Shown piece after piece: positions 1 through 64,000 of a stretch of 64,000 bases of DNA. Position numbers and translations under genes: made by a program. Every line of letters starts with the position of its first letter. Position 1 is the first letter of the stretch. Source of the stretch: Thiofilum flexile DSM 14609. Its GTDB lineage: Bacteria > Pseudomonadota > Gammaproteobacteria > Thiotrichales > Thiotrichaceae. The notes below the pieces were generated by a model. It did no database searches and was not told the origin of the DNA. It worked only from the letters and a program-made list of their open reading frames with translations. The stretch is from NCBI RefSeq assembly GCF_000380185.1, contig NZ_KB904816.1, positions 62,001-126,000 on the forward strand. The letters run 5' to 3'.

Positions 1-497
1 GCTCCGGTCATGTCGAGGTATTGGGCAAACGTTTAGACCAACTCTCCGATGTGGCACGGGGTAATCTACGCAATGAAAGCTTAGGGTTTATCTATCAGTT
101 TCACCATCTTTTGCCGGAGTTTACCGCGCTAGAAAATGTATCTATGCCGCTGTTAATTCGTGGGATGGATGTGAAAAGCGCCAGTCATACCGCCAGTTCC
201 TTACTCAAACATGTCGGTTTAGGCGAGCGCTTGGATCATAAGCCCGCCCAACTCTCCGGGGGTGAGCGTCAGCGGGCTGCAATTGCTCGTGCCTTGGTGA
301 CACGCCCTAAAGCGGTACTAGCCGATGAGCCAACGGGTAATCTAGATCAGCAAACGGCTGAGCAAGTCTTTGAGCTCATGCAGGGCTTAAATCAGCAATT
401 ACAAACTGCATTTGTGATTGTGACCCATGATATGAAATTAGCGAGTCGTATGGATACGATGTATCGCCTCATGGATGGGGAATTAAAGCGCATTTAG
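1..497 (+). CDS. lolD: Lipoprotein-releasing ABC transporter ATPase LolD (5' partial)
   Basis: The reading frame is open from base 3, so the gene enters from the left edge; roughly the first 60 residues, including the Walker A loop, are outside the window. Visible are the LolD-typical stretch [18 protein letters not shown], the ABC signature [15 protein letters not shown], Walker B followed by DEPTGNLD, and the switch histidine in VTHD. LolD powers LolCE at the inner membrane, which hands outer-membrane lipoproteins to LolA. comEC starts 14 bases downstream on the same strand, an order common in gammaproteobacteria. The internal ATG at 21 is not the true start. The family assignment is secure. 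Confidence 0.95.
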
Positions 498-511
498 ATC
501 ATGTTTAAATC

Positions 512-2845
512 ATGCGGCGCTTAGCATTTGGCTTATTATTAGGATGCCTAAGCGCCTTATTGTTGCCGACTCTGCCTCTCAAGGGGTGGAGTATTGTCTG
601 TGTAGTCCTAGGCTGTTTAGGTGTTATCTACAGCCTAATACTGTCACGCTTTCAACCTCTATTCCTCATACTGAGTACGGCCTGTATCGGCTGGGGCTAT
701 AGTACTGTCAGTGCTCATCACCTACTCGAACAACGGATTCCTAATAGTTGGGAGGGACAGGATATTACCGTGACGGGGCAGGTGATTGATCTACCGAGTT
801 TTGACGGACAGAATACGCGCTTTACCTTTGCGGTGCAGAGTGCCAAACCCATAGACCCTAAGCTTCCTGCTCACGATTTGGGACGGATTAAACTTACCTG
901 GTATCAGACTAAAGCGCTGGCTGTGCAAGCAGGCGAGGTATGGCAATTACGTATTCGTGCTAAACGTCCGACGGGGTTTATCAACCAGCATGGCTTTGAC
1001 TATGAGCGTTGGCTAGTGACTGAGCGTATTAGTGCCACGGGCTATGTACGTGACAGTGATTTTAATCAACGTTTAACGGCTCCTAGTCTTGTCAATATTG
1101 ATGCACTACGGGCGCGGATTAAAGCAGCCCTCGCACAGGTTTTACCGGACTCCAAGGTGTTGGGTTTACTACAAGGTTTAGCCATTGCCGATCAAGACGC
1201 GATTAGCACCGCGCAGTGGGATCTATTGCGTAATACCGGAACCATTCACCTGCTTGCGATTTCAGGGTTACATATTGCGATGGTGGCAGGGTTAGGTTGG
1301 GTTTTGGTGTGGCTGATCGGCTGGGTTTACCCTAAGCTTTGGGAGCGTATTCCAGCACAAATAGTGGCGAGCTTAGTCGGAGCCGTGTTTGCTACCGGCT
1401 ATAGTTTATTAGCAGGGTTTAATATTCCCACCCAGCGCACTTTGATTATGATTGTCGTGGTGGTGTGGTTATTAACAAGGCGCACCCGTTGGCCTTGGTC
1501 AATGATGTTAGCGGCGGCTTTAATGGCGGTCTTGCTGTTTGACCCGCTAGCACCCTTGACGGTGGGGTTTTGGCTGTCATTTGGGGCGGTGACTTTATTA
1601 GTGTTACTAGCCCAGCGTGAATCGAGCCGCCCTGAGCTGAAAGAGCATTGGATTATAGTGTGGCTTAAGCTGCAATTAGGTATTGCGCTGTGCATGCTGC
1701 CTTTAACCGCAGGCTTTTTTGGTATGGTGTCGTGGGTGTCGCCACTAGCTAATTTAATTGCGGTGCCCGTGGTGACGATGTTAGTCGTCCCCCTACTATT
1801 GCTGGGCTTACTCATAAATCCGCTGTGGTCGGATGCGAGTGTTTATCTGTGGCTGATGGCAGAGGTGGCCTTACAGTACCTCATGCAGGGTTTGGAATAT
1901 CTAAGCACTTTGCCCTATGCAGTACAGTTTTTAGCGGTAGTACCTTGGTATGGGTTAGCAAGTGCAGGCGCAGGCGTATTATTGCTCATTATGCCGCGAG
2001 GCATGGTGGGGCGCTGGTTAGGTGTTATTTTATTACTGCCACTATTTACTTATCAGCCTGAGCGTCCGGCTTGGGGAGAGGTACGTTTAAGTGTATTAGA
2101 TGTGGGGCAGGGGGCGGCTCAGGTCATTCAAACCCAATCGCATACTATGGTAGTGGATGCAGGGGCGCGACTGGATGAGTTTGATTTAGGTAAAGTAGTC
2201 GTGTTGCCGTGGTTACAAGCACAGGGTATTCAGTACTTAGATAAACTATTGATAACACACGCTGATAATGATCATAGCGGTGGAGCCGCAGCGCTATTGA
2301 CGGCCTATCCTGAAACGCTGGTACAAACCAATGCCGCTGAATTATTCCCTCGTCGCGTGTTGGAGTCTTGTTTTATGGGGCATAGTTGGCAGTGGGACGG
2401 GGTGAAGTTTGAGGTGCTGTCGCCCGCTGCTCAGGATACGGCTGCAAAGGATAATGACTTATCCTGTGTGCTCAGAATATCGAATGAGTACCATAGTATT
2501 CTGCTAGCCGCCGATGCAGAAAAGGCGGCTGAGCAGCATCTGCTGGAGCGCTTCGGAGCGACCTTAAACAGTGAGATCTTAGTGCTGGGGCATCATGGGA
2601 GTAAGTCATCCACGAGTGCTGAATTTCTAACAGCGGTACAGCCTCAAATAGCCTTGATTAGTAGTGGCTATCGTAATCGTTATCAGCATCCACACCCCTC
2701 TGTATTAATGCGTTTGAAGGAGCGCGGCATCCCCTATTTTAATACCGCTAGCGGAGGTGAGTTGCATTTAAGTTTGCCGAATAGGGAGTCTAGGGTGCGA
2801 GTGATTCAGGAGCGTGAAGAGCAAAAGGCGTGGTGGCGGCGTTAA
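512..2845 (+). CDS. comEC: DNA internalization-related competence protein ComEC/Rec2
   Basis: The 777-residue product is a polytopic inner-membrane protein expected to carry single-stranded DNA into the cytoplasm during natural transformation. The N-terminal third has two membrane segments and a soluble OB-like domain (about residues 60-170). The central Competence domain (about 220-500) is a run of hydrophobic helices that opens with LLAISGLHIAMVAG. The C-terminal metallo-beta-lactamase-like domain (about 520-760) carries LITHADNDHSGG and later LGHHGSKSST. Length matches full-size family members. It lies directly behind lolD and is convergent with the fic gene, whose stop is only 8 bases away. 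No strong Shine-Dalgarno is seen, so translation may be coupled to lolD. Confidence 0.95.
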   Translation: MRRLAFGLLLGCLSALLLPTLPLKGWSIVCVVLGCLGVIYSLILSRFQPLFLILSTACIGWGYSTVSAHHLLEQRIPNSWEGQDITVTGQVIDLPSFDGQNTRFTFAVQSAKPIDPKLPAHDLGRIKLTWYQTKALAVQAGEVWQLRIRAKRPTGFINQHGFDYERWLVTERISATGYVRDSDFNQRLTAPSLVNIDALRARIKAALAQVLPDSKVLGLLQGLAIADQDAISTAQWDLLRNTGTIHLLAISGLHIAMVAGLGWVLVWLIGWVYPKLWERIPAQIVASLVGAVFATGYSLLAGFNIPTQRTLIMIVVVVWLLTRRTRWPWSMMLAAALMAVLLFDPLAPLTVGFWLSFGAVTLLVLLAQRESSRPELKEHWIIVWLKLQLGIALCMLPLTAGFFGMVSWVSPLANLIAVPVVTMLVVPLLLLGLLINPLWSDASVYLWLMAEVALQYLMQGLEYLSTLPYAVQFLAVVPWYGLASAGAGVLLLIMPRGMVGRWLGVILLLPLFTYQPERPAWGEVRLSVLDVGQGAAQVIQTQSHTMVVDAGARLDEFDLGKVVVLPWLQAQGIQYLDKLLITHADNDHSGGAAALLTAYPETLVQTNAAELFPRRVLESCFMGHSWQWDGVKFEVLSPAAQDTAAKDNDLSCVLRISNEYHSILLAADAEKAAEQHLLERFGATLNSEILVLGHHGSKSSTSAEFLTAVQPQIALISSGYRNRYQHPHPSVLMRLKERGIPYFNTASGGELHLSLPNRESRVRVIQEREEQKAWWRR

Positions 2846-2852
2846 TAAGTAC

Positions 2853-4226
2853 TTACCTAAACTGAGTTTTCCAAGCCTGATACTCCGAAGGTCGTAGCCG
2901 ATACCGTGCAATATTTCCTTCATGTAAGCTCATTAACTCAATTTCCACTACCTCGATAAAACGGCGTTGCTCTCCATTACTCAACTGTGTTCGAGCTACT
3001 GTTTGTACATAGTTAGTAGATTTTATTTTGTCCCATTGTTCCATTACAATGTGCCGAACCGTTTGCTTAATCAAATCTCGATATTTCATTTGAAAGGGAT
3101 CAGGCTCACCTAAACTTTGCCTGACTGCTGCATAGCGAGCACTAGAGCGTTGATAAGCCCATACAAATACATCACGTAATAGTTCCCAATGATTTAATTC
3201 ATATACTGCCAATATCGCATCAATATAGGCTCGCTCTGGTACATCAATAAATGATAATGGTGCTAAGTTACATCGAATTAAAGGAATATTAGCTGCTAAA
3301 CGTGAAACTCGCTTATTAACATCCTCAAAAGGCTGTAAATAAGGCAAATGTACCATAACAAAAAAAGATTGCTCAAAGGGATCTTTAATAGCGGCTGCCG
3401 TATCCAGAATCTGATCAAAACACTCTTCAATTAATTGAGGTACTTCTAAAGGAAGGTAGGTCGTCTGTCCTATGCCGACTGGAATAAATCGTAAACGCCC
3501 GCAGGCTAAAGGATCAGCCAATAAGCCCTCAGATAGCAAGCCATGTAAATTTAAAATGGTATAACGATTAAATCCTAAGTCTGTATGACTATCTAATAAG
3601 AATTCAATAGCCGCTTTGTGATTCAAAATCATTTGTGTTTCAAATAAGGTTTTGCCCTCCGTACTTTGACCCAGTTGTAATAAACGCTCTGTTTCTAATA
3701 GTGAATAAGTATTGCCCTCTAAACGACTGGAGTTCCATGATAAATCAACTAATAAGCGATTGAATACTTGCCGCGCATACGTGCCTGCGGGTTGTTCTAG
3801 TACTTGAGTTTGTCCGATTTGCTTTAAGTAGTGCCGAGTATTATCTGGTAAGTAAAACGTTTCATTAGGACGATATTGATCTAGAAAATGCCGTTGATAG
3901 CCTATGGGTTGACGCAAGGTTTGGGGTTGACGCATGGCTTGCTTCAACCTTTCTCCTTCCTTAGAGAGGGGTAATAGGTAATCATCTGTTACTGTATCCT
4001 TAGCGTGAGATACAGGGACCATGGTTTGATAGTGTCGAGTACGCTTATTACCAATGCTCTGAATAGCGCCTATAGCCTCTAGGTTTTCTAGGCGGCGTTG
4101 TAGTGTACGAGTGTGCAGGGTAAAGGGTAGCTGCTGTTGGATTTGCGTCAGTGTTAGGCTGGTGGTATTAGCTTTTAATAATTCTAAAATGAGCTTATTT
4201 TGTGCGGCAATATCTATTTGAGTCAT
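2853..4226 (-). CDS. Fic family protein with N-terminal HTH and variant Fic motif
   Basis: I chose the ATG at 4226 (457 residues); the longer frame would need a TTG inside the upstream repeat sites. Residues 1-65 look like a winged-helix DNA-binding domain. A Fic fold follows. The inhibitory-helix motif SSRLEGN is at about 166-172, so autoinhibition within the same chain is likely. The core motif reads LQPFEDVNKRVSR at about 297-309, with Gln where canonical Fic AMP-transferases have the catalytic His of HPFxxGNGR. That Gln makes ordinary AMPylation doubtful. From memory, a Fic subgroup shares this QPFEDVNKR form. The HTH and the repeated sites upstream suggest autoregulation. Its target is unknown. 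Confidence 0.88.
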   Translation of the reverse strand: MTQIDIAAQNKLILELLKANTTSLTLTQIQQQLPFTLHTRTLQRRLENLEAIGAIQSIGNKRTRHYQTMVPVSHAKDTVTDDYLLPLSKEGERLKQAMRQPQTLRQPIGYQRHFLDQYRPNETFYLPDNTRHYLKQIGQTQVLEQPAGTYARQVFNRLLVDLSWNSSRLEGNTYSLLETERLLQLGQSTEGKTLFETQMILNHKAAIEFLLDSHTDLGFNRYTILNLHGLLSEGLLADPLACGRLRFIPVGIGQTTYLPLEVPQLIEECFDQILDTAAAIKDPFEQSFFVMVHLPYLQPFEDVNKRVSRLAANIPLIRCNLAPLSFIDVPERAYIDAILAVYELNHWELLRDVFVWAYQRSSARYAAVRQSLGEPDPFQMKYRDLIKQTVRHIVMEQWDKIKSTNYVQTVARTQLSNGEQRRFIEVVEIELMSLHEGNIARYRLRPSEYQAWKTQFR

Positions 4227-4240
4227 CTTCGTAAAGAAAA

Positions 4241-4300
4241 GTGTCGTAATGAGGCCATTATAGCTCAATTACGACACTTTTTGTCGTGATTGTGTCGTAA
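4241..4300. promoter_or_regulatory. Operator-like cluster of three GTGTCGTAA sites upstream of fic
   Basis: GTGTCGTAAT at 4241-4250 and its exact reverse complement ATTACGACAC at 4268-4277 form a perfect 10-bp inverted repeat with a 17-base spacer. A third half-site GTGTCGTAA lies at 4292-4300, and TTGTCGTGAT at 4281-4290 is a near match. They sit in the divergent gap just upstream of the fic start and about 70-130 bases upstream of the gene at 4369. Binding by the Fic protein's own HTH domain is inferred from position. Confidence 0.6.
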
Positions 4301-4368
4301 CCATATGCAAAAATGAAGTTCTACTTGAACTTTGCATAGAATATTAAGCTATATTTAAAGGACAGTTT

Positions 4369-4722
4369 ATGGCGCAAGAAAAGCCAACAGAGATAGCAAC
4401 CGATGCACTAGAAAAGATAGATACTGCAACACTTATTCAATTGGTTTTGGCGGAGCATCGCACTGCATTAGCCACTTTGCGCACAGGGATTGCAATTTTA
4501 GTCTTGCCTATGAGTGTGGTGAGCTTTTTAATTGCGACTTCGCGTTATTACACCAGTGCGAATGAGCTGCACCTATTACTCCCCCTATTATTGTTGAGTG
4601 TAGCGATTATGTTATTAGGCTGTTATTTGGTGCTGAGGTCGGTGAAGCGCATGCATCAACATGAAAAACTGATTGCTAAGATTAAGTGTGAGCATCCTGC
4701 GATACAGCGCTATTTGGATTAG
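4369..4722 (+). CDS. Small DUF202-like two-helix membrane protein
   Basis: The product has 117 residues. A soluble N-terminus is followed by LAEHRTALATLRTGIAI, which resembles the NERTFLAWIRTSLAL hallmark of DUF202/YidH proteins. Two hydrophobic segments follow (about 40-58 and 67-88), then a basic tail. A Shine-Dalgarno AAAGGAC precedes the ATG by about 6 bases. It is divergent from fic and shares its repeat-bearing upstream region. Function is unknown; DUF202 members are inner-membrane proteins without an assigned activity. Confidence 0.75.
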   Translation: MAQEKPTEIATDALEKIDTATLIQLVLAEHRTALATLRTGIAILVLPMSVVSFLIATSRYYTSANELHLLLPLLLLSVAIMLLGCYLVLRSVKRMHQHEKLIAKIKCEHPAIQRYLD

Positions 4723-4815
4723 GGCGCTATTCAATCCCTGATTGTAAGGCAAGTTGAATCCTTGCTTTGCAGCCCGCATACTATGCGCCCTAATGAAACG
4801 CGACGGTGCAGTGCA

Positions 4816-6183
4816 ATGGCAGGCAAGATTTATATTGAAACCCACGGATGCCAAATGAATGAGTACGACTCCGCCAAGATGCACGATGTACTCAAACAAG
4901 CAGACGGCATGGAATTAACCAATGATCCGACTCAAGCAGATGTATTATTGCTCAATACCTGCTCAATCCGTGAAAAAGCTCAAGAAAAAGTATTTTCTCA
5001 AGTCGGACGTTGGCGTTCGATTAAAGAGGCTAACCCTAATGTCATTATTGGCGTAGGCGGCTGTGTCGCTAGCCAAGAGGGTGAGGCTTTGCGTCAACGT
5101 GCACCTTTAGTGGATGTGGTATTTGGCCCGCAAACGCTCCATCGTTTGCCGGAGCTGATTAAGCAAGTGCGCACTACCCATAAGCCCGTGGTCGATATCT
5201 CTTTCCCCGAAATTGAAAAATTTGACCACCTACCAGAGCCACGCGCTGAAGGGCCTACGGCTTTCGTATCCATCATGGAAGGGTGCAGCAAATACTGTAC
5301 TTTCTGCGTAGTGCCCTATACCCGTGGTGAAGAGATTTCCCGCCCCTTTGATGATGTGATTAGCGAAATTGTGCAACTTGCCGCGCAAGGGGTACGTGAG
5401 GTAAATCTCTTGGGGCAAAACGTGAATGCCTATCGTGGGCGTATGCACGATGGTGAGATTGCCGATTTAGCCCTTCTTATTCACTATGTAGCCGCGATTG
5501 ATGGCATTGAACGCATTCGCTATACCACCTCGCATCCGAATGAATTTTCCGAGAGCTTAATTCAAGCCTATGCCGATGTGCCGCAATTAGTGAATCATTT
5601 ACACTTGCCAGTGCAATCCGGTTCGGATCGCATTTTAGCGGCCATGAAGCGTAACCATATGGCGCTAGAATACAAATCTAAAATCCGTAAATTACGCCAA
5701 ATTCGCCCCACTATCAGCCTCTCCTCAGACTTCATTATTGGTTTTCCGGGGGAAACTGAGGCTGATTTTGAGCAAACCATGAAGCTGATTGAGGATATTG
5801 GTTTTGACCATAGTTTCAGCTTTATCTATAGCGCTCGTCCGGGTACACCGGCTGCGAGTTTGCCCGATGATGTTTCGCAAGAGACTAAAAAAGCTCGTTT
5901 ACAGCGCTTACAAAGTCGTATTTTAGAGCAAGCTCATGCAATTAGCGCGGCTATGGTCGGTACAACACAGCGGATTCTGATTGAGCGCACCTCGCGTAAA
6001 GATGAGCAACAAATCGCTGGGCGTACCGAAAATAATCGCGTGGTCAATGTCGATGGCCCCGCGCGTTTAATTGGGCGCTTTGTGGACGTGATTATTACCG
6101 AAGCCTTACCGAACTCATTACGGGGGCGTATTGTGGCGGTGGAGACAGACGAATTGAATATGCAAATGATGCCGGTGGCATGA
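4816..6183 (+). CDS. miaB: tRNA-2-methylthio-N6-dimethylallyladenosine synthase MiaB
   Basis: MiaB is a radical-SAM methylthiotransferase that adds the 2-methylthio group to i6A37 of tRNAs reading UNN codons. The UPF0004 domain provides cysteines in [24 protein letters not shown] and [11 protein letters not shown]. The radical-SAM cluster motif is [15 protein letters not shown], and a TRAM domain forms the C-terminus (about 385-450). I chose ATG 4816 because the homologous N-terminus begins just before KIYIETHGC; an upstream ATG at 4762 would add 18 unlikely residues. The stop overlaps the next start by four bases (ATGA), indicating translational coupling. Confidence 0.97.
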
Positions 6184-7256
6184 GACGTGTATCTCGTTTA
6201 GTCTTAGTAGGAGCAGGGCACGGACACCTCAGTGTGTTGCGTGCTTTGTCCGAAATAACCCTCTCGCCTGCCACGGAAGTGGTGTTAATCAATCCCGATT
6301 TATATCAAACCTATTCCGGTATGCTGCCGGGCTGGATGATGGGGTATTATACCCTAGAGCAATGCCAGATTCGCTTAGAGCCTTGGATAAAACGTGCAAA
6401 GCTCTATTTTATTCAAGATCAGGTCATAGGCTTGGATGCTAATCATCAAATACTGAAATTAAAAAACCACTCTGACCTAGATTACGACTGGCTATCGATT
6501 AATACAGGTAGTCAAACCCAATTAGGGAGCTGGGCTAATGATTCAGTGATACCGATTCGCCCACTCAATGATTTTATTCACGCTTGGCAAGCCATACGTG
6601 AAAAACAACCTCCAGTTTTAACCATTATTGGTGGGGGGGCTGCGGGCATTGAATTAGCATTTGCAGCAAGAGAAGCCTTACCTGAGACGCGTATTTGTTT
6701 GGTGGCGAGCCATTTATTAACTGGGCACTCAGAGGGTGTGATTAATAAAACTAAATCCCTTTTAGAACAGCTTAATATTCAATGGTATCAGAGTAAGGTC
6801 GAGCGTTTAGTGGGTAATCGTGTAGAGCTAGAGAATCAAACCCAGTGGAATAGTGATGCCACTATTGCCGCGACAGGTGCTAAAGCGCCGGACTGGTTGC
6901 AGAACACAGGCTTGGCATTAGCACCCGATGGTTTTATTCAAGTTAATGCCTATCAGCAAAGCGTTTCTCATCCTACGGTGTGGGCAGTGGGGGATATTAG
7001 TTCAAGACCTGATACTCAGCGCTCTGGGGTGCATGCAGTAAAAGGTGGGGAGGTATTAGCCCATAACCTAGTGCAATTGCTCACTCGATACCCCGCCCGT
7101 TTCCAGCCCTATCGACCGCGTAAGCGCTCTTTATATTTATTAGCCTGCGGTCAACATAAAGCCATTTTATCATGGGGGCGTTTTTGCCTACAGGGACATT
7201 GGGTATGGCGCTGGAAAAATAAGATTGATACGGGGTTTATGCGGACTTGGTTGTAG
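6180..7256 (+). CDS. FAD/NAD(P)-dependent oxidoreductase, SelD-associated/NDH-2-like family
   Basis: The protein has 358 residues with two Rossmann dinucleotide motifs: an N-terminal FAD-binding [15 protein letters not shown] at about residue 9, and a central NAD(P)-binding [15 protein letters not shown] at about 150. A C-terminal FAD-contact motif AVGDIS follows. The GAGHGHL start and YSGMLPGWM stretch are typical of the pyridine-nucleotide-disulfide oxidoreductase group often found fused to or beside selenide-water dikinase. No selD is in this window. Its start overlaps the miaB stop, so it is probably co-translated with miaB. The substrate is unknown. Confidence 0.85.
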
Positions 7257-7279
7257 TCTTTAATATCCGCTACTTTGGC

Positions 7280-7666
7280 TTAAGTACTGAGTGAATAATC
7301 CCCATTTAAGTAAAACCACTTACCCTTTTCTCGAATAAAGTGACTAGTCTCCTGTAATTGCTGAATTTTACCTTGCTGAGCAAATTTAGCGATAAACTCT
7401 ACTAATCCCTGTTCATCCTGTTCCTTACCCAGTTCGGTACGAATAATGTCTAAACCTAGCCACTCAACTGCATCAAATGAGCGTAATTGTTTGAGAGTAG
7501 GGCGAGTACTGTTATGCCAAGTTTTGTGTAAATAATCAGCATTTTGTTGGACGTAAGCACTATAGCGTGAGCGCATTAATTGTTCAGCCGTTGTGGCTAT
7601 TTTTCCATCATGAAAGGGGCGGCAACAGAGATTATAACTAAGACCGGACTGGCAAAAGCATTGCAT
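7280..7666 (-). CDS. YchJ family (UPF0225) SEC-C-type protein
   Basis: The product has 128 residues and opens with CFCQSGLSYNLCCRPFHDG, the cysteine-rich N-terminus typical of YchJ/UPF0225. AEQLMRSRYSAYVQ and an NTF2-like remainder follow. E. coli YchJ is slightly longer and carries a second SEC-C zinc motif at the C-terminus; here the protein ends at GDYSLST without it. Role unknown; it probably binds zinc through the N-terminal cysteines. It converges on the oxidoreductase gene. Confidence 0.85.
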   Translation of the reverse strand: MQCFCQSGLSYNLCCRPFHDGKIATTAEQLMRSRYSAYVQQNADYLHKTWHNSTRPTLKQLRSFDAVEWLGLDIIRTELGKEQDEQGLVEFIAKFAQQGKIQQLQETSHFIREKGKWFYLNGDYSLST

Positions 7667-7985
7667 ATTTTTTCATCAATCTAAAAAATAATTAATTGAG
7701 TGTAGCGCTAGAGTGGTGATTTGCCTAGAGGTCTAGAAGCGAGTGCTAGCAAGGCTTTGGTGGGCATTAAAGTTTAATCCCTATAGTTTTTAATCAATAA
7801 AAATAATAGAGGATTAATAAATTTAGTTTGAATAAAGTTGCAAGCCTAACTAAAAGGCAAGCTTGAAAGTCAATGACTTACATAAAATTTAGTAGCGATG
7901 CGTTAAGCCAAAATGTTTGTAATTTAACCCATCCATCTATACGTAGGTCATATTTGTCAACCACAATGGAAGAAGTCTCAGTCTT
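7667..7985. other. AT-rich intergenic region without recognised gene
   Basis: This 319-base gap separates divergently transcribed genes and presumably holds both promoters. I see only short open frames with no family resemblance, and no clear hairpin terminator or RNA gene. A purine-rich GGAAGAAG lies about 10 bases before the transglycosylase ATG. Confidence 0.5.
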
Positions 7986-9017
7986 ATGGACAGGATTAAT
8001 GTTTGGGCGCTAGCCTCCGTGCTAGCTGTTGCTATTACTTTTATTCCGGTACTTAGTACACCTACGCAGGCAGCTAGTAAAAAAAATGCTCAGCGTACAA
8101 ACCATCAAGTAGCTAAAGTTCATAAAAAATCTCGATACACGAAACGGGTAAAAAACAAAAAAAGAACACAAAGAAGAGCACAAGGGGGCGGCGGAGGCGG
8201 CTGTCAAACACTAAACCATGCTACCTTACGTAATAAGGCAGAGAATTATTCTAGCAGTATTGCTAGTGCCTCGCGTAAGTATGGCGTCAATCCTAATTTA
8301 ATTGGTGCCGTGATCACGATTGAAAGTTGTTTTAATAGCCGTGCGGTAGGCACCTCTGGTGAAAAAGGGTTAATGCAATTAATGCCGGCTACGGCGCGAC
8401 GGTTTAATGTCACGAATGGCTTTAATGTTTGGCAAAATGTCCACGGCGGCACCAAATATTTAGGCTATTTATTAGATCGTTATGATGGACGTACACCGCG
8501 TGCAGTCGCCGCTTATAATGCGGGTGAGGGCAATGTGAAACACCATGGCCCGATTCGTAACCAAGCCTATGTTAATAAGGTCATGACGGCGTATAACAAA
8601 TTCGCCGGGAGTGGTTTTGCATCCAATCTACGCGGTGTAAATCATTTGGCTAAAGAAGAGGATACCCCTAATAGAGCCACTAAGGGCATGCAAAAAGCCA
8701 CCTTATTGGCAGATTTAGGGGTGCGTGCTAGACGTACAGGGCGAGGAAGCCGTTTAGTGCGTCAACGGTCTTCAGCGCTGCAAGCTCGCAATAATACCGC
8801 TTTACCTTGGGCAGATATGGAAGAGGTAAGGGATAGAGCGCGGGGTAATCGTCGGGCGTTTCGTGGTGCAACACAGGGTACTCATGCTGTAAAAGAAGGC
8901 GATACCGCCTACAGCATTGCACGAGCTAATGGTTTATCTGTATTGCAATTAGCGCGTTTAAATGGTTTACGTGATCCGCATGAAATTATGCATGGACAGG
9001 TATTGCGTTTACGCTAA
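7986..9017 (+). CDS. Secreted lytic transglycosylase (SLT) with C-terminal LysM
   Basis: The product has 343 residues. An N-terminal signal peptide (to about residue 30, ending TPTQAA) is followed by a very basic linker rich in Lys/Arg with a glycine run (GGGGGG). The SLT domain spans about 90-200: catalytic Glu lies in VITIESCFN, followed by GEKGLMQLMPATARRF and AVAAYNAGEGNV. A second basic linker leads to one LysM domain (about 298-343, KEGDTAYSIARANGLSV) for glycan binding. It should cleave peptidoglycan in the periplasm into 1,6-anhydro products. The architecture resembles MltC/EmtA-type enzymes with a LysM, but the exact subfamily is not assigned. Confidence 0.93.
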   Translation: MDRINVWALASVLAVAITFIPVLSTPTQAASKKNAQRTNHQVAKVHKKSRYTKRVKNKKRTQRRAQGGGGGGCQTLNHATLRNKAENYSSSIASASRKYGVNPNLIGAVITIESCFNSRAVGTSGEKGLMQLMPATARRFNVTNGFNVWQNVHGGTKYLGYLLDRYDGRTPRAVAAYNAGEGNVKHHGPIRNQAYVNKVMTAYNKFAGSGFASNLRGVNHLAKEEDTPNRATKGMQKATLLADLGVRARRTGRGSRLVRQRSSALQARNNTALPWADMEEVRDRARGNRRAFRGATQGTHAVKEGDTAYSIARANGLSVLQLARLNGLRDPHEIMHGQVLRLR

Positions 9018-9097
9018 GCGCTTTGTTTTAGTTCGCTGAGTTTTTATTGTATTCTCATTCATAATGGATGGGAGTACTTTCGAGTTTAGTAGATAAT

Positions 9098-9697
9098 TTA
9101 AATCTCAAGCCATTTAGTAAGCGCTTTTTGAATACGTTTACGAAATAGATCAACCTTTTCAGTAGACAGCCGTTCAGCTTTGTAAAGTGATAGCATCTTA
9201 AATCGACAGGTTGGTGCGCAAGTATGCAAAAGTGCTATTTTCAAAACTCGGTATACAGGTTTTCGTAATACCAGATAGTCTACCCACCAAGGCGATCCTA
9301 AAGATGTGATGGCCAGTGTATATCGCAGGTTATAAAGTTTAGGCTTTATTGCACCTAAATCCCTTGCATGATCATAGGCGATGCTAGGGGCCCATACACG
9401 GTCAAACCATCCCTTTAAAATAGCAGGGAAGCCAAACCACCATGTAGGAAAGACTAAAACCAGTACTTGTGCTGAGAGTAGACGCTCTATCTGAGCCTGA
9501 AGCTGTGAAGCATCAAATACTGGGGCATAGTAAGTTTGGCGTTCCGTAATGGTAAGCTCAGACGAAAACCCATGCTGATAAAGATCTTCAACCTCAACCT
9601 CATGACCTGCATCTATCAAGCTTTGAATAGCAGATTGTGCTAAGGAGTGGCATAGGCTATCGGTATTGGGGTGAGCGATTACAACTAAACATTTCAT
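9098..9697 (-). CDS. NAD(P)H-dependent flavoprotein oxidoreductase (quinone reductase-like)
   Basis: The 199-residue protein has a flavodoxin-like fold. The N-terminal strand and phosphate loop MKCLVVIAHPNTDSLCHSLA, plus the FMN/FAD-contact motif VFPTWWFGFPAILKGWFDRV (about residues 82-101), match the KefF/MdaB/NQO1 group (Flavodoxin_2). It probably reduces quinones or other small oxidants with NAD(P)H in the cytoplasm. It is a single gene flanked by a convergent transglycosylase and the divergent ygiQ. The substrate cannot be read from sequence. Confidence 0.88.
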   Translation of the reverse strand: MKCLVVIAHPNTDSLCHSLAQSAIQSLIDAGHEVEVEDLYQHGFSSELTITERQTYYAPVFDASQLQAQIERLLSAQVLVLVFPTWWFGFPAILKGWFDRVWAPSIAYDHARDLGAIKPKLYNLRYTLAITSLGSPWWVDYLVLRKPVYRVLKIALLHTCAPTCRFKMLSLYKAERLSTEKVDLFRKRIQKALTKWLEI

Positions 9698-9853
9698 ATG
9701 ATAGGTGATCTCTTAGTTATATGCTTATGCTGGTTAATAGGCTGCTGGTATTGTGACGTAGGTTGGCATGATTCACCAGCAGAAACTAAGCCTTAAACCA
9801 CTTCTCTTAAAATCTGCTACAATGCGCCACCTTTTTAGCTTTGTACTCACGCC

Positions 9854-12148
9854 ATGTCTGCCTTAAGCCTTACTACTATCCAGCCACCGATTGCTAAACC
9901 TTTGTTTGAATTCCCAAAATATTGGGCAGAGTGCTATGGCACCGCAGAATACTTGCCCATGTCGCGCAAGGAAATGGACAAGCTCGGTTGGGACTCCTGC
10001 GACATTATTATAGTCACGGGTGATGCGTATGTGGATCATCCCTCCTTTGGGATGGCGGTGATTGGGCGCGTCTTAGAGGCACAAGGCTTTCGCGTCGGTA
10101 TTATTGCCCAACCCGATTGGCAATCTAAGGATGCCTTCATGGCACTGGGTAAGCCGAATCTATTTTTTGGTGTCGCGGCGGGTAATATGGACTCCATGAT
10201 CAACCGCTACACCGCTGACCGTAAAATTCGCTCCGATGATGCCTATACACCGGGCAATATAGGCGGCAAACGCCCTGATCGTGCCTCGATTGTTTATTCC
10301 CAACGCTGTAAAGAAGCTTATCCGGATGTACCGATTATTCTAGGCGGTATTGAGGCCTCATTGCGCCGGATCGCTCACTTTGACTACTGGCAAGAACAAG
10401 TGCGCCGCTCGATTTTAATCGATTCTGCGGCTGATTTATTGCTTTATGGTAATGCCGAGCGAGCGGTAGTCGAGGTAGCCCATCGCTTAGCTGCGGGTGA
10501 GTCGATGGAAGTGATTACGGATGTGCGGGGTACCGCGTTTATACGCCGTGGATCGCCAGAGGGCTGGATGGAAATTGACTCCACCCGTGTCGATCAGCCG
10601 GGGAAAATTGATCGCATTATCAATCCTTATCTCAATACTACTGAGATGGATGAGTGCGAAATTGAAAAGCGTAATGTGCAATGGTTTGAGTACCAAGACC
10701 CGCGCTCTAAACGTCCGGATGAGCATAAACTCACCTTCCATCCGCGTGCGCGTCTAGATCGGGCTAAAACCGTGATTCGTTTGCCCTCGTTTGAAAAGGT
10801 CAGCAAAGATAAAATTCTCTATGCCCATGCTAATCGAGTGTTGCATCTCGAAACCAATCCGGGCAATGCCAGAGCCTTGGTGCAAAAGCATGGTAATCAA
10901 GATGTGTGGATGAATCCGCCACCGATACCGCTTACTACACCCGAAATGGATCATGTGTTTGGGCTGCCGTATGCGCGTTTACCGCATCCTGACTATAAAG
11001 GTGAGCGGATTCCTGCCTATGAAATGATCCGTTTTTCCGTGAATATTATGCGTGGTTGTTTTGGGGGCTGTACCTTCTGTTCGATTACCGAGCACGAAGG
11101 GCGCATTATTCAAAATCGTTCGCGCGAGTCGATTTTGCGTGAGGTAGAGGAGATCCGCGATAAAGTACCGGGCTTTACTGGCGTGATTTCAGATTTAGGG
11201 GGGCCGACGGCGAATATGTATCGCTTGGCCTGCAAAGACCCGAAAATCGAAGCCTCCTGCCGTAAACCGAGCTGTGTCTATCCGGGGATTTGCCACAATC
11301 TCAATACCGATCATGCCGAGCTAAAAGCCTTATACCGCGAGGCTCGTACCTTACCCGGTATTAAGAAAGTGCTGATTGGTTCGGGGTTACGTTATGACCT
11401 AGCTGTTAAAGACCCTGAGTATGTCAAAGAACTAGTCACGCATCACGTCGGTGGCTACCTCAAAATTGCCCCTGAGCACACCGAAGAAGCGCCCCTGTCT
11501 AAAATGATGAAGCCGGGGATTGGTGCTTATGATGATTTTAAGCGTCTGTTTGAAAAGTACTCCAAAGAGGCAGGGAAAGAGCAATATTTAATCCCTTACT
11601 TTATCGCCGCACATCCGGGCACGACCGATGAGGATATGCTCAATCTCGCATTGTGGCTAAAGAAAAATGGTTTTCGTGCCGATCAAGTCCAAGCCTTTTA
11701 CCCCTCGCCGATGGCCTCAGCGACCACGATGTATTACACAGATAAAAATCCATTGCATCAGGTCACTTACAAAAGCGAAAAAGTCCATACCGCCAAATCC
11801 CCCGAACAACGCAAATTGCATAAAGCCTTTTTACGTTGGCATGACCCGAAAAATTGGCCTTTATTGCGTAAAGCGATTGCCGATATGGGGCGGCAGGAAT
11901 TAATTGGTGACGGTGAAAATCAATTAATCCCCCACTATAAAAAAGGTGAGGAGGATTTAGAGTATGTATCACACCGCCGCAAGAATAGTGATAAAGCCCA
12001 TCAAAAACGGGTAGAGGCAAGAGAGCAGAGTAAGCAAGCCGCAAAAGGGAATAATGCCAAAGGTAAACAACCTCAAAAAGGAACACTGTTGACTCAGCAT
12101 ACGGGGTTGCCGCCTAGGCCAAATAGTAAAAAAAATAGAGTGAGCTAG
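9854..12148 (+). CDS. ygiQ: YgiQ family radical SAM protein (UPF0313)
   Basis: The 764-residue protein matches the full-length YgiQ family. The N-terminal part contains [20 protein letters not shown] and [10 protein letters not shown], a cobalamin-binding-like region. The radical-SAM iron-sulfur motif is [12 protein letters not shown] at about residue 400. A C-terminal DUF3362-like extension ends in a Lys/Gln-rich tail. The molecular substrate is not established for the family. A possible -10 box TACAAT lies at 9818-9823, about 30 bases before the ATG. The gene is monocistronic by spacing. Confidence 0.95.
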
Positions 12149-12252
12149 TACAGTGGGTGCTGGTCTGAAGCTGGTAAAAATAGGTTTTTTTCATAGGCAT
12201 TACTGCTTAGACTAGTGCCGTCCTTTTGTTTGTTAGCAGAATATAAAACCCC

Positions 12253-13929
12253 ATGACCCAAAAACTCGAACTCACTTGGATTGGCAAAGATAAACGTCCT
12301 CGTTTGGAGCCGCGTATCCTGTTGGAAGACCCTACGAAGTCCTATCACGCTGCTGCTCGTGTGAGTGAGGCGGATCAGTTTGATAATCGTTTGATTTTTG
12401 GGGATAATTTATTGGCGCTGCGGGCGTTGGAGAGTGAGTTTACGGGTAAGATCAAATGTGTGTTTATTGACCCGCCCTATAATACGGGTAGTGCGTTTAC
12501 GCATTATGATGATGGGCTGGAGCATTCTATTTGGTTAGGGTTGATGCGGGATCGGCTGGAGATTATCCGGCGGTTGCTGTCTGATGATGGATCATTGTGG
12601 ATTACTATTGATGATAATGAATGCCATTATTTGAAGGTGATGTGTGATGAGATTTTTGGTCGGCAGAACTTTATTTCATCGTTAACTTGGATGAAACGTG
12701 TTTCTCCTGCTAATGATGCTAAGTATTTTAGTTCAGATCATGATTACATTCTTGTTTACGTAAAAACAAAAGAGTTATGGGGCTTGAATCGCTTGGAAAG
12801 AACAGAGCAACATAATTCTTCTTATAAAAATCCTGACAATGACTTAAGAGGGGCATGGAACTCTGTTACATATACAGGTAATAAAAACAGAACAGAGCGT
12901 CCAAACTTATATTATGCGATTAAAAACCCAAATACAGGGGAAAATATCTATCCACCTGATACTTTAACCTGGAGATATGGTTATGAGACTCATATTAAAA
13001 ATGAGAAAGAGAACCTCCTCTATTGGGGGAAAGATGGGAGGTCAAAAACCCCACGATTAAAAAAATTTTTAGATGATGCTGATGCAGTTGTTCCAAGAAG
13101 TATATGGCCTTACTCTGAAGTGGGTAGTACTCAGAGTGCTATGACTGAGCAAAAGGTTATGTTTCAGAGTCCATTTGCAACCCCAAAACCAGAGCAATTA
13201 CTAGAGCGAATTATTCATATTGCGACGAATGAAGGCGATTGGGTACTAGATTCCTTTGCAGGCAGCGGTACAACCGGCGCAGTAGCCCACAAAATGGGTC
13301 GCAAATGGATCATGGTCGAACTAGGCGAACACTGCCACACCCACATCATCCCGCGCCTGCAAAAAGTCATCGACGGCACCGATCAGGGCGGCATTAGCCA
13401 AACAGTAGACTGGCAAGGCGGCGGTGGCTTTCGCTATTACAAACTCGCACCCTCCCTACTAGAGCGCGACCGCTGGGGCAATCTCACCATTAACCTCGCC
13501 TATAACGCCGCCATGCTTAGCGAAGCCCTATGCAAACAACACGGCTACACCTATGCCCCCTCCGAAACCCTATTCTGGCAACAAGGCTATGCCAATGAGC
13601 GCAGCTTCCTCTATGCCACCACACAAAATCTATCCTTAGAACAATTACAGATACTAGCCGAAGAAGTCGGCGAACAACGCTCCTTATTGATCATCGCTGC
13701 TGCTTGGCGTGGCATCAGTGGCGAAGAAGCCAGCCGTCGCTGGCCTAACCTCACCCTGAAAAAAATCCCCAACAGCATCCTCAACCTCTGCGAATGGGGC
13801 AAAGACGACTACAGCCTCAACGTTGCTAACTTGCCGATGGCACAACCTGAGCCAAAACCATCGACCACAAAACCCACCACGAAGGCAGCCAATCCGCAGC
13901 AAACTAGCTTGTTTGGGGGGGATGTATGA
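12253..13929 (+). CDS. Type III restriction-modification methyltransferase (Mod), adenine-specific
   Basis: The 558-residue N6-adenine DNA methyltransferase modifies one strand of a short recognition site and provides specificity for the nuclease subunit. The catalytic motif DPPYNTGS is at about 73-80, before the SAM-binding motif SFAGSGTTGAVAH at about 333-345, the beta-class order of Type III Mod proteins. The target-recognition region lies between them (about 145-315) and is visibly AT-richer than its flanks, while the last third uses strikingly C-ending codons. This mosaic suggests exchange of the recognition domain. The stop overlaps the next gene by four bases (ATGA), indicating coupled translation. 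Confidence 0.93.
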   Translation: MTQKLELTWIGKDKRPRLEPRILLEDPTKSYHAAARVSEADQFDNRLIFGDNLLALRALESEFTGKIKCVFIDPPYNTGSAFTHYDDGLEHSIWLGLMRDRLEIIRRLLSDDGSLWITIDDNECHYLKVMCDEIFGRQNFISSLTWMKRVSPANDAKYFSSDHDYILVYVKTKELWGLNRLERTEQHNSSYKNPDNDLRGAWNSVTYTGNKNRTERPNLYYAIKNPNTGENIYPPDTLTWRYGYETHIKNEKENLLYWGKDGRSKTPRLKKFLDDADAVVPRSIWPYSEVGSTQSAMTEQKVMFQSPFATPKPEQLLERIIHIATNEGDWVLDSFAGSGTTGAVAHKMGRKWIMVELGEHCHTHIIPRLQKVIDGTDQGGISQTVDWQGGGGFRYYKLAPSLLERDRWGNLTINLAYNAAMLSEALCKQHGYTYAPSETLFWQQGYANERSFLYATTQNLSLEQLQILAEEVGEQRSLLIIAAAWRGISGEEASRRWPNLTLKKIPNSILNLCEWGKDDYSLNVANLPMAQPEPKPSTTKPTTKAANPQQTSLFGGDV

Positions 13930-14666
13930 GTGATTTGACCAATGCTGAGCTGATTATCCGTATTCGCGATATTTGGGAGGCATCACGCCAACAAGTGATA
14001 CGCTCAGTTAATTCTGCTCATGTCTGTGCGAATTGGCTAATTGGTAGACAGATTGTAGAAGCTGAGCAAAACGGCGAGCAACGCGCTGAATATGGCAAAA
14101 ACTTATTAAAAACACTTTCAAAACAACTCAGTACCGAATACGGAAATGGCTTCTCAGTAAGTGCTTTGCAATATATGAGAGCATTTTTTTTGGCCTATCC
14201 TGCTCTACTGCCAATTCAACACGCAGTGCGTGTTATTTCTCTTGAATCAGCACCAACCGATGCGACTTGGCAGCCCGGCAAGCTTCATGTGGGTTTATCA
14301 TGGACGCACTACCGCACCTTGTTAAAAGTTGAGCGGCAAGAGGCGCGTGATTTTTACGAGATTGAAACCATCCGCAATGGCTGGTCGGCTCGACAGCTAG
14401 AGCGGCAAATTGCCTCATTATTGTTTGACCGTTTGCTGAAAAGCCGTGATAAGGCTGGGGTGATGGCACTAGCTAATCAGGGCTTACAACCAACTCGCCC
14501 ACTAGATGTGATCAAAGACCCTTATGTATTAGAGTTTCTGAATCTACCCGAAGCTACTCAATGGCATGAAAGCGAGTTAGAGCAAGCATTACTGGCTCAA
14601 TTACAAGCTGAGTTACAACGTGAATTAAACCAATTTGCGGCGTTGCCGAAAGAAGAAACACTATGA
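13926..14666 (+). CDS. DUF1016 (YhcG-like) N-terminal domain protein lacking its nuclease domain
   Basis: Its 246 residues match the DUF1016 N-terminal region: ELIIRIRDIWEASRQQV, YGKNLLKTLSKQLSTEYG, FSVSALQYMRAFF and the LSWTHYRTLLKVE segment, up to VLEFLNLPEATQWHESELEQ. Full-length YhcG-type proteins then continue into a PD-(D/E)XK nuclease of about 120 residues. Here the protein ends about 25 residues after that junction, so the nuclease is absent. It overlaps mod upstream and res downstream by four bases each, so it is built into the Type III operon. A DNA-binding or accessory role for the Mod-Res complex is inference. Confidence 0.88.
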   Translation: MSDLTNAELIIRIRDIWEASRQQVIRSVNSAHVCANWLIGRQIVEAEQNGEQRAEYGKNLLKTLSKQLSTEYGNGFSVSALQYMRAFFLAYPALLPIQHAVRVISLESAPTDATWQPGKLHVGLSWTHYRTLLKVERQEARDFYEIETIRNGWSARQLERQIASLLFDRLLKSRDKAGVMALANQGLQPTRPLDVIKDPYVLEFLNLPEATQWHESELEQALLAQLQAELQRELNQFAALPKEETL

Positions 14667-17359
14667 CACGCCAACAAACCTTACATGACATTAAAACCAG
14701 CCTATCCCTACGCTCACCCCAAGCCGAATCCCTGCAAAAACTGGCTACTGCACTAGATGTTGCTCCTGCGTTACTACAAACAGGCGAGCGCGACCTTAGC
14801 GCTATCCTCTCTAGTTTGAAACAGCAATTTCCCACCTTGGAAGATTTCGAGCGTGAATTTCCCTCGCTGTGTTTTGCATTGGCAACTGGGGTGGGTAAGA
14901 CGCGCTTAATGGGAGCCTTCATCACCTATTTGCATCTAGCTTATGGCCTCAATAACTTCTTTGTACTCGCGCCTAATCTAACGGTCTATAACAAACTGAT
15001 TGCCGATTTTACCCCTAATACACCCAAATACGTGTTTAAGGGGATTCACCATTTCGTATTCCAGCCCCCAGAAATCATTACCGGCGATAATTACGACTAT
15101 CGTGCAGCACAAATACAGAGCAGTTTGCTTTCACCTGTCACTATTAATATTTTTAATATTGCCAAGATCAATTCAGAAGTGAGAGGGGGCAAGGAGCCAC
15201 GCATCAAGCGCATGAAGGAAGTGCTGGGTGATAGCTATTTCAACTATCTCGCCAATCTACCCGATTTAGTCATGCTCATGGACGAATCGCACCGCTACCG
15301 GGCTAGTGCTGGGGTACGCTCTATTAATGAGCTTAAGCCCTTATTCGGCCTTGAACTCACCGCCACTCCATTCGTGGAAACCAGTCGTGGCACCAGCGCT
15401 TTCAAAAATGTGGTAATGGATTACCCACTAGCACGGGCTATGGTGGATGGTTTCGTCAAGGAGCCTGCAGTTGTCACTCAACGTGGTTTTACAGCTACTG
15501 ATTATTCAGCCGATGAAATCGAGCATATCAAGCTGGAGGATGGTATTCGTCTACACGAAATCACCAAGGTAGAGTTGATGACCTACGCTCGTGAAAATAA
15601 TGTACCTATTGTCAAACCCTTTATGTTGGTAATTGCACGGGATACTACCCATGCAGCGCAATTGCTTGCAAAGGTTCAGACCTTGTTTGATGGGCGTTAT
15701 CAGGGTAAGGCCATTCAAGTGGATAGCAGTAGGTCAGGTGCGGAAGAGGAGGAAATGATTAACCGACTGCTAGCAGTGGAAAGTGTTGATGAACCAACTG
15801 AAATCGTCATTCACGTCAATATGCTTAAGGAAGGTTGGGATGTCACCAATCTCTACACCATTGTGCCATTGCGTGCTGCTAATGCTCGTACTCTAATTGA
15901 GCAGTCGATTGGACGCGGTCTACGCTTGCCCTATGGCAAACGTACGGGTAATGCCGCCGTTGACCGACTCAATATTGTTGCTCATGACCGCTTTCAAGAA
16001 ATCCTTGATGAGGCTAACCGAGGTGATTCACCCATTCGCCTCCAGCGCGTGATTTTGGATGCGCCAACGCCAGACGATAAAAAAATAAGCATTGAAGTCC
16101 CATCCAATATTGGGGTTATGATTGATGATAGCATTTATTTCAAAATGCAACGGAGGGCTGAAACGGCTGCAACAATTCCGACCCCTGAACCCCTTTTCAA
16201 AACCGAAGCAGAGCGTGAAGCTGCCCGTGTTGTAGTCGATGTGGCGGCTGGCTATGCGGTTAAGCGGGAGCTTGTTCCTACTAGTCAAGCGCTGCTACAG
16301 CCCGAAATCCGCCACGCGATTCAAAAGGACGTTAGCGAGCGCCTGACCCCGCAACAAGGCGCATTATTCACGGCTGAGAATGCTCCCGATCTTGCCGCCA
16401 TTGTTGCTAAAACTACAGCTATTATGGTACAGCAAAGCATCGATATTCCCCGTATTTTGGTTAATCCTACCGGCGAGGTGGAAACTGGCTTTCACCCGTT
16501 TAAACTGAATGTTAGCGGTCTGCACCTGCAACCTGGTGAGCGTGAGCTGGTCGGGCAGATGCTGCGTACCAACAAACAATTCTATCTCAAAGCCGATGCA
16601 GGCAAACAGGAGCAGCGGCTGGAGGATTATGTCGTATTTGCCCTGCTTGATTACGATGATATTGACTATTTTAGCCAGAAGGAAATCCTTTACGATCTTG
16701 CTGGGCAAATGGTGACGCATCTACGCTCCTATCTATCGGAAGAAGAAGCACATAACGTATTGAACAAGGATCGTCACCTGATTGCCCGTGAAATTCATGC
16801 TCAGATGCTCACTCATTTCTGGGAAAGGGCTAGTAGTTATGAGGTGCAGGTTAGTCGAGGTTTCACACCACTGAAAACATGTAATTTTACTACTTCCGCT
16901 AATCAGCCCTTATGCTTTTACCGAGAAACTGTACTAGAAACTAGCCGTATCAAACAGATGCTGTTTGGTGGTTTTGAGCGTTGTCTATATCCTGCCCAGA
17001 AATTTGACTCTGATACAGAGCGTCGTTTTGCTATTTTGCTAGAACGGGATGCACAAAAGTGGTTTAAGCCAGTGAAGGGGCAGTTCCAGATTTACTACAA
17101 GCAAGGAAGTGAGCAGCCAGAGTATGTACCTGATTTTGTCGCAGAAACTGATGATGCTATTTTAATGGTAGAAACCAAGGCTAGGACAGACATAGATTCT
17201 CAAGAGGTGCAAGCTAAGGCCGATGCAGCGCGTCGCTGGTGTCAGCAAGCATCCACTTATGCACAAGAGCAGGGAGGGAAAACGTGGTATTACCTGCTGA
17301 TTCCACATGACGAAGTGAAGGAGGATAAGAGGCTAGTGGATTTCCTAAGATTTCAGTAA
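14663..17359 (+). CDS. Type III restriction enzyme helicase-nuclease subunit (Res)
   Basis: The 898-residue protein is an SF2 helicase fused to a nuclease. Walker A is in ATGVGKTRLMGAF (about 74-86), the DEAD-like box is LMDESHRYRAS, motif III is ELTATPF, and the C-terminal helicase motif VI is QSIGRGLRLPYG. The C-terminal PD-(D/E)XK nuclease is visible as YVPDFVAE followed by VETKAR (about 823-842). With Mod it should translocate on DNA and cut next to unmodified sites. The start overlaps the DUF1016 gene by four bases. All key motifs are intact, so the system looks functional. Confidence 0.94.
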   Translation: MTRQQTLHDIKTSLSLRSPQAESLQKLATALDVAPALLQTGERDLSAILSSLKQQFPTLEDFEREFPSLCFALATGVGKTRLMGAFITYLHLAYGLNNFFVLAPNLTVYNKLIADFTPNTPKYVFKGIHHFVFQPPEIITGDNYDYRAAQIQSSLLSPVTINIFNIAKINSEVRGGKEPRIKRMKEVLGDSYFNYLANLPDLVMLMDESHRYRASAGVRSINELKPLFGLELTATPFVETSRGTSAFKNVVMDYPLARAMVDGFVKEPAVVTQRGFTATDYSADEIEHIKLEDGIRLHEITKVELMTYARENNVPIVKPFMLVIARDTTHAAQLLAKVQTLFDGRYQGKAIQVDSSRSGAEEEEMINRLLAVESVDEPTEIVIHVNMLKEGWDVTNLYTIVPLRAANARTLIEQSIGRGLRLPYGKRTGNAAVDRLNIVAHDRFQEILDEANRGDSPIRLQRVILDAPTPDDKKISIEVPSNIGVMIDDSIYFKMQRRAETAATIPTPEPLFKTEAEREAARVVVDVAAGYAVKRELVPTSQALLQPEIRHAIQKDVSERLTPQQGALFTAENAPDLAAIVAKTTAIMVQQSIDIPRILVNPTGEVETGFHPFKLNVSGLHLQPGERELVGQMLRTNKQFYLKADAGKQEQRLEDYVVFALLDYDDIDYFSQKEILYDLAGQMVTHLRSYLSEEEAHNVLNKDRHLIAREIHAQMLTHFWERASSYEVQVSRGFTPLKTCNFTTSANQPLCFYRETVLETSRIKQMLFGGFERCLYPAQKFDSDTERRFAILLERDAQKWFKPVKGQFQIYYKQGSEQPEYVPDFVAETDDAILMVETKARTDIDSQEVQAKADAARRWCQQASTYAQEQGGKTWYYLLIPHDEVKEDKRLVDFLRFQ

Positions 17360-17381
17360 TGAAATATAAGAGGTCATAAAC

Positions 17382-17756
17382 CTAAAATGAAGATAGGGTG
17401 AGCAAGGCTATTTCTTCTAATAGCTGATTTAATGAAAAAGGTTTTTGTAGAAATATAATCTTATTTTTAGAAAAAAGATTATTGAGAGTTTCGGTTTTTT
17501 TCAAAAAACCAGTCATAAAAATAACAGCAATATCAGGCCATTGTTGGCGTACTGAGTTAATAAACTGCACGCCATCCCCATCGGGTAAATTCATATCCGT
17601 GATAATGACATCAAAATGCTGCTGTAATAGGTTTCGCGCTTCTGCCAAGCTATGAGCTTTTTGTACCTGATAATTATGATCTAATAAAAAAAGCTCTATT
17701 AATTGAGCATAAGTGGTTTCATCCTCAAGGAGTAAAATAGAGAGTGCTTGGCTCAT
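17382..17756 (-). CDS. Single-domain response regulator (receiver)
   Basis: The 124-residue protein consists of one receiver domain: acidic pocket LLLEDE at the N-terminus, phospho-acceptor Asp in IITDMNLPDGDG (about residue 54), Thr in FMTGF and Lys in LQKPFS. There is no output domain, so it probably acts as a phosphate relay, sink or protein-interaction switch. Its start overlaps the Hpt gene by four bases, so the two are translationally coupled. The last gene of the signalling block. Confidence 0.92.
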   Translation of the reverse strand: MSQALSILLLEDETTYAQLIELFLLDHNYQVQKAHSLAEARNLLQQHFDVIITDMNLPDGDGVQFINSVRQQWPDIAVIFMTGFLKKTETLNNLFSKNKIIFLQKPFSLNQLLEEIALLTLSSF

Positions 17757-18118
17757 GGTACAGCTCTACTTAAATATTGATTAAATAAATCCTCTAAACA
17801 CTGTAATAAGTGATCAAGCTTTTTACTAATGATAGAGTTAGAACACTCCGTAGCCTGTGGTAAGGCTAATAAAAAAGTACAATCATTAGAAACTATCTCC
17901 ACACCTAATAACTCAGCAACACCATAAAGCTGATGAAGAATTCTTTTAATCTGAATAGTATCACCTGCCTGATTAGCTAGAGTAATACGCTGATGGTAAT
18001 CCTTACAAGAATTAAAGAAGCTACATAATAACTCTAAATAAACGCTCTCTGAATAGCCAATATTCTTCAAGCCTTTATCAATATTAATACCAGTAATCTG
18101 TTCTATGTTTTTTAGCAT
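17753..18118 (-). CDS. Histidine-phosphotransfer (Hpt) domain protein
   Basis: The 121-residue protein is mainly helical. The segment IKRILHQLYGVAELLG resembles the Hpt consensus HxLKGxAxxLG, with the candidate phospho-histidine at about residue 63 and Tyr in place of the usual Lys. The conserved spacing and the position between two receiver-containing genes support the call. It starts 12 bases after the GGDEF-EAL gene and overlaps the receiver gene downstream. It probably shuttles phosphate from the hybrid kinase to the two regulators. Identification rests on motif and context. Confidence 0.78.
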   Translation of the reverse strand: MLKNIEQITGINIDKGLKNIGYSESVYLELLCSFFNSCKDYHQRITLANQAGDTIQIKRILHQLYGVAELLGVEIVSNDCTFLLALPQATECSNSIISKKLDHLLQCLEDLFNQYLSRAVP

Positions 18119-18129
18119 AAGTTCTCTTT

Positions 18130-20307
18130 TTAACGTGTCCGAGTAAAGTATTGAGCTAACTTATTTGCACTTAACGAGGGGCTAAAATAAAAACCCTGAA
18201 CAAAATCACACTCATGTTCTTGTAAAAATAGTAGTTGTTCTTTAGTTTCTACACCTTCAGCAACAATTTTAATATTTAAGTTATAGGCCAATGAAATTAA
18301 AGATTTCAGAATTTGATTGTTTTTTTCACTGCTAAATATTTCTGCGACAAATAGCTTATCTATTTTTAATACATCAAACTGAAAGCTTTTTAATAATTTC
18401 ATAGAGGAGAATCCTACTCCAAAATCATCAATAGCAAACTGAATGCCTAACTGATGCAATTCTTCCAAAGCTTTAAAACTGCCAGGTGAGACATTGATGA
18501 GTGAGTTTTCAGTAATTTCAAGAGTAATTTTATGAAAAGGGATATTGTATCTTATTAGAGGTGTAGTGATTTTGTGTAAAAAATCTTTTTGTATGATTTG
18601 TTCTGCACACACATTAACAGAAATACTCTTAAAGTCTAGGTCTTGTATCATCCACTGATGAATTTGCTCACAAACTTTATTCAGCACAAAATAAGAAATA
18701 TCTTTAATAAAACCTATTTTTTTGGCACTTTCTAAAAAGTCATCTGCTTTTAGCTTCCCACTAACAGGATGATTCCAGCGTATTAAAGCCTCTGCTCCAA
18801 TATACTCTTGTGTTTGAGTAGAAAATTGAGGCTGATATTCTACAAAAAAACTATTATTAGCCAATAAAGCAGGGAGTTTATGCTTAATTTCTAACTCTAG
18901 ACCGTGTATTTTAGCTAGGTACTCATCGTATAGATAATAATTGCCTGCTCGGTTTTCCTTGGCTTTATATAATGCAAGATCAGTGCGACCTAAAATATCC
19001 TCAGTACTCAAGTGTTTATCATCACAAATACTAACACCGATACTAACCGTAATATTAAGCTGTAGTCCAGAATTAAATTGATAAGCAGCATTTAGTGATT
19101 CGGAAAGATTAGCGACTAACTGTAATAGTTCTGTTTTATCTTTAAAACCATTAATAATCAAACTAAACTCATCCCCACCGAGGCGAGCTATTTTTTCCTT
19201 GGCAATGCTAGAGGCTAATAAACGTTGAGCAAGCATAATCAGTAGCTCATCACCCGTAATATGCCCATAGCCATCATTAATTTGTTTAAAATAGTCAATA
19301 TCCAGTAATAAAATAGCAAATAGTTGATTAGAAGATTGTAGCTGGATCAGTTCCTTTTTTAAGAGCATCATGAATAAGGCTCGATTAGAAAGGCCGGTCA
19401 TTGAATCTTTATAGGCTAAGGCATAGAGTCGTGATTCAATTAGTTTACGTTGACTGATATCGCTAAAATTAATGAGAATATGAGATTTACCGCTCTTATC
19501 CATCATGGGTCTAGAGCGAAATTCTACTGGAAAGCCACGATGATCTTTGTCATACCATAGTGCGTCAGAGGAAAATATTTCTTTATGAATAGAAATAGGG
19601 TTTCCTAGAACATCTATAGTGCCTAGATCGTGATTCAGTGGATAAAGATTTAGGTTTTCACCTTCTAACTGTTCAGTATAGTGATAGCCTAATAAGCGTA
19701 ATGCGGTATTATTAGCCTGTAAACAAACCCCCTGAGCATTAACAATAAGACTGCCTTCTTCTAAGCTACTGACTACACCACTCATATCACCTTTAACCAA
19801 AAAATGATTGGCTTCATCTAATGCTTGTTTTATTTTATGTAAGTTTTCTGTTTGTGTTACAACAGCATGCTCTAAGGTACATCTTAACCAATACATATTT
19901 CTATGCTTTTGTAAGCGAGCTAATAAGACCTCTGCCTCAAAAGGTTTAGTTATATAATCAACTCCGCCGGATTGAAACCCCGCTATTTTATCTTGATCTT
20001 CCCCTTTTATAGTAATAAAAATAATGGGTATGTTTTTTGTACTAGGCATGCTTTTGAGTCTTCTACATATCTCAAAACCATCCATTTCGGGCATCATAAC
20101 GTCCAGTAAAATAATATCAGGACGTTCTTTTTCTATAATTTCGATGCTTTTTAAACTATCACTGCAGGTTATAACTTGATAGCCTGATTTTTTGAGTAAA
20201 ATTTCCAAAAACCGTAAAATAGTTTTTTCATCATCAACGGCGAGTATCTTGGTCATACCGAGATCTGGCTTGCTAGGGATAGAGGTAAATATTGCGTTCA
20301 TTTCCAT
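18130..20307 (-). CDS. Response regulator with PAS, GGDEF and EAL domains (c-di-GMP turnover)
   Basis: The 725-residue protein has domains in this order. A receiver at about 18-135 carries Asp in ILLDVMMPEMDG. A PAS domain lies at about 165-290. The GGDEF domain (about 295-460) has intact RLGGDEFSLI. The EAL domain (about 475-720) has GAEALIRWNHP, SVNVCAEQ, EITENS, IDDFGVGFSS, LKIDKLF and AEGVET. Both catalytic halves therefore look complete, while the allosteric RxxD site just ahead of GGDEF is not present. Phosphorylation through the neighbouring Hpt probably tunes synthesis or breakdown of c-di-GMP. The net direction cannot be read from sequence. Confidence 0.93.
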   Translation of the reverse strand: MEMNAIFTSIPSKPDLGMTKILAVDDEKTILRFLEILLKKSGYQVITCSDSLKSIEIIEKERPDIILLDVMMPEMDGFEICRRLKSMPSTKNIPIIFITIKGEDQDKIAGFQSGGVDYITKPFEAEVLLARLQKHRNMYWLRCTLEHAVVTQTENLHKIKQALDEANHFLVKGDMSGVVSSLEEGSLIVNAQGVCLQANNTALRLLGYHYTEQLEGENLNLYPLNHDLGTIDVLGNPISIHKEIFSSDALWYDKDHRGFPVEFRSRPMMDKSGKSHILINFSDISQRKLIESRLYALAYKDSMTGLSNRALFMMLLKKELIQLQSSNQLFAILLLDIDYFKQINDGYGHITGDELLIMLAQRLLASSIAKEKIARLGGDEFSLIINGFKDKTELLQLVANLSESLNAAYQFNSGLQLNITVSIGVSICDDKHLSTEDILGRTDLALYKAKENRAGNYYLYDEYLAKIHGLELEIKHKLPALLANNSFFVEYQPQFSTQTQEYIGAEALIRWNHPVSGKLKADDFLESAKKIGFIKDISYFVLNKVCEQIHQWMIQDLDFKSISVNVCAEQIIQKDFLHKITTPLIRYNIPFHKITLEITENSLINVSPGSFKALEELHQLGIQFAIDDFGVGFSSMKLLKSFQFDVLKIDKLFVAEIFSSEKNNQILKSLISLAYNLNIKIVAEGVETKEQLLFLQEHECDFVQGFYFSPSLSANKLAQYFTRTR

Positions 20308-20415
20308 AAATGAATCTAATCGTAAACGTTTCTATTAAGCTTTAGTTACTAAAACCAAGAAAAGTATTAAAGTTAATTTTAACAGCAAGCTATATCCTCA
20401 TTTTGCCTAAAAGAG

Positions 20416-21357
20416 TTATGGAGCCTCTGCTGCTGCTTCAGTTAGCAATGTTTTTAGGTCAACAGAGTATTTTGCTAGTGCTGCTCGGGTTTCATCAGTG
20501 AGAAAAGGATTGTCAATTTTCAGTAGGCGTCGCTCCAGTAGGTGTAGGTTTTTAAGTACATCACGAGTTAGTGGATGAGTCATCAGCAGTTTATGATAGG
20601 AACCATCAGCTACTGCAATTTCTAGGCCATGATAGAGAGCATCGTGCAAAGCTTGATTATTCGGGGCTACAAAGAAGTAGATGGCTAAGGGATAGTAAAG
20701 CAGCAGTGATTGCTCCACCCCAATATCGGGGTATTGAGCAGGGTCTAGCTCTTGATTAATTTCCAAAATACTGCGCGGGTAATAATCGCCACGATTAGCC
20801 TCCAACATGGGCATTAAACTAGAGTATTTCCCCAGAATAACCGGTAGTTTATGTGCTTCTAAGATATTGACATCAGACCAGTTACTCCCTAATAAGGCTC
20901 TAAACCGGGAGAGATCCGCAATGCTTTTGATGGCTTGAAAGGCGGCTTGGCGTTCTTTTCTAATGAGAAATACACGATACCCCAATAGTCCCTGCAACAG
21001 TGGAATGCGCACAGGTAAGAGTTGCTCCTCAAACTCGCGGGAGGTGCCTTGCCATACGACATTCACAAACTCTGGACTGCTAACAATACGTGCAGCAACC
21101 GGCGGGAGAGAGGCGGGAGTGACTTCAATCGTATAAGGATAGCCACTTTTTTCTAGCGCTAGTTTTAATAGGGCAAAATAGAGAATTTTGTCTATATCGG
21201 TATTAGGGAGCTGGGTAATACGGACTACTAGCTTGTTTTTTGCAAGTGTAGTGGGTTCTGGTTCGGAGGCTATTCCCTGATGAGACCAGCTAATCCCTAG
21301 CAGTAGGCTAAATAGAGTCAGTAGAGTTAAGTACACGGCAGGGTATTTAGTGGACAT
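20416..21357 (-). CDS. Periplasmic solute-binding-like protein, paralogue 1
   Basis: The 313-residue protein has a signal peptide (about 1-30). The remainder resembles bacterial extracellular solute-binding family 3 proteins: KLVVRITQLPNTDIDKIL and YFALLKLALEKSGYPY at the start, then ILEINQELDPAQYPDIGVEQ. It shares long blocks with the adjacent upstream gene, including RIPLLQGLLGYRVFLIRKE and LLYYPLAIYFFVAP. No permease or ATPase genes are nearby, so a sensory role feeding the neighbouring histidine kinase is more likely than transport. GGGAG precedes the ATG by about 8 bases. The start overlaps the upstream gene by 11 bases. Confidence 0.75.
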   Translation of the reverse strand: MSTKYPAVYLTLLTLFSLLLGISWSHQGIASEPEPTTLAKNKLVVRITQLPNTDIDKILYFALLKLALEKSGYPYTIEVTPASLPPVAARIVSSPEFVNVVWQGTSREFEEQLLPVRIPLLQGLLGYRVFLIRKERQAAFQAIKSIADLSRFRALLGSNWSDVNILEAHKLPVILGKYSSLMPMLEANRGDYYPRSILEINQELDPAQYPDIGVEQSLLLYYPLAIYFFVAPNNQALHDALYHGLEIAVADGSYHKLLMTHPLTRDVLKNLHLLERRLLKIDNPFLTDETRAALAKYSVDLKTLLTEAAAEAP

Positions 21358-22315
21358 AGTTCAGCTCCCGTATACTAGAAATACGCTGTGGATTGACTCC
21401 ATAACGGGCTAAAGCGGCACGAGTATCATCTGTTAAAAAGGGATTGTCTATTTCTATAAGATGACGCTGAGGCAGATTTAACGTTTTAAATATATTCTGA
21501 GTCATGGGGTGAGTGGCGAGGAGTTCGTTATAAGAACCATCCGCCATGGCTCTTTCTAGGCCATTTTGTAATGCATCACGCAGTACGATTTGTCCGGGGG
21601 CTACAAAAAAATAAATAGCCAGTGGGTAGTGTAAGAGGAGGGATTGTTCGATTCCAACAGTAGGATATCGAGTCTCATCTAGCTGTTGATTAATTTCAAA
21701 AATACTTCGTGGATAATAATCGCCCCGACTCGACATGAGCATTGAGACTAGATTGGTATAAATACCCTCCACCACGGGTAGGTTTTTCGCTCGCATAATA
21801 GCCACATCGGACCAGCCTCGACCCAGCAGTGCTTTAAATTGAGCGAGATTGTCCAGTGTTTTGACTTCATTCCAGATAGGTTGATCCTCTTTGCGAATAA
21901 GGAACACTCTATAACCCACCATCCCCCGTAGTAAAGGAATACGCACCGGCAATAATTGCGCCTCAATTTCTTTTGAGGTGCCTATCCAGCCAATATTGAC
22001 CAAGTCGGGATGGGTTATGATGCGATGAAAGTGGGTGGTGGCGGAGACTGGAGTAATCTTAATCTCATAAGGATGCCCGCTTTTTTGTAGTGCGAGTTCT
22101 AGTAAAGAGAAATAGATGTCCGTTTTGATGTCAATATTGGGTTGTTGTGAGAGTCGTATCTGGAGTTTAGTCTTAACATCGGGGGGCGGTGTGACTGCAG
22201 CGGTATCCACCATATCTGCCTTCGCTAATGGCGGGATTAGGCCAAAAAATAAGAGCAGGGTTATTATGAGAATAACAGGGCGGATAGATGGTTGCATATT
22301 TATTAAAGCCCTCAT
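21347..22315 (-). CDS. Periplasmic solute-binding-like protein, paralogue 2
   Basis: The 322-residue protein has a signal peptide (hydrophobic core VILIITLLLFFGLIPPLA). It is a tandem duplicate of the gene that follows, with matching segments KLQIRLSQQPNIDIKTDIYF, RIPLLRGMVGYRVFLIRKE, SRGDYYPRSIFEINQQLDE and LLLHYPLAIYFFVAPG. It lies 31 bases after the hybrid kinase gene, in one apparent operon. It probably binds a small periplasmic ligand and signals to the kinase. A Met at 22297 is an alternative start. The ligand is unknown. Confidence 0.75.
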   Translation of the reverse strand: MRALINMQPSIRPVILIITLLLFFGLIPPLAKADMVDTAAVTPPPDVKTKLQIRLSQQPNIDIKTDIYFSLLELALQKSGHPYEIKITPVSATTHFHRIITHPDLVNIGWIGTSKEIEAQLLPVRIPLLRGMVGYRVFLIRKEDQPIWNEVKTLDNLAQFKALLGRGWSDVAIMRAKNLPVVEGIYTNLVSMLMSSRGDYYPRSIFEINQQLDETRYPTVGIEQSLLLHYPLAIYFFVAPGQIVLRDALQNGLERAMADGSYNELLATHPMTQNIFKTLNLPQRHLIEIDNPFLTDDTRAALARYGVNPQRISSIRELNYVH

Positions 22316-22346
22316 GCCTGGTTTAAAACCCCTACATTGTCGCGGT

Positions 22347-24236
22347 TTAGGTGGGGGTATTCAGTAAACGACTGAGTACACGAGCCAAATGTTTACGCGA
22401 AAACGGTTTTTGTAACAGTATTACACCTTCATCAAGGCGAGCATTATGAATGATAGCATTTTCTGTGTAACCTGACATAAAAGCCACTTTAAAATAAGGG
22501 CGCTCGGCCTCTAATAAACTCGCGAGGGCACGCCCATTTAATTTCCCCGGTAAGGTAATATCTAGTAAAGCCGCATCAATATGGGGATGACTATGAAACA
22601 GTGCGAGTGCAGTATCCGCTTCCGGTGCGGTAATGACCTGAATATTCATATCCATCAGTTGAGCTTTAACGACCTCTAATACTAGTGGATCATCCTCAAC
22701 CACTAATAGGCAATATCCCGTAAAATTAGGCATGATAGCCGATACACGTTCTACAGCAGGTTTGGCAGTGAGTGCTTGGGTATAGCGTGGTAGATAGAGT
22801 TTAACCGTTGTCCCCTGAGCCTCCTCGCTATAGATTTTAATATGCCCCCCCGATTGTTTAGCAAACCCATAAGCCATAGAAAGACCTAGCCCCGATCCTT
22901 TTCCAATAGGCTTGGTAGTGAAATAAGGCTCAAAAGCCCGTGCCACGGTTTCCTTACTCATACCCATACCATTATCACTAATCGCAAAACACACATATTG
23001 CCCGGAGGTGACATCGCCTTCTTGTAGGCAATAATCAATATCTAGCCACGTATTCCTGACTTCAATGGTTAAATTACCACCATTCGGGAGCGCATCGCGA
23101 GCATTGAGTGCTAAATTTAATAACACGGTTTCTAATGCCTGCCGATCCGCAAAACAGTGCCACAGCCCACTACTGATCACGAATTCAAGTGCATATTGTT
23201 CACCTAAAGCACGCCTTAAGAGGTTTTCCATATTATGAAAGAGTTCACCGGCTAGAATAGGGGTGGGTTCAAGGGGTTGATTACGCGAATAAGCCAGTAA
23301 TTGTGCAGTAAGCTTGCTACCCTTATCCGTCGCTCCATGCGCCATAGTGAGTAGTTTTTTCCCACGCTCACTGTGCTCCATACTTTCTAGTAATTCTAAG
23401 CTGCCCATAATAATTGCCAGAATATTATTAAAGTCATGAGCTACCCCACCGACTAATTGCCCGATGGCAGATAACCGCTCTGAGTGACGTAATTGTTGCG
23501 TCATTTTTTTAGTCAGTGCTTGTGCCTCGGATAGTTCCTGTAAATGGGCGCGGCTAGTATTCAAAATATGGTTAGCAGACAAGGCCATCGTGGTAATTTC
23601 ATTATTAGCCTTCGCAATCCGCTTGGGCAAAGGAAAAGGCTCCGGTTGACGTGGGTCAACGGCTGTGAGGCATTGATTCAGGGCTTTGAGGGGAGTGGTG
23701 AGTCCCCAGTAAAATAAATACAGTAAGAGCGCTGTGAGTAATACATTTTTGAGAATACCGATGGCGACTACATTGAGAGAGCGGCGGTAAAAATCTTGTA
23801 AAATCGTATTATTATGCACTTCAATACTGAGCTTACCGACATAGATACGGGTTTTTGATTCTGTGAGTGGAATGTCATAGACCTTATAAGGCGCGGTGAA
23901 GAAGCGGGTCACATGATCAAAGAAAGGGAATTTAGGGGGGCGGGTCAGGTGGGCAATTCTGACATTCCGATCATCGGTGATAGTTACCGAGGTGATAAAT
24001 TCATAGATCATCAAGGGTTGCGCCGCTTCTAGGGCAAGGCCTTTATCTAGTTGAAAAGCCGCTTGCATGGCTGCTGCTGAGGCAACTGCTAGAATATTTT
24101 GGATAAAATGCGTATTGCGTGGGGATTCATCTGTAAAATCTTGAGTGATTTGAATAGCACTCGTAATAAGTCCTAGCGATACTGCAATAGCCAATCCATA
24201 GCGGGTAAGAGTGAGTGCAATGGTACGTTTTTTCAT
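22347..24236 (-). CDS. Hybrid sensor histidine kinase with C-terminal receiver
   Basis: The 629-residue protein starts with a membrane segment (about 10-30), a periplasmic sensor loop (about 31-160), and a second membrane segment (about 168-188) leading into a HAMP-like linker. The HisKA box is GGVAHDFNNILAIIMGSLE (His at about 268). The ATPase domain carries NLALNARDALPNGG, ISDNGMGMS and GKGSGLGLSMAYG. The receiver (about 510-625) has Asp in LLDITLPG and Lys in LQKPFS. It probably passes phosphate from its own receiver to the Hpt protein encoded in the same block. The short periplasmic loop suggests sensing through the adjacent solute-binding proteins. Confidence 0.93.
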   Translation of the reverse strand: MKKRTIALTLTRYGLAIAVSLGLITSAIQITQDFTDESPRNTHFIQNILAVASAAAMQAAFQLDKGLALEAAQPLMIYEFITSVTITDDRNVRIAHLTRPPKFPFFDHVTRFFTAPYKVYDIPLTESKTRIYVGKLSIEVHNNTILQDFYRRSLNVVAIGILKNVLLTALLLYLFYWGLTTPLKALNQCLTAVDPRQPEPFPLPKRIAKANNEITTMALSANHILNTSRAHLQELSEAQALTKKMTQQLRHSERLSAIGQLVGGVAHDFNNILAIIMGSLELLESMEHSERGKKLLTMAHGATDKGSKLTAQLLAYSRNQPLEPTPILAGELFHNMENLLRRALGEQYALEFVISSGLWHCFADRQALETVLLNLALNARDALPNGGNLTIEVRNTWLDIDYCLQEGDVTSGQYVCFAISDNGMGMSKETVARAFEPYFTTKPIGKGSGLGLSMAYGFAKQSGGHIKIYSEEAQGTTVKLYLPRYTQALTAKPAVERVSAIMPNFTGYCLLVVEDDPLVLEVVKAQLMDMNIQVITAPEADTALALFHSHPHIDAALLDITLPGKLNGRALASLLEAERPYFKVAFMSGYTENAIIHNARLDEGVILLQKPFSRKHLARVLSRLLNTPT

Positions 24237-24338
24237 GGGTCAAGCCAGACTGCATCGTCAGTTTTGGCAAGGCAGTAAAATATTACAGGTATTATTCTAT
24301 CGACTCTCTGGACTGGTGTACAATTTCCACCGGAATCT

Positions 24339-24473
24339 AAGTACTTGAGCAAAAGTAATCTGATCTTTCCTCCGCAGCCGTTAATACATCCTTGTACATT
24401 ACAAGGCAGCATTCTTGCTGCCTAGGCTGTCCTAGGAAGATAGGGGGATCGGCTTACTTTTGAGTGCCTACTT
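24339..24473 (+). repeat. Dispersed structured element, copy 1 (divergent form)
   Basis: This copy lies between the divergent kinase and antiporter genes. Outer arms AAAAGTAATCTGATC (24351-24365) and GATCGGCTTACTTTT (24447-24461) pair at 13 of 15 positions. The core carries hairpins CTTGTA/TACAAG and GGCAGC/GCTGCC. The second stem differs from the GGCGGC/GCCGCC of the other copies by a paired change on both sides, which supports a conserved fold. It is the most diverged copy. Confidence 0.8.
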
Positions 24474-24572
24474 ATAAATATTAAACCATACTATTTTCTT
24501 TACTTTTTTCAGACTATCTATCTTGCATCAGAATCATCATTTCGCTTGGCTTATTCAACAAGGGAGGTTTAT

Positions 24573-25652
24573 ATGCCAAAAATAGGGTTAGGTTTACCGT
24601 GGTGGACTATAGCAATGCCAGTGTTGGCGTGGATAGCCCTAGGTAGCCTAGTGATGTTTCCAGGCGTATTTGCCACAATTTTTAGCATTATGGGGTTGTT
24701 TGGTGGGGTGCTGGCGGCGGTTTACCATGCTGAAATCATTGCGCATCGGGTTGGGGAGCCTTTAGGTACTTTAGTGTTAGCCATTGCAGTCACCATCATT
24801 GAGGTGGCCTTGATTGTGGCCTTAATGTTTAGTGCCGATGCTCCGGTGTCAGCCTTACCGCGTGATACCGTGTTTGCCTCGGTAATGATTATTCTCAATG
24901 GTCTGATTGGCTTATGTTTACTCATGGGGGGGAGTCGTTTCGGGGAGCAATATTTTGGCTCGTATGGCGTGCTGGCGGCATTAGTAACCTTAGTAGCCAT
25001 TGTAGTGCTCACGTTAATTTTACCTAATTACACCACCTCGCAATATGGGCCGGTTTATAATGAGCAGCAGTTAATATTTGTCGCCTTAGTATCCTTAATT
25101 CTCTATGGCATTTTTATCTTTGTGCAAACCGTGCGCCATCGTAATTATTTCATTTATCAGTCAGATGAAAAGACCGAGCAGCATTCTAAACCGACTAATC
25201 AGGCGGCACTACTGAGCTTAGGATTATTATTAGTGTGTTTAGGAGCCGTGGTATTATTAGGGTCAAACTTGTCGCCTACCATTGAGTCACTGATTAATGC
25301 TTGGGGCGCACCTAAGGCATTGGTGGGGGTGATTATTGCTATGGTGGTCTTATTGCCAGAAAGCATTGCTGCCCTCCAAGCGGCTCGCGCGAATCGGCTA
25401 CAGACTAGTCTGAATCTCGCGCTAGGGTCAGCACTAGCGACCATTGGCTTAACTATTCCTACCGTGGCGATTATTTCAATTGCTAATGGCTGGACTTTAA
25501 TGCTAGGGATTGATGCTAAATCAACGGTCTTATTAATCTTAACTCTGTTTATTGTTTCCTTATCTTTAGGCACAGGACGTACTACCATTATGCAGGGGGT
25601 GGTGCATTTAGTGATTTTTGCGGTGTATTTATTTATGACTATTGTACCTTGA
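24573..25652 (+). CDS. Calcium/proton (cation/H+) antiporter, ChaA-like
   Basis: I chose ATG 24573 because AGGGAGG lies 5 bases ahead; the longer frame would begin at a TTG. The 359-residue integral membrane protein has about 11 hydrophobic helices. The two CaCA exchanger signature regions are visible as AEIIAHRVGEPLGTLVLAIA with TIIEVALI in the first half, and VVLLPESIAALQAARANRL with GSALATIGLTIP in the second. Length and motifs match ChaA-type Ca2+(Na+)/H+ exchangers, which export cations in exchange for protons under alkaline or salt stress. Confidence 0.9.
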   Translation: MPKIGLGLPWWTIAMPVLAWIALGSLVMFPGVFATIFSIMGLFGGVLAAVYHAEIIAHRVGEPLGTLVLAIAVTIIEVALIVALMFSADAPVSALPRDTVFASVMIILNGLIGLCLLMGGSRFGEQYFGSYGVLAALVTLVAIVVLTLILPNYTTSQYGPVYNEQQLIFVALVSLILYGIFIFVQTVRHRNYFIYQSDEKTEQHSKPTNQAALLSLGLLLVCLGAVVLLGSNLSPTIESLINAWGAPKALVGVIIAMVVLLPESIAALQAARANRLQTSLNLALGSALATIGLTIPTVAIISIANGWTLMLGIDAKSTVLLILTLFIVSLSLGTGRTTIMQGVVHLVIFAVYLFMTIVP

Positions 25653-25724
25653 ATACTCACGAATACTGGTCTCTGCATGGGAGCAGGTTATAATGCCACC
25701 CCGTTTGGTTCAAGGTAGTAGATT

Positions 25725-26477
25725 ATGAAAATTTATCCGGCAAGTACTCAATCGCTCTTAGATCGAGCCACTGAGGTCAGTGGGTTCGGCTTTGATATTA
25801 TTTACGACGCTCAGTTAGCGGTCAGTTCCAGCGTTAAAATGGCGGGTAAAGAAGGGCGCGAGCGGCATGAGATTGTCCTGCGCCAACCGGGGTTAGATGA
25901 AAATAATTATCTCATTGCTTGGCAAGCTGCTTTTGTGCTGCATCAATACCAAATGCCCGAAACTGAGCGTGCCAATTTAGCACCTAATCGCCCGGTACTC
26001 GCTCAAGTCAAAGGTGAACTATTAGCCTTACATCCGGGTATTCCTTTAGCTCAGCGCGAGCCTTTTGCTGAGCATGTGATTGGGGGGATTTTGTCACAAT
26101 TGCGCTCGGTTCCGATTGGTTTGCTGATTGATATTGAATTACAACGTAACTACCCCGAACTGCATCAGCTTCAGCAAGCGGCCTTAATTCAGCAAGTAGT
26201 AGAGCATATTGCTTGCCTGCAAATGACTAAAGCCATGTTTCCCGAAAAGCTACTGCGTGCCAATCAAGTGATGAATGCCGCCCAAGCATTAATGGTCGCA
26301 ACACTGTTTGAAATACCCGATATTTTTGCCCCTTATCGGACGGTAGGTATGGAGGCGGCGGCAGCTTTACTCCTAGAAAGCTGTCTGCATCAAGTGTTTG
26401 ATGAAACCCAAGATCAAGCACTCATTGATTTCTGGGCACGGGCTTTAGATATAGAAGACTGGTATCGCTGGGGCTAG
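25725..26477 (+). CDS. Conserved-looking hypothetical protein
   Basis: I do not recognise this 250-residue protein. It has no signal peptide or membrane segment. It is mostly helical, with RHEIVLRQPGLDENNYLIAW early on and a DIEDWYRWG C-terminus. A good -10 box TATAAT at 25689-25694 lies about 30 bases before the ATG, without a convincing -35. Codon use matches its neighbours. It lies between the antiporter and hemerythrin genes with ordinary spacing. A His-rich or metal motif was looked for and not found. Confidence 0.7.
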   Translation: MKIYPASTQSLLDRATEVSGFGFDIIYDAQLAVSSSVKMAGKEGRERHEIVLRQPGLDENNYLIAWQAAFVLHQYQMPETERANLAPNRPVLAQVKGELLALHPGIPLAQREPFAEHVIGGILSQLRSVPIGLLIDIELQRNYPELHQLQQAALIQQVVEHIACLQMTKAMFPEKLLRANQVMNAAQALMVATLFEIPDIFAPYRTVGMEAAAALLLESCLHQVFDETQDQALIDFWARALDIEDWYRWG

Positions 26478-26583
26478 ATTTATGGCATGCTACGACTATT
26501 AACCCTACAGGTTTTAGGCGTAAAACTTGCATGGGAATTCAATGATTGTTCGTTTTTGAATCTTTCATGGAAGGAGTTGCATT

Positions 26584-27138
26584 ATGCACAAAATTCTAGC
26601 TGGTCTACACCAAGATCATATCAATCTCGCTCATTTATTGGGTCTATTGGAGGAGCAGGTAAAGCATTTAGCTGCTGGAGATGATGCAAATCTTAGTTTA
26701 ATTTTGGATATTGCTGATTATATTGGGCGCTATTCTGATTATGTGCATCATCCCAAAGAAGATAAGGTGTACGAGGTATTAACCCAATGCACGGCTGAGG
26801 GCGCAGACACGGTTACGACCCTACTGACCCAACATCATCAACTTCCACAAGATACCCTAAGCTTCCAAGCCTTGATTCAAGGGGTCTTATATGATGATGC
26901 GATTGTGTTGCGCGATGATTTGGTGAGTAAAATCAATACCTTTATTAGAGCGCAAAAGCAGCATATGGATTTAGAAGAGGGTATTGTGTTTCCTTTGATT
27001 AATGCCAATCTTAAACCTAAGCAGTGGTCAGCACTGGAAGATATCATTTTAAATGATGACGATCCCCTATTTGGTGCAAAGGTATTAGAGCGCTACGAGC
27101 AGTTATACGCGGTTTTAAACGCTAGAGTCAGTGCTTGA
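26584..27138 (+). CDS. Hemerythrin domain-containing protein
   Basis: The 184-residue helical-bundle protein carries the histidine and acidic ligands of a di-iron hemerythrin cation-binding domain: LHQDHINL near the N-terminus, SDYVHHPKEDKVYEVL, LTQHHQLPQD and KQHMDLEEGIVFPL. It probably binds oxygen, nitric oxide or iron in the cytoplasm; the YtfE/DnrN group is one relative but lacks the extra N-terminal domain here. GGAGTTGC lies just before the ATG. A palindromic hairpin follows the stop. Confidence 0.88.
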   Translation: MHKILAGLHQDHINLAHLLGLLEEQVKHLAAGDDANLSLILDIADYIGRYSDYVHHPKEDKVYEVLTQCTAEGADTVTTLLTQHHQLPQDTLSFQALIQGVLYDDAIVLRDDLVSKINTFIRAQKQHMDLEEGIVFPLINANLKPKQWSALEDIILNDDDPLFGAKVLERYEQLYAVLNARVSA

Positions 27139-27142
27139 TTTT

Positions 27143-27190
27143 CACCTCAATAGCAACCTGAGCGGCTTGATCGCGATCAGGTTGCAGGTG
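27143..27190. terminator. Probable bidirectional terminator hairpin
   Basis: CACCT (27143-27147) pairs with AGGTG (27186-27190), and inside it GCAACCTGA (27153-27161) pairs exactly with TCAGGTTGC (27177-27185). It sits between the convergent hemerythrin gene and the secreted protein gene. There is no long T-run, so the terminator role is inferred from position. Confidence 0.55.
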
Positions 27191-27199
27191 GGGAGAGTA

Positions 27200-27727
27200 T
27201 TAGCGGCAGGAACGAGTAGGCAGCTTGCTTAAGGTAATGCTATTAATGCGCCCTGTGCCATAGTCGGTCATGAGGGCAGCATTGAGGCGAATGTTGACGT
27301 CTTCACCACAACCACTCCAGCCGATAGTTTGGTCCACTTTGGTGAAAGTATTGCGTACATTGATCTTTTTGGCGGTGCTTAGGTCGCCGGCAAAAAATAC
27401 TTCCGAGGTTAAGAGTGCCGGGGTGCTGCTACCTTTATAGGTGACAGTGGGTAGTCCCACTTGTACGCCACGGGGTACTTTAACCGGAATGCTAATGGCG
27501 CAATTGCTGCGGTCATTGCCTCTGGTGCGCCAGCTAGTAAAGGCCATGATAATCTCACTATTACCACTGCTTTTTACCGAAGCAGCCGCGCATTCACTGC
27601 CCGCAAAATCAATGGATTTGGTTTGAATGTAATTAGCCGCTTGTGCTGGAGGAACTAGGGCTAGGGCGAATGAGCTAAAGCCTAGAGAGGCGATGAGGGT
27701 GGCCCAGGAAAAAAGTGACGATTTCAT
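27200..27727 (-). CDS. Secreted protein, possibly DUF4360-like
   Basis: The 175-residue product has a clear signal peptide (cleavage near PPAQAA|NYIQ). The mature part contains four cysteines (AGSECAAAS, RSNCAIS, SGCGED, TRSCR), suited to disulfides in the periplasm or outside. The layout G-x-C..., R-x-x-C-x-I-x-x-x-VP-x-G and W-x-x-CG resembles DUF4360 secreted proteins, but this is a recollected pattern. AAGGAGT precedes the ATG. Function unknown. Confidence 0.7.
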   Translation of the reverse strand: MKSSLFSWATLIASLGFSSFALALVPPAQAANYIQTKSIDFAGSECAAASVKSSGNSEIIMAFTSWRTRGNDRSNCAISIPVKVPRGVQVGLPTVTYKGSSTPALLTSEVFFAGDLSTAKKINVRNTFTKVDQTIGWSGCGEDVNIRLNAALMTDYGTGRINSITLSKLPTRSCR

Positions 27728-27847
27728 ACCATATACTCCTTGTAATGTGATTACCGTGTCGATGTATTCACTATCCCATATTCAAAGCACCTATGCTGTA
27801 ATAAAAATCACGCTCGTGCTGTGATAGTAATCACAAGGTGGGGGAAA

Positions 27848-28414
27848 CTATCGAGATCTGAATTGGATTAACTTTGTTTGATAATAGGCTGCTTCATCAC
27901 ATCGCTTGAGCAAATCTAGTATGCGGTTATATTGATCACCAAATATTGTTGGCTGTTGCTGATACAGGGAAGCAAAGATAGCAAATGCATTTTTTAGATA
28001 AAGTCCAGCAGCCAGAGGCTGCCATTTAAGTAAACTTTGACTAAACACGACATAGCACACACCTAGATTAGATAAGTTTAAATTTGAGTTAGGTGAGTCC
28101 GCTGATAGCTGCTTATATAAGGTAATAGATTTTTGAAAGAGTACTTTAGCTAGGATACGCTGTGAAATACTAGTACTCCTCTCACTCAATAAGAGTGCTA
28201 AATTCTTGAGTGTATGGGCAAGGCAACGTTGATAGGTCTGAGGTTGGTGCTCTGAAAGCTCCTGATAAAGTTTTGAAGCCTTTTGATGGAGTAAGTCAGC
28301 TTTCTCTGTCTGATATAAGTTTTTTTCTTGTAAAGAATTGGCATACTCAAGTAATTGCTCTGGTATTTGTCCAGACTGTAATTCTTTTTCGAGTGTCTCA
28401 CAGATTTTGGGCAT
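27848..28414 (-). CDS. TPR-like hypothetical protein
   Basis: The 188-residue protein is helical with repeated pair-of-helices periodicity (LHQKASKLYQELSEHQPQTY, KVLFQKSITLYKQLSADSP, LYLKNAFAIFASLYQQQP), the look of degenerate tetratricopeptide repeats. There is no signal peptide. Such proteins are usually scaffolds for other proteins. The region is AT-richer than neighbouring genes. No partner is evident, and the function is unknown. Confidence 0.6.
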   Translation of the reverse strand: MPKICETLEKELQSGQIPEQLLEYANSLQEKNLYQTEKADLLHQKASKLYQELSEHQPQTYQRCLAHTLKNLALLLSERSTSISQRILAKVLFQKSITLYKQLSADSPNSNLNLSNLGVCYVVFSQSLLKWQPLAAGLYLKNAFAIFASLYQQQPTIFGDQYNRILDLLKRCDEAAYYQTKLIQFRSR

Positions 28415-28693
28415 ACGCTCCGCATCTAATTCAAAATTAATTTTAGTGCTCCTTATTTTTTAACATAACTTTTATATTTACTAAAGAATATACCAAGAAG
28501 GTATCTAATACCCTCATAGGTAGTATTAACAGTACCATTGACAAAACAAGTTGTAATTAATGTTATAGGGTCAAGTGGCAAGTTCGGACGCAGGGGGACT
28601 CCAAATGGGAAAAACAGCATTAATCAGTATAGAATAGGTTGATATAAACCTCAAGTTAATCATAAGAGTTTTCTCGCGCCTGGCATTGATCCG

Positions 28694-29398
28694 CTACCAT
28701 TTTTTGGTGGGTACTTTCTGATACAAGCCCTCTACCACCTTAGGCGGCTTTTGCATTAAACGCTCAGGCTGACTCCACGTTTTGCCGCCGTCTTGTGTGT
28801 AATAGGCAAACCAAAGGGTCTGTCTTTGTCCCGGATCATCTGCATAATCAATATCGGCTTCGGTATAAAGAATACCCTTACCTAGCTCGTTGATATTAAA
28901 GCTATAAGGGGTGCTGAATTCCATTTTCCAGCCGCCACGATTCAGATCTTCTGGGGTCGCTAGCGTGATACAGTGCATACTCGGATTAGCGCTACTTTGA
29001 TCTAACAGCAATAACTCTAAGGGGCCAGGGCCTTCGGAGGTAATCATATAAAATAAGGCGGAGTGCTTTAAATTGGGGGTGGTATAGATGTCTAAAATAC
29101 TTGATCCACCGCCTAATACATAACCATTCGTAGGCGCTGAGGTAAACAGAATCAGGCCACCCCCTGCGACCGAGCTAGAGCCTATCGTAAAGGGCAGGGG
29201 TTTCTGGTTGAGGGCATACGTTTCAATACGTTTAAGCTGTTGATAACGCTGATAAGCCTGTGCAGCTTGGGGAATCGGTGTCCCACAGCCCACCCCATAA
29301 TTGGTAAACTCTTGAGCCAATTGCTCTGCTAAATCTTCATCATTCGCCCCTGCCAACATAGGTAAGGCTAAGCTCAGTGCTAATAGTAAGTGTTTCAT
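28694..29398 (-). CDS. Secreted hypothetical protein
   Basis: The product has 234 residues with a signal peptide (MKHLLLALSLALPMLAGA). The rest includes VGCGTPIPQAAQAYQRYQQL and a C-terminal YYTQDGGKTWSQPERL stretch that resembles an Asp-box of sialidase/BNR-type beta-propeller repeats, though one motif is too little to assign the fold. Probably periplasmic or extracellular. GGAAAGGACTC lies before the ATG. I do not recognise the family. Confidence 0.7.
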   Translation of the reverse strand: MKHLLLALSLALPMLAGANDEDLAEQLAQEFTNYGVGCGTPIPQAAQAYQRYQQLKRIETYALNQKPLPFTIGSSSVAGGGLILFTSAPTNGYVLGGGSSILDIYTTPNLKHSALFYMITSEGPGPLELLLLDQSSANPSMHCITLATPEDLNRGGWKMEFSTPYSFNINELGKGILYTEADIDYADDPGQRQTLWFAYYTQDGGKTWSQPERLMQKPPKVVEGLYQKVPTKKW

Positions 29399-29481
29399 AG
29401 TGAGTCCTTTCCTCTAGTATTTCGAGTTTAGACGCCAGAAGGCTTAAAATATTCGCACTGAGCCAATAAATAATGCACAGC

Positions 29482-29649
29482 TTAATAACGCTGTTTAGTA
29501 AATAAAGTGTTTAGGCGTTGTTGCCAATGTACTTCACGCTGCTGTCGCTGTGTGGGATAGGGGCGATGAATAATACGCAGCGCTAGCAAAGGGGGGATGT
29601 GAGAGTGCAAAGCGGTAGATTGTGGGATAGTAGTGGGTAAAGTGAGCAT
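29482..29649 (-). CDS. Small basic ORF (55 aa)
   Basis: A short open frame runs from ATG at 29649 to TAA at 29482, with AAGGAAA about 7 bases before the ATG. The product is basic, ending REVHWQQRLNTLFTKQRY, and has no signal peptide or membrane segment. It lies alone in a 554-base divergent gap. Only the ribosome-binding site and open frame support it; it could be chance. Confidence 0.35.
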   Translation of the reverse strand: MLTLPTTIPQSTALHSHIPPLLALRIIHRPYPTQRQQREVHWQQRLNTLFTKQRY

Positions 29650-29692
29650 AGTCGTTTTCCTTGTTATTGTGTTAAGTCATTACTGAGTGATT

Positions 29693-29820
29693 AAGTACTT
29701 GAGCCAAAGTAATCGAGTATTTCTTCCGCAGTCGCTGTGAATACATCCCTGTACGCTACAAGGCGGCATCCTTGCCGCCAAGACTGCTCCAGAAATACCC
29801 GCTTACTTGGGTATACCAAC
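29693..29820 (+). repeat. Dispersed structured element, copy 2
   Basis: Arms AAGTAATCGAGTATTTCT (29707-29724) and AGAAATACCCGCTTACTT (29791-29808) pair at 16 of 18 positions. The core has GCAGTC/GACTGC, CCTGTA/TACAAG (one mismatch) and GGCGGC/GCCGCC. The outermost AAGTACTTGAG is shared with copy 1. It lies upstream of the nuclease gene, and an open frame through it is spurious. Confidence 0.85.
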
Positions 29821-29952
29821 TTGGTTAAGAGGTCTGAGTTAAGCACTCTAAGGTGGGAATGTGCAGGTGGGATGCGATTGATTTGGATAATTTGTGCAGA
29901 TTACCGAATCAATGGTATTTTGCGTTATCGCTTTTATTGCAGTAGCACACGC

Positions 29953-31773
29953 ATGAAATTTGCCACTTTTAATCTCTATCAATTTTTGAAACCGCCCTTT
30001 TTCTGGTACGAGCGCCTAGCGGCTAATACCTATACAGCAGAGGAATGGGAGCAAAAACGCCACTGGGTATTACAGCGTTTGCGTCAAATGGATGCGGATG
30101 TGGTGGGATTTCAAGAGGTTTTTAGTGTTCCCGAATTAAAAGCATTAGCAGAACAAGCGGGCTATACCACCTTTATTCATGTAGACGAGCCAGCAGCGCT
30201 TGCCGAGGATGCCGAGGTTTATATTAAACCTGTGGTCGCACTCGCCGCTAAATTCCCTATTCAGGGTTTACAAACCGTGAGTATTCCGGCGGCAGTCTTG
30301 AGTGATTTGCGCTTAACGTCCGATTTTCATTTTAGTCGTCAACCGATTTGCGTGACCTTCGATGCACCGGATTTAGGCGTCGTGCAAGCCTATGTGGTGC
30401 ATCTCAAATCTAAACGCCCTATCTTACCGCCTACCGAACCCTATCCAGATGACATGCCGTGGCTAGATCGTATCCAGCACACTATGCAGCAATTATCCCG
30501 TGGCAATATTGCCGCGTTGCTTCAACGAGGGGCAGAAGCCACTATTCTTTATCATCATATCAGTGAGGCGTTGCTGAATCAGGAGCGCTTATCCGTAGTC
30601 GTGATGGGGGACTTAAATGATGAAGAACAATCGATTCCAGTCGCGGCTTTGACCATGAGTGATCGGGTGTATGAGGCCGGAGGGGTGGACTATACACATT
30701 GGCCTGAGGAGGCTAAGGGGTATCTGCATCGCTTTAGGTTGCAGGATACTTTTAACCTAGCCCTCAATATGCGGAATCGTAAGCGCCCCTATACCCATAT
30801 TTTTCGCGGGGATGGCACCGTATTAGATTATATTTTAGTCTCGAATAATCTCAGCAGTCATAATCCTAATGCCTGTGCTGAAGTCGCTCACTATCAAGTA
30901 TTACACGACCACCTCGATAATGATGGTATTCCCAACCGTCTGCAGTCGGATCATGGTCAAGTAAAGGTTGATATTCGCTCAGTAGTCGATTACAGCAATC
31001 TGCCAGAGGTGAAACGTACTATTCGTTTGCCGACTAGCCTCGATACGACGGCAGTTATGACCCGTCAAGATTTTATTGATTTAGCGGGGGGGATTTTTCA
31101 GTCTGCTAAGCATTTTAGTCAATGGGATGCGAAGGATAAATGGGAGCACTTTTGGTCGTTCTTTTTTGATACCGAGCACGGTTGGGTACCCGCCATTTAT
31201 GGCATCACTCCCGTTGATGAGTTGTATCAAAAACAGCGCCATAGTATTGAGCATATTATCCCACGTACATTCCTCGATCAGTATTTTGCGACTAAGCCGG
31301 ATGTACCGCGTAATGTGCGTAATGGGGCTAGTGTGAATCCCTTTAACTTTGCTCCCTCAGAGCGAGGTTTAAATGCTAAACGCTCTAGTTTTGCTTTTGA
31401 TATGGACGGGGATCGGGTTATACGTCCTTTTAACCTTACCTTGCACCCGGATAGTTTCGCCAATACTGGCTTTGATGCGGATCATGAATGGGTGATTCCT
31501 TCACGTAATCGCGGTGATGTTGCACGGGCGATTTTATATATGGTGCTGGTGTATGGTATTGATGAGCTGTATGACCGCCACCTGCAAACCTTAATCCATT
31601 GGGCTAAGATCGATAGCCCTAGTGCTTGGGAGCTGGCTTATAATGATTGGGTGTATGAAAAATATAGTATTCGCAATCCCTTTATTGATCAGCCTGCTAA
31701 GGTATTACCCCTATTAAATAATTCTCTATTACTCCATTGTGCTGTGTGTGAAGTTAAGGAAGAGGTACAGTAA
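29953..31773 (+). CDS. EEP-family nuclease fused to endonuclease I-like (His-Me) domain
   Basis: I chose ATG 29953, where the EEP fold begins ([11 protein letters not shown]); upstream codons fall in a repeat. The 606-residue protein has an endonuclease/exonuclease/phosphatase domain (about 1-345) with Glu55 in GFQEV, Asp220/Asn222 in [16 protein letters not shown] and QSDHGQV (Asp333/His334). A C-terminal domain (about 365-590) holds [11 protein letters not shown] (Glu433-His434), NPFNFAPS and [11 protein letters not shown], resembling the EH...N..R pattern of endonuclease I. There is no signal peptide, so it seems cytoplasmic. Both catalytic sets look intact. The GDPD gene follows by one base, so they form an operon. 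Confidence 0.82.
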
Positions 31774-31774
31774 T

Positions 31775-32497
31775 ATGGTTATGATTCCACCATTGATTGC
31801 CCATCGAGGCGCTTCTCATGATGCTCCAGAAAATACCTTAGCCGCTTTTCGCCTAGCTTGGGAGCAGGGGGCGGATGGGATTGAAGGGGATTTTCACCTG
31901 ACCCATGATGGGCAGATTATCTGTGTACACGACGAGGTGCTAGAGAGCCATGGGCAGCATTATGAAGTAGCACAGACGACCTTGGCTGATTTGCAGGCGG
32001 CGTTTCCGAATCTACCCACGTTAGCGCAGGTATTGGCTTTAGTACCCGCTGCTAAACGCATGGTGATCGAAGTGAAGTGTGGGGTAGAGATTATCCCTAC
32101 CTTACTCACCGCGCTGCAGAATAGCGGTTTAACGCCTGAGCAAGTGATGCTGATTGCCTTTGATGCGGCGGTGATTGCGGAATTAAAACAGCAAGCGCCT
32201 GAATGGACAGCTTGTTGGCTGACGGAATTAACGCTCAATCAGCATGGGGAGCTAATGCCTAGTAATGCGGAGATACTCAGCACTTTACAGGCCATAAAAG
32301 CCAAAGGTGTGAGCACCTTTGCCCACCCTGCTATTGATCCGGCATGGGTTGAGCCACTGTTAAACCAAGGCTTTGAGTGGCATGTCTGGACAGTCGATGA
32401 GATCGCACTAGCACAACATTTAATCGCTTGTGGCGTACAATCGATTACCACCAACCGCCCCAAAATGTTGCGACAGGCTTTAGGGGGATGGGAGTAA
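31775..32497 (+). CDS. Glycerophosphodiester phosphodiesterase (cytosolic UgpQ-like)
   Basis: I chose ATG 31775, with AAGGAAGAGG upstream; it begins one base after the nuclease stop. The 240-residue product is a TIM-barrel GDPD with [18 protein letters not shown] (catalytic His-Arg and Glu), [20 protein letters not shown] and C-terminal WHVWTVDE plus ITTNRP. No signal peptide is present, so it is probably cytoplasmic. It hydrolyses glycerophosphodiesters to glycerol-3-phosphate and an alcohol. A structured repeat begins four bases after its stop. Confidence 0.93.
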
Positions 32498-32500
32498 CAT

Positions 32501-32606
32501 AACAGCCATGGCGTGTTTCTTCCGCAGCCGCTGTGAATACATCCTTGTACGCTACAAGGCGGCATCCTTGCCGCCAAGACTGCTCCAGAAACACGCCATG
32601 GCTGTT
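32501..32606 (+). repeat. Dispersed structured element, copy 3 (convergent, perfect arms)
   Basis: The 20-base left arm (32501-32520, AACAGCCATGGCGTG then TTTCT) is the exact reverse complement of 32587-32606. The core holds GCAGCC/GACTGC, CTTGTA/TACAAG and GGCGGC/GCCGCC. It lies between the convergent GDPD and DMT genes and could act as a bidirectional terminator, though no T-run flanks it. Confidence 0.9.
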
Positions 32607-32630
32607 ACTAATATTCAGTGATTCGTCTAT

Positions 32631-33596
32631 TTAAGGGGTAGTATGTGCATTAACAGAATTGGTTTCATCACTCATGACAATACGTGGGTTTGGTGTGCTT
32701 AAGGTGGGCTGCGTTTTAGAAGCCACCGTTTCGCGCCAAACAATAATCATACCCGACGTTATTGTAATTAAAGAACCAATCACGACCCATTTATCAATCG
32801 ACTCATCGAAAAATAATACACCAAATAATACGGCCCAAATGAGTTGACTATATTGCATAGGGGCTACAAAAGCAGCGGGTGATAACCGATAGGAGTTTAA
32901 TACTAATAATTGACCTAATAATCCTAATACACCTACTGAAAACATAGCAACCAAATCATTAAAAGGCATAGGCTTATAAACGAAATAAAGCATACTGCCA
33001 GTGACTAAGACATTTAGGGTAAGAGGAAAAAGAATTAACGTAGCAGAGCTTTCTAAATTGCCAATTTTACGTGAAATAATAGCAGCACTCGCGCCACAAA
33101 ATGCAGAAACAAGACCAAATACATGCCCCCATTCTAATGAATCAGGGGTAGGGCGTAATACTATAATGACACCTATTAATCCTAAGATAATGGCTGCCCA
33201 ACGTGGGAGGTAAATTCTTTCTCCCAAAAAAGGAATGGCTAATAAGGAAATAATAACAGGTGTGGTAAATAGTAAAACATAAACTTGCACCATGGGTAAA
33301 ATAGAAAAAGCAATAAAAGCAAAACACATGGAGGCCACAGTGAGAATCGAACGCAAAATAACCAGCATCGGATTATTCGGGCGTAAGGTAGTGAGGCGTT
33401 TATCGGTAATGCGGGCTAATGAAAAAGGTACATAACCAAATAACATCGCAAAGAAAATGGTTTGCAATACCGAATAATCGTCGAGTGATTTAACAATGGC
33501 GTCATGGGTTGAAAAGACTAAATACCCTAAGAGCGCAATCATAGGGCCTCGCAGTATAGAAGCTGAGGTGGTGTTCGTGGTGGTAGACATAGGCAA
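32631..33596 (-). CDS. DMT superfamily (EamA) transporter
   Basis: The 321-residue protein has about ten hydrophobic helices arranged as two EamA repeats, the first opening with RGPMIALLGYLVFSTHDAIVK and the second near GSAIISRKIG. Such proteins export amino acids, nucleobases or other metabolites across the inner membrane; this one's substrate cannot be read. The C-terminal tail (about 30 residues) is polar. It is convergent with GDPD and lies across the structured repeat. Confidence 0.88.
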   Translation of the reverse strand: MPMSTTTNTTSASILRGPMIALLGYLVFSTHDAIVKSLDDYSVLQTIFFAMLFGYVPFSLARITDKRLTTLRPNNPMLVILRSILTVASMCFAFIAFSILPMVQVYVLLFTTPVIISLLAIPFLGERIYLPRWAAIILGLIGVIIVLRPTPDSLEWGHVFGLVSAFCGASAAIISRKIGNLESSATLILFPLTLNVLVTGSMLYFVYKPMPFNDLVAMFSVGVLGLLGQLLVLNSYRLSPAAFVAPMQYSQLIWAVLFGVLFFDESIDKWVVIGSLITITSGMIIVWRETVASKTQPTLSTPNPRIVMSDETNSVNAHTTP

Positions 33597-33779
33597 CCTT
33601 ATGATGATAAAGGATGGTGTTGCTTAAATACGACAGCTAGAGCGGACAAACGGCGCGAATTAGCATAGACTGCCGCCAATGTTTGTGCAACTACCTGTGT
33701 ACAGATTTTTTCTATGAGTATGTTTTAACAAGCTAAGTCTTTATCTGACGACTAACGGTGATAGGAGTTATCGATTTAC

Positions 33780-35228
33780 ATGAGCTTTCTGATGATTCAG
33801 CGCATTATTGGCATTTTGTTAATGATATTTAGCTTTTGTATGCTGCCTCCCATTGCTATCGGTTGGCTAATGGATGATGTGGAGTTGTCGCCCTTTTGGA
33901 GTGGCTTTATTATTGTTTTTTTAACCGGTCTTTGCTTATGGCTGCCCGTTTATAGAGTGAGGCAGGACCTACGCTTGCGTGATGGCTTTTTGATTGCCGT
34001 ATTGTTTTGGACCATTCTCAGTGCAGCTGCAACCATACCGTTATTATTATCCAATGCCTTAGATTTGAATTTAGCCAGTGCTGTATTTGAAACCGTATCG
34101 GGCTTTACCACTTCCGGTGGGACGGTGATTATGGGCTTGGATGGATTGCCCAAGTCTATTTTATTTTATCGCGTTGAGTTGCATTGGTTAGGTGGTATGG
34201 GGGTATTAGTGTTAGCGGTGGCAATTTTACCCATGTTAGGTATAGGTGGGATGCAGCTTTATAAGGCAGAGGCTCCGGGTCCAGTTAAAGACGAAAAACT
34301 GACTCCGCGAATTACCGAGACGGCTAAGTTATTATGGTATATCTATTTAATCATGACTGTTATTGCCACCATTTGTTATAAATTAGCCGGTATGGATTGG
34401 TTTGATGCGGTATGCCATGCCTTTTCAGCGATTGCAACGGGTGGGTTTACCAATCATGATTCAGGTATGGGGTTTTATAATAATCCGGTTATTGATTATT
34501 TAACTACATTTTTTATATTAATGGCGGGTGTTAACTTTAGTCTTTATTTTATCTTCTGGAGAAATAAAAATTTAAAAACATTTTTTTCTGACTCAGAGTT
34601 TAGAACCTATTTTTCGGTATATCTCTTATTTACCTTGGCAGCCGTCATTTTTTTGTGGAAAGCAAATACCTATACCACACTAGAAGAAACGGTACGTTAT
34701 GCTTTACTGCATATGGCTTCTTTTATGACCTCCTCCGGGTTTATTAGTGCAGATTTATCAACCTGGCCTGTGGTTGTGCCTATCTTGATGATTTTTTCCA
34801 GTGTGATTGGTGCCTGTGCGGGTTCTACGGGTGGGGGAATGAAAGTAATACGGGTGCTATTATTGATGAAGCAGGGGGCACGTGAGATTAATCAATTGGC
34901 GCATCCTAAAGCACAATTATTGATTAAGGTTAATCACCGTCCGGTGCCAGAGGCGGTGATTAAAGCGGTATGGGGTTTTGCGGCGATGTATGTTGCTCTT
35001 TATGCCATTTTTATGATTGGTATGATGGCGGCTGGCTATGATCAAATCACCGCCTTTTCAGCCGTGGCGGCTTGTCTGAATAATATGGGGGCAGGGATTG
35101 GCGGCATTATCTCTAATTTTGCCGGTTTAAGTGATTTTGCTAAATGGTGGTTGTCGCTAGCGATGATTATGGGGCGCTTGGAGCTGTTTACGGTATTGGC
35201 CTTGTTTAGCCCGATGTTTTGGCGCTAA
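33780..35228 (+). CDS. trkH: Potassium uptake protein TrkH/TrkG
   Basis: The 482-residue inner-membrane protein is close to E. coli TrkH in length. The four selectivity-filter loops are visible as FTTSGGTVIMGL, SAIATGGFTNHDSGMGF, FMTSSGFISAD and LNNMGAGIGG, giving an intact pore. ACAGSTGGGMKVIR precedes the last third. It imports K+ together with the cytoplasmic NAD-binding TrkA, which is not encoded here. Its spacing suggests a single-gene unit. Confidence 0.95.
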   Translation: MSFLMIQRIIGILLMIFSFCMLPPIAIGWLMDDVELSPFWSGFIIVFLTGLCLWLPVYRVRQDLRLRDGFLIAVLFWTILSAAATIPLLLSNALDLNLASAVFETVSGFTTSGGTVIMGLDGLPKSILFYRVELHWLGGMGVLVLAVAILPMLGIGGMQLYKAEAPGPVKDEKLTPRITETAKLLWYIYLIMTVIATICYKLAGMDWFDAVCHAFSAIATGGFTNHDSGMGFYNNPVIDYLTTFFILMAGVNFSLYFIFWRNKNLKTFFSDSEFRTYFSVYLLFTLAAVIFLWKANTYTTLEETVRYALLHMASFMTSSGFISADLSTWPVVVPILMIFSSVIGACAGSTGGGMKVIRVLLLMKQGAREINQLAHPKAQLLIKVNHRPVPEAVIKAVWGFAAMYVALYAIFMIGMMAAGYDQITAFSAVAACLNNMGAGIGGIISNFAGLSDFAKWWLSLAMIMGRLELFTVLALFSPMFWR

Positions 35229-35329
35229 GGCCTTATTCCCGCTGGAATGATGGGGTAATCAGCATTGAGCAGAGACTATGTTAGCATGCTCAGCTATTCA
35301 ATGATAAGCACTGCATAGGAGTGATAAAG

Positions 35330-35806
35330 ATGATTAAAGTAGGCGATAAAATTCCAGATGTGAAAGTAACCGTAGCGGCGGCTGATGGACACAAAACCGT
35401 GAGTACAGGTGAACTATTTGCCGGTAAAAAAGCGATCTTATTCGCTCTTCCGGGTGCCTTTACCCCGACGTGTTCTGCCGCACATTTGCCCGGTTATGTC
35501 GTTGCTTTTGATGATTTCAAGAGCAAAGGTGTTGATCTAGTGGCGTGCCTATCGGTCAATGATGCCTTTGTTATGGATGCATGGGGCAAAAGCCAAAATG
35601 CTGAATATATCACCATGATCGCAGATGGTGGTGCAGCCTTTACTAAAGCAGCAGGGTTAGTATTACCCACAGGTGAGTTTGGCGGTGATCGTTCACAACG
35701 CTACGCTATGCTATTGGATAATGGTGTGGTGAAAGTGCTGAATGTGGAAGAAGGTGGCAAGTTTGAAGTGAGTAACGCTGAGACTATGCTGAAAGCATTA
35801 GACTAA
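35330..35806 (+). CDS. Peroxiredoxin (Prx5-type, AhpC/TSA family)
   Basis: I chose ATG 35330, eight bases after AGGAG; the GTG at 35321 falls in the ribosome-binding site. The 158-residue thioredoxin-fold protein carries PGAFTPTCSAAHLPGYV, with the peroxidatic cysteine in the Prx5 context. It should reduce hydrogen and alkyl peroxides using glutaredoxin or thioredoxin. No fused glutaredoxin domain is present. A G/C-rich palindromic repeat follows the stop. Confidence 0.93.
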   Translation: MIKVGDKIPDVKVTVAAADGHKTVSTGELFAGKKAILFALPGAFTPTCSAAHLPGYVVAFDDFKSKGVDLVACLSVNDAFVMDAWGKSQNAEYITMIADGGAAFTKAAGLVLPTGEFGGDRSQRYAMLLDNGVVKVLNVEEGGKFEVSNAETMLKALD

Positions 35807-35811
35807 TCAGA

Positions 35812-35901
35812 AGAACCCCCCTCTCCAATCTCCCCCTTCTCAGGGGGAGAGGTAAGAGTAGCTCCCTCACCCTGCTAAGGGGAGGGTTGGGGTGGGGTTC
35901 T
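35812..35901 (-). repeat. C/G-rich dispersed palindromic repeat, copy A
   Basis: End arms AGAACCCC (35812-35819) and GGGGTTCT (35894-35901) are exact reverse complements. Inside are CTCCCCCTTCTCAGGGGGAG (35830-35849) and a second CTCCC/GGGAG-type hairpin. Read on the minus strand it matches the copy at 46338. It lies between the peroxiredoxin and RNase Z genes and may end transcription. Confidence 0.8.
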
Positions 35902-35934
35902 CCCATCTTCTATCTAATTAAAACGCTAAGATTT

Positions 35935-36945
35935 ATGTACCTTTCTTTTTTAGGCACCTCCTCAGGAACACCCACCAAACAACGCAATGTCACCGGCATC
36001 ACCTTACAACGTGTTAAACATAAGCGTTGGTATTTGATTGATTGTGGCGAGGGGACGCAGCATCAGTTATTACATACCTCGTTATCCCTACGCCAATTAC
36101 AAGCCATTTTGATTACCCACGTGCATGGTGATCATTGCTATGGATTACCCGGCTTATTAGCCAGTGCTACTCTACAAGGGCGTACTAAGCCTTTATTAAT
36201 CATTGCACCGGCGGCGATTCAGGAGTGGCTACATAGCACCTTAACACTCAGTCAGACACGTTTAAGTTATACCATTGAGTACATTGCGCTAGAGTCCGTC
36301 ACCGAGGCGATTCAGTTAGCAGATTTTCAGGTGCAGCCTATTGCTTTGTCGCATCGGGTGCTGTCTTATGCGTTTCGCTTTGAAGAATATCCTTCTCAAC
36401 CGACGACTAAACTTGATCAGGACAAACTAAAAGCCGCAAACATTCCGCCGAGTACGGTGTGGGGGAGATTGCAAAGCGGCGAGACGGTGGTACTAGAGGA
36501 TGGGCGGGTGTTAAAGGCAGAGGATTATTTGCTGCATGTGCCAGCCTCTACTCCTAAGGCAATGATTATTGGTGGGGATAATGATAAACCAGAGTTACTC
36601 GCGCCTTATTTAGAGCAAGTATCTGTGGTGGTGCATGAGGCGACTTATGTGCAAGCCGTTGCCGATAAGGTAGGGCCTACGCCACAACATAGTACTGCTA
36701 AGCAAGTGGCTGAATTTGCCGAGCGCTATCAAGTCCCTAATCTAGTGTTGACCCATTTTAGCCCGCGCTACAGTATTGATATTTCGCCCATTGTGGAAGA
36801 AGCTACCGCGTATTATCACGGACGTTTATTTTTAGCGGCTGATTTTCAGACCTATCAGCTTAATGCTCAGGGCATACTTAGACTAGTTGAGGAGAAGGTC
36901 GAGCTATCTCCCGCTCAAGAGCTGGATGTTATGGCAACGGATTAA
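35935..36945 (+). CDS. rnz: Ribonuclease Z
   Basis: I chose ATG 35935 because the conserved start YLSFLGTSSGTPT follows directly; the longer frame runs back into the repeat. The 336-residue short-form enzyme has GTSSGTPTKQRN, DCGEGTQHQLL, the zinc motif THVHGDHCYGLPGLL, later HEATY and TPQHSTAKQVAEFA, and LTHFSPRY. It removes 3' trailers from tRNA precursors. A weak ribosome-binding site is seen. Confidence 0.94.
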   Translation: MYLSFLGTSSGTPTKQRNVTGITLQRVKHKRWYLIDCGEGTQHQLLHTSLSLRQLQAILITHVHGDHCYGLPGLLASATLQGRTKPLLIIAPAAIQEWLHSTLTLSQTRLSYTIEYIALESVTEAIQLADFQVQPIALSHRVLSYAFRFEEYPSQPTTKLDQDKLKAANIPPSTVWGRLQSGETVVLEDGRVLKAEDYLLHVPASTPKAMIIGGDNDKPELLAPYLEQVSVVVHEATYVQAVADKVGPTPQHSTAKQVAEFAERYQVPNLVLTHFSPRYSIDISPIVEEATAYYHGRLFLAADFQTYQLNAQGILRLVEEKVELSPAQELDVMATD

Positions 36946-36961
36946 CAGGCTCTTCTCCCTA

Positions 36962-37828
36962 TCATAAAAATACTCCAATATACAGACCGATGGCAATAAT
37001 GCTAAGGCATGTACCGCTGGCTATGAGACTGGCTGAGCGTCCACTTTTCAAATAATGGGTTTCAAGCACAATAATATTTGCCGCCGGTGGTAATAGCGCA
37101 ATTAGGTATAGCGTTGGTTTGTTTTCGATGACTAGGGTAATGCCATAATATTGACAGATCACAATAAAAAGACTGATGAGTATAGATACGGTCAATACTC
37201 GTAGAACAAAAGGCTGTAAGGCTGTTTTAAAGTCAGACCATTTCAATGGTGTTTCAGAGAGCCAAATACCCAATATTGCCATACCAAGAAAGCTCATCAC
37301 GAATTTTAATACTTCATACACCGGCTTAGTATAGTGCTCAATCTGGCTCGCAAAAGGAATACAAGCAAGCCCAACCATTAAAGCCCAAACAGGGGGTGCT
37401 TTCAGTGTTTGAATTAAACGGGTCTTTAGATCTTGACCATGTGCCATGAGACCTACACCCACCGAGTTACCAAACAATGAGCTTCCTACATAAGCTGCAA
37501 TGATGACCATCGCCGCACTATCCCCAAATAAAGTACTCGCTACCGGCAATCCCAACCAACCAATATTCAAATAGCAAAAGCATAGATTCTGTACTGGATC
37601 ACGGGTAAAAATACGACTTAACCCTAGCATAATGCCCATCATCACTATCATGCCGAGCATTATTACAAATACACCAGAGCGGTGAGTGGCGATATTATAA
37701 ATAATGACTAAGGGTATAACCCATTTAGTTAGTAATGCCGAGGCTCTTCCTTTGATTTCAAAAGGTGTATGCCCTAAGCCAAATCCGATGAGGAGATAGA
37801 GTAGGGGGGCGAATAGAGAGAGGGACAT
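36962..37828 (-). CDS. AEC family (auxin efflux carrier-type) permease
   Basis: I chose Met 37828, where the first membrane helix begins (MSLSLFAPLLYLLIGFGLG); upstream codons are low-complexity. The 288-residue protein has about ten helices. LLTKWVIPLVIIYNIATH and the conserved GWLGLPVASTLFGDSA resemble the membrane-transport (AEC) family, which exports organic acids or amino acids. The substrate is unknown. It converges on rnz with 16 bases between stops. Confidence 0.85.
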   Translation of the reverse strand: MSLSLFAPLLYLLIGFGLGHTPFEIKGRASALLTKWVIPLVIIYNIATHRSGVFVIMLGMIVMMGIMLGLSRIFTRDPVQNLCFCYLNIGWLGLPVASTLFGDSAAMVIIAAYVGSSLFGNSVGVGLMAHGQDLKTRLIQTLKAPPVWALMVGLACIPFASQIEHYTKPVYEVLKFVMSFLGMAILGIWLSETPLKWSDFKTALQPFVLRVLTVSILISLFIVICQYYGITLVIENKPTLYLIALLPPAANIIVLETHYLKSGRSASLIASGTCLSIIAIGLYIGVFL

Positions 37829-38058
37829 ATTAGCATACTCTATTATTAAAAAGAATTTACTGTTAATTGTAAATTCTTTTTTTAGTAATTGGAATGATTT
37901 TCGAGCTAGGTATGTTACAGATATTCGTTCAATTAGTTCTATATCCAGACTTCCCATCTTTGATGAGACAGGTTAAGATATTTTTTGGTGTTGATATCCT
38001 ATATAAAGAAATGACCAGATAAAAGTAAAAATTATTTATTTTGATCTGGTCCAATTAA

Positions 38059-39018
38059 TCAAATTTGGCTACGAGTTATATTAAAGAATCTCTCTTTTAG
38101 TTCACTGATTTTTATGCCTATAAAGCTCTTTTTATGTGGAGCTTCATCCTTTTTTTCAACGCCATATTGAGAGCCTATATAAACTGCAAGTAATGTCAAA
38201 AAGCAACCTATAATAGAGATTAAACTTAAATTATGTGAAATAAATAATACATCAACTATATAAGCAAGAATAGGTTCAAGTAAAAGAATTAGCCCTACTA
38301 AAGAGGCTTTTATATGTGGTACAGCATACGCTACCATGAGCCAAGCAATAGCCTGCACCAGTATTCCATTAGTTAATAATGCTAGAAAATTTCTAGTATC
38401 TGTAATATATAAACTTTCAGAATGGATCATGCTTGTTATTAATAAAAATATAGCTGCACTAGCACTTAAATATACCATTCTTGCGATAGGATCTAATGGC
38501 TTTTCAAGCTTGTCCGATTCTTTCAGAAAAATAACGCATACCGCATACGCGACGGCTGACCCTAATCCTAACCATACACCATATTGATATTCTGCAGAGA
38601 GGCTCCAATCTTTATAAACAATTAAAGATATTCCAATAAAAGCAGTAAAAATACTGAGATAGTATTGCCACTTTAGCTTTTCCTTAAAGAGCACGACACC
38701 AAATAAGGCTAGTGCAAAAACTTGGCAGTTAGTCAATATGGCACTTAGTCCTGGCCCAACTAGTCTAATTCCATGATGCCACAGATAAATATCTAGGGCT
38801 AAAAAGACTCCTGCTAAGCCAGCATAAATAATAGGTTTCCAGCCAGCGAAAAAAACTTTTCTTTGATAGAGCGCGACAGTAAAGAGAATTAATGCACCAA
38901 AAAGCATTCTATAAAACCCTATAGCACTAGGGCCCATTGTGCTATAGGCGACCACTAAACCAGATAGAGAGAATAACGCTCCACCTACTATTAAAAACAG
39001 GGTATTTTTCAAGATCAA
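38059..39018 (-). CDS. DMT superfamily (EamA) transporter in AT-rich block
   Basis: The 319-residue protein has about ten helices in two EamA repeats (LIVGGALFSLSGLVVAYST; LGLGSAVAYAVCVIFLKES). The C-terminus has an added polar tail of about 35 residues. It is AT-rich like the three genes upstream (GST, ectB relic, MarR), all on the same strand and closely spaced, so the block probably entered together. The substrate is unknown. Confidence 0.87.
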   Translation of the reverse strand: MILKNTLFLIVGGALFSLSGLVVAYSTMGPSAIGFYRMLFGALILFTVALYQRKVFFAGWKPIIYAGLAGVFLALDIYLWHHGIRLVGPGLSAILTNCQVFALALFGVVLFKEKLKWQYYLSIFTAFIGISLIVYKDWSLSAEYQYGVWLGLGSAVAYAVCVIFLKESDKLEKPLDPIARMVYLSASAAIFLLITSMIHSESLYITDTRNFLALLTNGILVQAIAWLMVAYAVPHIKASLVGLILLLEPILAYIVDVLFISHNLSLISIIGCFLTLLAVYIGSQYGVEKKDEAPHKKSFIGIKISELKERFFNITRSQI

Positions 39019-39072
39019 TCCTTTGGATTATTTAAGTAAAGCCTAGTGTAATCTAGGCTTTTATTATTTATA

Positions 39073-39708
39073 TCATAAAACCCATTTATTGCTTTCTGAA
39101 AGAGCTGCAGAGGTCCATTCTTGCATAGCGGGTAAGTCTAACATAGCTTTACACCAGTTATTAAAATCCTCAGATACATGTAGATTATTGTTAATAACTC
39201 GCCACATTACTGGAGCGAACATTGCGTCTACATTGGAAAAATGACCACATAGAAACTTCCCACCAGATTTTTTATACCTTGAAAAGTTATTCCATAATTG
39301 AGCTAAGCGTAGTAAATCAAGTTTTACATCTTCATTAGGAATGCTATTAGTCTTTTTTCTAATATCCATAGAAAAATTGCTTCTCAGTGCAATAAAGCTG
39401 CTATGCATCTCAGCGGAGGCCGATCTTGCCATTGACCTTAATGTGGTATCAGAAGGCCATAGGTTTTTACTTGGGTATTTTTCGGCGATATACTCAAGAA
39501 TAGATAAACTATCCCAAATAGTATTATTATCATCGATAAGAAAAGGAACTTTCGTAGGGATCTTATATTCTTTGCTTAACTCTAATAAAGAATTATCATG
39601 CTGAAAAGGAATAATAGTTTCTTCAAATTCAATCTGAGAAACTTTTAAAGCTAACCAAGGTCTAAGAGACCAAGAAGAGTAGTTTTTATATCCGATAAAT
39701 AAATGCAT
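39073..39708 (-). CDS. Glutathione S-transferase
   Basis: The 211-residue protein has a thioredoxin-like N-terminal domain (GYKNYSSWSLRPWLALKV, with the serine/tyrosine active-site region) and the cis-proline segment IPTKVPFLID, followed by SLSILEYIAEKYP. A helical C-terminal domain includes SNVDAMFAPVMWRV. It should conjugate or reduce electrophiles with glutathione. It is AT-rich, 23 bases downstream of the truncated ectB and 54 bases before the transporter gene, in the same direction. Confidence 0.9.
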   Translation of the reverse strand: MHLFIGYKNYSSWSLRPWLALKVSQIEFEETIIPFQHDNSLLELSKEYKIPTKVPFLIDDNNTIWDSLSILEYIAEKYPSKNLWPSDTTLRSMARSASAEMHSSFIALRSNFSMDIRKKTNSIPNEDVKLDLLRLAQLWNNFSRYKKSGGKFLCGHFSNVDAMFAPVMWRVINNNLHVSEDFNNWCKAMLDLPAMQEWTSAALSESNKWVL

Positions 39709-39731
39709 TTTTAATTCCTCAAGATAAAATA

Positions 39732-40331
39732 TTAAACAGTTTTTAGGGCATTTTCAATAATTGAAATACCTGAAGCAAGGTCAACATCATCTATATTTAT
39801 GGGTGGTAAAAATTTTAAAACATTGCTATCAGGGCCACATACTTCGATAATTAGTCCATTTCTAAAGCAAAAATTTTGCACTGCTTTTGTTGTTTTTTCA
39901 TCTTTAAAAACTAATCCAGCAAATAGCCCCAATGCTCTATAGCTTAAAATCTTAGTGTGATAGCCTTGTGTTAGATTGAGGAGAGCCTTATGGAAAAAAT
40001 TAATCTTATTTATCAACCCCTTCTCAAATCTATTATCAGACCAGTATACCTTTAGGGCTTCAGCTCCAGTAATAAATCCATAGTTAGTACCGCGAAAGGT
40101 ACCATTATGTTCACCAGGCTCCCATTTATCTATTGATTGTTTCATTAAAAGCATGCTCATAGGAATACCAAAACCACTAAGTGACTTTGAAAGGCAAACT
40201 ATATCAGGAGTAATACCAAAATGTTCAAAGCTAAAGAATTTACCTGTCCTTCCACATCCAGATTGAATCTCATCTACAATAAAGAGTGCTGCCTGCATTT
40301 CTCTAATAACACTTTCACGTATGCTTCCCAT
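39732..40331 (-). pseudogene. ectB: 5'-truncated EctB (diaminobutyrate aminotransferase) relic
   Basis: The 199-residue frame matches only the C-terminal half of class III aminotransferases of the EctB type. It starts just before FIVDEIQSGCGRTGKFFSFE, continues through the PLP-lysine motif CLSKSLSGFGIPMS and the EctB-specific GEHNGTFRGTNYGF, and ends at a normal C-terminus. About 200 N-terminal residues, half the enzyme, are missing; only about 80 bases separate it from the MarR gene and hold no remainder. EctB normally makes L-2,4-diaminobutyrate for ectoine. The remnant should be inactive. The upstream MarR gene may be an EctR-type regulator. Confidence 0.85.
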
Positions 40332-40409
40332 AAAACAAAGCCTTTTTATAAAGTTGTAATATTTACCAGACGATTCTTCCTTGAATCAATTTATCTCTAT
40401 ATCAATAGA

Positions 40410-40832
40410 TCAGTTTGTGGTTAACTTGCTAGTAATATCCTTTAATATACTAATTTCCTGCCCTGTCATATCTCTATTAATTCTCTCAGTTAGCTCTAGG
40501 TATTTTTCCCTGAGTTGAGCACGAAACCGTACTCCGTCTGCTGTTAATTGAACAAATACCTGACGGCGATCTTCTAAATCATGAGTACGAAATACCAAGC
40601 CCGCCTTTTCCATTCGGGCGATCATGGTTGAAATAGCAGAACTATCTAAACCAATTTTTCTAGCTACCTCCCACACCGTTATTTTTTCTTCGGGGTCGCA
40701 AGTTTCCAATACGTAAACCTTTTGGGGGCTAACATCATTTCCTAAAACCTCTTTATAGATAGAAACGATTTGCTTCCATCCTATATAAAAGTTAAAGCAT
40801 ACTAAATTATTCAGAACTAAATTTTCGGACAT
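40410..40832 (-). CDS. MarR family transcriptional regulator
   Basis: The 140-residue winged-helix protein has KITVWEVARKIGLDSSAIST (recognition helix region), MIARMEKAGLVFRTHDLEDRRQVFVQLTADG (wing, here spanning about 75-105), and flanking dimer helices. GAGGAA precedes the ATG. It lies first in the AT-rich minus-strand block with the ectB relic. In halophilic methylotrophs a MarR-type EctR represses ectoine genes, so this may be the former regulator of an ectoine operon, but specific identity is inference. Confidence 0.9.
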   Translation of the reverse strand: MSENLVLNNLVCFNFYIGWKQIVSIYKEVLGNDVSPQKVYVLETCDPEEKITVWEVARKIGLDSSAISTMIARMEKAGLVFRTHDLEDRRQVFVQLTADGVRFRAQLREKYLELTERINRDMTGQEISILKDITSKLTTN

Positions 40833-41178
40833 TATTTTTATTCCTCGCTACTAGTTATTGAGATTGTGTTTATAGATCAATAGCTTTTACCTAAAAAAAG
40901 CAAACTGATCCATGACACAGAGTTACATAACATTGTAACATGCTAGGGAATAATGTCTCTAACATTTATATTGCATGCAACTATAGTGTAGTGATTAATA
41001 TTTATCAAGCATTAAGTTTGTAATATTTTTGAGGCTAAAATGATAGTAATTAAATAGATAAATATAGGTATATGAATAAATTATTATAGATAGAGCTTAT
41101 AGACTGAGGCGGATCATTCAGACGATGGGGCTGCTATTCATAACTACTTAAGCAAACCCCCATTGAAATAATTAGAGT
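40833..41178. other. AT-rich intergenic region upstream of marR
   Basis: The 346-base gap holds no convincing gene. The only structure I see is the inverted repeat at 40922-40939. The remainder is AT-rich, low-complexity sequence consistent with the foreign block extending to about 41.1 kb. Confidence 0.5.
40922..40939. promoter_or_regulatory. Candidate MarR operator
   Basis: GTTACATAACATTGTAAC is a perfect 6-bp inverted repeat (GTTACA/TGTAAC) with a 6-base spacer, about 90 bases upstream of the marR start. The size and position suit a MarR dimer site. No second copy was noted, so the call is weak. Confidence 0.35.
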
Positions 41179-41949
41179 TTAAGCCAATTGCGCCAACACA
41201 TATTCATGCAATTCAGGACTTGCGGCGGCTAAAACACTCGTAGTATCTAAGGTTAAATCCTGTCCCTCTAAATCGGTAAAGACGCCACCCGCTTCACGCA
41301 CAATCACAGATAGGGCTGCAATATCTAAAATATTAACATCTGACTCTAGCACTAGATCGATTTTACCGGAGGCTAGTAGGTGATAATGATAAAAATCGCC
41401 ATAACCCCGAATGCGTTGTACCTGCTGAATCATTTGCCCTAAGGCATTCCAGTGTTTAGGGTTTTGGGTCAAGGTTTTAATATTGCCAGTGGAGAGAGCA
41501 GCTTGTTGAATATCGGTATAGCCACTGACCTGAATACGCTCCCCATTGAGATAGGCCCCTTGCCCTAACTCCGCATACGCGAGTTGCCCTGAGCCAAAGG
41601 TGGGCGCATTCGATACCCCTAGAATTAATTGATTACCGCGCATCAGGGCGATTTGAGTGGAGAAAAACGGATAACGGCGCACAAAGCTTTTAGTACCGTC
41701 AATAGGATCAATCAGCCAAGTATATTCCGCATCAGGATTGGTTTTGCCAGACTCCTCGCCAAAAAAACCGTGGTCGGGGAACGCAGTTAAAATGATGTTT
41801 TTAATGGTTTGTTCGGTTTCAATATCCGCAATCGTGACCGGGGATTGATCGGCTTTGATCTGTATTTCAAAGTGACCGTTATAGTATTTTTCAATGATAG
41901 CTTGGCCTGCTTTAGCCGCCTGAAGTGCTACTTGCAGAAAGGGACTCAT
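41179..41949 (-). CDS. Inositol monophosphatase family phosphatase, histidinol-phosphatase (HisN)-like
   Basis: I chose Met 41949 (MSPFLQVAL), which starts the fold; the longer frame adds an unrelated stretch. The 257-residue protein has the metal site FFGEESG, WLIDPIDGTKSF and the C-terminal NILDIAALSVIVREAGG. SPVTIADIETEQTI is also typical. Similar enzymes act as histidinol-phosphatase or inositol/PAP phosphatases; the FVRRYPFFSTQIAL stretch favours the HisN group. No his genes are adjacent, so substrate remains open. Confidence 0.88.
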   Translation of the reverse strand: MSPFLQVALQAAKAGQAIIEKYYNGHFEIQIKADQSPVTIADIETEQTIKNIILTAFPDHGFFGEESGKTNPDAEYTWLIDPIDGTKSFVRRYPFFSTQIALMRGNQLILGVSNAPTFGSGQLAYAELGQGAYLNGERIQVSGYTDIQQAALSTGNIKTLTQNPKHWNALGQMIQQVQRIRGYGDFYHYHLLASGKIDLVLESDVNILDIAALSVIVREAGGVFTDLEGQDLTLDTTSVLAAASPELHEYVLAQLA

Positions 41950-42036
41950 ACTCACAGTCAAAGATTCCACTATTAAAAAGCACACCATCCAACAGGAAAG
42001 GTGCGGGGGTGTCAAGAGGCTAGTTCAGTTTTTTAG

Positions 42037-43719
42037 TCATAAATTAGCATTTAAAGTCTTAAATAGCGTGAGCATGAGCGGGCGATTTTTATATTGAGTA
42101 TTAAATTGCCCAATCAATTGTTTAGCTAATAGCCTCCCTTCTGGAAGTAAACTTAATTCTTGTAGATCTTTTACCGCTTGTTCATAAATATCACGCCCCG
42201 TATTTTTTAAGCTAGCTGTGATCAGATCGGCATATTTTTGCTTAATTTCATTAGGATAGATAGTAGATAATGGCTGAGCATAGCTCTTTACAATGCTTGA
42301 GTTATTTGATTGCATGACTAATTCATATAAAGCAGGAATATTGTTTTCGGCTTTTAAAATTTCCGCTCGCTGTAAGGTATAATTAGTAGGGACGCTAGTG
42401 TAAATACTATTTTTGATAGCATCCCATTGTGCCGTGTCATAGGTGGATTTAAGTACTAGATAGTTTTGTAATTTATAACCCGTTTCTTGAAAAATATTGA
42501 GTAATTCAGTTCTTAATAACTCAGTATTATTAGTATCTTTGGCAATGGCAATTAAGTAATTACGCCATTGAGTGGTGGTATGATACTGCTTGTTGGCTAA
42601 GGCTAATTGAATGCCTTCATTTAATAAGACTGTAGCTTCGGAATAGTTTTTTTGTTCTAATAGCTCTTTAACCTTACGCTCTCTAAAATTAGGTATTGCA
42701 ATCAATGTTTCGGTTAGTTCTTGTGCTTCAGTTTCTCGTCCCCAATCCAGCAGTAGATTTTCGAGTTTTTGAGCATCAGATTGGACGTAGTGACTATTGT
42801 TAGGCGTTGTAACCTTCTTCTTGAGTTCATCCAGCATATAATTTTGTAAATGCGGACGATCAGTCGCAAGGTTTTTTAATAACGCATTAAAACTACCGCC
42901 TAAACCAAAATCTAAGTTCTGGTTTAACTCATAAAGTTGTTGGTGTAGGGTAGTAATAGATTCTTCTGTGAGATAGGCACTTAATAACTCTAAGGCTTGC
43001 GCGATAGTATGGAGTAAGTCCTCTAGTTCGCTATTACCATTCTCTGTATATTCAGCTATCTCCCCAATGACTTCGATAGTATTAATATAAATATCTATTT
43101 TAGCTAAAGGATTTAATTTGGCTTGGCTTAAGGATTTTAGTAGTATCTCGGCTTCATCCGCAAAATTACTAGTATTAATATAGTCCATATAGTAATCATC
43201 AGTATGATCCTTGGCTAAGCGTCGAAAGCTAGCTATAAAATCTTTTTTGACTTTTTTAGTATCTTTATGCTCTTCAAAGCGTAATAAAAATTGCTCTTTT
43301 AGATCGCGATGATCGTTAAAAAGATTGATTAAATACTGAGTGAGCTGTTCTTTACTCAACTGTGCTAATAAAATCTGCACACGCTCTTGTTGAGTGATGT
43401 ATTTCGCTTGTGGCTGAGCATGGCGCGGAGTGAATACCGCATTGTCAATGGAGTCTCGGCTGAGGGTATTACGGATATTAAATAAAGTAGCGACGACATG
43501 CTTGCAGATAGAGCCTAGATCATAGGGGCAGCTACACGACCAATGGCTAATGGTACTATTTTGTAGTTCTATTTCAATATCATAGGTATAAGTTCCTCTG
43601 ACCTCAGCCTGCCAAAAACTAGGCTCTGTTTCCTCTAATCGATGTACCTGAGTGATATAGTCTTTACCACGCCGTAGGATAATGGGGTCAATGTATGCTT
43701 CAAAGTTTGATAAATTCAT
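42037..43719 (-). CDS. SWIM zinc-finger domain protein
   Basis: The 560-residue protein has an N-terminal SWIM motif CSCPYDLGSICKHVVATLF (about 57-77, CxCx(n)CxH), which coordinates zinc and usually mediates DNA or protein binding. The remaining 480 residues are helical with repeat-like helix pairs (KQYHTTTQWRNYLIAIAKD; AEILKAENNIPALYELVMQ), resembling TPR-type scaffolds. SWIM proteins are often next to a SNF2 helicase, but none is here. Function unknown. Confidence 0.8.
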   Translation of the reverse strand: MNLSNFEAYIDPIILRRGKDYITQVHRLEETEPSFWQAEVRGTYTYDIEIELQNSTISHWSCSCPYDLGSICKHVVATLFNIRNTLSRDSIDNAVFTPRHAQPQAKYITQQERVQILLAQLSKEQLTQYLINLFNDHRDLKEQFLLRFEEHKDTKKVKKDFIASFRRLAKDHTDDYYMDYINTSNFADEAEILLKSLSQAKLNPLAKIDIYINTIEVIGEIAEYTENGNSELEDLLHTIAQALELLSAYLTEESITTLHQQLYELNQNLDFGLGGSFNALLKNLATDRPHLQNYMLDELKKKVTTPNNSHYVQSDAQKLENLLLDWGRETEAQELTETLIAIPNFRERKVKELLEQKNYSEATVLLNEGIQLALANKQYHTTTQWRNYLIAIAKDTNNTELLRTELLNIFQETGYKLQNYLVLKSTYDTAQWDAIKNSIYTSVPTNYTLQRAEILKAENNIPALYELVMQSNNSSIVKSYAQPLSTIYPNEIKQKYADLITASLKNTGRDIYEQAVKDLQELSLLPEGRLLAKQLIGQFNTQYKNRPLMLTLFKTLNANL

Positions 43720-43860
43720 AAGCTTAGGTTCTGTTGATAGATCTAGTTAATTTTGTAAAGCATTGCTATTGATTGGGGTGCAATGGTTTGCGCTTTACGA
43801 GTGACTCCAACACTAGCACGTGTTTACATAATTCCGAATACCGTCGTTTAGTCATCCCTA

Positions 43861-44490
43861 TCACAAGGTACGCAACATCATTTGCCAGGTGGGATGTTCC
43901 CGTAGCGCTTGCAAGGCAGCTTGTAACAATGTTTTACCCATATCACTATGTACCCAAGTGGATAAGCCTGAAGGATGAGGGAGAGGTAATAAATCGACTT
44001 CACGCCCCTGAATCACTTGGCGGTGAATAACGCCGACGGCTTCTTCTAAGCGTTTGATCGGTAAGTACTGCATAATCGCTAATTTGCCCACCAAAATAAT
44101 TAGTTCCGGTTTGAGTATTTCCAGCTCGGCTTGCAGCCAATGGGAGCAATTCATTATTTCCTCTTGGTTGGGAACACGATCACCACCCTTAGGATTTTTA
44201 CCCGGAAAACAGCGGCATACGGCAGCCATATAAACCCGCTCACGAAAGGGTTCTTCGGTTATCCCACACTCCTTAAACCATTTGAATAGCGTTTTTCCGG
44301 CTGTCCAAGCAAAGGGACGCTGAAAATCACCCTCCCGAATACCTGGTGCTTGACCTATCATCAGAATAGGCGTGAGGACAGGGTTACAGCTAATCACGGG
44401 TGGGATCATGCGGGGGCATTGGCGGCAAGCACGCAGAGCGGCTTGATGCTCAATGAGTGGCGGATAGGGGTAAATGATGCTCTGGGTCAT
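43861..44490 (-). CDS. Uracil-DNA glycosylase superfamily protein (family 4/5-like)
   Basis: The 209-residue protein has the N-terminal cysteines RACRQCPR and the motif GQAPGIREGDFQRPFAW (equivalent to the GExPG motif), later CRCFPG, which together suit a 4Fe-4S cluster. LIILVGKLAI and the second active-site motif HPSGLSTW follow. It should excise uracil or other damaged bases from DNA. Family 5 (UdgB) rather than family 4 is suggested by the absence of the usual Glu in motif 1, but this is uncertain. Divergent from pyrG. Confidence 0.85.
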   Translation of the reverse strand: MTQSIIYPYPPLIEHQAALRACRQCPRMIPPVISCNPVLTPILMIGQAPGIREGDFQRPFAWTAGKTLFKWFKECGITEEPFRERVYMAAVCRCFPGKNPKGGDRVPNQEEIMNCSHWLQAELEILKPELIILVGKLAIMQYLPIKRLEEAVGVIHRQVIQGREVDLLPLPHPSGLSTWVHSDMGKTLLQAALQALREHPTWQMMLRTL

Positions 44491-44628
44491 AGTGGTCTAA
44501 AACGCTAGGGAAGGAGTGATTATAGGCATAATCAGTGGTGGTCAAAACTAAAAAGACTTGAGACTTGATTGCTACTTTAGCAAGCCGTTGGTCTGTGCTA
44601 GTATCCGCCCACATTGCATCATCAATAG

Positions 44629-46308
<1,680 letters not shown>

Positions 46309-46337
46309 ATAAATAGACCTTTTGCTAAAATCGAAAA

Positions 46338-46424
46338 CAACCCCACCCCAACCCTCCCCTTGGCATGGGAGGGAGCCGATCTTACTCCTCCTCCTGACAG
46401 GGGGGAGGTTGGGAGGGGGGCTTT
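46338..46424 (+). repeat. C/G-rich dispersed palindromic repeat, copy B
   Basis: Opens with CCCCACCCCAACCCTCCCCT, includes CTCCTCCTGACAGGGGGGAG, and ends with TTGGGAGGGGGGCTTT. Its order of segments matches the reverse complement of the copy at 35812-35901. It fills much of the pyrG-kdsA gap. Such C/G-rich palindromic repeats are widespread in bacterial intergenic DNA. Confidence 0.8.
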
Positions 46425-46565
46425 GACGACCTTTGTAAGAGATCTAATAAGTAAGTAAGCAGTGGTCATGAGGGATTAGGACGGTCTTTAGCAGTAATAC
46501 CGACTTGACCCCATGACCACAATATTAGTTAATAGATCATTCGTATGAAACTAGGGGGAAAATGA

Positions 46566-47411
46566 ATGTCCGATACAATGCCGTTATGTGGTTTTCAGGT
46601 AGGTTTAAAGCAACCCTTTTTCCTCATTAGTGGTCCTTGCTCGATTGAAACCGAGAAATTAGCCTTAGAAACCGCCGCTACTTTAAAAGAGATTACTCAA
46701 CGCTTGGGTATTCCTTTTATTTATAAATCCTCGTTTGATAAAGCCAATCGCTCTTCTCATACCAGTAAACGCGGGGTAGGGCTAGAAACAGGCTTGCGCA
46801 TTTTGGAGCGGGTTAAAACAGAAATCGGCGTTCCGGTTTTAACCGATGTACACGAAGATACTCCACTCGATGAGGTAGCTAGTGTAGTCGATGTGCTGCA
46901 AACGCCCGCCTTTTTATGCCGCCAAACTAATTTTATTCAAAGTGTAGCCCGTACTCAAAAGCCCGTTAATATTAAAAAAGGCCAGTTTTTAGCGCCTTGG
47001 GATATGGGTAATGTCGTTGAAAAAGCACGAGCCGTAGGCAATCAGCAGATTATGGTCTGTGAGCGTGGTGCTACCTTTGGTTACAATAATTTAGTCTCCG
47101 ATATGCGTAGCCTCGCGATTATGCGCTCGACCCAATGCCCCGTCGTTTTTGATGCCACGCACTCGGTACAACTCCCCGGTGGACAAGGTAATGTATCCGG
47201 TGGGCAACGTGAGTTTGTCCCTGTGCTGGCTCGTGCAGCGGTTGCAGTAGGGATAGCGGGGTTATTTATGGAATCCCACCCGAACCCCGCCGAAGCATGG
47301 AGTGATGGGCCTAACTCTTGGCCTTTGCACCTCATGGAGCCTTTATTAGAGTCGCTAGTCGCACTCGATCGTGTTATAAAAAATCAGCCTTTGATTGAGG
47401 AGGCTTTATAA
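46566..47411 (+). CDS. kdsA: 3-deoxy-8-phosphooctulonate synthase
   Basis: The 281-residue TIM-barrel enzyme condenses arabinose-5-phosphate and PEP to KDO-8-phosphate for lipopolysaccharide. [55 protein letters not shown] and [15 protein letters not shown] are all present. It lies between pyrG and eno on the same strand, with a 257-base gap after pyrG that holds a repeat. GGGGGAAAATGA precedes the start. Confidence 0.97.
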
Positions 47412-47462
47412 AACACTCATCACCCCAACCACAGTGTTAACCCTTTCTAATCGAACTTTTAG

Positions 47463-48755
<1,293 letters not shown>

Positions 48756-48766
48756 TTAATTATCTT

Positions 48767-48794
48767 AAAGCACCTACGAAAGTGGGTGCTTTTT
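48767..48794 (+). terminator. Rho-independent terminator after eno
   Basis: AAAGCACC (48767-48774) pairs with GGTGCTTT (48785-48792), followed by further T residues. It begins 12 bases after the eno stop. Confidence 0.88.
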
Positions 48795-48838
48795 GAATGA
48801 TCTGTTAGTCGTTTAATCTTATAAATTAAAGGCAAGTT

Positions 48839-49513
48839 ATGCCGACGCTGACTCCCCATGATGCCTTATTAGATAAATGGCGTGCCTCATCAGGTCAATT
48901 AATTAATTTTGTTAAAGATGGGATAATTGATGAAGGCCGATGGGTTAAGACTAATACGAAGGTATTGTTACTGCTTAAAGAGGCCTATAGTAATAAAGTT
49001 ACAACCGGATTTGATCAACGTGCGGTTATTCGGGATTATTATAAAGGAGTAAAGAAAGATAATAATATCACGTGGATCAATGGTGCATTATGGTGTTACG
49101 CAGTACAAACACGATCGCCTACCATGCCTGCTGCCAAGAAGAGTAAAATATTAGATGACGCTCTTTTACAGGCAGCGGTTATTAATGTCAAAAAAAGTGA
49201 TGGAAAAAAAACATCAGACATGAAGGAAATTAAGGCTATTGCTAAAAGAGATGGCGCATTTATTCAGGAGCAGATAGCTATAATTAACCCTGATATAGTG
49301 ATTTGTGGAAACACATGGACGTCAGTTGAGCATTTATATTCAGACCGTACTAGAATATTCCCGCGTGTTTGGTTTGCTGATAGTAGATATTTTATAAATT
49401 TTTGGCATCCGGCTTATTTCGGACATACAAGAAGGTTTTACTATGAGAAGCTATTGGAGTTTCTTGGAGAAATAGATGCTCATCGGACTCGGACAGCTAT
49501 CACGACCATCTGA
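48839..49513 (+). CDS. Hypothetical protein, distantly UDG-like
   Basis: I do not recognise a named family for this 224-residue protein. A beta-strand and loop TKVLLLLKEAYSN, a strand PDIVICGNTW, and a late FWHPAYFGH lie in the order and rough spacing of uracil-DNA glycosylase folds (motif 1, core strand, HPS/HPA motif). That resemblance is weak. It is AT-richer than eno and xylB. The usual ftsB after eno is absent, so this may be an insertion at that place. Confidence 0.65.
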   Translation: MPTLTPHDALLDKWRASSGQLINFVKDGIIDEGRWVKTNTKVLLLLKEAYSNKVTTGFDQRAVIRDYYKGVKKDNNITWINGALWCYAVQTRSPTMPAAKKSKILDDALLQAAVINVKKSDGKKTSDMKEIKAIAKRDGAFIQEQIAIINPDIVICGNTWTSVEHLYSDRTRIFPRVWFADSRYFINFWHPAYFGHTRRFYYEKLLEFLGEIDAHRTRTAITTI

Positions 49514-49623
49514 ACCAGAGCTGTGAGTTAGGTATCGTTAGTCATTGTTATTTTGGTATCAGTACTGTCTAATTTATACCTTCATGCTTTGCTAATTTAG
49601 ATTGTTAGGCTTAGGAGGTCATA

Positions 49624-51075
49624 ATGTACTTAGGTATTGATATGGGGACATCGAGCGTCAAAGTGGTGCTGATGAATGATGCACAGCATATTCTAGGCAG
49701 TAGCTCGCAACCCTTAACCGTTTCGCGTCCACATACAGGTTGGTCGGAGCAAAACCCCGCCGATTGGATTACTGCCACTACTCAGGCATTAGATGAATTA
49801 AAACAACAATATCCTACTGAGCTTGCAGCGGTGAAGGGCATAGGTTTATCTGGACATATGCACGGAGCCACCCTTTTAGATCAGCAGCATCAAGTATTGC
49901 GCCCGTGTATGTTATGGAATGATACCCGTAGTTATAAGGAAGCGGCTGAGTTAGATGCTAATCCCCAGTTTCGCGCACTATCGGGTAATATTGTGTTTCC
50001 GGGCTTTACCGCGCCAAAAGTGGTGTGGGTACAGCGTCATGAACCCGAAATCTTTGCTAAGGTTGCTAAGGTATTATTACCAAAAGATTATTTACGCTGG
50101 TGGCTCACGGGAGAATATGCCTCCGATTGCTCAGATGCAGCAGGGACGGCATGGATGGATGTGGGTAAGCGGCAGTGGTCAACAGAACTATTAAACGCCT
50201 GCGATTTAACCGAGGAACAAATGCCGCGCTTAGTCGAGGGGACGGATGTCAGTGGCTATGTGCGCCCTGAACTAGCTGAGCGTTGGGGTATGGGTAAACA
50301 GGTCGTAGTCGCCGGGGGAGCGGGGGATAATGCCGCTTCAGCCTGTGGTATGGGAGTGGTGACTAAGGGTTCAGCCTTTGTGTCTTTAGGGACTTCTGGG
50401 GTACTGTTTGCCGCAACCGAGCGTTATTTGCCCAATCCCGCCAGTGCCGTACATACCTTTTGCCATGCTGTTCCGAATACATGGCATCAAATGGGTGTCA
50501 TTTTATCCGCCACCGATGCTCTTAATTGGTGGTCGCATATTGCTGAGCAATCAGCCGCTGAGTTAACGCAAAAATTAGGTACGGAGCTACATAAGCCTGC
50601 GCGGGTATTATTTTTACCTTACCTCGCTGGAGAACGTACCCCCCATAATGATGCCGCAATACGGGGTGCCTTTCTTGGCCTAGCCCATGCCACTGAGCGA
50701 GAAATGATGACTCAGGCGGTATTAGAGGGGGTAGCGTTTGCTTTAAAAGATAATTTAAGAGCATTGGAACAAGCCGGTAGCAAATTAGAGCGCGTGATTG
50801 CAGTGGGGGGCGGTTCTCGCTCGGTGTATTGGCTGAAATTATTAGCGACTGTCTTAAATCTGCCGATTGATTTACCAGAGGATAATGAAGTGGGGGCGGC
50901 ATTAGGCGCTGCTCGTTTGGGTATGATTGCGGCCTTGCAAGTTGATCCTTTACAAGTTTTAACGGCTCCTGTGATTGAGCAAACCTTTGAGCCAGAAATC
51001 GCACTATTGAGTGATTACGCCCATGCTTATGAGCGTTATCGGTTGGCATATCCGGCGATAAAAAGCTTAAGCTAG
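49624..51075 (+). CDS. xylB: Xylulokinase
   Basis: The 483-residue FGGY-family kinase phosphorylates D-xylulose. Phosphate motif YLGIDMGTSSVKVVLM, GLSGHMHGATLLD and MLWNDTR favour xylulokinase over glycerol kinase; later GAGDNAASACGMG, SLGTSGVLFAA and AVGGGSRSVYWLKLL complete the ATP site. AGGAGGTCATA lies just before ATG. No xylose isomerase or transporter is adjacent. A structured repeat begins 10 bases past the stop. Confidence 0.94.
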   Translation: MYLGIDMGTSSVKVVLMNDAQHILGSSSQPLTVSRPHTGWSEQNPADWITATTQALDELKQQYPTELAAVKGIGLSGHMHGATLLDQQHQVLRPCMLWNDTRSYKEAAELDANPQFRALSGNIVFPGFTAPKVVWVQRHEPEIFAKVAKVLLPKDYLRWWLTGEYASDCSDAAGTAWMDVGKRQWSTELLNACDLTEEQMPRLVEGTDVSGYVRPELAERWGMGKQVVVAGGAGDNAASACGMGVVTKGSAFVSLGTSGVLFAATERYLPNPASAVHTFCHAVPNTWHQMGVILSATDALNWWSHIAEQSAAELTQKLGTELHKPARVLFLPYLAGERTPHNDAAIRGAFLGLAHATEREMMTQAVLEGVAFALKDNLRALEQAGSKLERVIAVGGGSRSVYWLKLLATVLNLPIDLPEDNEVGAALGAARLGMIAALQVDPLQVLTAPVIEQTFEPEIALLSDYAHAYERYRLAYPAIKSLS

Positions 51076-51084
51076 ACTGTGGTA

Positions 51085-51190
51085 AACCGTAGGGGGATGT
51101 TTCTTCCGCAGTCGCTGTGAATACATCCTTGTACGCTACAAGGCGGCATCCATGCCGCCAAGACTGCTCCAGAAACATCCCCCTACGGTT
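51085..51190 (+). repeat. Dispersed structured element, copy 4 (convergent, perfect arms)
   Basis: Left arm 51085-51104 (AACCGTAGGGGGATG then TTTCT) and right arm 51171-51190 are exact reverse complements over 20 bases. The core has GCAGTC/GACTGC, CTTGTA/TACAAG and GGCGGCAT/ATGCCGCC. It lies between the convergent xylB and DMT genes. Confidence 0.9.
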
Positions 51191-51205
51191 AGGTTAGTAA
51201 GTGAA

Positions 51206-52093
51206 CTAGACATCTGCCCGTTTTAGCTTGGGCATGGGTAATTGTGAAATCAACATACCTGTCAGCATTAAGCCGCAGCCTAATAATGCTCGCTGATCTA
51301 AATATTCATTTAAAAACAATACTCCACCAAGTGCAGCAAATACGGCTTCTAAGCTTAAAATAATCGCTGCATGAGAGGGATGTGCATAACGCTGCCCGAC
51401 GACTTGTAGGGTATAGGCTAAGCCCACCGACATTAGACCTGAATAAAGCAAGGCCGCCCAACTGGCTTGTATACCAGCTAAGGTAGGCTGCTCAGTAGCA
51501 AAAGCGACGGTAAAGCTTAATAAACTACAAACAAAAAATTGTAAACTCGCTAATTGTATGGGATTAACTCGATGCGAATAATGGTCGATGGTGAGTAAGT
51601 GAATAGCCCAAAATAAAGCACCTATGAGTTGTAATAAATCGCCATAGCCAATAGAAAAATTAGCCTTAATACTTAAAAAATATAAGCCTACTAGGGTCAA
51701 TATTGCGCCAATCCAAGTATTGAGTCCGGTTTTATGTTTAATGATTAAGCCGAGAATAGGCACTAGGATTAAATAAAATCCTGTGATAAATCCAGCGTTT
51801 GCCACGGTGGTATATTGTAACCCTACCTGCTGTAGGGAGGCGGCAATAAATAGCAAACTGCCTGTGGCTATTCCCCCTATGAGTAAAGGCAAGGATAATT
51901 CTAGACCGCTTTTACGGCTGAACCACCAAATCAGCGGTAATAAGGATAAAGCCCCTAAAATAAAGCGTAAACCATTAAAGGTGTAAGGACCTAGATGCTC
52001 CATGCCCAAGCGTTGAGCCACAAAGCCAAAGCCCCAGATAATAGCGGCACCTAATAATAGCCCATTGGCTAAGGGAGTATGATGTTTGTCCAT
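51206..52093 (-). CDS. DMT superfamily (EamA) transporter
   Basis: I chose ATG 52093 over a TTG 18 bases upstream. The 295-residue protein has about ten helices in two EamA repeats (LLLGAAIIWGFGFVAQRLG; QLIGALFWAIHLLTIDHYS) and a Lys/Arg-containing tail. The GFGFVAQRLGMEHLGPYTFN start resembles the YdcZ/RhaT-neighbour EamA subgroup of unknown substrate. It converges with xylB across the structured repeat. Confidence 0.9.
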   Translation of the reverse strand: MDKHHTPLANGLLLGAAIIWGFGFVAQRLGMEHLGPYTFNGLRFILGALSLLPLIWWFSRKSGLELSLPLLIGGIATGSLLFIAASLQQVGLQYTTVANAGFITGFYLILVPILGLIIKHKTGLNTWIGAILTLVGLYFLSIKANFSIGYGDLLQLIGALFWAIHLLTIDHYSHRVNPIQLASLQFFVCSLLSFTVAFATEQPTLAGIQASWAALLYSGLMSVGLAYTLQVVGQRYAHPSHAAIILSLEAVFAALGGVLFLNEYLDQRALLGCGLMLTGMLISQLPMPKLKRADV

Positions 52094-52187
52094 AGTGATT
52101 TTGCTATCCAACAGCTAAGCGGCTCGTCATGCTAAAGCGCTCTAGAATAGCTTACAATTACGCCTTTTTGAACGTGGATAGAGAATA

Positions 52188-52883
52188 ATGATAAAACGTT
52201 TTAAGGGCTGGCCTCTATGGTTTTGGCTCGTATTTTGGGGCAGCTTTAGTGGTGGTTTGCACGCAGAGGGGACACTACTCGGATCTGTGGTAGGGGTGCA
52301 TGATGGTGATACCATTACTCTACTCACCTTTAATTATCAGACAGTCAAAATACGCCTATCCCAAATCGATGCACCCGAAAAACGTCAAGCCTTTGGGGAA
52401 GTATCCAAACAAAGACTAGCTAAACGTTTAATGTATGAGACGGTAAAGATTGAAATAGAAACCACAGATAAATATGGGCGTATAACCGGAAAAGTCTTAT
52501 TAAATGGTCGGGATATTAATCGCGAGCAAATTGAGCAGGGGATGGCATGGGTTTATACCCAATACGCGCATGATCAGGATTATGTTAGTGCTCAAGAGCG
52601 AGCACAACGCGCCAAATTAGGGCTATGGCAGGATAAAAAACCGACACCCCCGTGGGTTTATAGGCATAGTGATGCAAACAAACCCAAAGCAACCCCACAT
52701 CCTGCAGAGCCTAAAAAATCATTTTGGTCGGGTTGGTGGGGGAGTGGTTGTGAGAAAAAGACCTGTGCTGAAATGAGTTCTTGTGCAGAAGCTAAACGCT
52801 ATTTGCATGAATGTAAGCTCAAGCGCTTAGATGCGGATAAAAACGGTATTCCCTGCGAGAGTTTATGCCGAAGTCAGAAATAG
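52188..52883 (+). CDS. Secreted staphylococcal-nuclease-type nuclease with excalibur domain
   Basis: The 231-residue protein has a signal peptide (WPLWFWLVFWGSFSGGLHAE) and an SNase domain (about 28-150) with VHDGDTITLL, IRLSQIDAPEKRQAFG (catalytic Arg) and TDKYGRITGKVLLNG. A linker leads to a C-terminal excalibur domain (CAEMSSCAEAKRYLHEC, DADKNGIPCESLC), a calcium-binding DxDxDGxxCE-type motif. It should be a Ca2+-dependent nuclease acting on DNA/RNA outside the cytoplasm. Confidence 0.92.
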   Translation: MIKRFKGWPLWFWLVFWGSFSGGLHAEGTLLGSVVGVHDGDTITLLTFNYQTVKIRLSQIDAPEKRQAFGEVSKQRLAKRLMYETVKIEIETTDKYGRITGKVLLNGRDINREQIEQGMAWVYTQYAHDQDYVSAQERAQRAKLGLWQDKKPTPPWVYRHSDANKPKATPHPAEPKKSFWSGWWGSGCEKKTCAEMSSCAEAKRYLHECKLKRLDADKNGIPCESLCRSQK

Positions 52884-52893
52884 GGATTGCTAC

Positions 52894-52926
52894 AAAAACC
52901 ATTGAGTATGACTCCCAATGGTTTTT
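52894..52926. terminator. Bidirectional terminator hairpin
   Basis: AAAAACCATTG (52894-52904) pairs with CAATGGTTTTT (52916-52926). A-tract and T-tract on either side let it serve the convergent nuclease and YadA-anchor genes. Confidence 0.88.
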
Positions 52927-52953
52927 GCTTGGTCTAGTTTAATAGGGCGGGCG

Positions 52954-53775
52954 TTACCAGCCGAAGCCCAGACCCATATTCACCGCACTGGTATTTCCTG
53001 CAACACCGCCGCCAAACGAAATAGCAGCATTCTTGCCAACTTGTGCTTGATAACGCGCACTTAGAGCTTGGGTATCACCGAAAGAGGCAACCCCAACCCC
53101 GAATTGATGGGGTTTATTAGGAATAGTCGGGATATTACTAGAGGCCATGCTAATAGCGATACCGCGTTCATGGGTATCAAGGCGTTTATCTAGACCATCA
53201 ATGCGCTCAATTTGACTCCGTAAACTAGAGTTTAAATGATTCACACCAATGGAACCATCGGCAATATCAGAGCCGGTGATGGCGGTAGTTTGAAATAGAG
53301 CCGCAGTGGTTTTAGTACCTAGAATAATGGCTTGAGTGGCTTGATTAAAGCGATCTAGGCTTAAAGTACCGAGTGCGATATTGCTATTTTGGATCGTATT
53401 GGCAGCAATTTTACCGCCTTGGATCGTGCCATTCGCAATTTTATTGTTGGTGACAGCGCCTTCTTGTAGAGCCGCGTTATCTACCGAGGCATTGCCTAAT
53501 TCATCTGCCCCAATCGCATTCGTGCCAATTTGGGTACTGGTTAATGTATTTGCAGCTAAATCTCCTCCTTGTAGGCTGCCATTTTTAACTTTACTGCTGT
53601 CAATGGAGTCTGCCGCCATATGGTTGAGAGTAACCTTACCTGTTAGCAAGTCTACTTTTTGGGTAGTACCTTGTACCATACCTTCCCCCGCTGCTGAAAC
53701 TAAACTAGGGGTGGTGAATAGTAGGCTACTGATAACTAAGGCTAAATAACCCGTTTTATGAGCGAATGTGACCAT
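52954..53775 (-). CDS. Short YadA-anchor surface protein
   Basis: I chose Met 53775, preceded by AAGGAAG; the longer frame would place this site inside the gene. The 273-residue protein has a signal peptide and a region (about 40-155) of repeated NGxxxGxxIAxNT-like units (KNGSLQGGDLAANT, ANGTIQGGKIAANTI). A heptad segment (RSQIERIDGLDKRLDTHERG) leads to a C-terminal beta-rich region ending FGW. The last 60 residues fit the YadA trimeric-autotransporter anchor. It lacks a head domain, so it would be a short outer-membrane stalk. Confidence 0.78.
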   Translation of the reverse strand: MVTFAHKTGYLALVISSLLFTTPSLVSAAGEGMVQGTTQKVDLLTGKVTLNHMAADSIDSSKVKNGSLQGGDLAANTLTSTQIGTNAIGADELGNASVDNAALQEGAVTNNKIANGTIQGGKIAANTIQNSNIALGTLSLDRFNQATQAIILGTKTTAALFQTTAITGSDIADGSIGVNHLNSSLRSQIERIDGLDKRLDTHERGIAISMASSNIPTIPNKPHQFGVGVASFGDTQALSARYQAQVGKNAAISFGGGVAGNTSAVNMGLGFGW

Positions 53776-53972
53776 TATTACTTCCTTATCGTTGATAGTC
53801 ATTAATCCAATACGACAGACATTATAGTGTGAAGTTTACAAATTTGTGATAAACCGATTAATAGTGGTTATAAAAAGTACAGGGTGTTTAACGTAGTTCT
53901 TATAAGCCAGCTATTTGTATACTATTAGATAGAGTGTTTGAAATATCGGTTCAATCAATGAGGAGGATGGTG

Positions 53973-54731
53973 ATGAAAACAGTGAATACATGGATAGTGG
54001 GTCTAGGTCTGGCTCTAGGGTCAACCGCTTATGCAGCCGGTACCGCAGTGACTTATCAGGTGGATGGCAAGGATTACGAAGGTTATTACAGCAAGGCATC
54101 GGATAAGGCTCCGTTAGTACTGTTAATTCATGATTGGGATGGTCTCACCGATTATGAAAAGAAACGTTCAGATATGCTCACAGAGCTGGGCTATAACGTG
54201 TTTGCGGTCGATTTATTCGGTAAAGGTGTACGTCCGGCTGAAATAGAGGAGCGTAAGCGCTTAACCGGCGAGTTGTATAAAGATCGCGCTAAAATGCGTA
54301 CTTTAATGCAGGGTGCTCTCGATACCGCTAAAGCCCAAGGGGGCGATGTGAACAATGCTGTCGCTATGGGCTATTGTTTTGGGGGTGCTGCAACATTAGA
54401 GCTAGCCCGTTCCGGTACTGATTTAAAAGGGTTTGCCTCGTTTCATGGGGGGCTAACGACACCTGAAGGTGAGGATTACAAAAATACCAAAGGTGAAGTT
54501 TTGGTTATGCATGGAACGGCTGATGATGCCGTAACCATGGATGATTTCGCAGCATTAGCTAAAGAGTTAGAAAAAACCGGCATTAAACACGAAATGGTGA
54601 CTTATAGTGGTGCGCCTCATGCGTTTACTGTATTTGGTTCTGAGCGTTATCGCGAAGATGCGGATAAAAAATCATGGGCTTTATTCCAAGATTTTTTAAA
54701 AGATCGATTACAGCCCACCTCCGCTAACTAA
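53973..54731 (+). CDS. Secreted dienelactone hydrolase family protein
   Basis: I chose ATG 53973, six bases past AGGAGG. The 252-residue product has a signal peptide (ending AYAAG) and an alpha/beta-hydrolase fold. The catalytic triad of the dienelactone hydrolase family is visible: Cys in MGYCFGGAATLELA, Asp in HGTADDAV and His in GAPHAFTVFG, with LLIHDWDGLTDYEK for the early strand. It should act on an ester or lactone in the periplasm. Substrate unknown. Confidence 0.92.
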   Translation: MKTVNTWIVGLGLALGSTAYAAGTAVTYQVDGKDYEGYYSKASDKAPLVLLIHDWDGLTDYEKKRSDMLTELGYNVFAVDLFGKGVRPAEIEERKRLTGELYKDRAKMRTLMQGALDTAKAQGGDVNNAVAMGYCFGGAATLELARSGTDLKGFASFHGGLTTPEGEDYKNTKGEVLVMHGTADDAVTMDDFAALAKELEKTGIKHEMVTYSGAPHAFTVFGSERYREDADKKSWALFQDFLKDRLQPTSAN

Positions 54732-54795
54732 AATAAATCGTTGCAGAGGGAACTTATAAAAGTTCTTTAGTTCCAAACTCAAGTCTATTTTAGCT

Positions 54796-54821
54796 GGGGG
54801 AGATTCTAGTCCCCCCGTTTT
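54796..54821 (+). terminator. Probable Rho-independent terminator
   Basis: GGGGGA (54796-54801) pairs with TCCCCC (54810-54815), followed by CGTTTT. It lies about 65 bases past the hydrolase stop. Confidence 0.65.
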
Positions 54822-54957
54822 ATGGTGTTAGTGTCAACTATTTCCCTCACAGCGCGTCAAATTAAGTAACAAGTCGTTACTCCTGTAGGTAAGGGGAGAT
54901 AATGGTGGCACTGAAGTCAAAGTGCTTAATGTATTGTATGTCAAGGAGAACCCCTAT

Positions 54958-55497
54958 ATGACAACCCTTAAAAAATTAGCATTGGCATCCTTACTCCCCC
55001 TGTTGGTCTGGAGTGCCACATCCCATGCGTGGGGCGAACCCTCAGGTAGTGAGGTCGATCGTATTGATGGCGGTGTAGTGAGTATCGAGGCGGTACCTAC
55101 TAATACCCCACCCCCTTATAACTATCGTCCAGAGCGTCCGATGCGTCCTGATCGTCCCTATCGTCCAAACCGTCCGGGACGTTATGACCCTGATTATGAG
55201 CGGGAGCGCCGTGAGTTTCCTATGCACAGCCGTCGCATTGATGATCGTCAACATCGTCAAGCAAGTCGGATTGAAAATGCGTATCGTGAAGGACGTTTAA
55301 CACGTTCAGGCTATATGCAACTAAAAAGAGAACAAAACGATATACATTATATTGAGGCTTCGATGAAATCCGATATGCGTTTAAGTCGTCGTGAGATTGC
55401 GCGTTTAGATGCATTATTAGATCGCGCTGCCGACAATTTTAGGGCATTGAGTAGTCGGCGTTATGAACCCCCCCGTTATAATCCGCCAAGATATTAA
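54958..55497 (+). CDS. Secreted Arg/Pro-rich protein
   Basis: I chose ATG 54958, nine bases after AAGGAG. The 179-residue product has a signal peptide (to about TSHAWG), then a repetitive low-complexity stretch with RPERPMRPDRPYRPNRPG, and a charged helical segment (QHRQASRIENAYREGRL). The C-terminus is again Arg/Pro/Tyr-rich (YEPPRYNPPRY). The strongly basic region could bind nucleic acid, polysaccharide or the envelope. No family recognised. Confidence 0.75.
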   Translation: MTTLKKLALASLLPLLVWSATSHAWGEPSGSEVDRIDGGVVSIEAVPTNTPPPYNYRPERPMRPDRPYRPNRPGRYDPDYERERREFPMHSRRIDDRQHRQASRIENAYREGRLTRSGYMQLKREQNDIHYIEASMKSDMRLSRREIARLDALLDRAADNFRALSSRRYEPPRYNPPRY

Positions 55498-55568
55498 GCT
55501 CATTCGCTAACTTGTTTGCATTTTATCCATCCCTTGCATTCATTCGCCGTGATTGAATGCTAGTTTTA

Positions 55569-55605
55569 GGGTAAGTTTTTTCACCGGAGAATTTACCCTT
55601 TTTTT
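55569..55605 (+). terminator. Rho-independent terminator
   Basis: GGGTAA (55569-55574) pairs with TTACCC (55593-55598), followed by seven T residues. It follows the Arg/Pro-rich gene by about 70 bases. Confidence 0.7.
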
Positions 55606-55692
55606 CTGCTTCTTTCATGATGAACATTGATTCAGAGCTTCTTTTGCCTATAAGCTTTTAGCCATTTCTGAATTAAGTGCTTAGAGTCTTGT

Positions 55693-56940
55693 ATGAGTAA
55701 CCCCCCTAGTTGTGATTTTTTGCCCGTGAATACTTTCACCGTTGATCAGGCTCAAATCCGTATATTACAAACCATTAAACCCATCAAAGAAAGCGAGACC
55801 CTTGAGTTAACACAAGCATTAGGACGGGTGTTAGCACAGGCTATTATCGCACCTTTTGATGTGCCCCCTTATCGCAATTCGGCTATGGATGGTTATGCAG
55901 TCAAGAGCCAAGGCCAAACGCAAGGTTTGCAACAATTTCGTATGATTGGCAAATCATTCGCCGGTCATCCCTATCAAGGCTCGGTCGGGGCGGGTGAGTG
56001 TGTACGCATTATGACCGGGGCGGTGGTGCCAGAGGGGGCGGATGCGGTGCTTATGCAGGAGGAGGTTATAGTTCAAGGTGAACTAATTGAGTATCAAGGT
56101 AGTGTAAGACTTAAGCAACATATTCGTCATCCGGGTGAGGATTTAGCCCAAGGCTCGGAAGTGCTTGCTAGTGGGCGAGTACTTAATGCGGCTGATTTAG
56201 GATTGATCGCCTCGTTAGGAATAGGACAGGTAACGGTATGGCGTAAACCGAAGGTGGCTATTATCTCGACTGGCGATGAATTAAAACCTATAGGACAAAC
56301 GCTGAATGCGGGGCAAATTTATGATAGCAATCGTTATACGCTGCGTGGATTATTACAACGTTTAGCGGTGGAGGTGCTGGATATTGGCATAGTACCTGAT
56401 GATCCTGAGTTATTGGAGGCAACTTTTAAGTCGGCGCTACAACAGGCGGATGTATTGATTAGTTCTGGGGGCGTATCAGTGGGGGAGGCTGATTATGTCA
56501 CCCGTTTATTAGAGCAATTAGGACAAATTGATTTTTGGAAAATTGCTATGAAGCCTGGCAAGCCCTTAGCGTTTGGACGTTTAGGTGAGTGTGCTTTTTT
56601 TGGTTTACCGGGCAATCCCGTATCAACCATGGTCACTTTTCTCGTATTAGTGCGTCCGGCTTTATTAACTTTAGGTCACTATCCGGTAAAGCCTTTAGCC
56701 ATGACGCAAGCTAAGTTATTAAGTCCAGTGAGAAAAGCCGTTGGACGCCAAGATTATCAGCGGGGTATTTGCCATCAAGATGATACGGGGCAATGGTGGG
56801 TGCAAAGTACCGGGTTACAAGAATCCCATGTTCTGCGTTCTATGAGTCTGGCTAATTGTTTTATAGTGTTAGCGCGTGAGTGGAGTAATATAGAGGAGGG
56901 GGCTGAGGTGCCTATTGTTCTATTTGAAGGGCTGTTTTAA
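55693..56940 (+). CDS. moeA: Molybdopterin molybdenumtransferase MoeA
   Basis: The 415-residue enzyme inserts molybdenum into adenylylated molybdopterin. RNSAMDGYAV, GAGECVRIMTGAVVPEGADAV, IISTGDELKP, YDSNRYTLRG, SSGGVSVGEADYV, KPGKPLAFGRL and FGLPGNPVSTM give all four family domains. No mog or moaB gene is adjacent. It seems to be a single-gene unit. Confidence 0.96.
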   Translation: MSNPPSCDFLPVNTFTVDQAQIRILQTIKPIKESETLELTQALGRVLAQAIIAPFDVPPYRNSAMDGYAVKSQGQTQGLQQFRMIGKSFAGHPYQGSVGAGECVRIMTGAVVPEGADAVLMQEEVIVQGELIEYQGSVRLKQHIRHPGEDLAQGSEVLASGRVLNAADLGLIASLGIGQVTVWRKPKVAIISTGDELKPIGQTLNAGQIYDSNRYTLRGLLQRLAVEVLDIGIVPDDPELLEATFKSALQQADVLISSGGVSVGEADYVTRLLEQLGQIDFWKIAMKPGKPLAFGRLGECAFFGLPGNPVSTMVTFLVLVRPALLTLGHYPVKPLAMTQAKLLSPVRKAVGRQDYQRGICHQDDTGQWWVQSTGLQESHVLRSMSLANCFIVLAREWSNIEEGAEVPIVLFEGLF

Positions 56941-57174
56941 GTTAGGAGATGATATTTATTCATTTGTACTATTTCATCTGTTGTCCTTATGAGTTATCAT
57001 AAATAAAATGTATAATATAGTATAGGCTTAGTCTAATAGCGCCTCATTAACAGATGTCAGGTAGAGTACGGTGTCATTGTGGTGTGTTTAAGCTTAGCTC
57101 AAAGTGGGAAAGTTGAGTGTTTCTCTCTTTAATTACTCGCTAATAAGTTATAAAAATAATGTAGGAGAGCCATA

Positions 57175-60100
57175 ATGCTGGTGTTTCAGTCGGGACATGA
57201 GCCTTACAGATGGAACAACATAGTACCGCTAATTTTCCCTGTTTCTATGTGGTTAGTATTGGGGTTATTGCTAATACTCTTTCTTACACCAAATGCATGG
57301 GCAGCAGGTCAGGTATTAGAGTATGGTGTTAAGCGTAGCACCGATGGGCGTTATCATATCTATATGCGCCCAACGACCGCCATTAGTGGGGATAATAATA
57401 TTAACTTTGCAGGCCAAGTGACCCTTAAAGTACCCACGGGTACGGGTGCGAATCAGTTTGTGCCGAGCAATATAACCTCCACTATCACGGGCGTGACTTG
57501 GACTTTATCTTCACGTGTCAATGCACCTACGGAAAATCCACAAGTAGATTTCTTATCCTTCACCTTTGAACCCATGGGTAGTCGGAATTTTACTTGGCAG
57601 CCCGGTGTGGAGCTAGAGGTTTTTAACTTTTCTAATCCCAATACTTGTTCGGGGTCGGTTGCCTTAATAGATAATACGGAGCCATTTGCGATTTGGCCTA
57701 ACTCTGTTAATACCAATCCCGGTAATCAGTTCACCAATTTAGGCTGGGGGGATTATTCGATGAATAATTACCTTGGCAACTATCTAGCGTCGGTGCGCTG
57801 TAATGCGAATAATAATCCAGTTATTACGAGTAATGGTGGCGGTGATAGTGCCGCCTTTAATGTATCGGAAAATCAAGTATATGCCACAACAGTAACGGCT
57901 ACAGATCAAGATAATGATACCCTGAGTTTTAGTATTACTGGGGGCGTAGATCAGGCTCTATTTAGCATTCATCCTGTGACTGGGGTGTTAAACTTTTTGT
58001 CTACTCCCACAGTTGATCAACCTAAAGATAGTAATGGCGATAATATCTATCATGTGCAAGTCCATGTGAGTGATGGTCAAGGGGGCGTGGACTATCAGGA
58101 TTTGGCTATTACCGTTAGAGCTTCGGATCAATATAAAGTATTAGAGTATACCGTGCGCCGCTCTGCGAGTGACGGACGTTATCATGTCTATATGCGTCCC
58201 ACTCGTAACCCAACTGCCGGATTAAATTATAGTCTAACCGGACAGATTACTTTGGTTGCCCCTACGGGTGAGCAATTTAAAGTCAGTGATTTAAGATCCG
58301 AAGTTGCTAATGTCGTGTGGTCGCAGAATTCACGGGTGACTGCGCCTTCTGAAAATCCACAAGCGGATTATTTATCTTTCACGTTTAACCCTTATGGACA
58401 TCAGTATTTTAACTGGCAAGCGGGTGTTGAAGTCGACATATTCAGCTTTGCCAATGGCAGCACTACTTGTAGCGGGTCAGTGAAGGTTATGGAAAACTCC
58501 GACGCCTTTGCTCAATATCCAAACTCAGCTAATACACGTCCCGCCAATCAGTTTACCAACTTAGGCTGGGGGCCTTCTTCTGCAAATAACTATCTAGGCA
58601 ACTATGGTAATCCAGTAGATTGTCGCAATAATAATCCGCCAGTGATTACCAGTAATGGGGGTGGGGATAGTGCAGATATTAGTGTTGCTGACCAGCGCAG
58701 TGCTGTGACTACGGTGACGGCGACTGATCCTGATAATGACACCTTAACTTATTCGATCGTAGGTGGGGTAGATGCAGGATTATTTTTGATTAATCCCAGT
58801 ACGGGCGCGTTAGTTTTCAGTAGCCCACCCAGCTTTGATAATCCTCAGGATGCTAATCGTGATAATAGCTATTTAGTTAATGTCCAAGTGAGTGATGGTT
58901 ATGGGGGGATTGACCAACAAAATCTCACTGTGACCGTGACTAAATCGGATGTGTATAAGGTATTAGAATATACCGTGCGTCGCTCTGCTAGTGATGGACG
59001 CTATCATGTCTATATGCGTCCTACCCGCGATCCTAATGTAGGGAAAAATTATAACTTAACTGGGCAAATTACTTTAACCGTACCTACTGGTACGGATGCA
59101 GCCGGTAATCGATTTGTTGCTGAGGATTTAAGGTCAGAAGTAGCGGATGTAGTGTGGGCACAGACTTCACGTAAAGATGCCCCTACTGAAAATCCACAGG
59201 TTGATTATTTATCTTTCACTTTCTCTCCCTATGGACATCAAAACTTTAATTGGCAAGCTGGTGCTGAAATCGATATGTTCAGTTTTGCCAATAATAGTAA
59301 GACTTGTGAGGGTTTGGTGAAGGTGATGGAAAATTCCGACCCCTTTGCTCAATATCCAAACTCAGCCAATACACGCCCCACCAATCAATTTACCAACTTA
59401 GGTTGGGGAACGGTCACCTCGAATAACTACCTAGGTAACTATGGTGATCCTGTGGATTGCCGTAATAATACGCCACCCGTGATTACCAGTAATGGCGGGG
59501 GCGATACGGCCACTATTCGTGTATTAGAGAATACAACCGCAGTAACCACCGTCACCGCAACAGATGTGGATAATGATACCCTGACCTTTAGTATTACGGG
59601 TGGAGTGGATGCGGCTAAATTCGCTTTAGATCCTACTAGTGGCGTATTAAAGTTTATTACAGCCCCAGATTATGAGAATCCGACGGATGCTAATCAAGAC
59701 AATCACTATGAGTTAGAAGTGCTAGTCATCGATGGTAAGGGGGGAGAGGATCGCCAAGTCATTACCGTGATTGTGGATGATGTGTTTGAGAACTTACCCC
59801 CTATTATTATCAGTGATGGTGGGGGTGATATTGCCAATATTTCGGTCATTGAAGGACGCACTCATGCGACTACCGTGGTTGCTACCGATGGCAATAATGA
59901 TGTCTTGGCTTATAGTATTATTGGCGGTGTTGATGCCGCTAAGTTTACTATTGACTCTGTGACTGGGGTGTTAAGTTTCACTTCGCCACCTTCTATGGGC
60001 GGAGATGCACCTTGGGGGGATGTCTTTTTGCCGCCGGGTGATGCGGATGTGAATAATGTCTATGAGGTCATAGTCAAGGTGGTTGACCCTCATGGGGCTT

Positions 60101-60924
60101 CTGATAGCCAAGTCATTAATCTTAAATTGATTAGTGGCTTAGTATTGCAGCTACAAGTACGTGCTTGGTTACAAGGCGCTTTTGACCCTAATACCCAAAT
60201 GATGCGGGATAGCTTACGGGTGAAGGGGTTGCTACCTTTACGCCAACCTTTTAATATGCCGCCCTTTATTTATCAAGGCACTGAAGTCTTATCCGCAAGC
60301 CTATTACTCGAAGAAGGTTTTGATGCCCCCGTCGATTGGGTATTACTCCAATTACGCAGTGCAACCTCACCGGAGGCCGTATTATGGAGTAAAGCTGCCC
60401 TCCTTCAACGGGATGGGGATATTGTCGACCCATCGACAGGTAATACTCGTATTATGGTTGAGAATGCTCCTGCCGGTAAGTATTACTTAGCGGTACAACA
60501 TCGGAATCATTTAGGTGTGATTAGTGCGGCTACCGTGCTCTTGGAAAATACCACGGCGACTTGGTATGACTTTGGGTTACCAACGGCTGCCGTAATGGGC
60601 AATTATTCACGCCTAATCGGTGCGGGTAAAGCATTCTTATGGGCGGGTGATGCTAACTATGATCAGAAAGTGGTTGCTAGTAGTACCGATGTCATGACGG
60701 ATTTAAGTATGATGCGTAACGCAATTATAGGTGCTACGGGTAATAATACCGCTAGCGCCAATTATAAGCTCAATGCCTATCAAGTGACGGACTTTAACTT
60801 AGATGGTATAACGACTTTTAATGGTCCCATGAATGATCTAAACGTGTTAGTAACCAATATACTCACCTACCCGGCGAATAGTAACAAGTCAGGTGATTAT
60901 ATTGTCATAGGTAATCTACCTTAA
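57175..60924 (+). CDS. Large repeat surface protein with cadherin-like domains
   Basis: The 1249-residue protein has a long signal peptide (cleavage near NAWA|AG). Three units of about 275 residues follow. Each pairs a domain of unknown family (VLEYTVRRSASDGRYHVYMR ... NQFTNLGWG ... NNYLGNYG) with a cadherin-like domain (VTTVTATDxDNDTLxxSIxGGVD). A fourth cadherin-like domain (about 875-985) precedes a unique region and a C-terminal part with Ca2+-loop-like DANYDQ and DFNLDG stretches, dockerin-like. It is likely extracellular, calcium-binding and adhesive. GTAGGAG precedes the ATG. Confidence 0.85.
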   Translation: MLVFQSGHEPYRWNNIVPLIFPVSMWLVLGLLLILFLTPNAWAAGQVLEYGVKRSTDGRYHIYMRPTTAISGDNNINFAGQVTLKVPTGTGANQFVPSNITSTITGVTWTLSSRVNAPTENPQVDFLSFTFEPMGSRNFTWQPGVELEVFNFSNPNTCSGSVALIDNTEPFAIWPNSVNTNPGNQFTNLGWGDYSMNNYLGNYLASVRCNANNNPVITSNGGGDSAAFNVSENQVYATTVTATDQDNDTLSFSITGGVDQALFSIHPVTGVLNFLSTPTVDQPKDSNGDNIYHVQVHVSDGQGGVDYQDLAITVRASDQYKVLEYTVRRSASDGRYHVYMRPTRNPTAGLNYSLTGQITLVAPTGEQFKVSDLRSEVANVVWSQNSRVTAPSENPQADYLSFTFNPYGHQYFNWQAGVEVDIFSFANGSTTCSGSVKVMENSDAFAQYPNSANTRPANQFTNLGWGPSSANNYLGNYGNPVDCRNNNPPVITSNGGGDSADISVADQRSAVTTVTATDPDNDTLTYSIVGGVDAGLFLINPSTGALVFSSPPSFDNPQDANRDNSYLVNVQVSDGYGGIDQQNLTVTVTKSDVYKVLEYTVRRSASDGRYHVYMRPTRDPNVGKNYNLTGQITLTVPTGTDAAGNRFVAEDLRSEVADVVWAQTSRKDAPTENPQVDYLSFTFSPYGHQNFNWQAGAEIDMFSFANNSKTCEGLVKVMENSDPFAQYPNSANTRPTNQFTNLGWGTVTSNNYLGNYGDPVDCRNNTPPVITSNGGGDTATIRVLENTTAVTTVTATDVDNDTLTFSITGGVDAAKFALDPTSGVLKFITAPDYENPTDANQDNHYELEVLVIDGKGGEDRQVITVIVDDVFENLPPIIISDGGGDIANISVIEGRTHATTVVATDGNNDVLAYSIIGGVDAAKFTIDSVTGVLSFTSPPSMGGDAPWGDVFLPPGDADVNNVYEVIVKVVDPHGASDSQVINLKLISGLVLQLQVRAWLQGAFDPNTQMMRDSLRVKGLLPLRQPFNMPPFIYQGTEVLSASLLLEEGFDAPVDWVLLQLRSATSPEAVLWSKAALLQRDGDIVDPSTGNTRIMVENAPAGKYYLAVQHRNHLGVISAATVLLENTTATWYDFGLPTAAVMGNYSRLIGAGKAFLWAGDANYDQKVVASSTDVMTDLSMMRNAIIGATGNNTASANYKLNAYQVTDFNLDGITTFNGPMNDLNVLVTNILTYPANSNKSGDYIVIGNLP
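57307..58131 (+). repeat. Surface-protein repeat unit 1
   Basis: Protein-level repeat within the surface gene: starts at GQVLEYGVKRSTDGRYHIYM. It is the most diverged of three tandem units (825 bases). Confidence 0.8.
58132..58953 (+). repeat. Surface-protein repeat unit 2
   Basis: Starts at YKVLEYTVRRSASDGRYHVY. Nearly the same length as unit 3 (822 bases), with many identical segments such as NTRPANQFTNLGWG. Confidence 0.85.
58954..59778 (+). repeat. Surface-protein repeat unit 3
   Basis: Starts at YKVLEYTVRRSASDGRYHVY and is the closest match to unit 2, suggesting the more recent duplication. Ends in the third cadherin-like domain. Confidence 0.85.
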
Positions 60925-60935
60925 AACAGATAAGA

Positions 60936-60964
60936 GGAGTCAGCATATTCTGCTGGCTCCTTTT
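60936..60964 (+). terminator. Rho-independent terminator after the surface protein
   Basis: GGAGTCAGCA (60936-60945) pairs with TGCTGGCTCC (60951-60960), with one T-G pair, then TTTT. It begins 11 bases after the stop. Confidence 0.8.
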
Positions 60965-61028
60965 GCTTTGCCTAGGCAGCCGTTTGCTCAGCAGGTAGAA
61001 TCTACGGATTGATTGGAGAATAGCCCAC

Positions 61029-61514
61029 ATGGATGCTTTTTTAAGTATAATTTTTAACTTCCCCACCATTTTCTTTACTGGATTATTGGCACTAGCCGCT
61101 ATGTTATGGCTAGCTATTATTGTGAATAAAATCAAGCCTTGGCAGTTAGACAAAATCTTGCGTACGGCACTTGGTGTGGATGAGCAGGGACAATCCCTTT
61201 CACCTTTTTTGCGCCGCTGGCAGCGTGATGGTGTACCTTTAAGTGTGGGATGGTCATTGTGGGTGGTGATTAGTTGGCTCTTAAGTGGTGTGATTACTAC
61301 CCTGTTATATCCCTATTTAACGGATAAAATGGTGGCATTAGGGGTCGCTATCATCTTATTAGTCATTATCCCTATCCTAGCAGCCGCGCCTACTTTAAAA
61401 TTGTTACCCTCGTTAAAGCCTTGGGTTGATAGCTGGGTATCAACCCAAAAGCAGCGTCTACAAGCCTTAATGGAGGCGGAGGAACGTGCTAAGCAAAGGG
61501 ATGCTGACGCTTAG
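61029..61514 (+). CDS. Small membrane protein of unknown function
   Basis: The 161-residue protein has an N-terminal membrane helix (FPTIFFTGLLALAAMLWLAI), a basic loop, two further helices (about 77-95 and 103-120), and a charged tail (KQRLQALMEAEERAKQRDAD). TTGGAGAAT precedes the ATG. The start resembles DUF1449/YqiJ-type proteins in arrangement only, and no family is assigned. Its stop overlaps the stop of the convergent aminotransferase by four bases. Confidence 0.7.
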   Translation: MDAFLSIIFNFPTIFFTGLLALAAMLWLAIIVNKIKPWQLDKILRTALGVDEQGQSLSPFLRRWQRDGVPLSVGWSLWVVISWLLSGVITTLLYPYLTDKMVALGVAIILLVIIPILAAAPTLKLLPSLKPWVDSWVSTQKQRLQALMEAEERAKQRDADA

Positions 61515-62707
61515 CCGTGTTCATTACCTTGCTCATAAAAAGCGCGTGCTGCGGCAACAGCGGCACCGCTTTCTATCTTGGCACCTTGTTGTTTAAGTAC
61601 CGTATCAAGTGCGCCTAAGCAGAATAGTACATTAGTAGGGTTGCTCGCAAAACCCATCAGACCAATACGCCAAACCTTACCCGCTAAAGCACCTAAACCC
61701 GCACCAATTTCGAGATTATATTCGCGCAATAAAGTGCTGCGTACTTGAGCATCATCCACACCTTCAGGGATGGTAATAGAGTTCAGTTGTGGCAAGCGAT
61801 GCGCTTCATCCACTAAAAAGCTTAAACCTAGTGCTTCCACACCTGTCTTTAAGGCTTGATGGTTATGCATATGTCGCGCCCACGCATTCTCTAAGCCTTC
61901 TTCTTGCAGCATGACTAAAGACTCATGCAGGCCATAGAGGGTATTGACCGGAGCGGTGTGATGATACGCCCGCTTAGCGCCACCGCCCCAATAGGCCATG
62001 ACTAAGTTCATATCTAAAAACCAGCTTTGCACTTTAGTTTTACGTGCTTGAATAGCTTCTACGGCGCGGGCGCTAAAGCTTATAGGTGAGAGACCGGGGA
62101 CACAGGATAAGCATTTTTGTGTACCGGAGTAGATCGCATCAATCCCCCACTCATCAACCTTTAAAGGCGTACCTGCCAAAGAAGTGACAGCATCCACAAT
62201 CGCCAATGCGCCATGCTCATGAGCAAGGGTGCAGAGGGCTTGAGCATTAGATTGAGCGCCCGTTGAGGTTTCCGCATGGACAAAAGCGACTGCTTTAGCC
62301 TCAGGATGCTTTTTGAGTGCTTCGGCGACTTTGTGGATATCGACGGCCTTACCCCATTCATCTTGCACCATAATGGCAGTAGCGCCACAGCGCTCTACAT
62401 TTTCCTTCATGCGTCCGCCAAATACCCCACTTTGGCACACAATTACGGTATCACCCGGCTCGATTAAATTGACAAAAACGGCTTCCATACCGGCTGAACC
62501 TGGCGCAGAAATGGGCATAGTAAGCTCATTTTTCGTTTGAAAAGCATATTGGAGCAGGGTTTTGACCTCATCCATCATACGAATAAAAGCCGGATCTAAA
62601 TGCCCTAAGGTTGGTCGCGCTAACGCCGCCAATACCCGTGGGCTAACATCCGAGGGACCTGGCCCCATCAGGGTTCGGATCGGGGGATAAAAGGATGAAA
62701 TAGCCAT
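61511..62707 (-). CDS. Alanine-glyoxylate/serine-pyruvate aminotransferase family protein
   Basis: I chose ATG 62707, with GAGAGGTG upstream. The 398-residue class V PLP enzyme has LMGPGPSDVSPRVLAALARP, SAPGSAGMEAVFVNL, VAFVHAETSTGA, IVDAVTSLAG and the PLP-lysine motif YSGTQKCLSCVPGLSPISFS. It probably interconverts alanine or serine with glyoxylate, as in the serine-glyoxylate cycle or glycine formation. Neighbours do not settle the donor amino acid. Confidence 0.93.
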   Translation of the reverse strand: MAISSFYPPIRTLMGPGPSDVSPRVLAALARPTLGHLDPAFIRMMDEVKTLLQYAFQTKNELTMPISAPGSAGMEAVFVNLIEPGDTVIVCQSGVFGGRMKENVERCGATAIMVQDEWGKAVDIHKVAEALKKHPEAKAVAFVHAETSTGAQSNAQALCTLAHEHGALAIVDAVTSLAGTPLKVDEWGIDAIYSGTQKCLSCVPGLSPISFSARAVEAIQARKTKVQSWFLDMNLVMAYWGGGAKRAYHHTAPVNTLYGLHESLVMLQEEGLENAWARHMHNHQALKTGVEALGLSFLVDEAHRLPQLNSITIPEGVDDAQVRSTLLREYNLEIGAGLGALAGKVWRIGLMGFASNPTNVLFCLGALDTVLKQQGAKIESGAAVAAARAFYEQGNEHG

Positions 62708-62889
62708 AAAACACACCTCTCTCAAAATTTGAAGACGTATGTTCGTTGAAGTAGGGGGGAATGTCTAGTGTACTAGCACAAACTTAATCTAACCGATAGG
62801 TGATTAAACCTATCTCTGTTGTGAGTGAAGTTATCCTGTCTGATTACCCTCATAACTTGTTCTTTCGTGGTCAAAAAATTTATCTAAAC

Positions 62890-64000
62890 TTATAACTCTG
62901 GATTCAAAGCTTCATTAAGAGCTTCTGCGATCGCCTCTGACCTTTTTTCAATAAATTTTTCATAATCATCTTCCAGAATACCAAAGTCCTTCGGACTACC
63001 AATCAAGTGAGAGCGAAGCGAAGAGGGCAGTTTTGAATTGCCAGTTTTAAACTCTCCCACATAAGTACTTGGTGCTTTCGCTCGAATTTTGTTGTTGGAA
63101 GCCGCATCAATAAGGGTTATGTTGGCAATCAGGTTGGGTTCCAACAAAGGATATTTTTTCTCAACATATTTCTTGGGGAAAAAGTGGTGATAGTTCCTGC
63201 TTGTGGCAATTTTGAGGTTTGAATTGTCAAGAATCACATCACTATCATCGTCAAGATTCCGGGGCTTGTGAGAAGCGAACAAGCACAGAATAGCCTTCAC
63301 ATTAGAGTTACCTGCTGAAAAACAAGTCTTGCCAATATCTTCAGCAGATACATCAAGTTCGTCCGAAGAGTATTTCGGCATTTTTTCCTTAAGAATCAGA
63401 TTCATTTTCTTAAGGTCTTCGGCAATCTTGGTTTCAGTTGATCCACTGTATCGCCAATTCAAACCCACCCAATAGAAAAACTGTTTCAGCAACTTTGCTT
63501 GAATCTCCGTTGGTCGCTTGTTGCTATTCTTGTGAAAGAAATATGTGAATGGAACCAGCAGAGAAGCATAAGGAAGTAGCTGCGAAACAGGGACATACAG
63601 CTTGATTCTAATAAAATCCACCGCAGTGAACATAGAGGACACCATAGGCTCCCAGTTGGAGATGAACTTTTCCCTGCGGATTTTCAGAATATCTCTTGCT
63701 CTAATGCTGTCTACGGTAATAGCAGCCACAGCTTGAAGAACCGTTGCAGCGGGAACCGTATCAAATTTGGCCTTGCTCAAGCTCTTATCACTCTCGTCGC
63801 TACCATTGAGCAATTCATCATATTTCAAGGCCAAATCAAACCCCTCTGCTTCATCATAAGTCATGGCGACCATGATTTCAAAGAGGGTTAGAGGTTTGCC
63901 ACCTGTGTTGATTCGGGAGAAGACATCACACGCAATGTCTATTGGATAGTCCTTAATTGTGATAGTAGCAAAGTCGTATGTGGTCAGTTTGGCCTTATAC
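62890..64000 (-). CDS. DUF262 (GmrSD-type) defence protein with C-terminal HNH-like region (5' partial)
   Basis: The frame is open from the right edge (64000) without a stop, so the apparent start at 63873 is an internal Met and the N-terminus lies beyond the window. Immediately before that Met the translation reads VFSRINTGGKPLTLFEIM, the RINTGG hallmark of DUF262/GmrS NTPase domains. The C-terminal part has YHHFFPKKYVEKKYPLL and NLIANITLIDAASNNKI, an HNH/DUF1524-like nuclease pattern. Such proteins act in modification-dependent restriction and phage defence. At least 370 residues are present. Confidence 0.82.
   Translation of the reverse strand, partial: YKAKLTTYDFATITIKDYPIDIACDVFSRINTGGKPLTLFEIMVAMTYDEAEGFDLALKYDELLNGSDESDKSLSKAKFDTVPAATVLQAVAAITVDSIRARDILKIRREKFISNWEPMVSSMFTAVDFIRIKLYVPVSQLLPYASLLVPFTYFFHKNSNKRPTEIQAKLLKQFFYWVGLNWRYSGSTETKIAEDLKKMNLILKEKMPKYSSDELDVSAEDIGKTCFSAGNSNVKAILCLFASHKPRNLDDDSDVILDNSNLKIATSRNYHHFFPKKYVEKKYPLLEPNLIANITLIDAASNNKIRAKAPSTYVGEFKTGNSKLPSSLRSHLIGSPKDFGILEDDYEKFIEKRSEAIAEALNEALNPEL

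What the first reader, a model, noticed from the sequence alone, without database searches (positions are those of the whole stretch)
17382..24236. Complete phosphorelay from tandem periplasmic binding proteins to c-di-GMP
A hybrid kinase, two duplicated solute-binding-like proteins, a GGDEF-EAL response regulator, an Hpt and a lone receiver lie consecutively on one strand. No transporter genes accompany the binding proteins, so they probably act as ligand sensors for the kinase. Four-step phosphate flow with one Hpt and two possible receivers suggests a branch point.
Basis: partly seen in the sequence, partly recalled or inferred. Interest (0 to 1): 0.5.

Follow-up and report, generated by a model that had tools for sequence, protein, structure and literature searches.

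The report
Binding-protein-sensing phosphorelay to c-di-GMP
Six neighbouring bacterial genes look like one complete signalling chain in which two secreted binding proteins report a chemical outside the cell to a membrane kinase that controls the messenger c-di-GMP; the same six genes recur together in Thiothrix eikelboomii, and the kinase's sensor is related to a class that is often encoded beside such binding proteins.

Summary
Six minus-strand genes lie where stated: hybrid kinase, two 59%-identical secreted binding-protein-like genes, REC-PAS-GGDEF-EAL regulator, free Hpt, lone receiver, with active-site motifs present. The block recurs in the same order, between different neighbours, in Thiothrix eikelboomii. 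Of 63 family genomes only these 2 have the kinase sensor or a strong Hpt match. In the window's genome this is the only hybrid kinase found without its own Hpt, and the Hpt the only free-standing one found. So the relay is complete on paper.

New: the kinase's periplasmic domain is a remote CHASE5 relative that Pfam misses. Around 30 CHASE5 genes of other Gammaproteobacteria, 23 have an adjacent co-directional binding-protein-like gene, against 0 of 30 CHASE controls. The binding proteins therefore most likely dock on the kinase. Against: only 2 of 10 closer relatives of the sensor have such a neighbour, and the operon's halves differ in GC. Ligand, output sign and use of the branch are not shown. 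Verdict: real; a new variant of a known kind, with a possible general CHASE5 rule.

The parts
22347..24236 (-). Hybrid histidine kinase, 629 aa: TM1, about 120-residue CHASE5-like periplasmic domain, TM2, HisKA (HDFNN at residue 267), HATPase_c, REC
   Evidence: CHASE5 relation
21347..22315 (-). PBP1, 322-aa secreted solute-binding-like protein
20416..21357 (-). PBP2, 313-aa paralogue of PBP1 (59% identity); the genes overlap by 11 bases
20308..20415 (-). 108-base gap between the two halves; no minus-strand terminator or promoter-like site found
18130..20307 (-). Response regulator, 725 aa: REC-PAS-GGDEF-EAL; GGDEF and EAL motifs present, no RxxD inhibition site
17753..18118 (-). Free-standing Hpt, 121 aa, HQLYGVAELLG motif at residue 62
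17382..17756 (-). Lone receiver, 124 aa, acid pair, Asp, Thr and Lys motifs present

Best explanation
A six-gene sensory phosphorelay with c-di-GMP output. Inferred: PBP1 and PBP2 bind small ligand(s) in the periplasm and dock on the CHASE5-like periplasmic domain of the kinase, changing its kinase/phosphatase balance. From the domain anatomy: phosphate would pass from His267 of HisKA to Asp of the kinase REC, to His62 of the free Hpt, then to Asp of the REC-PAS-GGDEF-EAL regulator and/or of the lone receiver. Inferred: the regulator mainly degrades c-di-GMP when phosphorylated, and the lone receiver competes for phosphate as a sink or second output. Shown here: gene order, domains, motifs, conservation of the whole block in a second genome, uniqueness of the kinase-Hpt pair among what the genome searches found, and the relation of the sensor to CHASE5. 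Everything about ligand, flow and sign is inference.
For: Same six genes, same order, 45-72% identity per protein with pN below pS in all six (pS close to saturation), between different flanks in T. eikelboomii. 2 of 63 family genomes have the kinase sensor and the same 2 have the strong Hpt matches. Own genome: 4 Hpt domains in 3 proteins, one free-standing; only 3 open frames (630, 962, 1181 aa) hold both HATPase_c and Response_reg, and the two others carry Hpt. Motifs at the phosphate-carrying His and Asp sites are present in both genomes. Sensor related to CHASE5: hhalign 97.3% on the periplasmic part alone, 0.3% for the reversed control; a profile from 28 of the 30 CHASE5 loci has the window kinase (2.9e-6) and the T. 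eikelboomii kinase (6.1e-4) as its only hits at E 1 or less among ORFs of 100 aa or more in both loci. 23 of 30 CHASE5 genes have an adjacent co-directional binding-protein-like gene, 0 of 30 CHASE controls; Pfam SBP_bac_3 independently matches 13 of 24 upstream neighbours, against 1 of 7 in the control, where the only upstream neighbour that looks to be the match is a 928-aa protein. In genome G349 a PBP of the window's own family overlaps a CHASE5-PAS-GGDEF-EAL gene.
Against: No biochemistry. Pfam's CHASE5 model does not recognise the sensor, and direct comparison of the two-row sensor alignment with the G349 CHASE5 protein and the G028 protein was not significant; the relation appears only with deeper profiles. 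The sensor structure model is poor (mean pLDDT 54.7). Of 10 other genomes with a closer relative of the sensor, only 2 have an adjacent co-directional binding-protein gene. In the window the PBP genes follow the kinase, whereas in 22 of the 23 CHASE5 cases they precede it. By a BLAST check that sees only fairly close relatives of the window's domains, 8 of 69 other PBP genes have a signalling gene next to them. The CHASE control is imperfect: only 7 of 30 CHASE genes have any co-directional upstream ORF of 180 aa or more within 100 bases, against 24 of 30 for CHASE5. The halves of the operon differ in GC.
Confidence: 0.7

Rival explanations
1. The binding proteins sit in the operon but do not sense for this kinase: they scavenge nutrients for a distant transporter or are degenerate. 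The kinase senses a ligand directly with its own periplasmic domain.
For: The (poor) sensor model resembles Cache/PAS-like ligand-binding sensor domains (WalK Z 10.2, TlpA 10.0, DcuS 8.5). By BLAST only 8 of 69 other PBP genes lie next to signalling genes, and 6 of 10 sensor relatives have no binding-protein gene in the stretch examined (one of them starts at a contig end).
Against: In the family genomes the tandem PBP pair and the sensor are present together in the same 2 genomes; one further genome, G028, has a single distant PBP without this sensor being found. No ABC transporter gene among the flanking ORFs scanned at either locus. CHASE5 sensors have an adjacent binding-protein-like gene in 23 of 30 cases.
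Confidence: 0.18
2. Two functional halves joined by chance or recent fusion: kinase plus PBPs serve another regulator, and regulator-Hpt-receiver serve another kinase.
For: GC 44-45% against 32-34% and a 108-base gap; the same trend, weaker, in T. eikelboomii (46-47% against 34-41%).
Against: Same six-gene order in a second genome with a shorter gap. No other hybrid kinase without Hpt and no other free Hpt found in the genome. No terminator or promoter-like site found in the gap, by a weak scan.
Confidence: 0.1
3. Within the same relay, the lone receiver is not a second output but a phosphate sink or a brake.
For: It has no output domain. Receivers without output domains act as sinks in other relays (recalled).
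Against: None specific; CpdR is a single-domain receiver with a regulatory role of its own (CpdR1 passages seen; its place under CckA-ChpT recalled). Sequence cannot separate the two roles.
Confidence: 0.5

Closest known systems
LuxPQ-LuxU-LuxO (Vibrio harveyi AI-2 sensing)
   Same: Periplasmic binding protein plus hybrid kinase plus separate Hpt protein (passages on LuxP, LuxQ and LuxU seen, PMC5394107).
   Different: Here two paralogous binding proteins of the SBP family-3 fold, a CHASE5-like sensor, and a GGDEF-EAL regulator plus lone receiver in one six-gene block; LuxO is a transcription regulator (recalled).
VieSAB (Vibrio cholerae)
   Different: In VieS sensor and relay domains are fused in one protein; here binding proteins and Hpt are separate. 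VieA has an HTH domain; VieB has a TPR domain.
NspS-MbaA (Vibrio cholerae)
   Same: A periplasmic binding protein controls a GGDEF-EAL membrane enzyme; the two coding regions overlap (passages seen, PMC8967002).
   Different: No phosphorelay; one binding protein; the c-di-GMP enzyme is itself the receptor.
CckA-ChpT-CtrA/CpdR
   Same: The kinase core's best match among solved chains is 5idj (E 2.8e-41, deposited as histidine kinase), whose aligned letters agree with 5idm, named CckA (E 2.1e-28). Hybrid kinase, separate phosphotransferase, regulator (passages on ChpT and CpdR1 seen, PMC11500502; the branch to CpdR recalled).
   Different: Here the carrier is a Pfam Hpt (ChpT is of another type, recalled); no cell-cycle regulator; a periplasmic sensor with binding proteins beside it.

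Membership tests
Hybrid-kinase multistep phosphorelay | HisKA, HATPase_c, kinase REC, Hpt and terminal REC present, with motifs at the phosphate-carrying His and Asp | tested here: met
Hybrid-kinase multistep phosphorelay | Phosphotransfer between the parts | not testable with these tools
   needs purified proteins
LuxPQ/LuxU-type design | Free binding protein, hybrid kinase without Hpt, free Hpt | tested here: met
LuxPQ/LuxU-type design | LuxP-type binding protein sensing AI-2 | not testable with these tools
   no Pfam match; ligand unknown
BvgS/VieS | Binding domains and Hpt fused to the kinase | tested here: not met
   separate genes in both genomes
CHASE5 sensors (Pfam PF17149) | Match to the Pfam model | tested here: not met
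   no CHASE5 match (HMMER's filters drop most matches above 0.1) and none in the own genome at E 0.001
CHASE5 superfamily | Profile homology of the periplasmic domain | tested here: met
   hhalign 97.3% over 107 columns, reversed control 0.3%; profile E 2.9e-6
SBP_bac_3 (Pfam PF00497) | Match to the Pfam model | tested here: not met
   (2 of 12 members of alignment A1 match at E 0.01 or less; PBP1, the member shown, does not)
Family-3 solute-binding protein fold | Two-lobe binding-protein fold | tested here: met
   PBP1 only
GGDEF-EAL phosphodiesterase | EAL catalytic motifs present | tested here: met
GGDEF-EAL phosphodiesterase | Enzyme activity and its sign | not testable with these tools
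   needs an assay

The most novel reading that the evidence does not exclude
CHASE5 and its unrecognised relatives are docking domains for free periplasmic binding proteins: many bacterial kinases, diguanylate cyclases and phosphodiesterases carry one and take their input from a small binding protein encoded next door. The window's system is a six-gene version in which the binding protein was duplicated, possibly giving two ligand inputs to one kinase.
Probability: 0.55. Interest if true: 0.65.

Novelty: new variant of a known kind. Interest (0 to 1): 0.47.

Why it matters
It is a compact, self-contained relay for which no competing hybrid kinase without Hpt and no competing free Hpt was found in the genome, so it is a clean case for testing how separate binding proteins drive a kinase and c-di-GMP. 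More widely, the CHASE5 pairing would give an input mechanism to a sensor class found in 41 of 369 sampled class genomes, for which two searches of the held library showed me no bacterial paper (none, 10 of 26 titles seen).

Tried and rejected
Tried without result: single-protein scan of named genomes with PBP1 (none confirmed); Pfam and NCBIfam on the PBPs (none); BLAST comparison of the kinase with the G028 HAMP protein and hhalign of the two-row sensor alignment with that protein and with the G349 CHASE5 protein, not significant; PDB sequence search with the PBPs (weak partial matches); search for 5GZS in papers (none). (order) searched the same 63 genomes as and adds nothing.

Rejected: a first iterative binding-protein model that drifted into kinases and regulators, replaced by one limited to ORFs of 200-330 aa. 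That model was seeded with three proteins (two with Pfam SBP_bac_3 matches; one not scanned) and contains its own hits by construction, so its E-values are not independent; the Pfam tally is. Whether the PBP pair stems from one old duplication (trees) is not resolved; the clade tests reject none of the arrangements tried at 0.05. The promoter and terminator scan is no better than shuffles (23 found against 20.8; 4 against 4.7). My kinase N-box pattern had no match in either kinase because its spacing was wrong: the box reads NLALNA and aligns with NLAVNA of CckA. Idea not pursued: c-di-GMP feedback on the kinase as in CckA; the CckA Tyr concerned (Y514, numbering and role recalled) seems to align with a Tyr here, but such a motif is widespread (recalled), so it says little.

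Rows dropped: alignment A1 holds 12 of the 14 PBP proteins (left out: one with withheld letters, one very divergent). The 69-row tree took only PBPs of 250-360 aa from the named loci and omits the same two. The CHASE5 profile used 28 of 30 loci. The 30 CHASE5 loci are those the tool returned, one per genome, of 41 genomes with a match; the CHASE control likewise 30 of 144. They are not all phylogenetically independent. Of the 24 CHASE5 genes with a co-directional upstream ORF, 22 have a binding-protein-like one, against 0 of 7 in the control, but the control's 928-aa neighbour, which starts like a binding protein, was outside the size window. One CHASE5 case (L216) is marginal (E 0.0019); without it 22 of 30. 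The CHASE5 gene of G144 is also one of the 10 sensor relatives. Of the 70 named PBP loci, six gave no PBP in my BLAST labelling.
Full report
Observation. The six ORFs lie at 17382-24236 on the minus strand as described. Domains: kinase HisKA, HATPase_c, REC; regulator REC, PAS, GGDEF, EAL; Hpt; lone REC. The two binding-protein-like genes match no Pfam or NCBIfam family but are 59% identical to each other and have hydrophobic N-termini. PBP1 is predicted with the two-lobe fold of family-3 solute-binding proteins (mean pLDDT 85.7; Z 14.7-16.2 in the 50 rows shown, among them a histidine-kinase sensor domain, 3h7m). Flanking ORFs scanned with Pfam (6 in the window, 4 in the T. eikelboomii locus) include no ABC transporter part; the kinase's divergent neighbour is a Na/Ca-exchanger-type protein.

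Function of the parts. Motifs at the phosphate-carrying His and Asp positions are present in the window and in T. eikelboomii: HDFNN in HisKA, acid pair, Asp and Lys motifs of the receivers, H-x-LYG in the Hpt, GGDEF, and the EAL motif series; the RxxD inhibition site is absent. My N-box pattern missed in both kinases because of its spacing; the box is visible in the alignment to CckA. The best NCBIfam model over the regulator is a phosphodiesterase, DibA, far below its cut-off (354.8 against 980 bits). I infer net c-di-GMP breakdown.

One module. The flanks scanned differ. Identities are 72% kinase, 53% PBP1, 59% PBP2, 68% regulator, 45% Hpt, 58% receiver, with pN below pS for all six and pS near saturation. 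Among the 63 held family genomes the PBP family is in 3 (own, G039, and a distant single copy in G028), the kinase sensor in 2, and Hpt matches in 4, of which 2 are strong (E 4.5e-78, 1.9e-30) and 2 weak (5.7e-5, 7.2e-4).

Partners by exclusion. In the window's own genome (71 contigs, 100% complete by the tool) there are 4 Hpt domains: two in a 1181-aa frame, one in a 962-aa frame, and the free one here. Of 25 HATPase_c and 27 REC matches, only the frames of 630, 962 and 1181 aa hold both (my pairing by contig and frame length). So the window's kinase is the only hybrid kinase without an Hpt that these searches found. Divergent carriers outside the Pfam Hpt model could be missed.

The gap. In T. 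eikelboomii the gap is 27 bases (listed TTG start) and three of the five junctions overlap. Against this, GC is 44.6, 44.2 and 44.9% in kinase and PBPs but 33.9, 32.0 and 33.9% in regulator, Hpt and receiver; in T. eikelboomii 46.1, 47.2 and 46.2 against 40.9, 36.5 and 33.6%. A mosaic origin is possible.

The sensor. Relatives of the kinase's N-terminal 220 residues occur in 10 other genomes of 369 in the class (11 with own). Seven of the 10 proteins were scanned with Pfam and carry GGDEF, GGDEF-EAL or kinase output. One locus has two tandem SBP_bac_3 genes directly before a sensor-GGDEF gene (G425); one has a binding-protein gene before a CHASE5-PAS-kinase-REC gene (G144); one has a binding protein further upstream on the same strand (G284), one a binding-protein match on the opposite strand (G427), six none, one of which starts at a contig end. 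The sensor family aligns with CHASE5 at 99.6% probability over 185 columns including membrane helices, and at 97.3% over 107 columns for the periplasmic part alone; reversed controls give 0.2% and 0.3%. Pfam's own CHASE5 model does not see the window's sensor.

The CHASE5 pattern. CHASE5 occurs in 41 of 369 class genomes. Around 30 of these genes, 23 have an adjacent co-directional binding-protein-like gene (22 upstream, 1 downstream), against 0 of 30 CHASE genes treated the same way (Fisher p 1.7e-10). Counted only among genes with a co-directional upstream ORF of 180 aa or more, it is 22 of 24 against 0 of 7; CHASE genes thus have fewer upstream partners of any kind, which inflates the first contrast. 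Pfam SBP_bac_3 independently matches 13 of 24 upstream neighbours at E 0.01 or less; in the control 1 of 7 matches, apparently the 928-aa one. The downstream case, G349, is a PBP of the window's own family overlapping CHASE5-PAS-GGDEF-EAL, with a second GGDEF-EAL gene overlapping on the other side. In G028 a PBP relative lies 26 bases from a HAMP protein whose sensor part matches the window's sensor family at 95.2% but the CHASE5 profile at only 23.8%; plain profile searches did not report it.

The PBP family. Named relatives lie mostly in Gamma-, also in Betaproteobacteria, with two Balneolales MAGs (70 loci); 7 of 369 class genomes with own have one by a single-protein search. Of 69 PBP genes of 200 aa or more outside the window and T. 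eikelboomii, 38 have a co-directional neighbour within 80 bases, and 8 have a signalling gene next to them by a BLAST check that sees only fairly close relatives. Of 10 chosen neighbours scanned with Pfam, 5 are signalling or HAMP proteins and none an ABC transporter part. I did not scan all neighbours for transporters. This PBP family is therefore not signalling-specific.

Known systems. The plan resembles LuxPQ-LuxU (passages), a split VieS (passages) and NspS-MbaA, whose coding regions also overlap (passages). In all ten library searches, of which I saw listings, often capped, I saw no description of this module or of CHASE5 pairing with binding proteins; 'chase5' with 'periplasmic' gave no paper, and of 26 papers holding 'chase5' I saw 10 titles, none bacterial.

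Verdict. A real, conserved, complete-looking phosphorelay block of a known general kind, in a new arrangement. The wider CHASE5 observation is the more interesting result; it rests on one sample, one imperfect control domain and no experiment.

Noticed in passing
window 12253-17359, +: Restriction-modification island whose end lies 22 bases from the lone receiver gene: N6_N4 DNA methylase (12253-13929), DUF1016/YhcG-like nuclease (13926-14666) and type III restriction res-like protein (14663-17359), overlapping.
   Followed up: partly
window 17382-24236: GC content drops from about 44-45% in the first three genes to 32-34% in the last three, within one putative operon.
   Followed up: partly
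L022 (G349) 5661-11663: Binding protein of the window's family overlapping two GGDEF-EAL genes, one with a CHASE5 domain.
   Followed up: partly
L119 (G425) 5566-8393: Two tandem SBP_bac_3 genes followed by a CHASE5-like sensor with GGDEF output: another tandem arrangement.
   Followed up: partly
L007 (G028) 7400-9147: Binding protein 26 bases from a 273-aa membrane HAMP protein with no output domain found.
   Followed up: partly
window 24546-25652 and 26584-27138, +: Divergent neighbours of the kinase: a Na/Ca-exchanger-type protein and a hemerythrin-domain protein.
   Followed up: no
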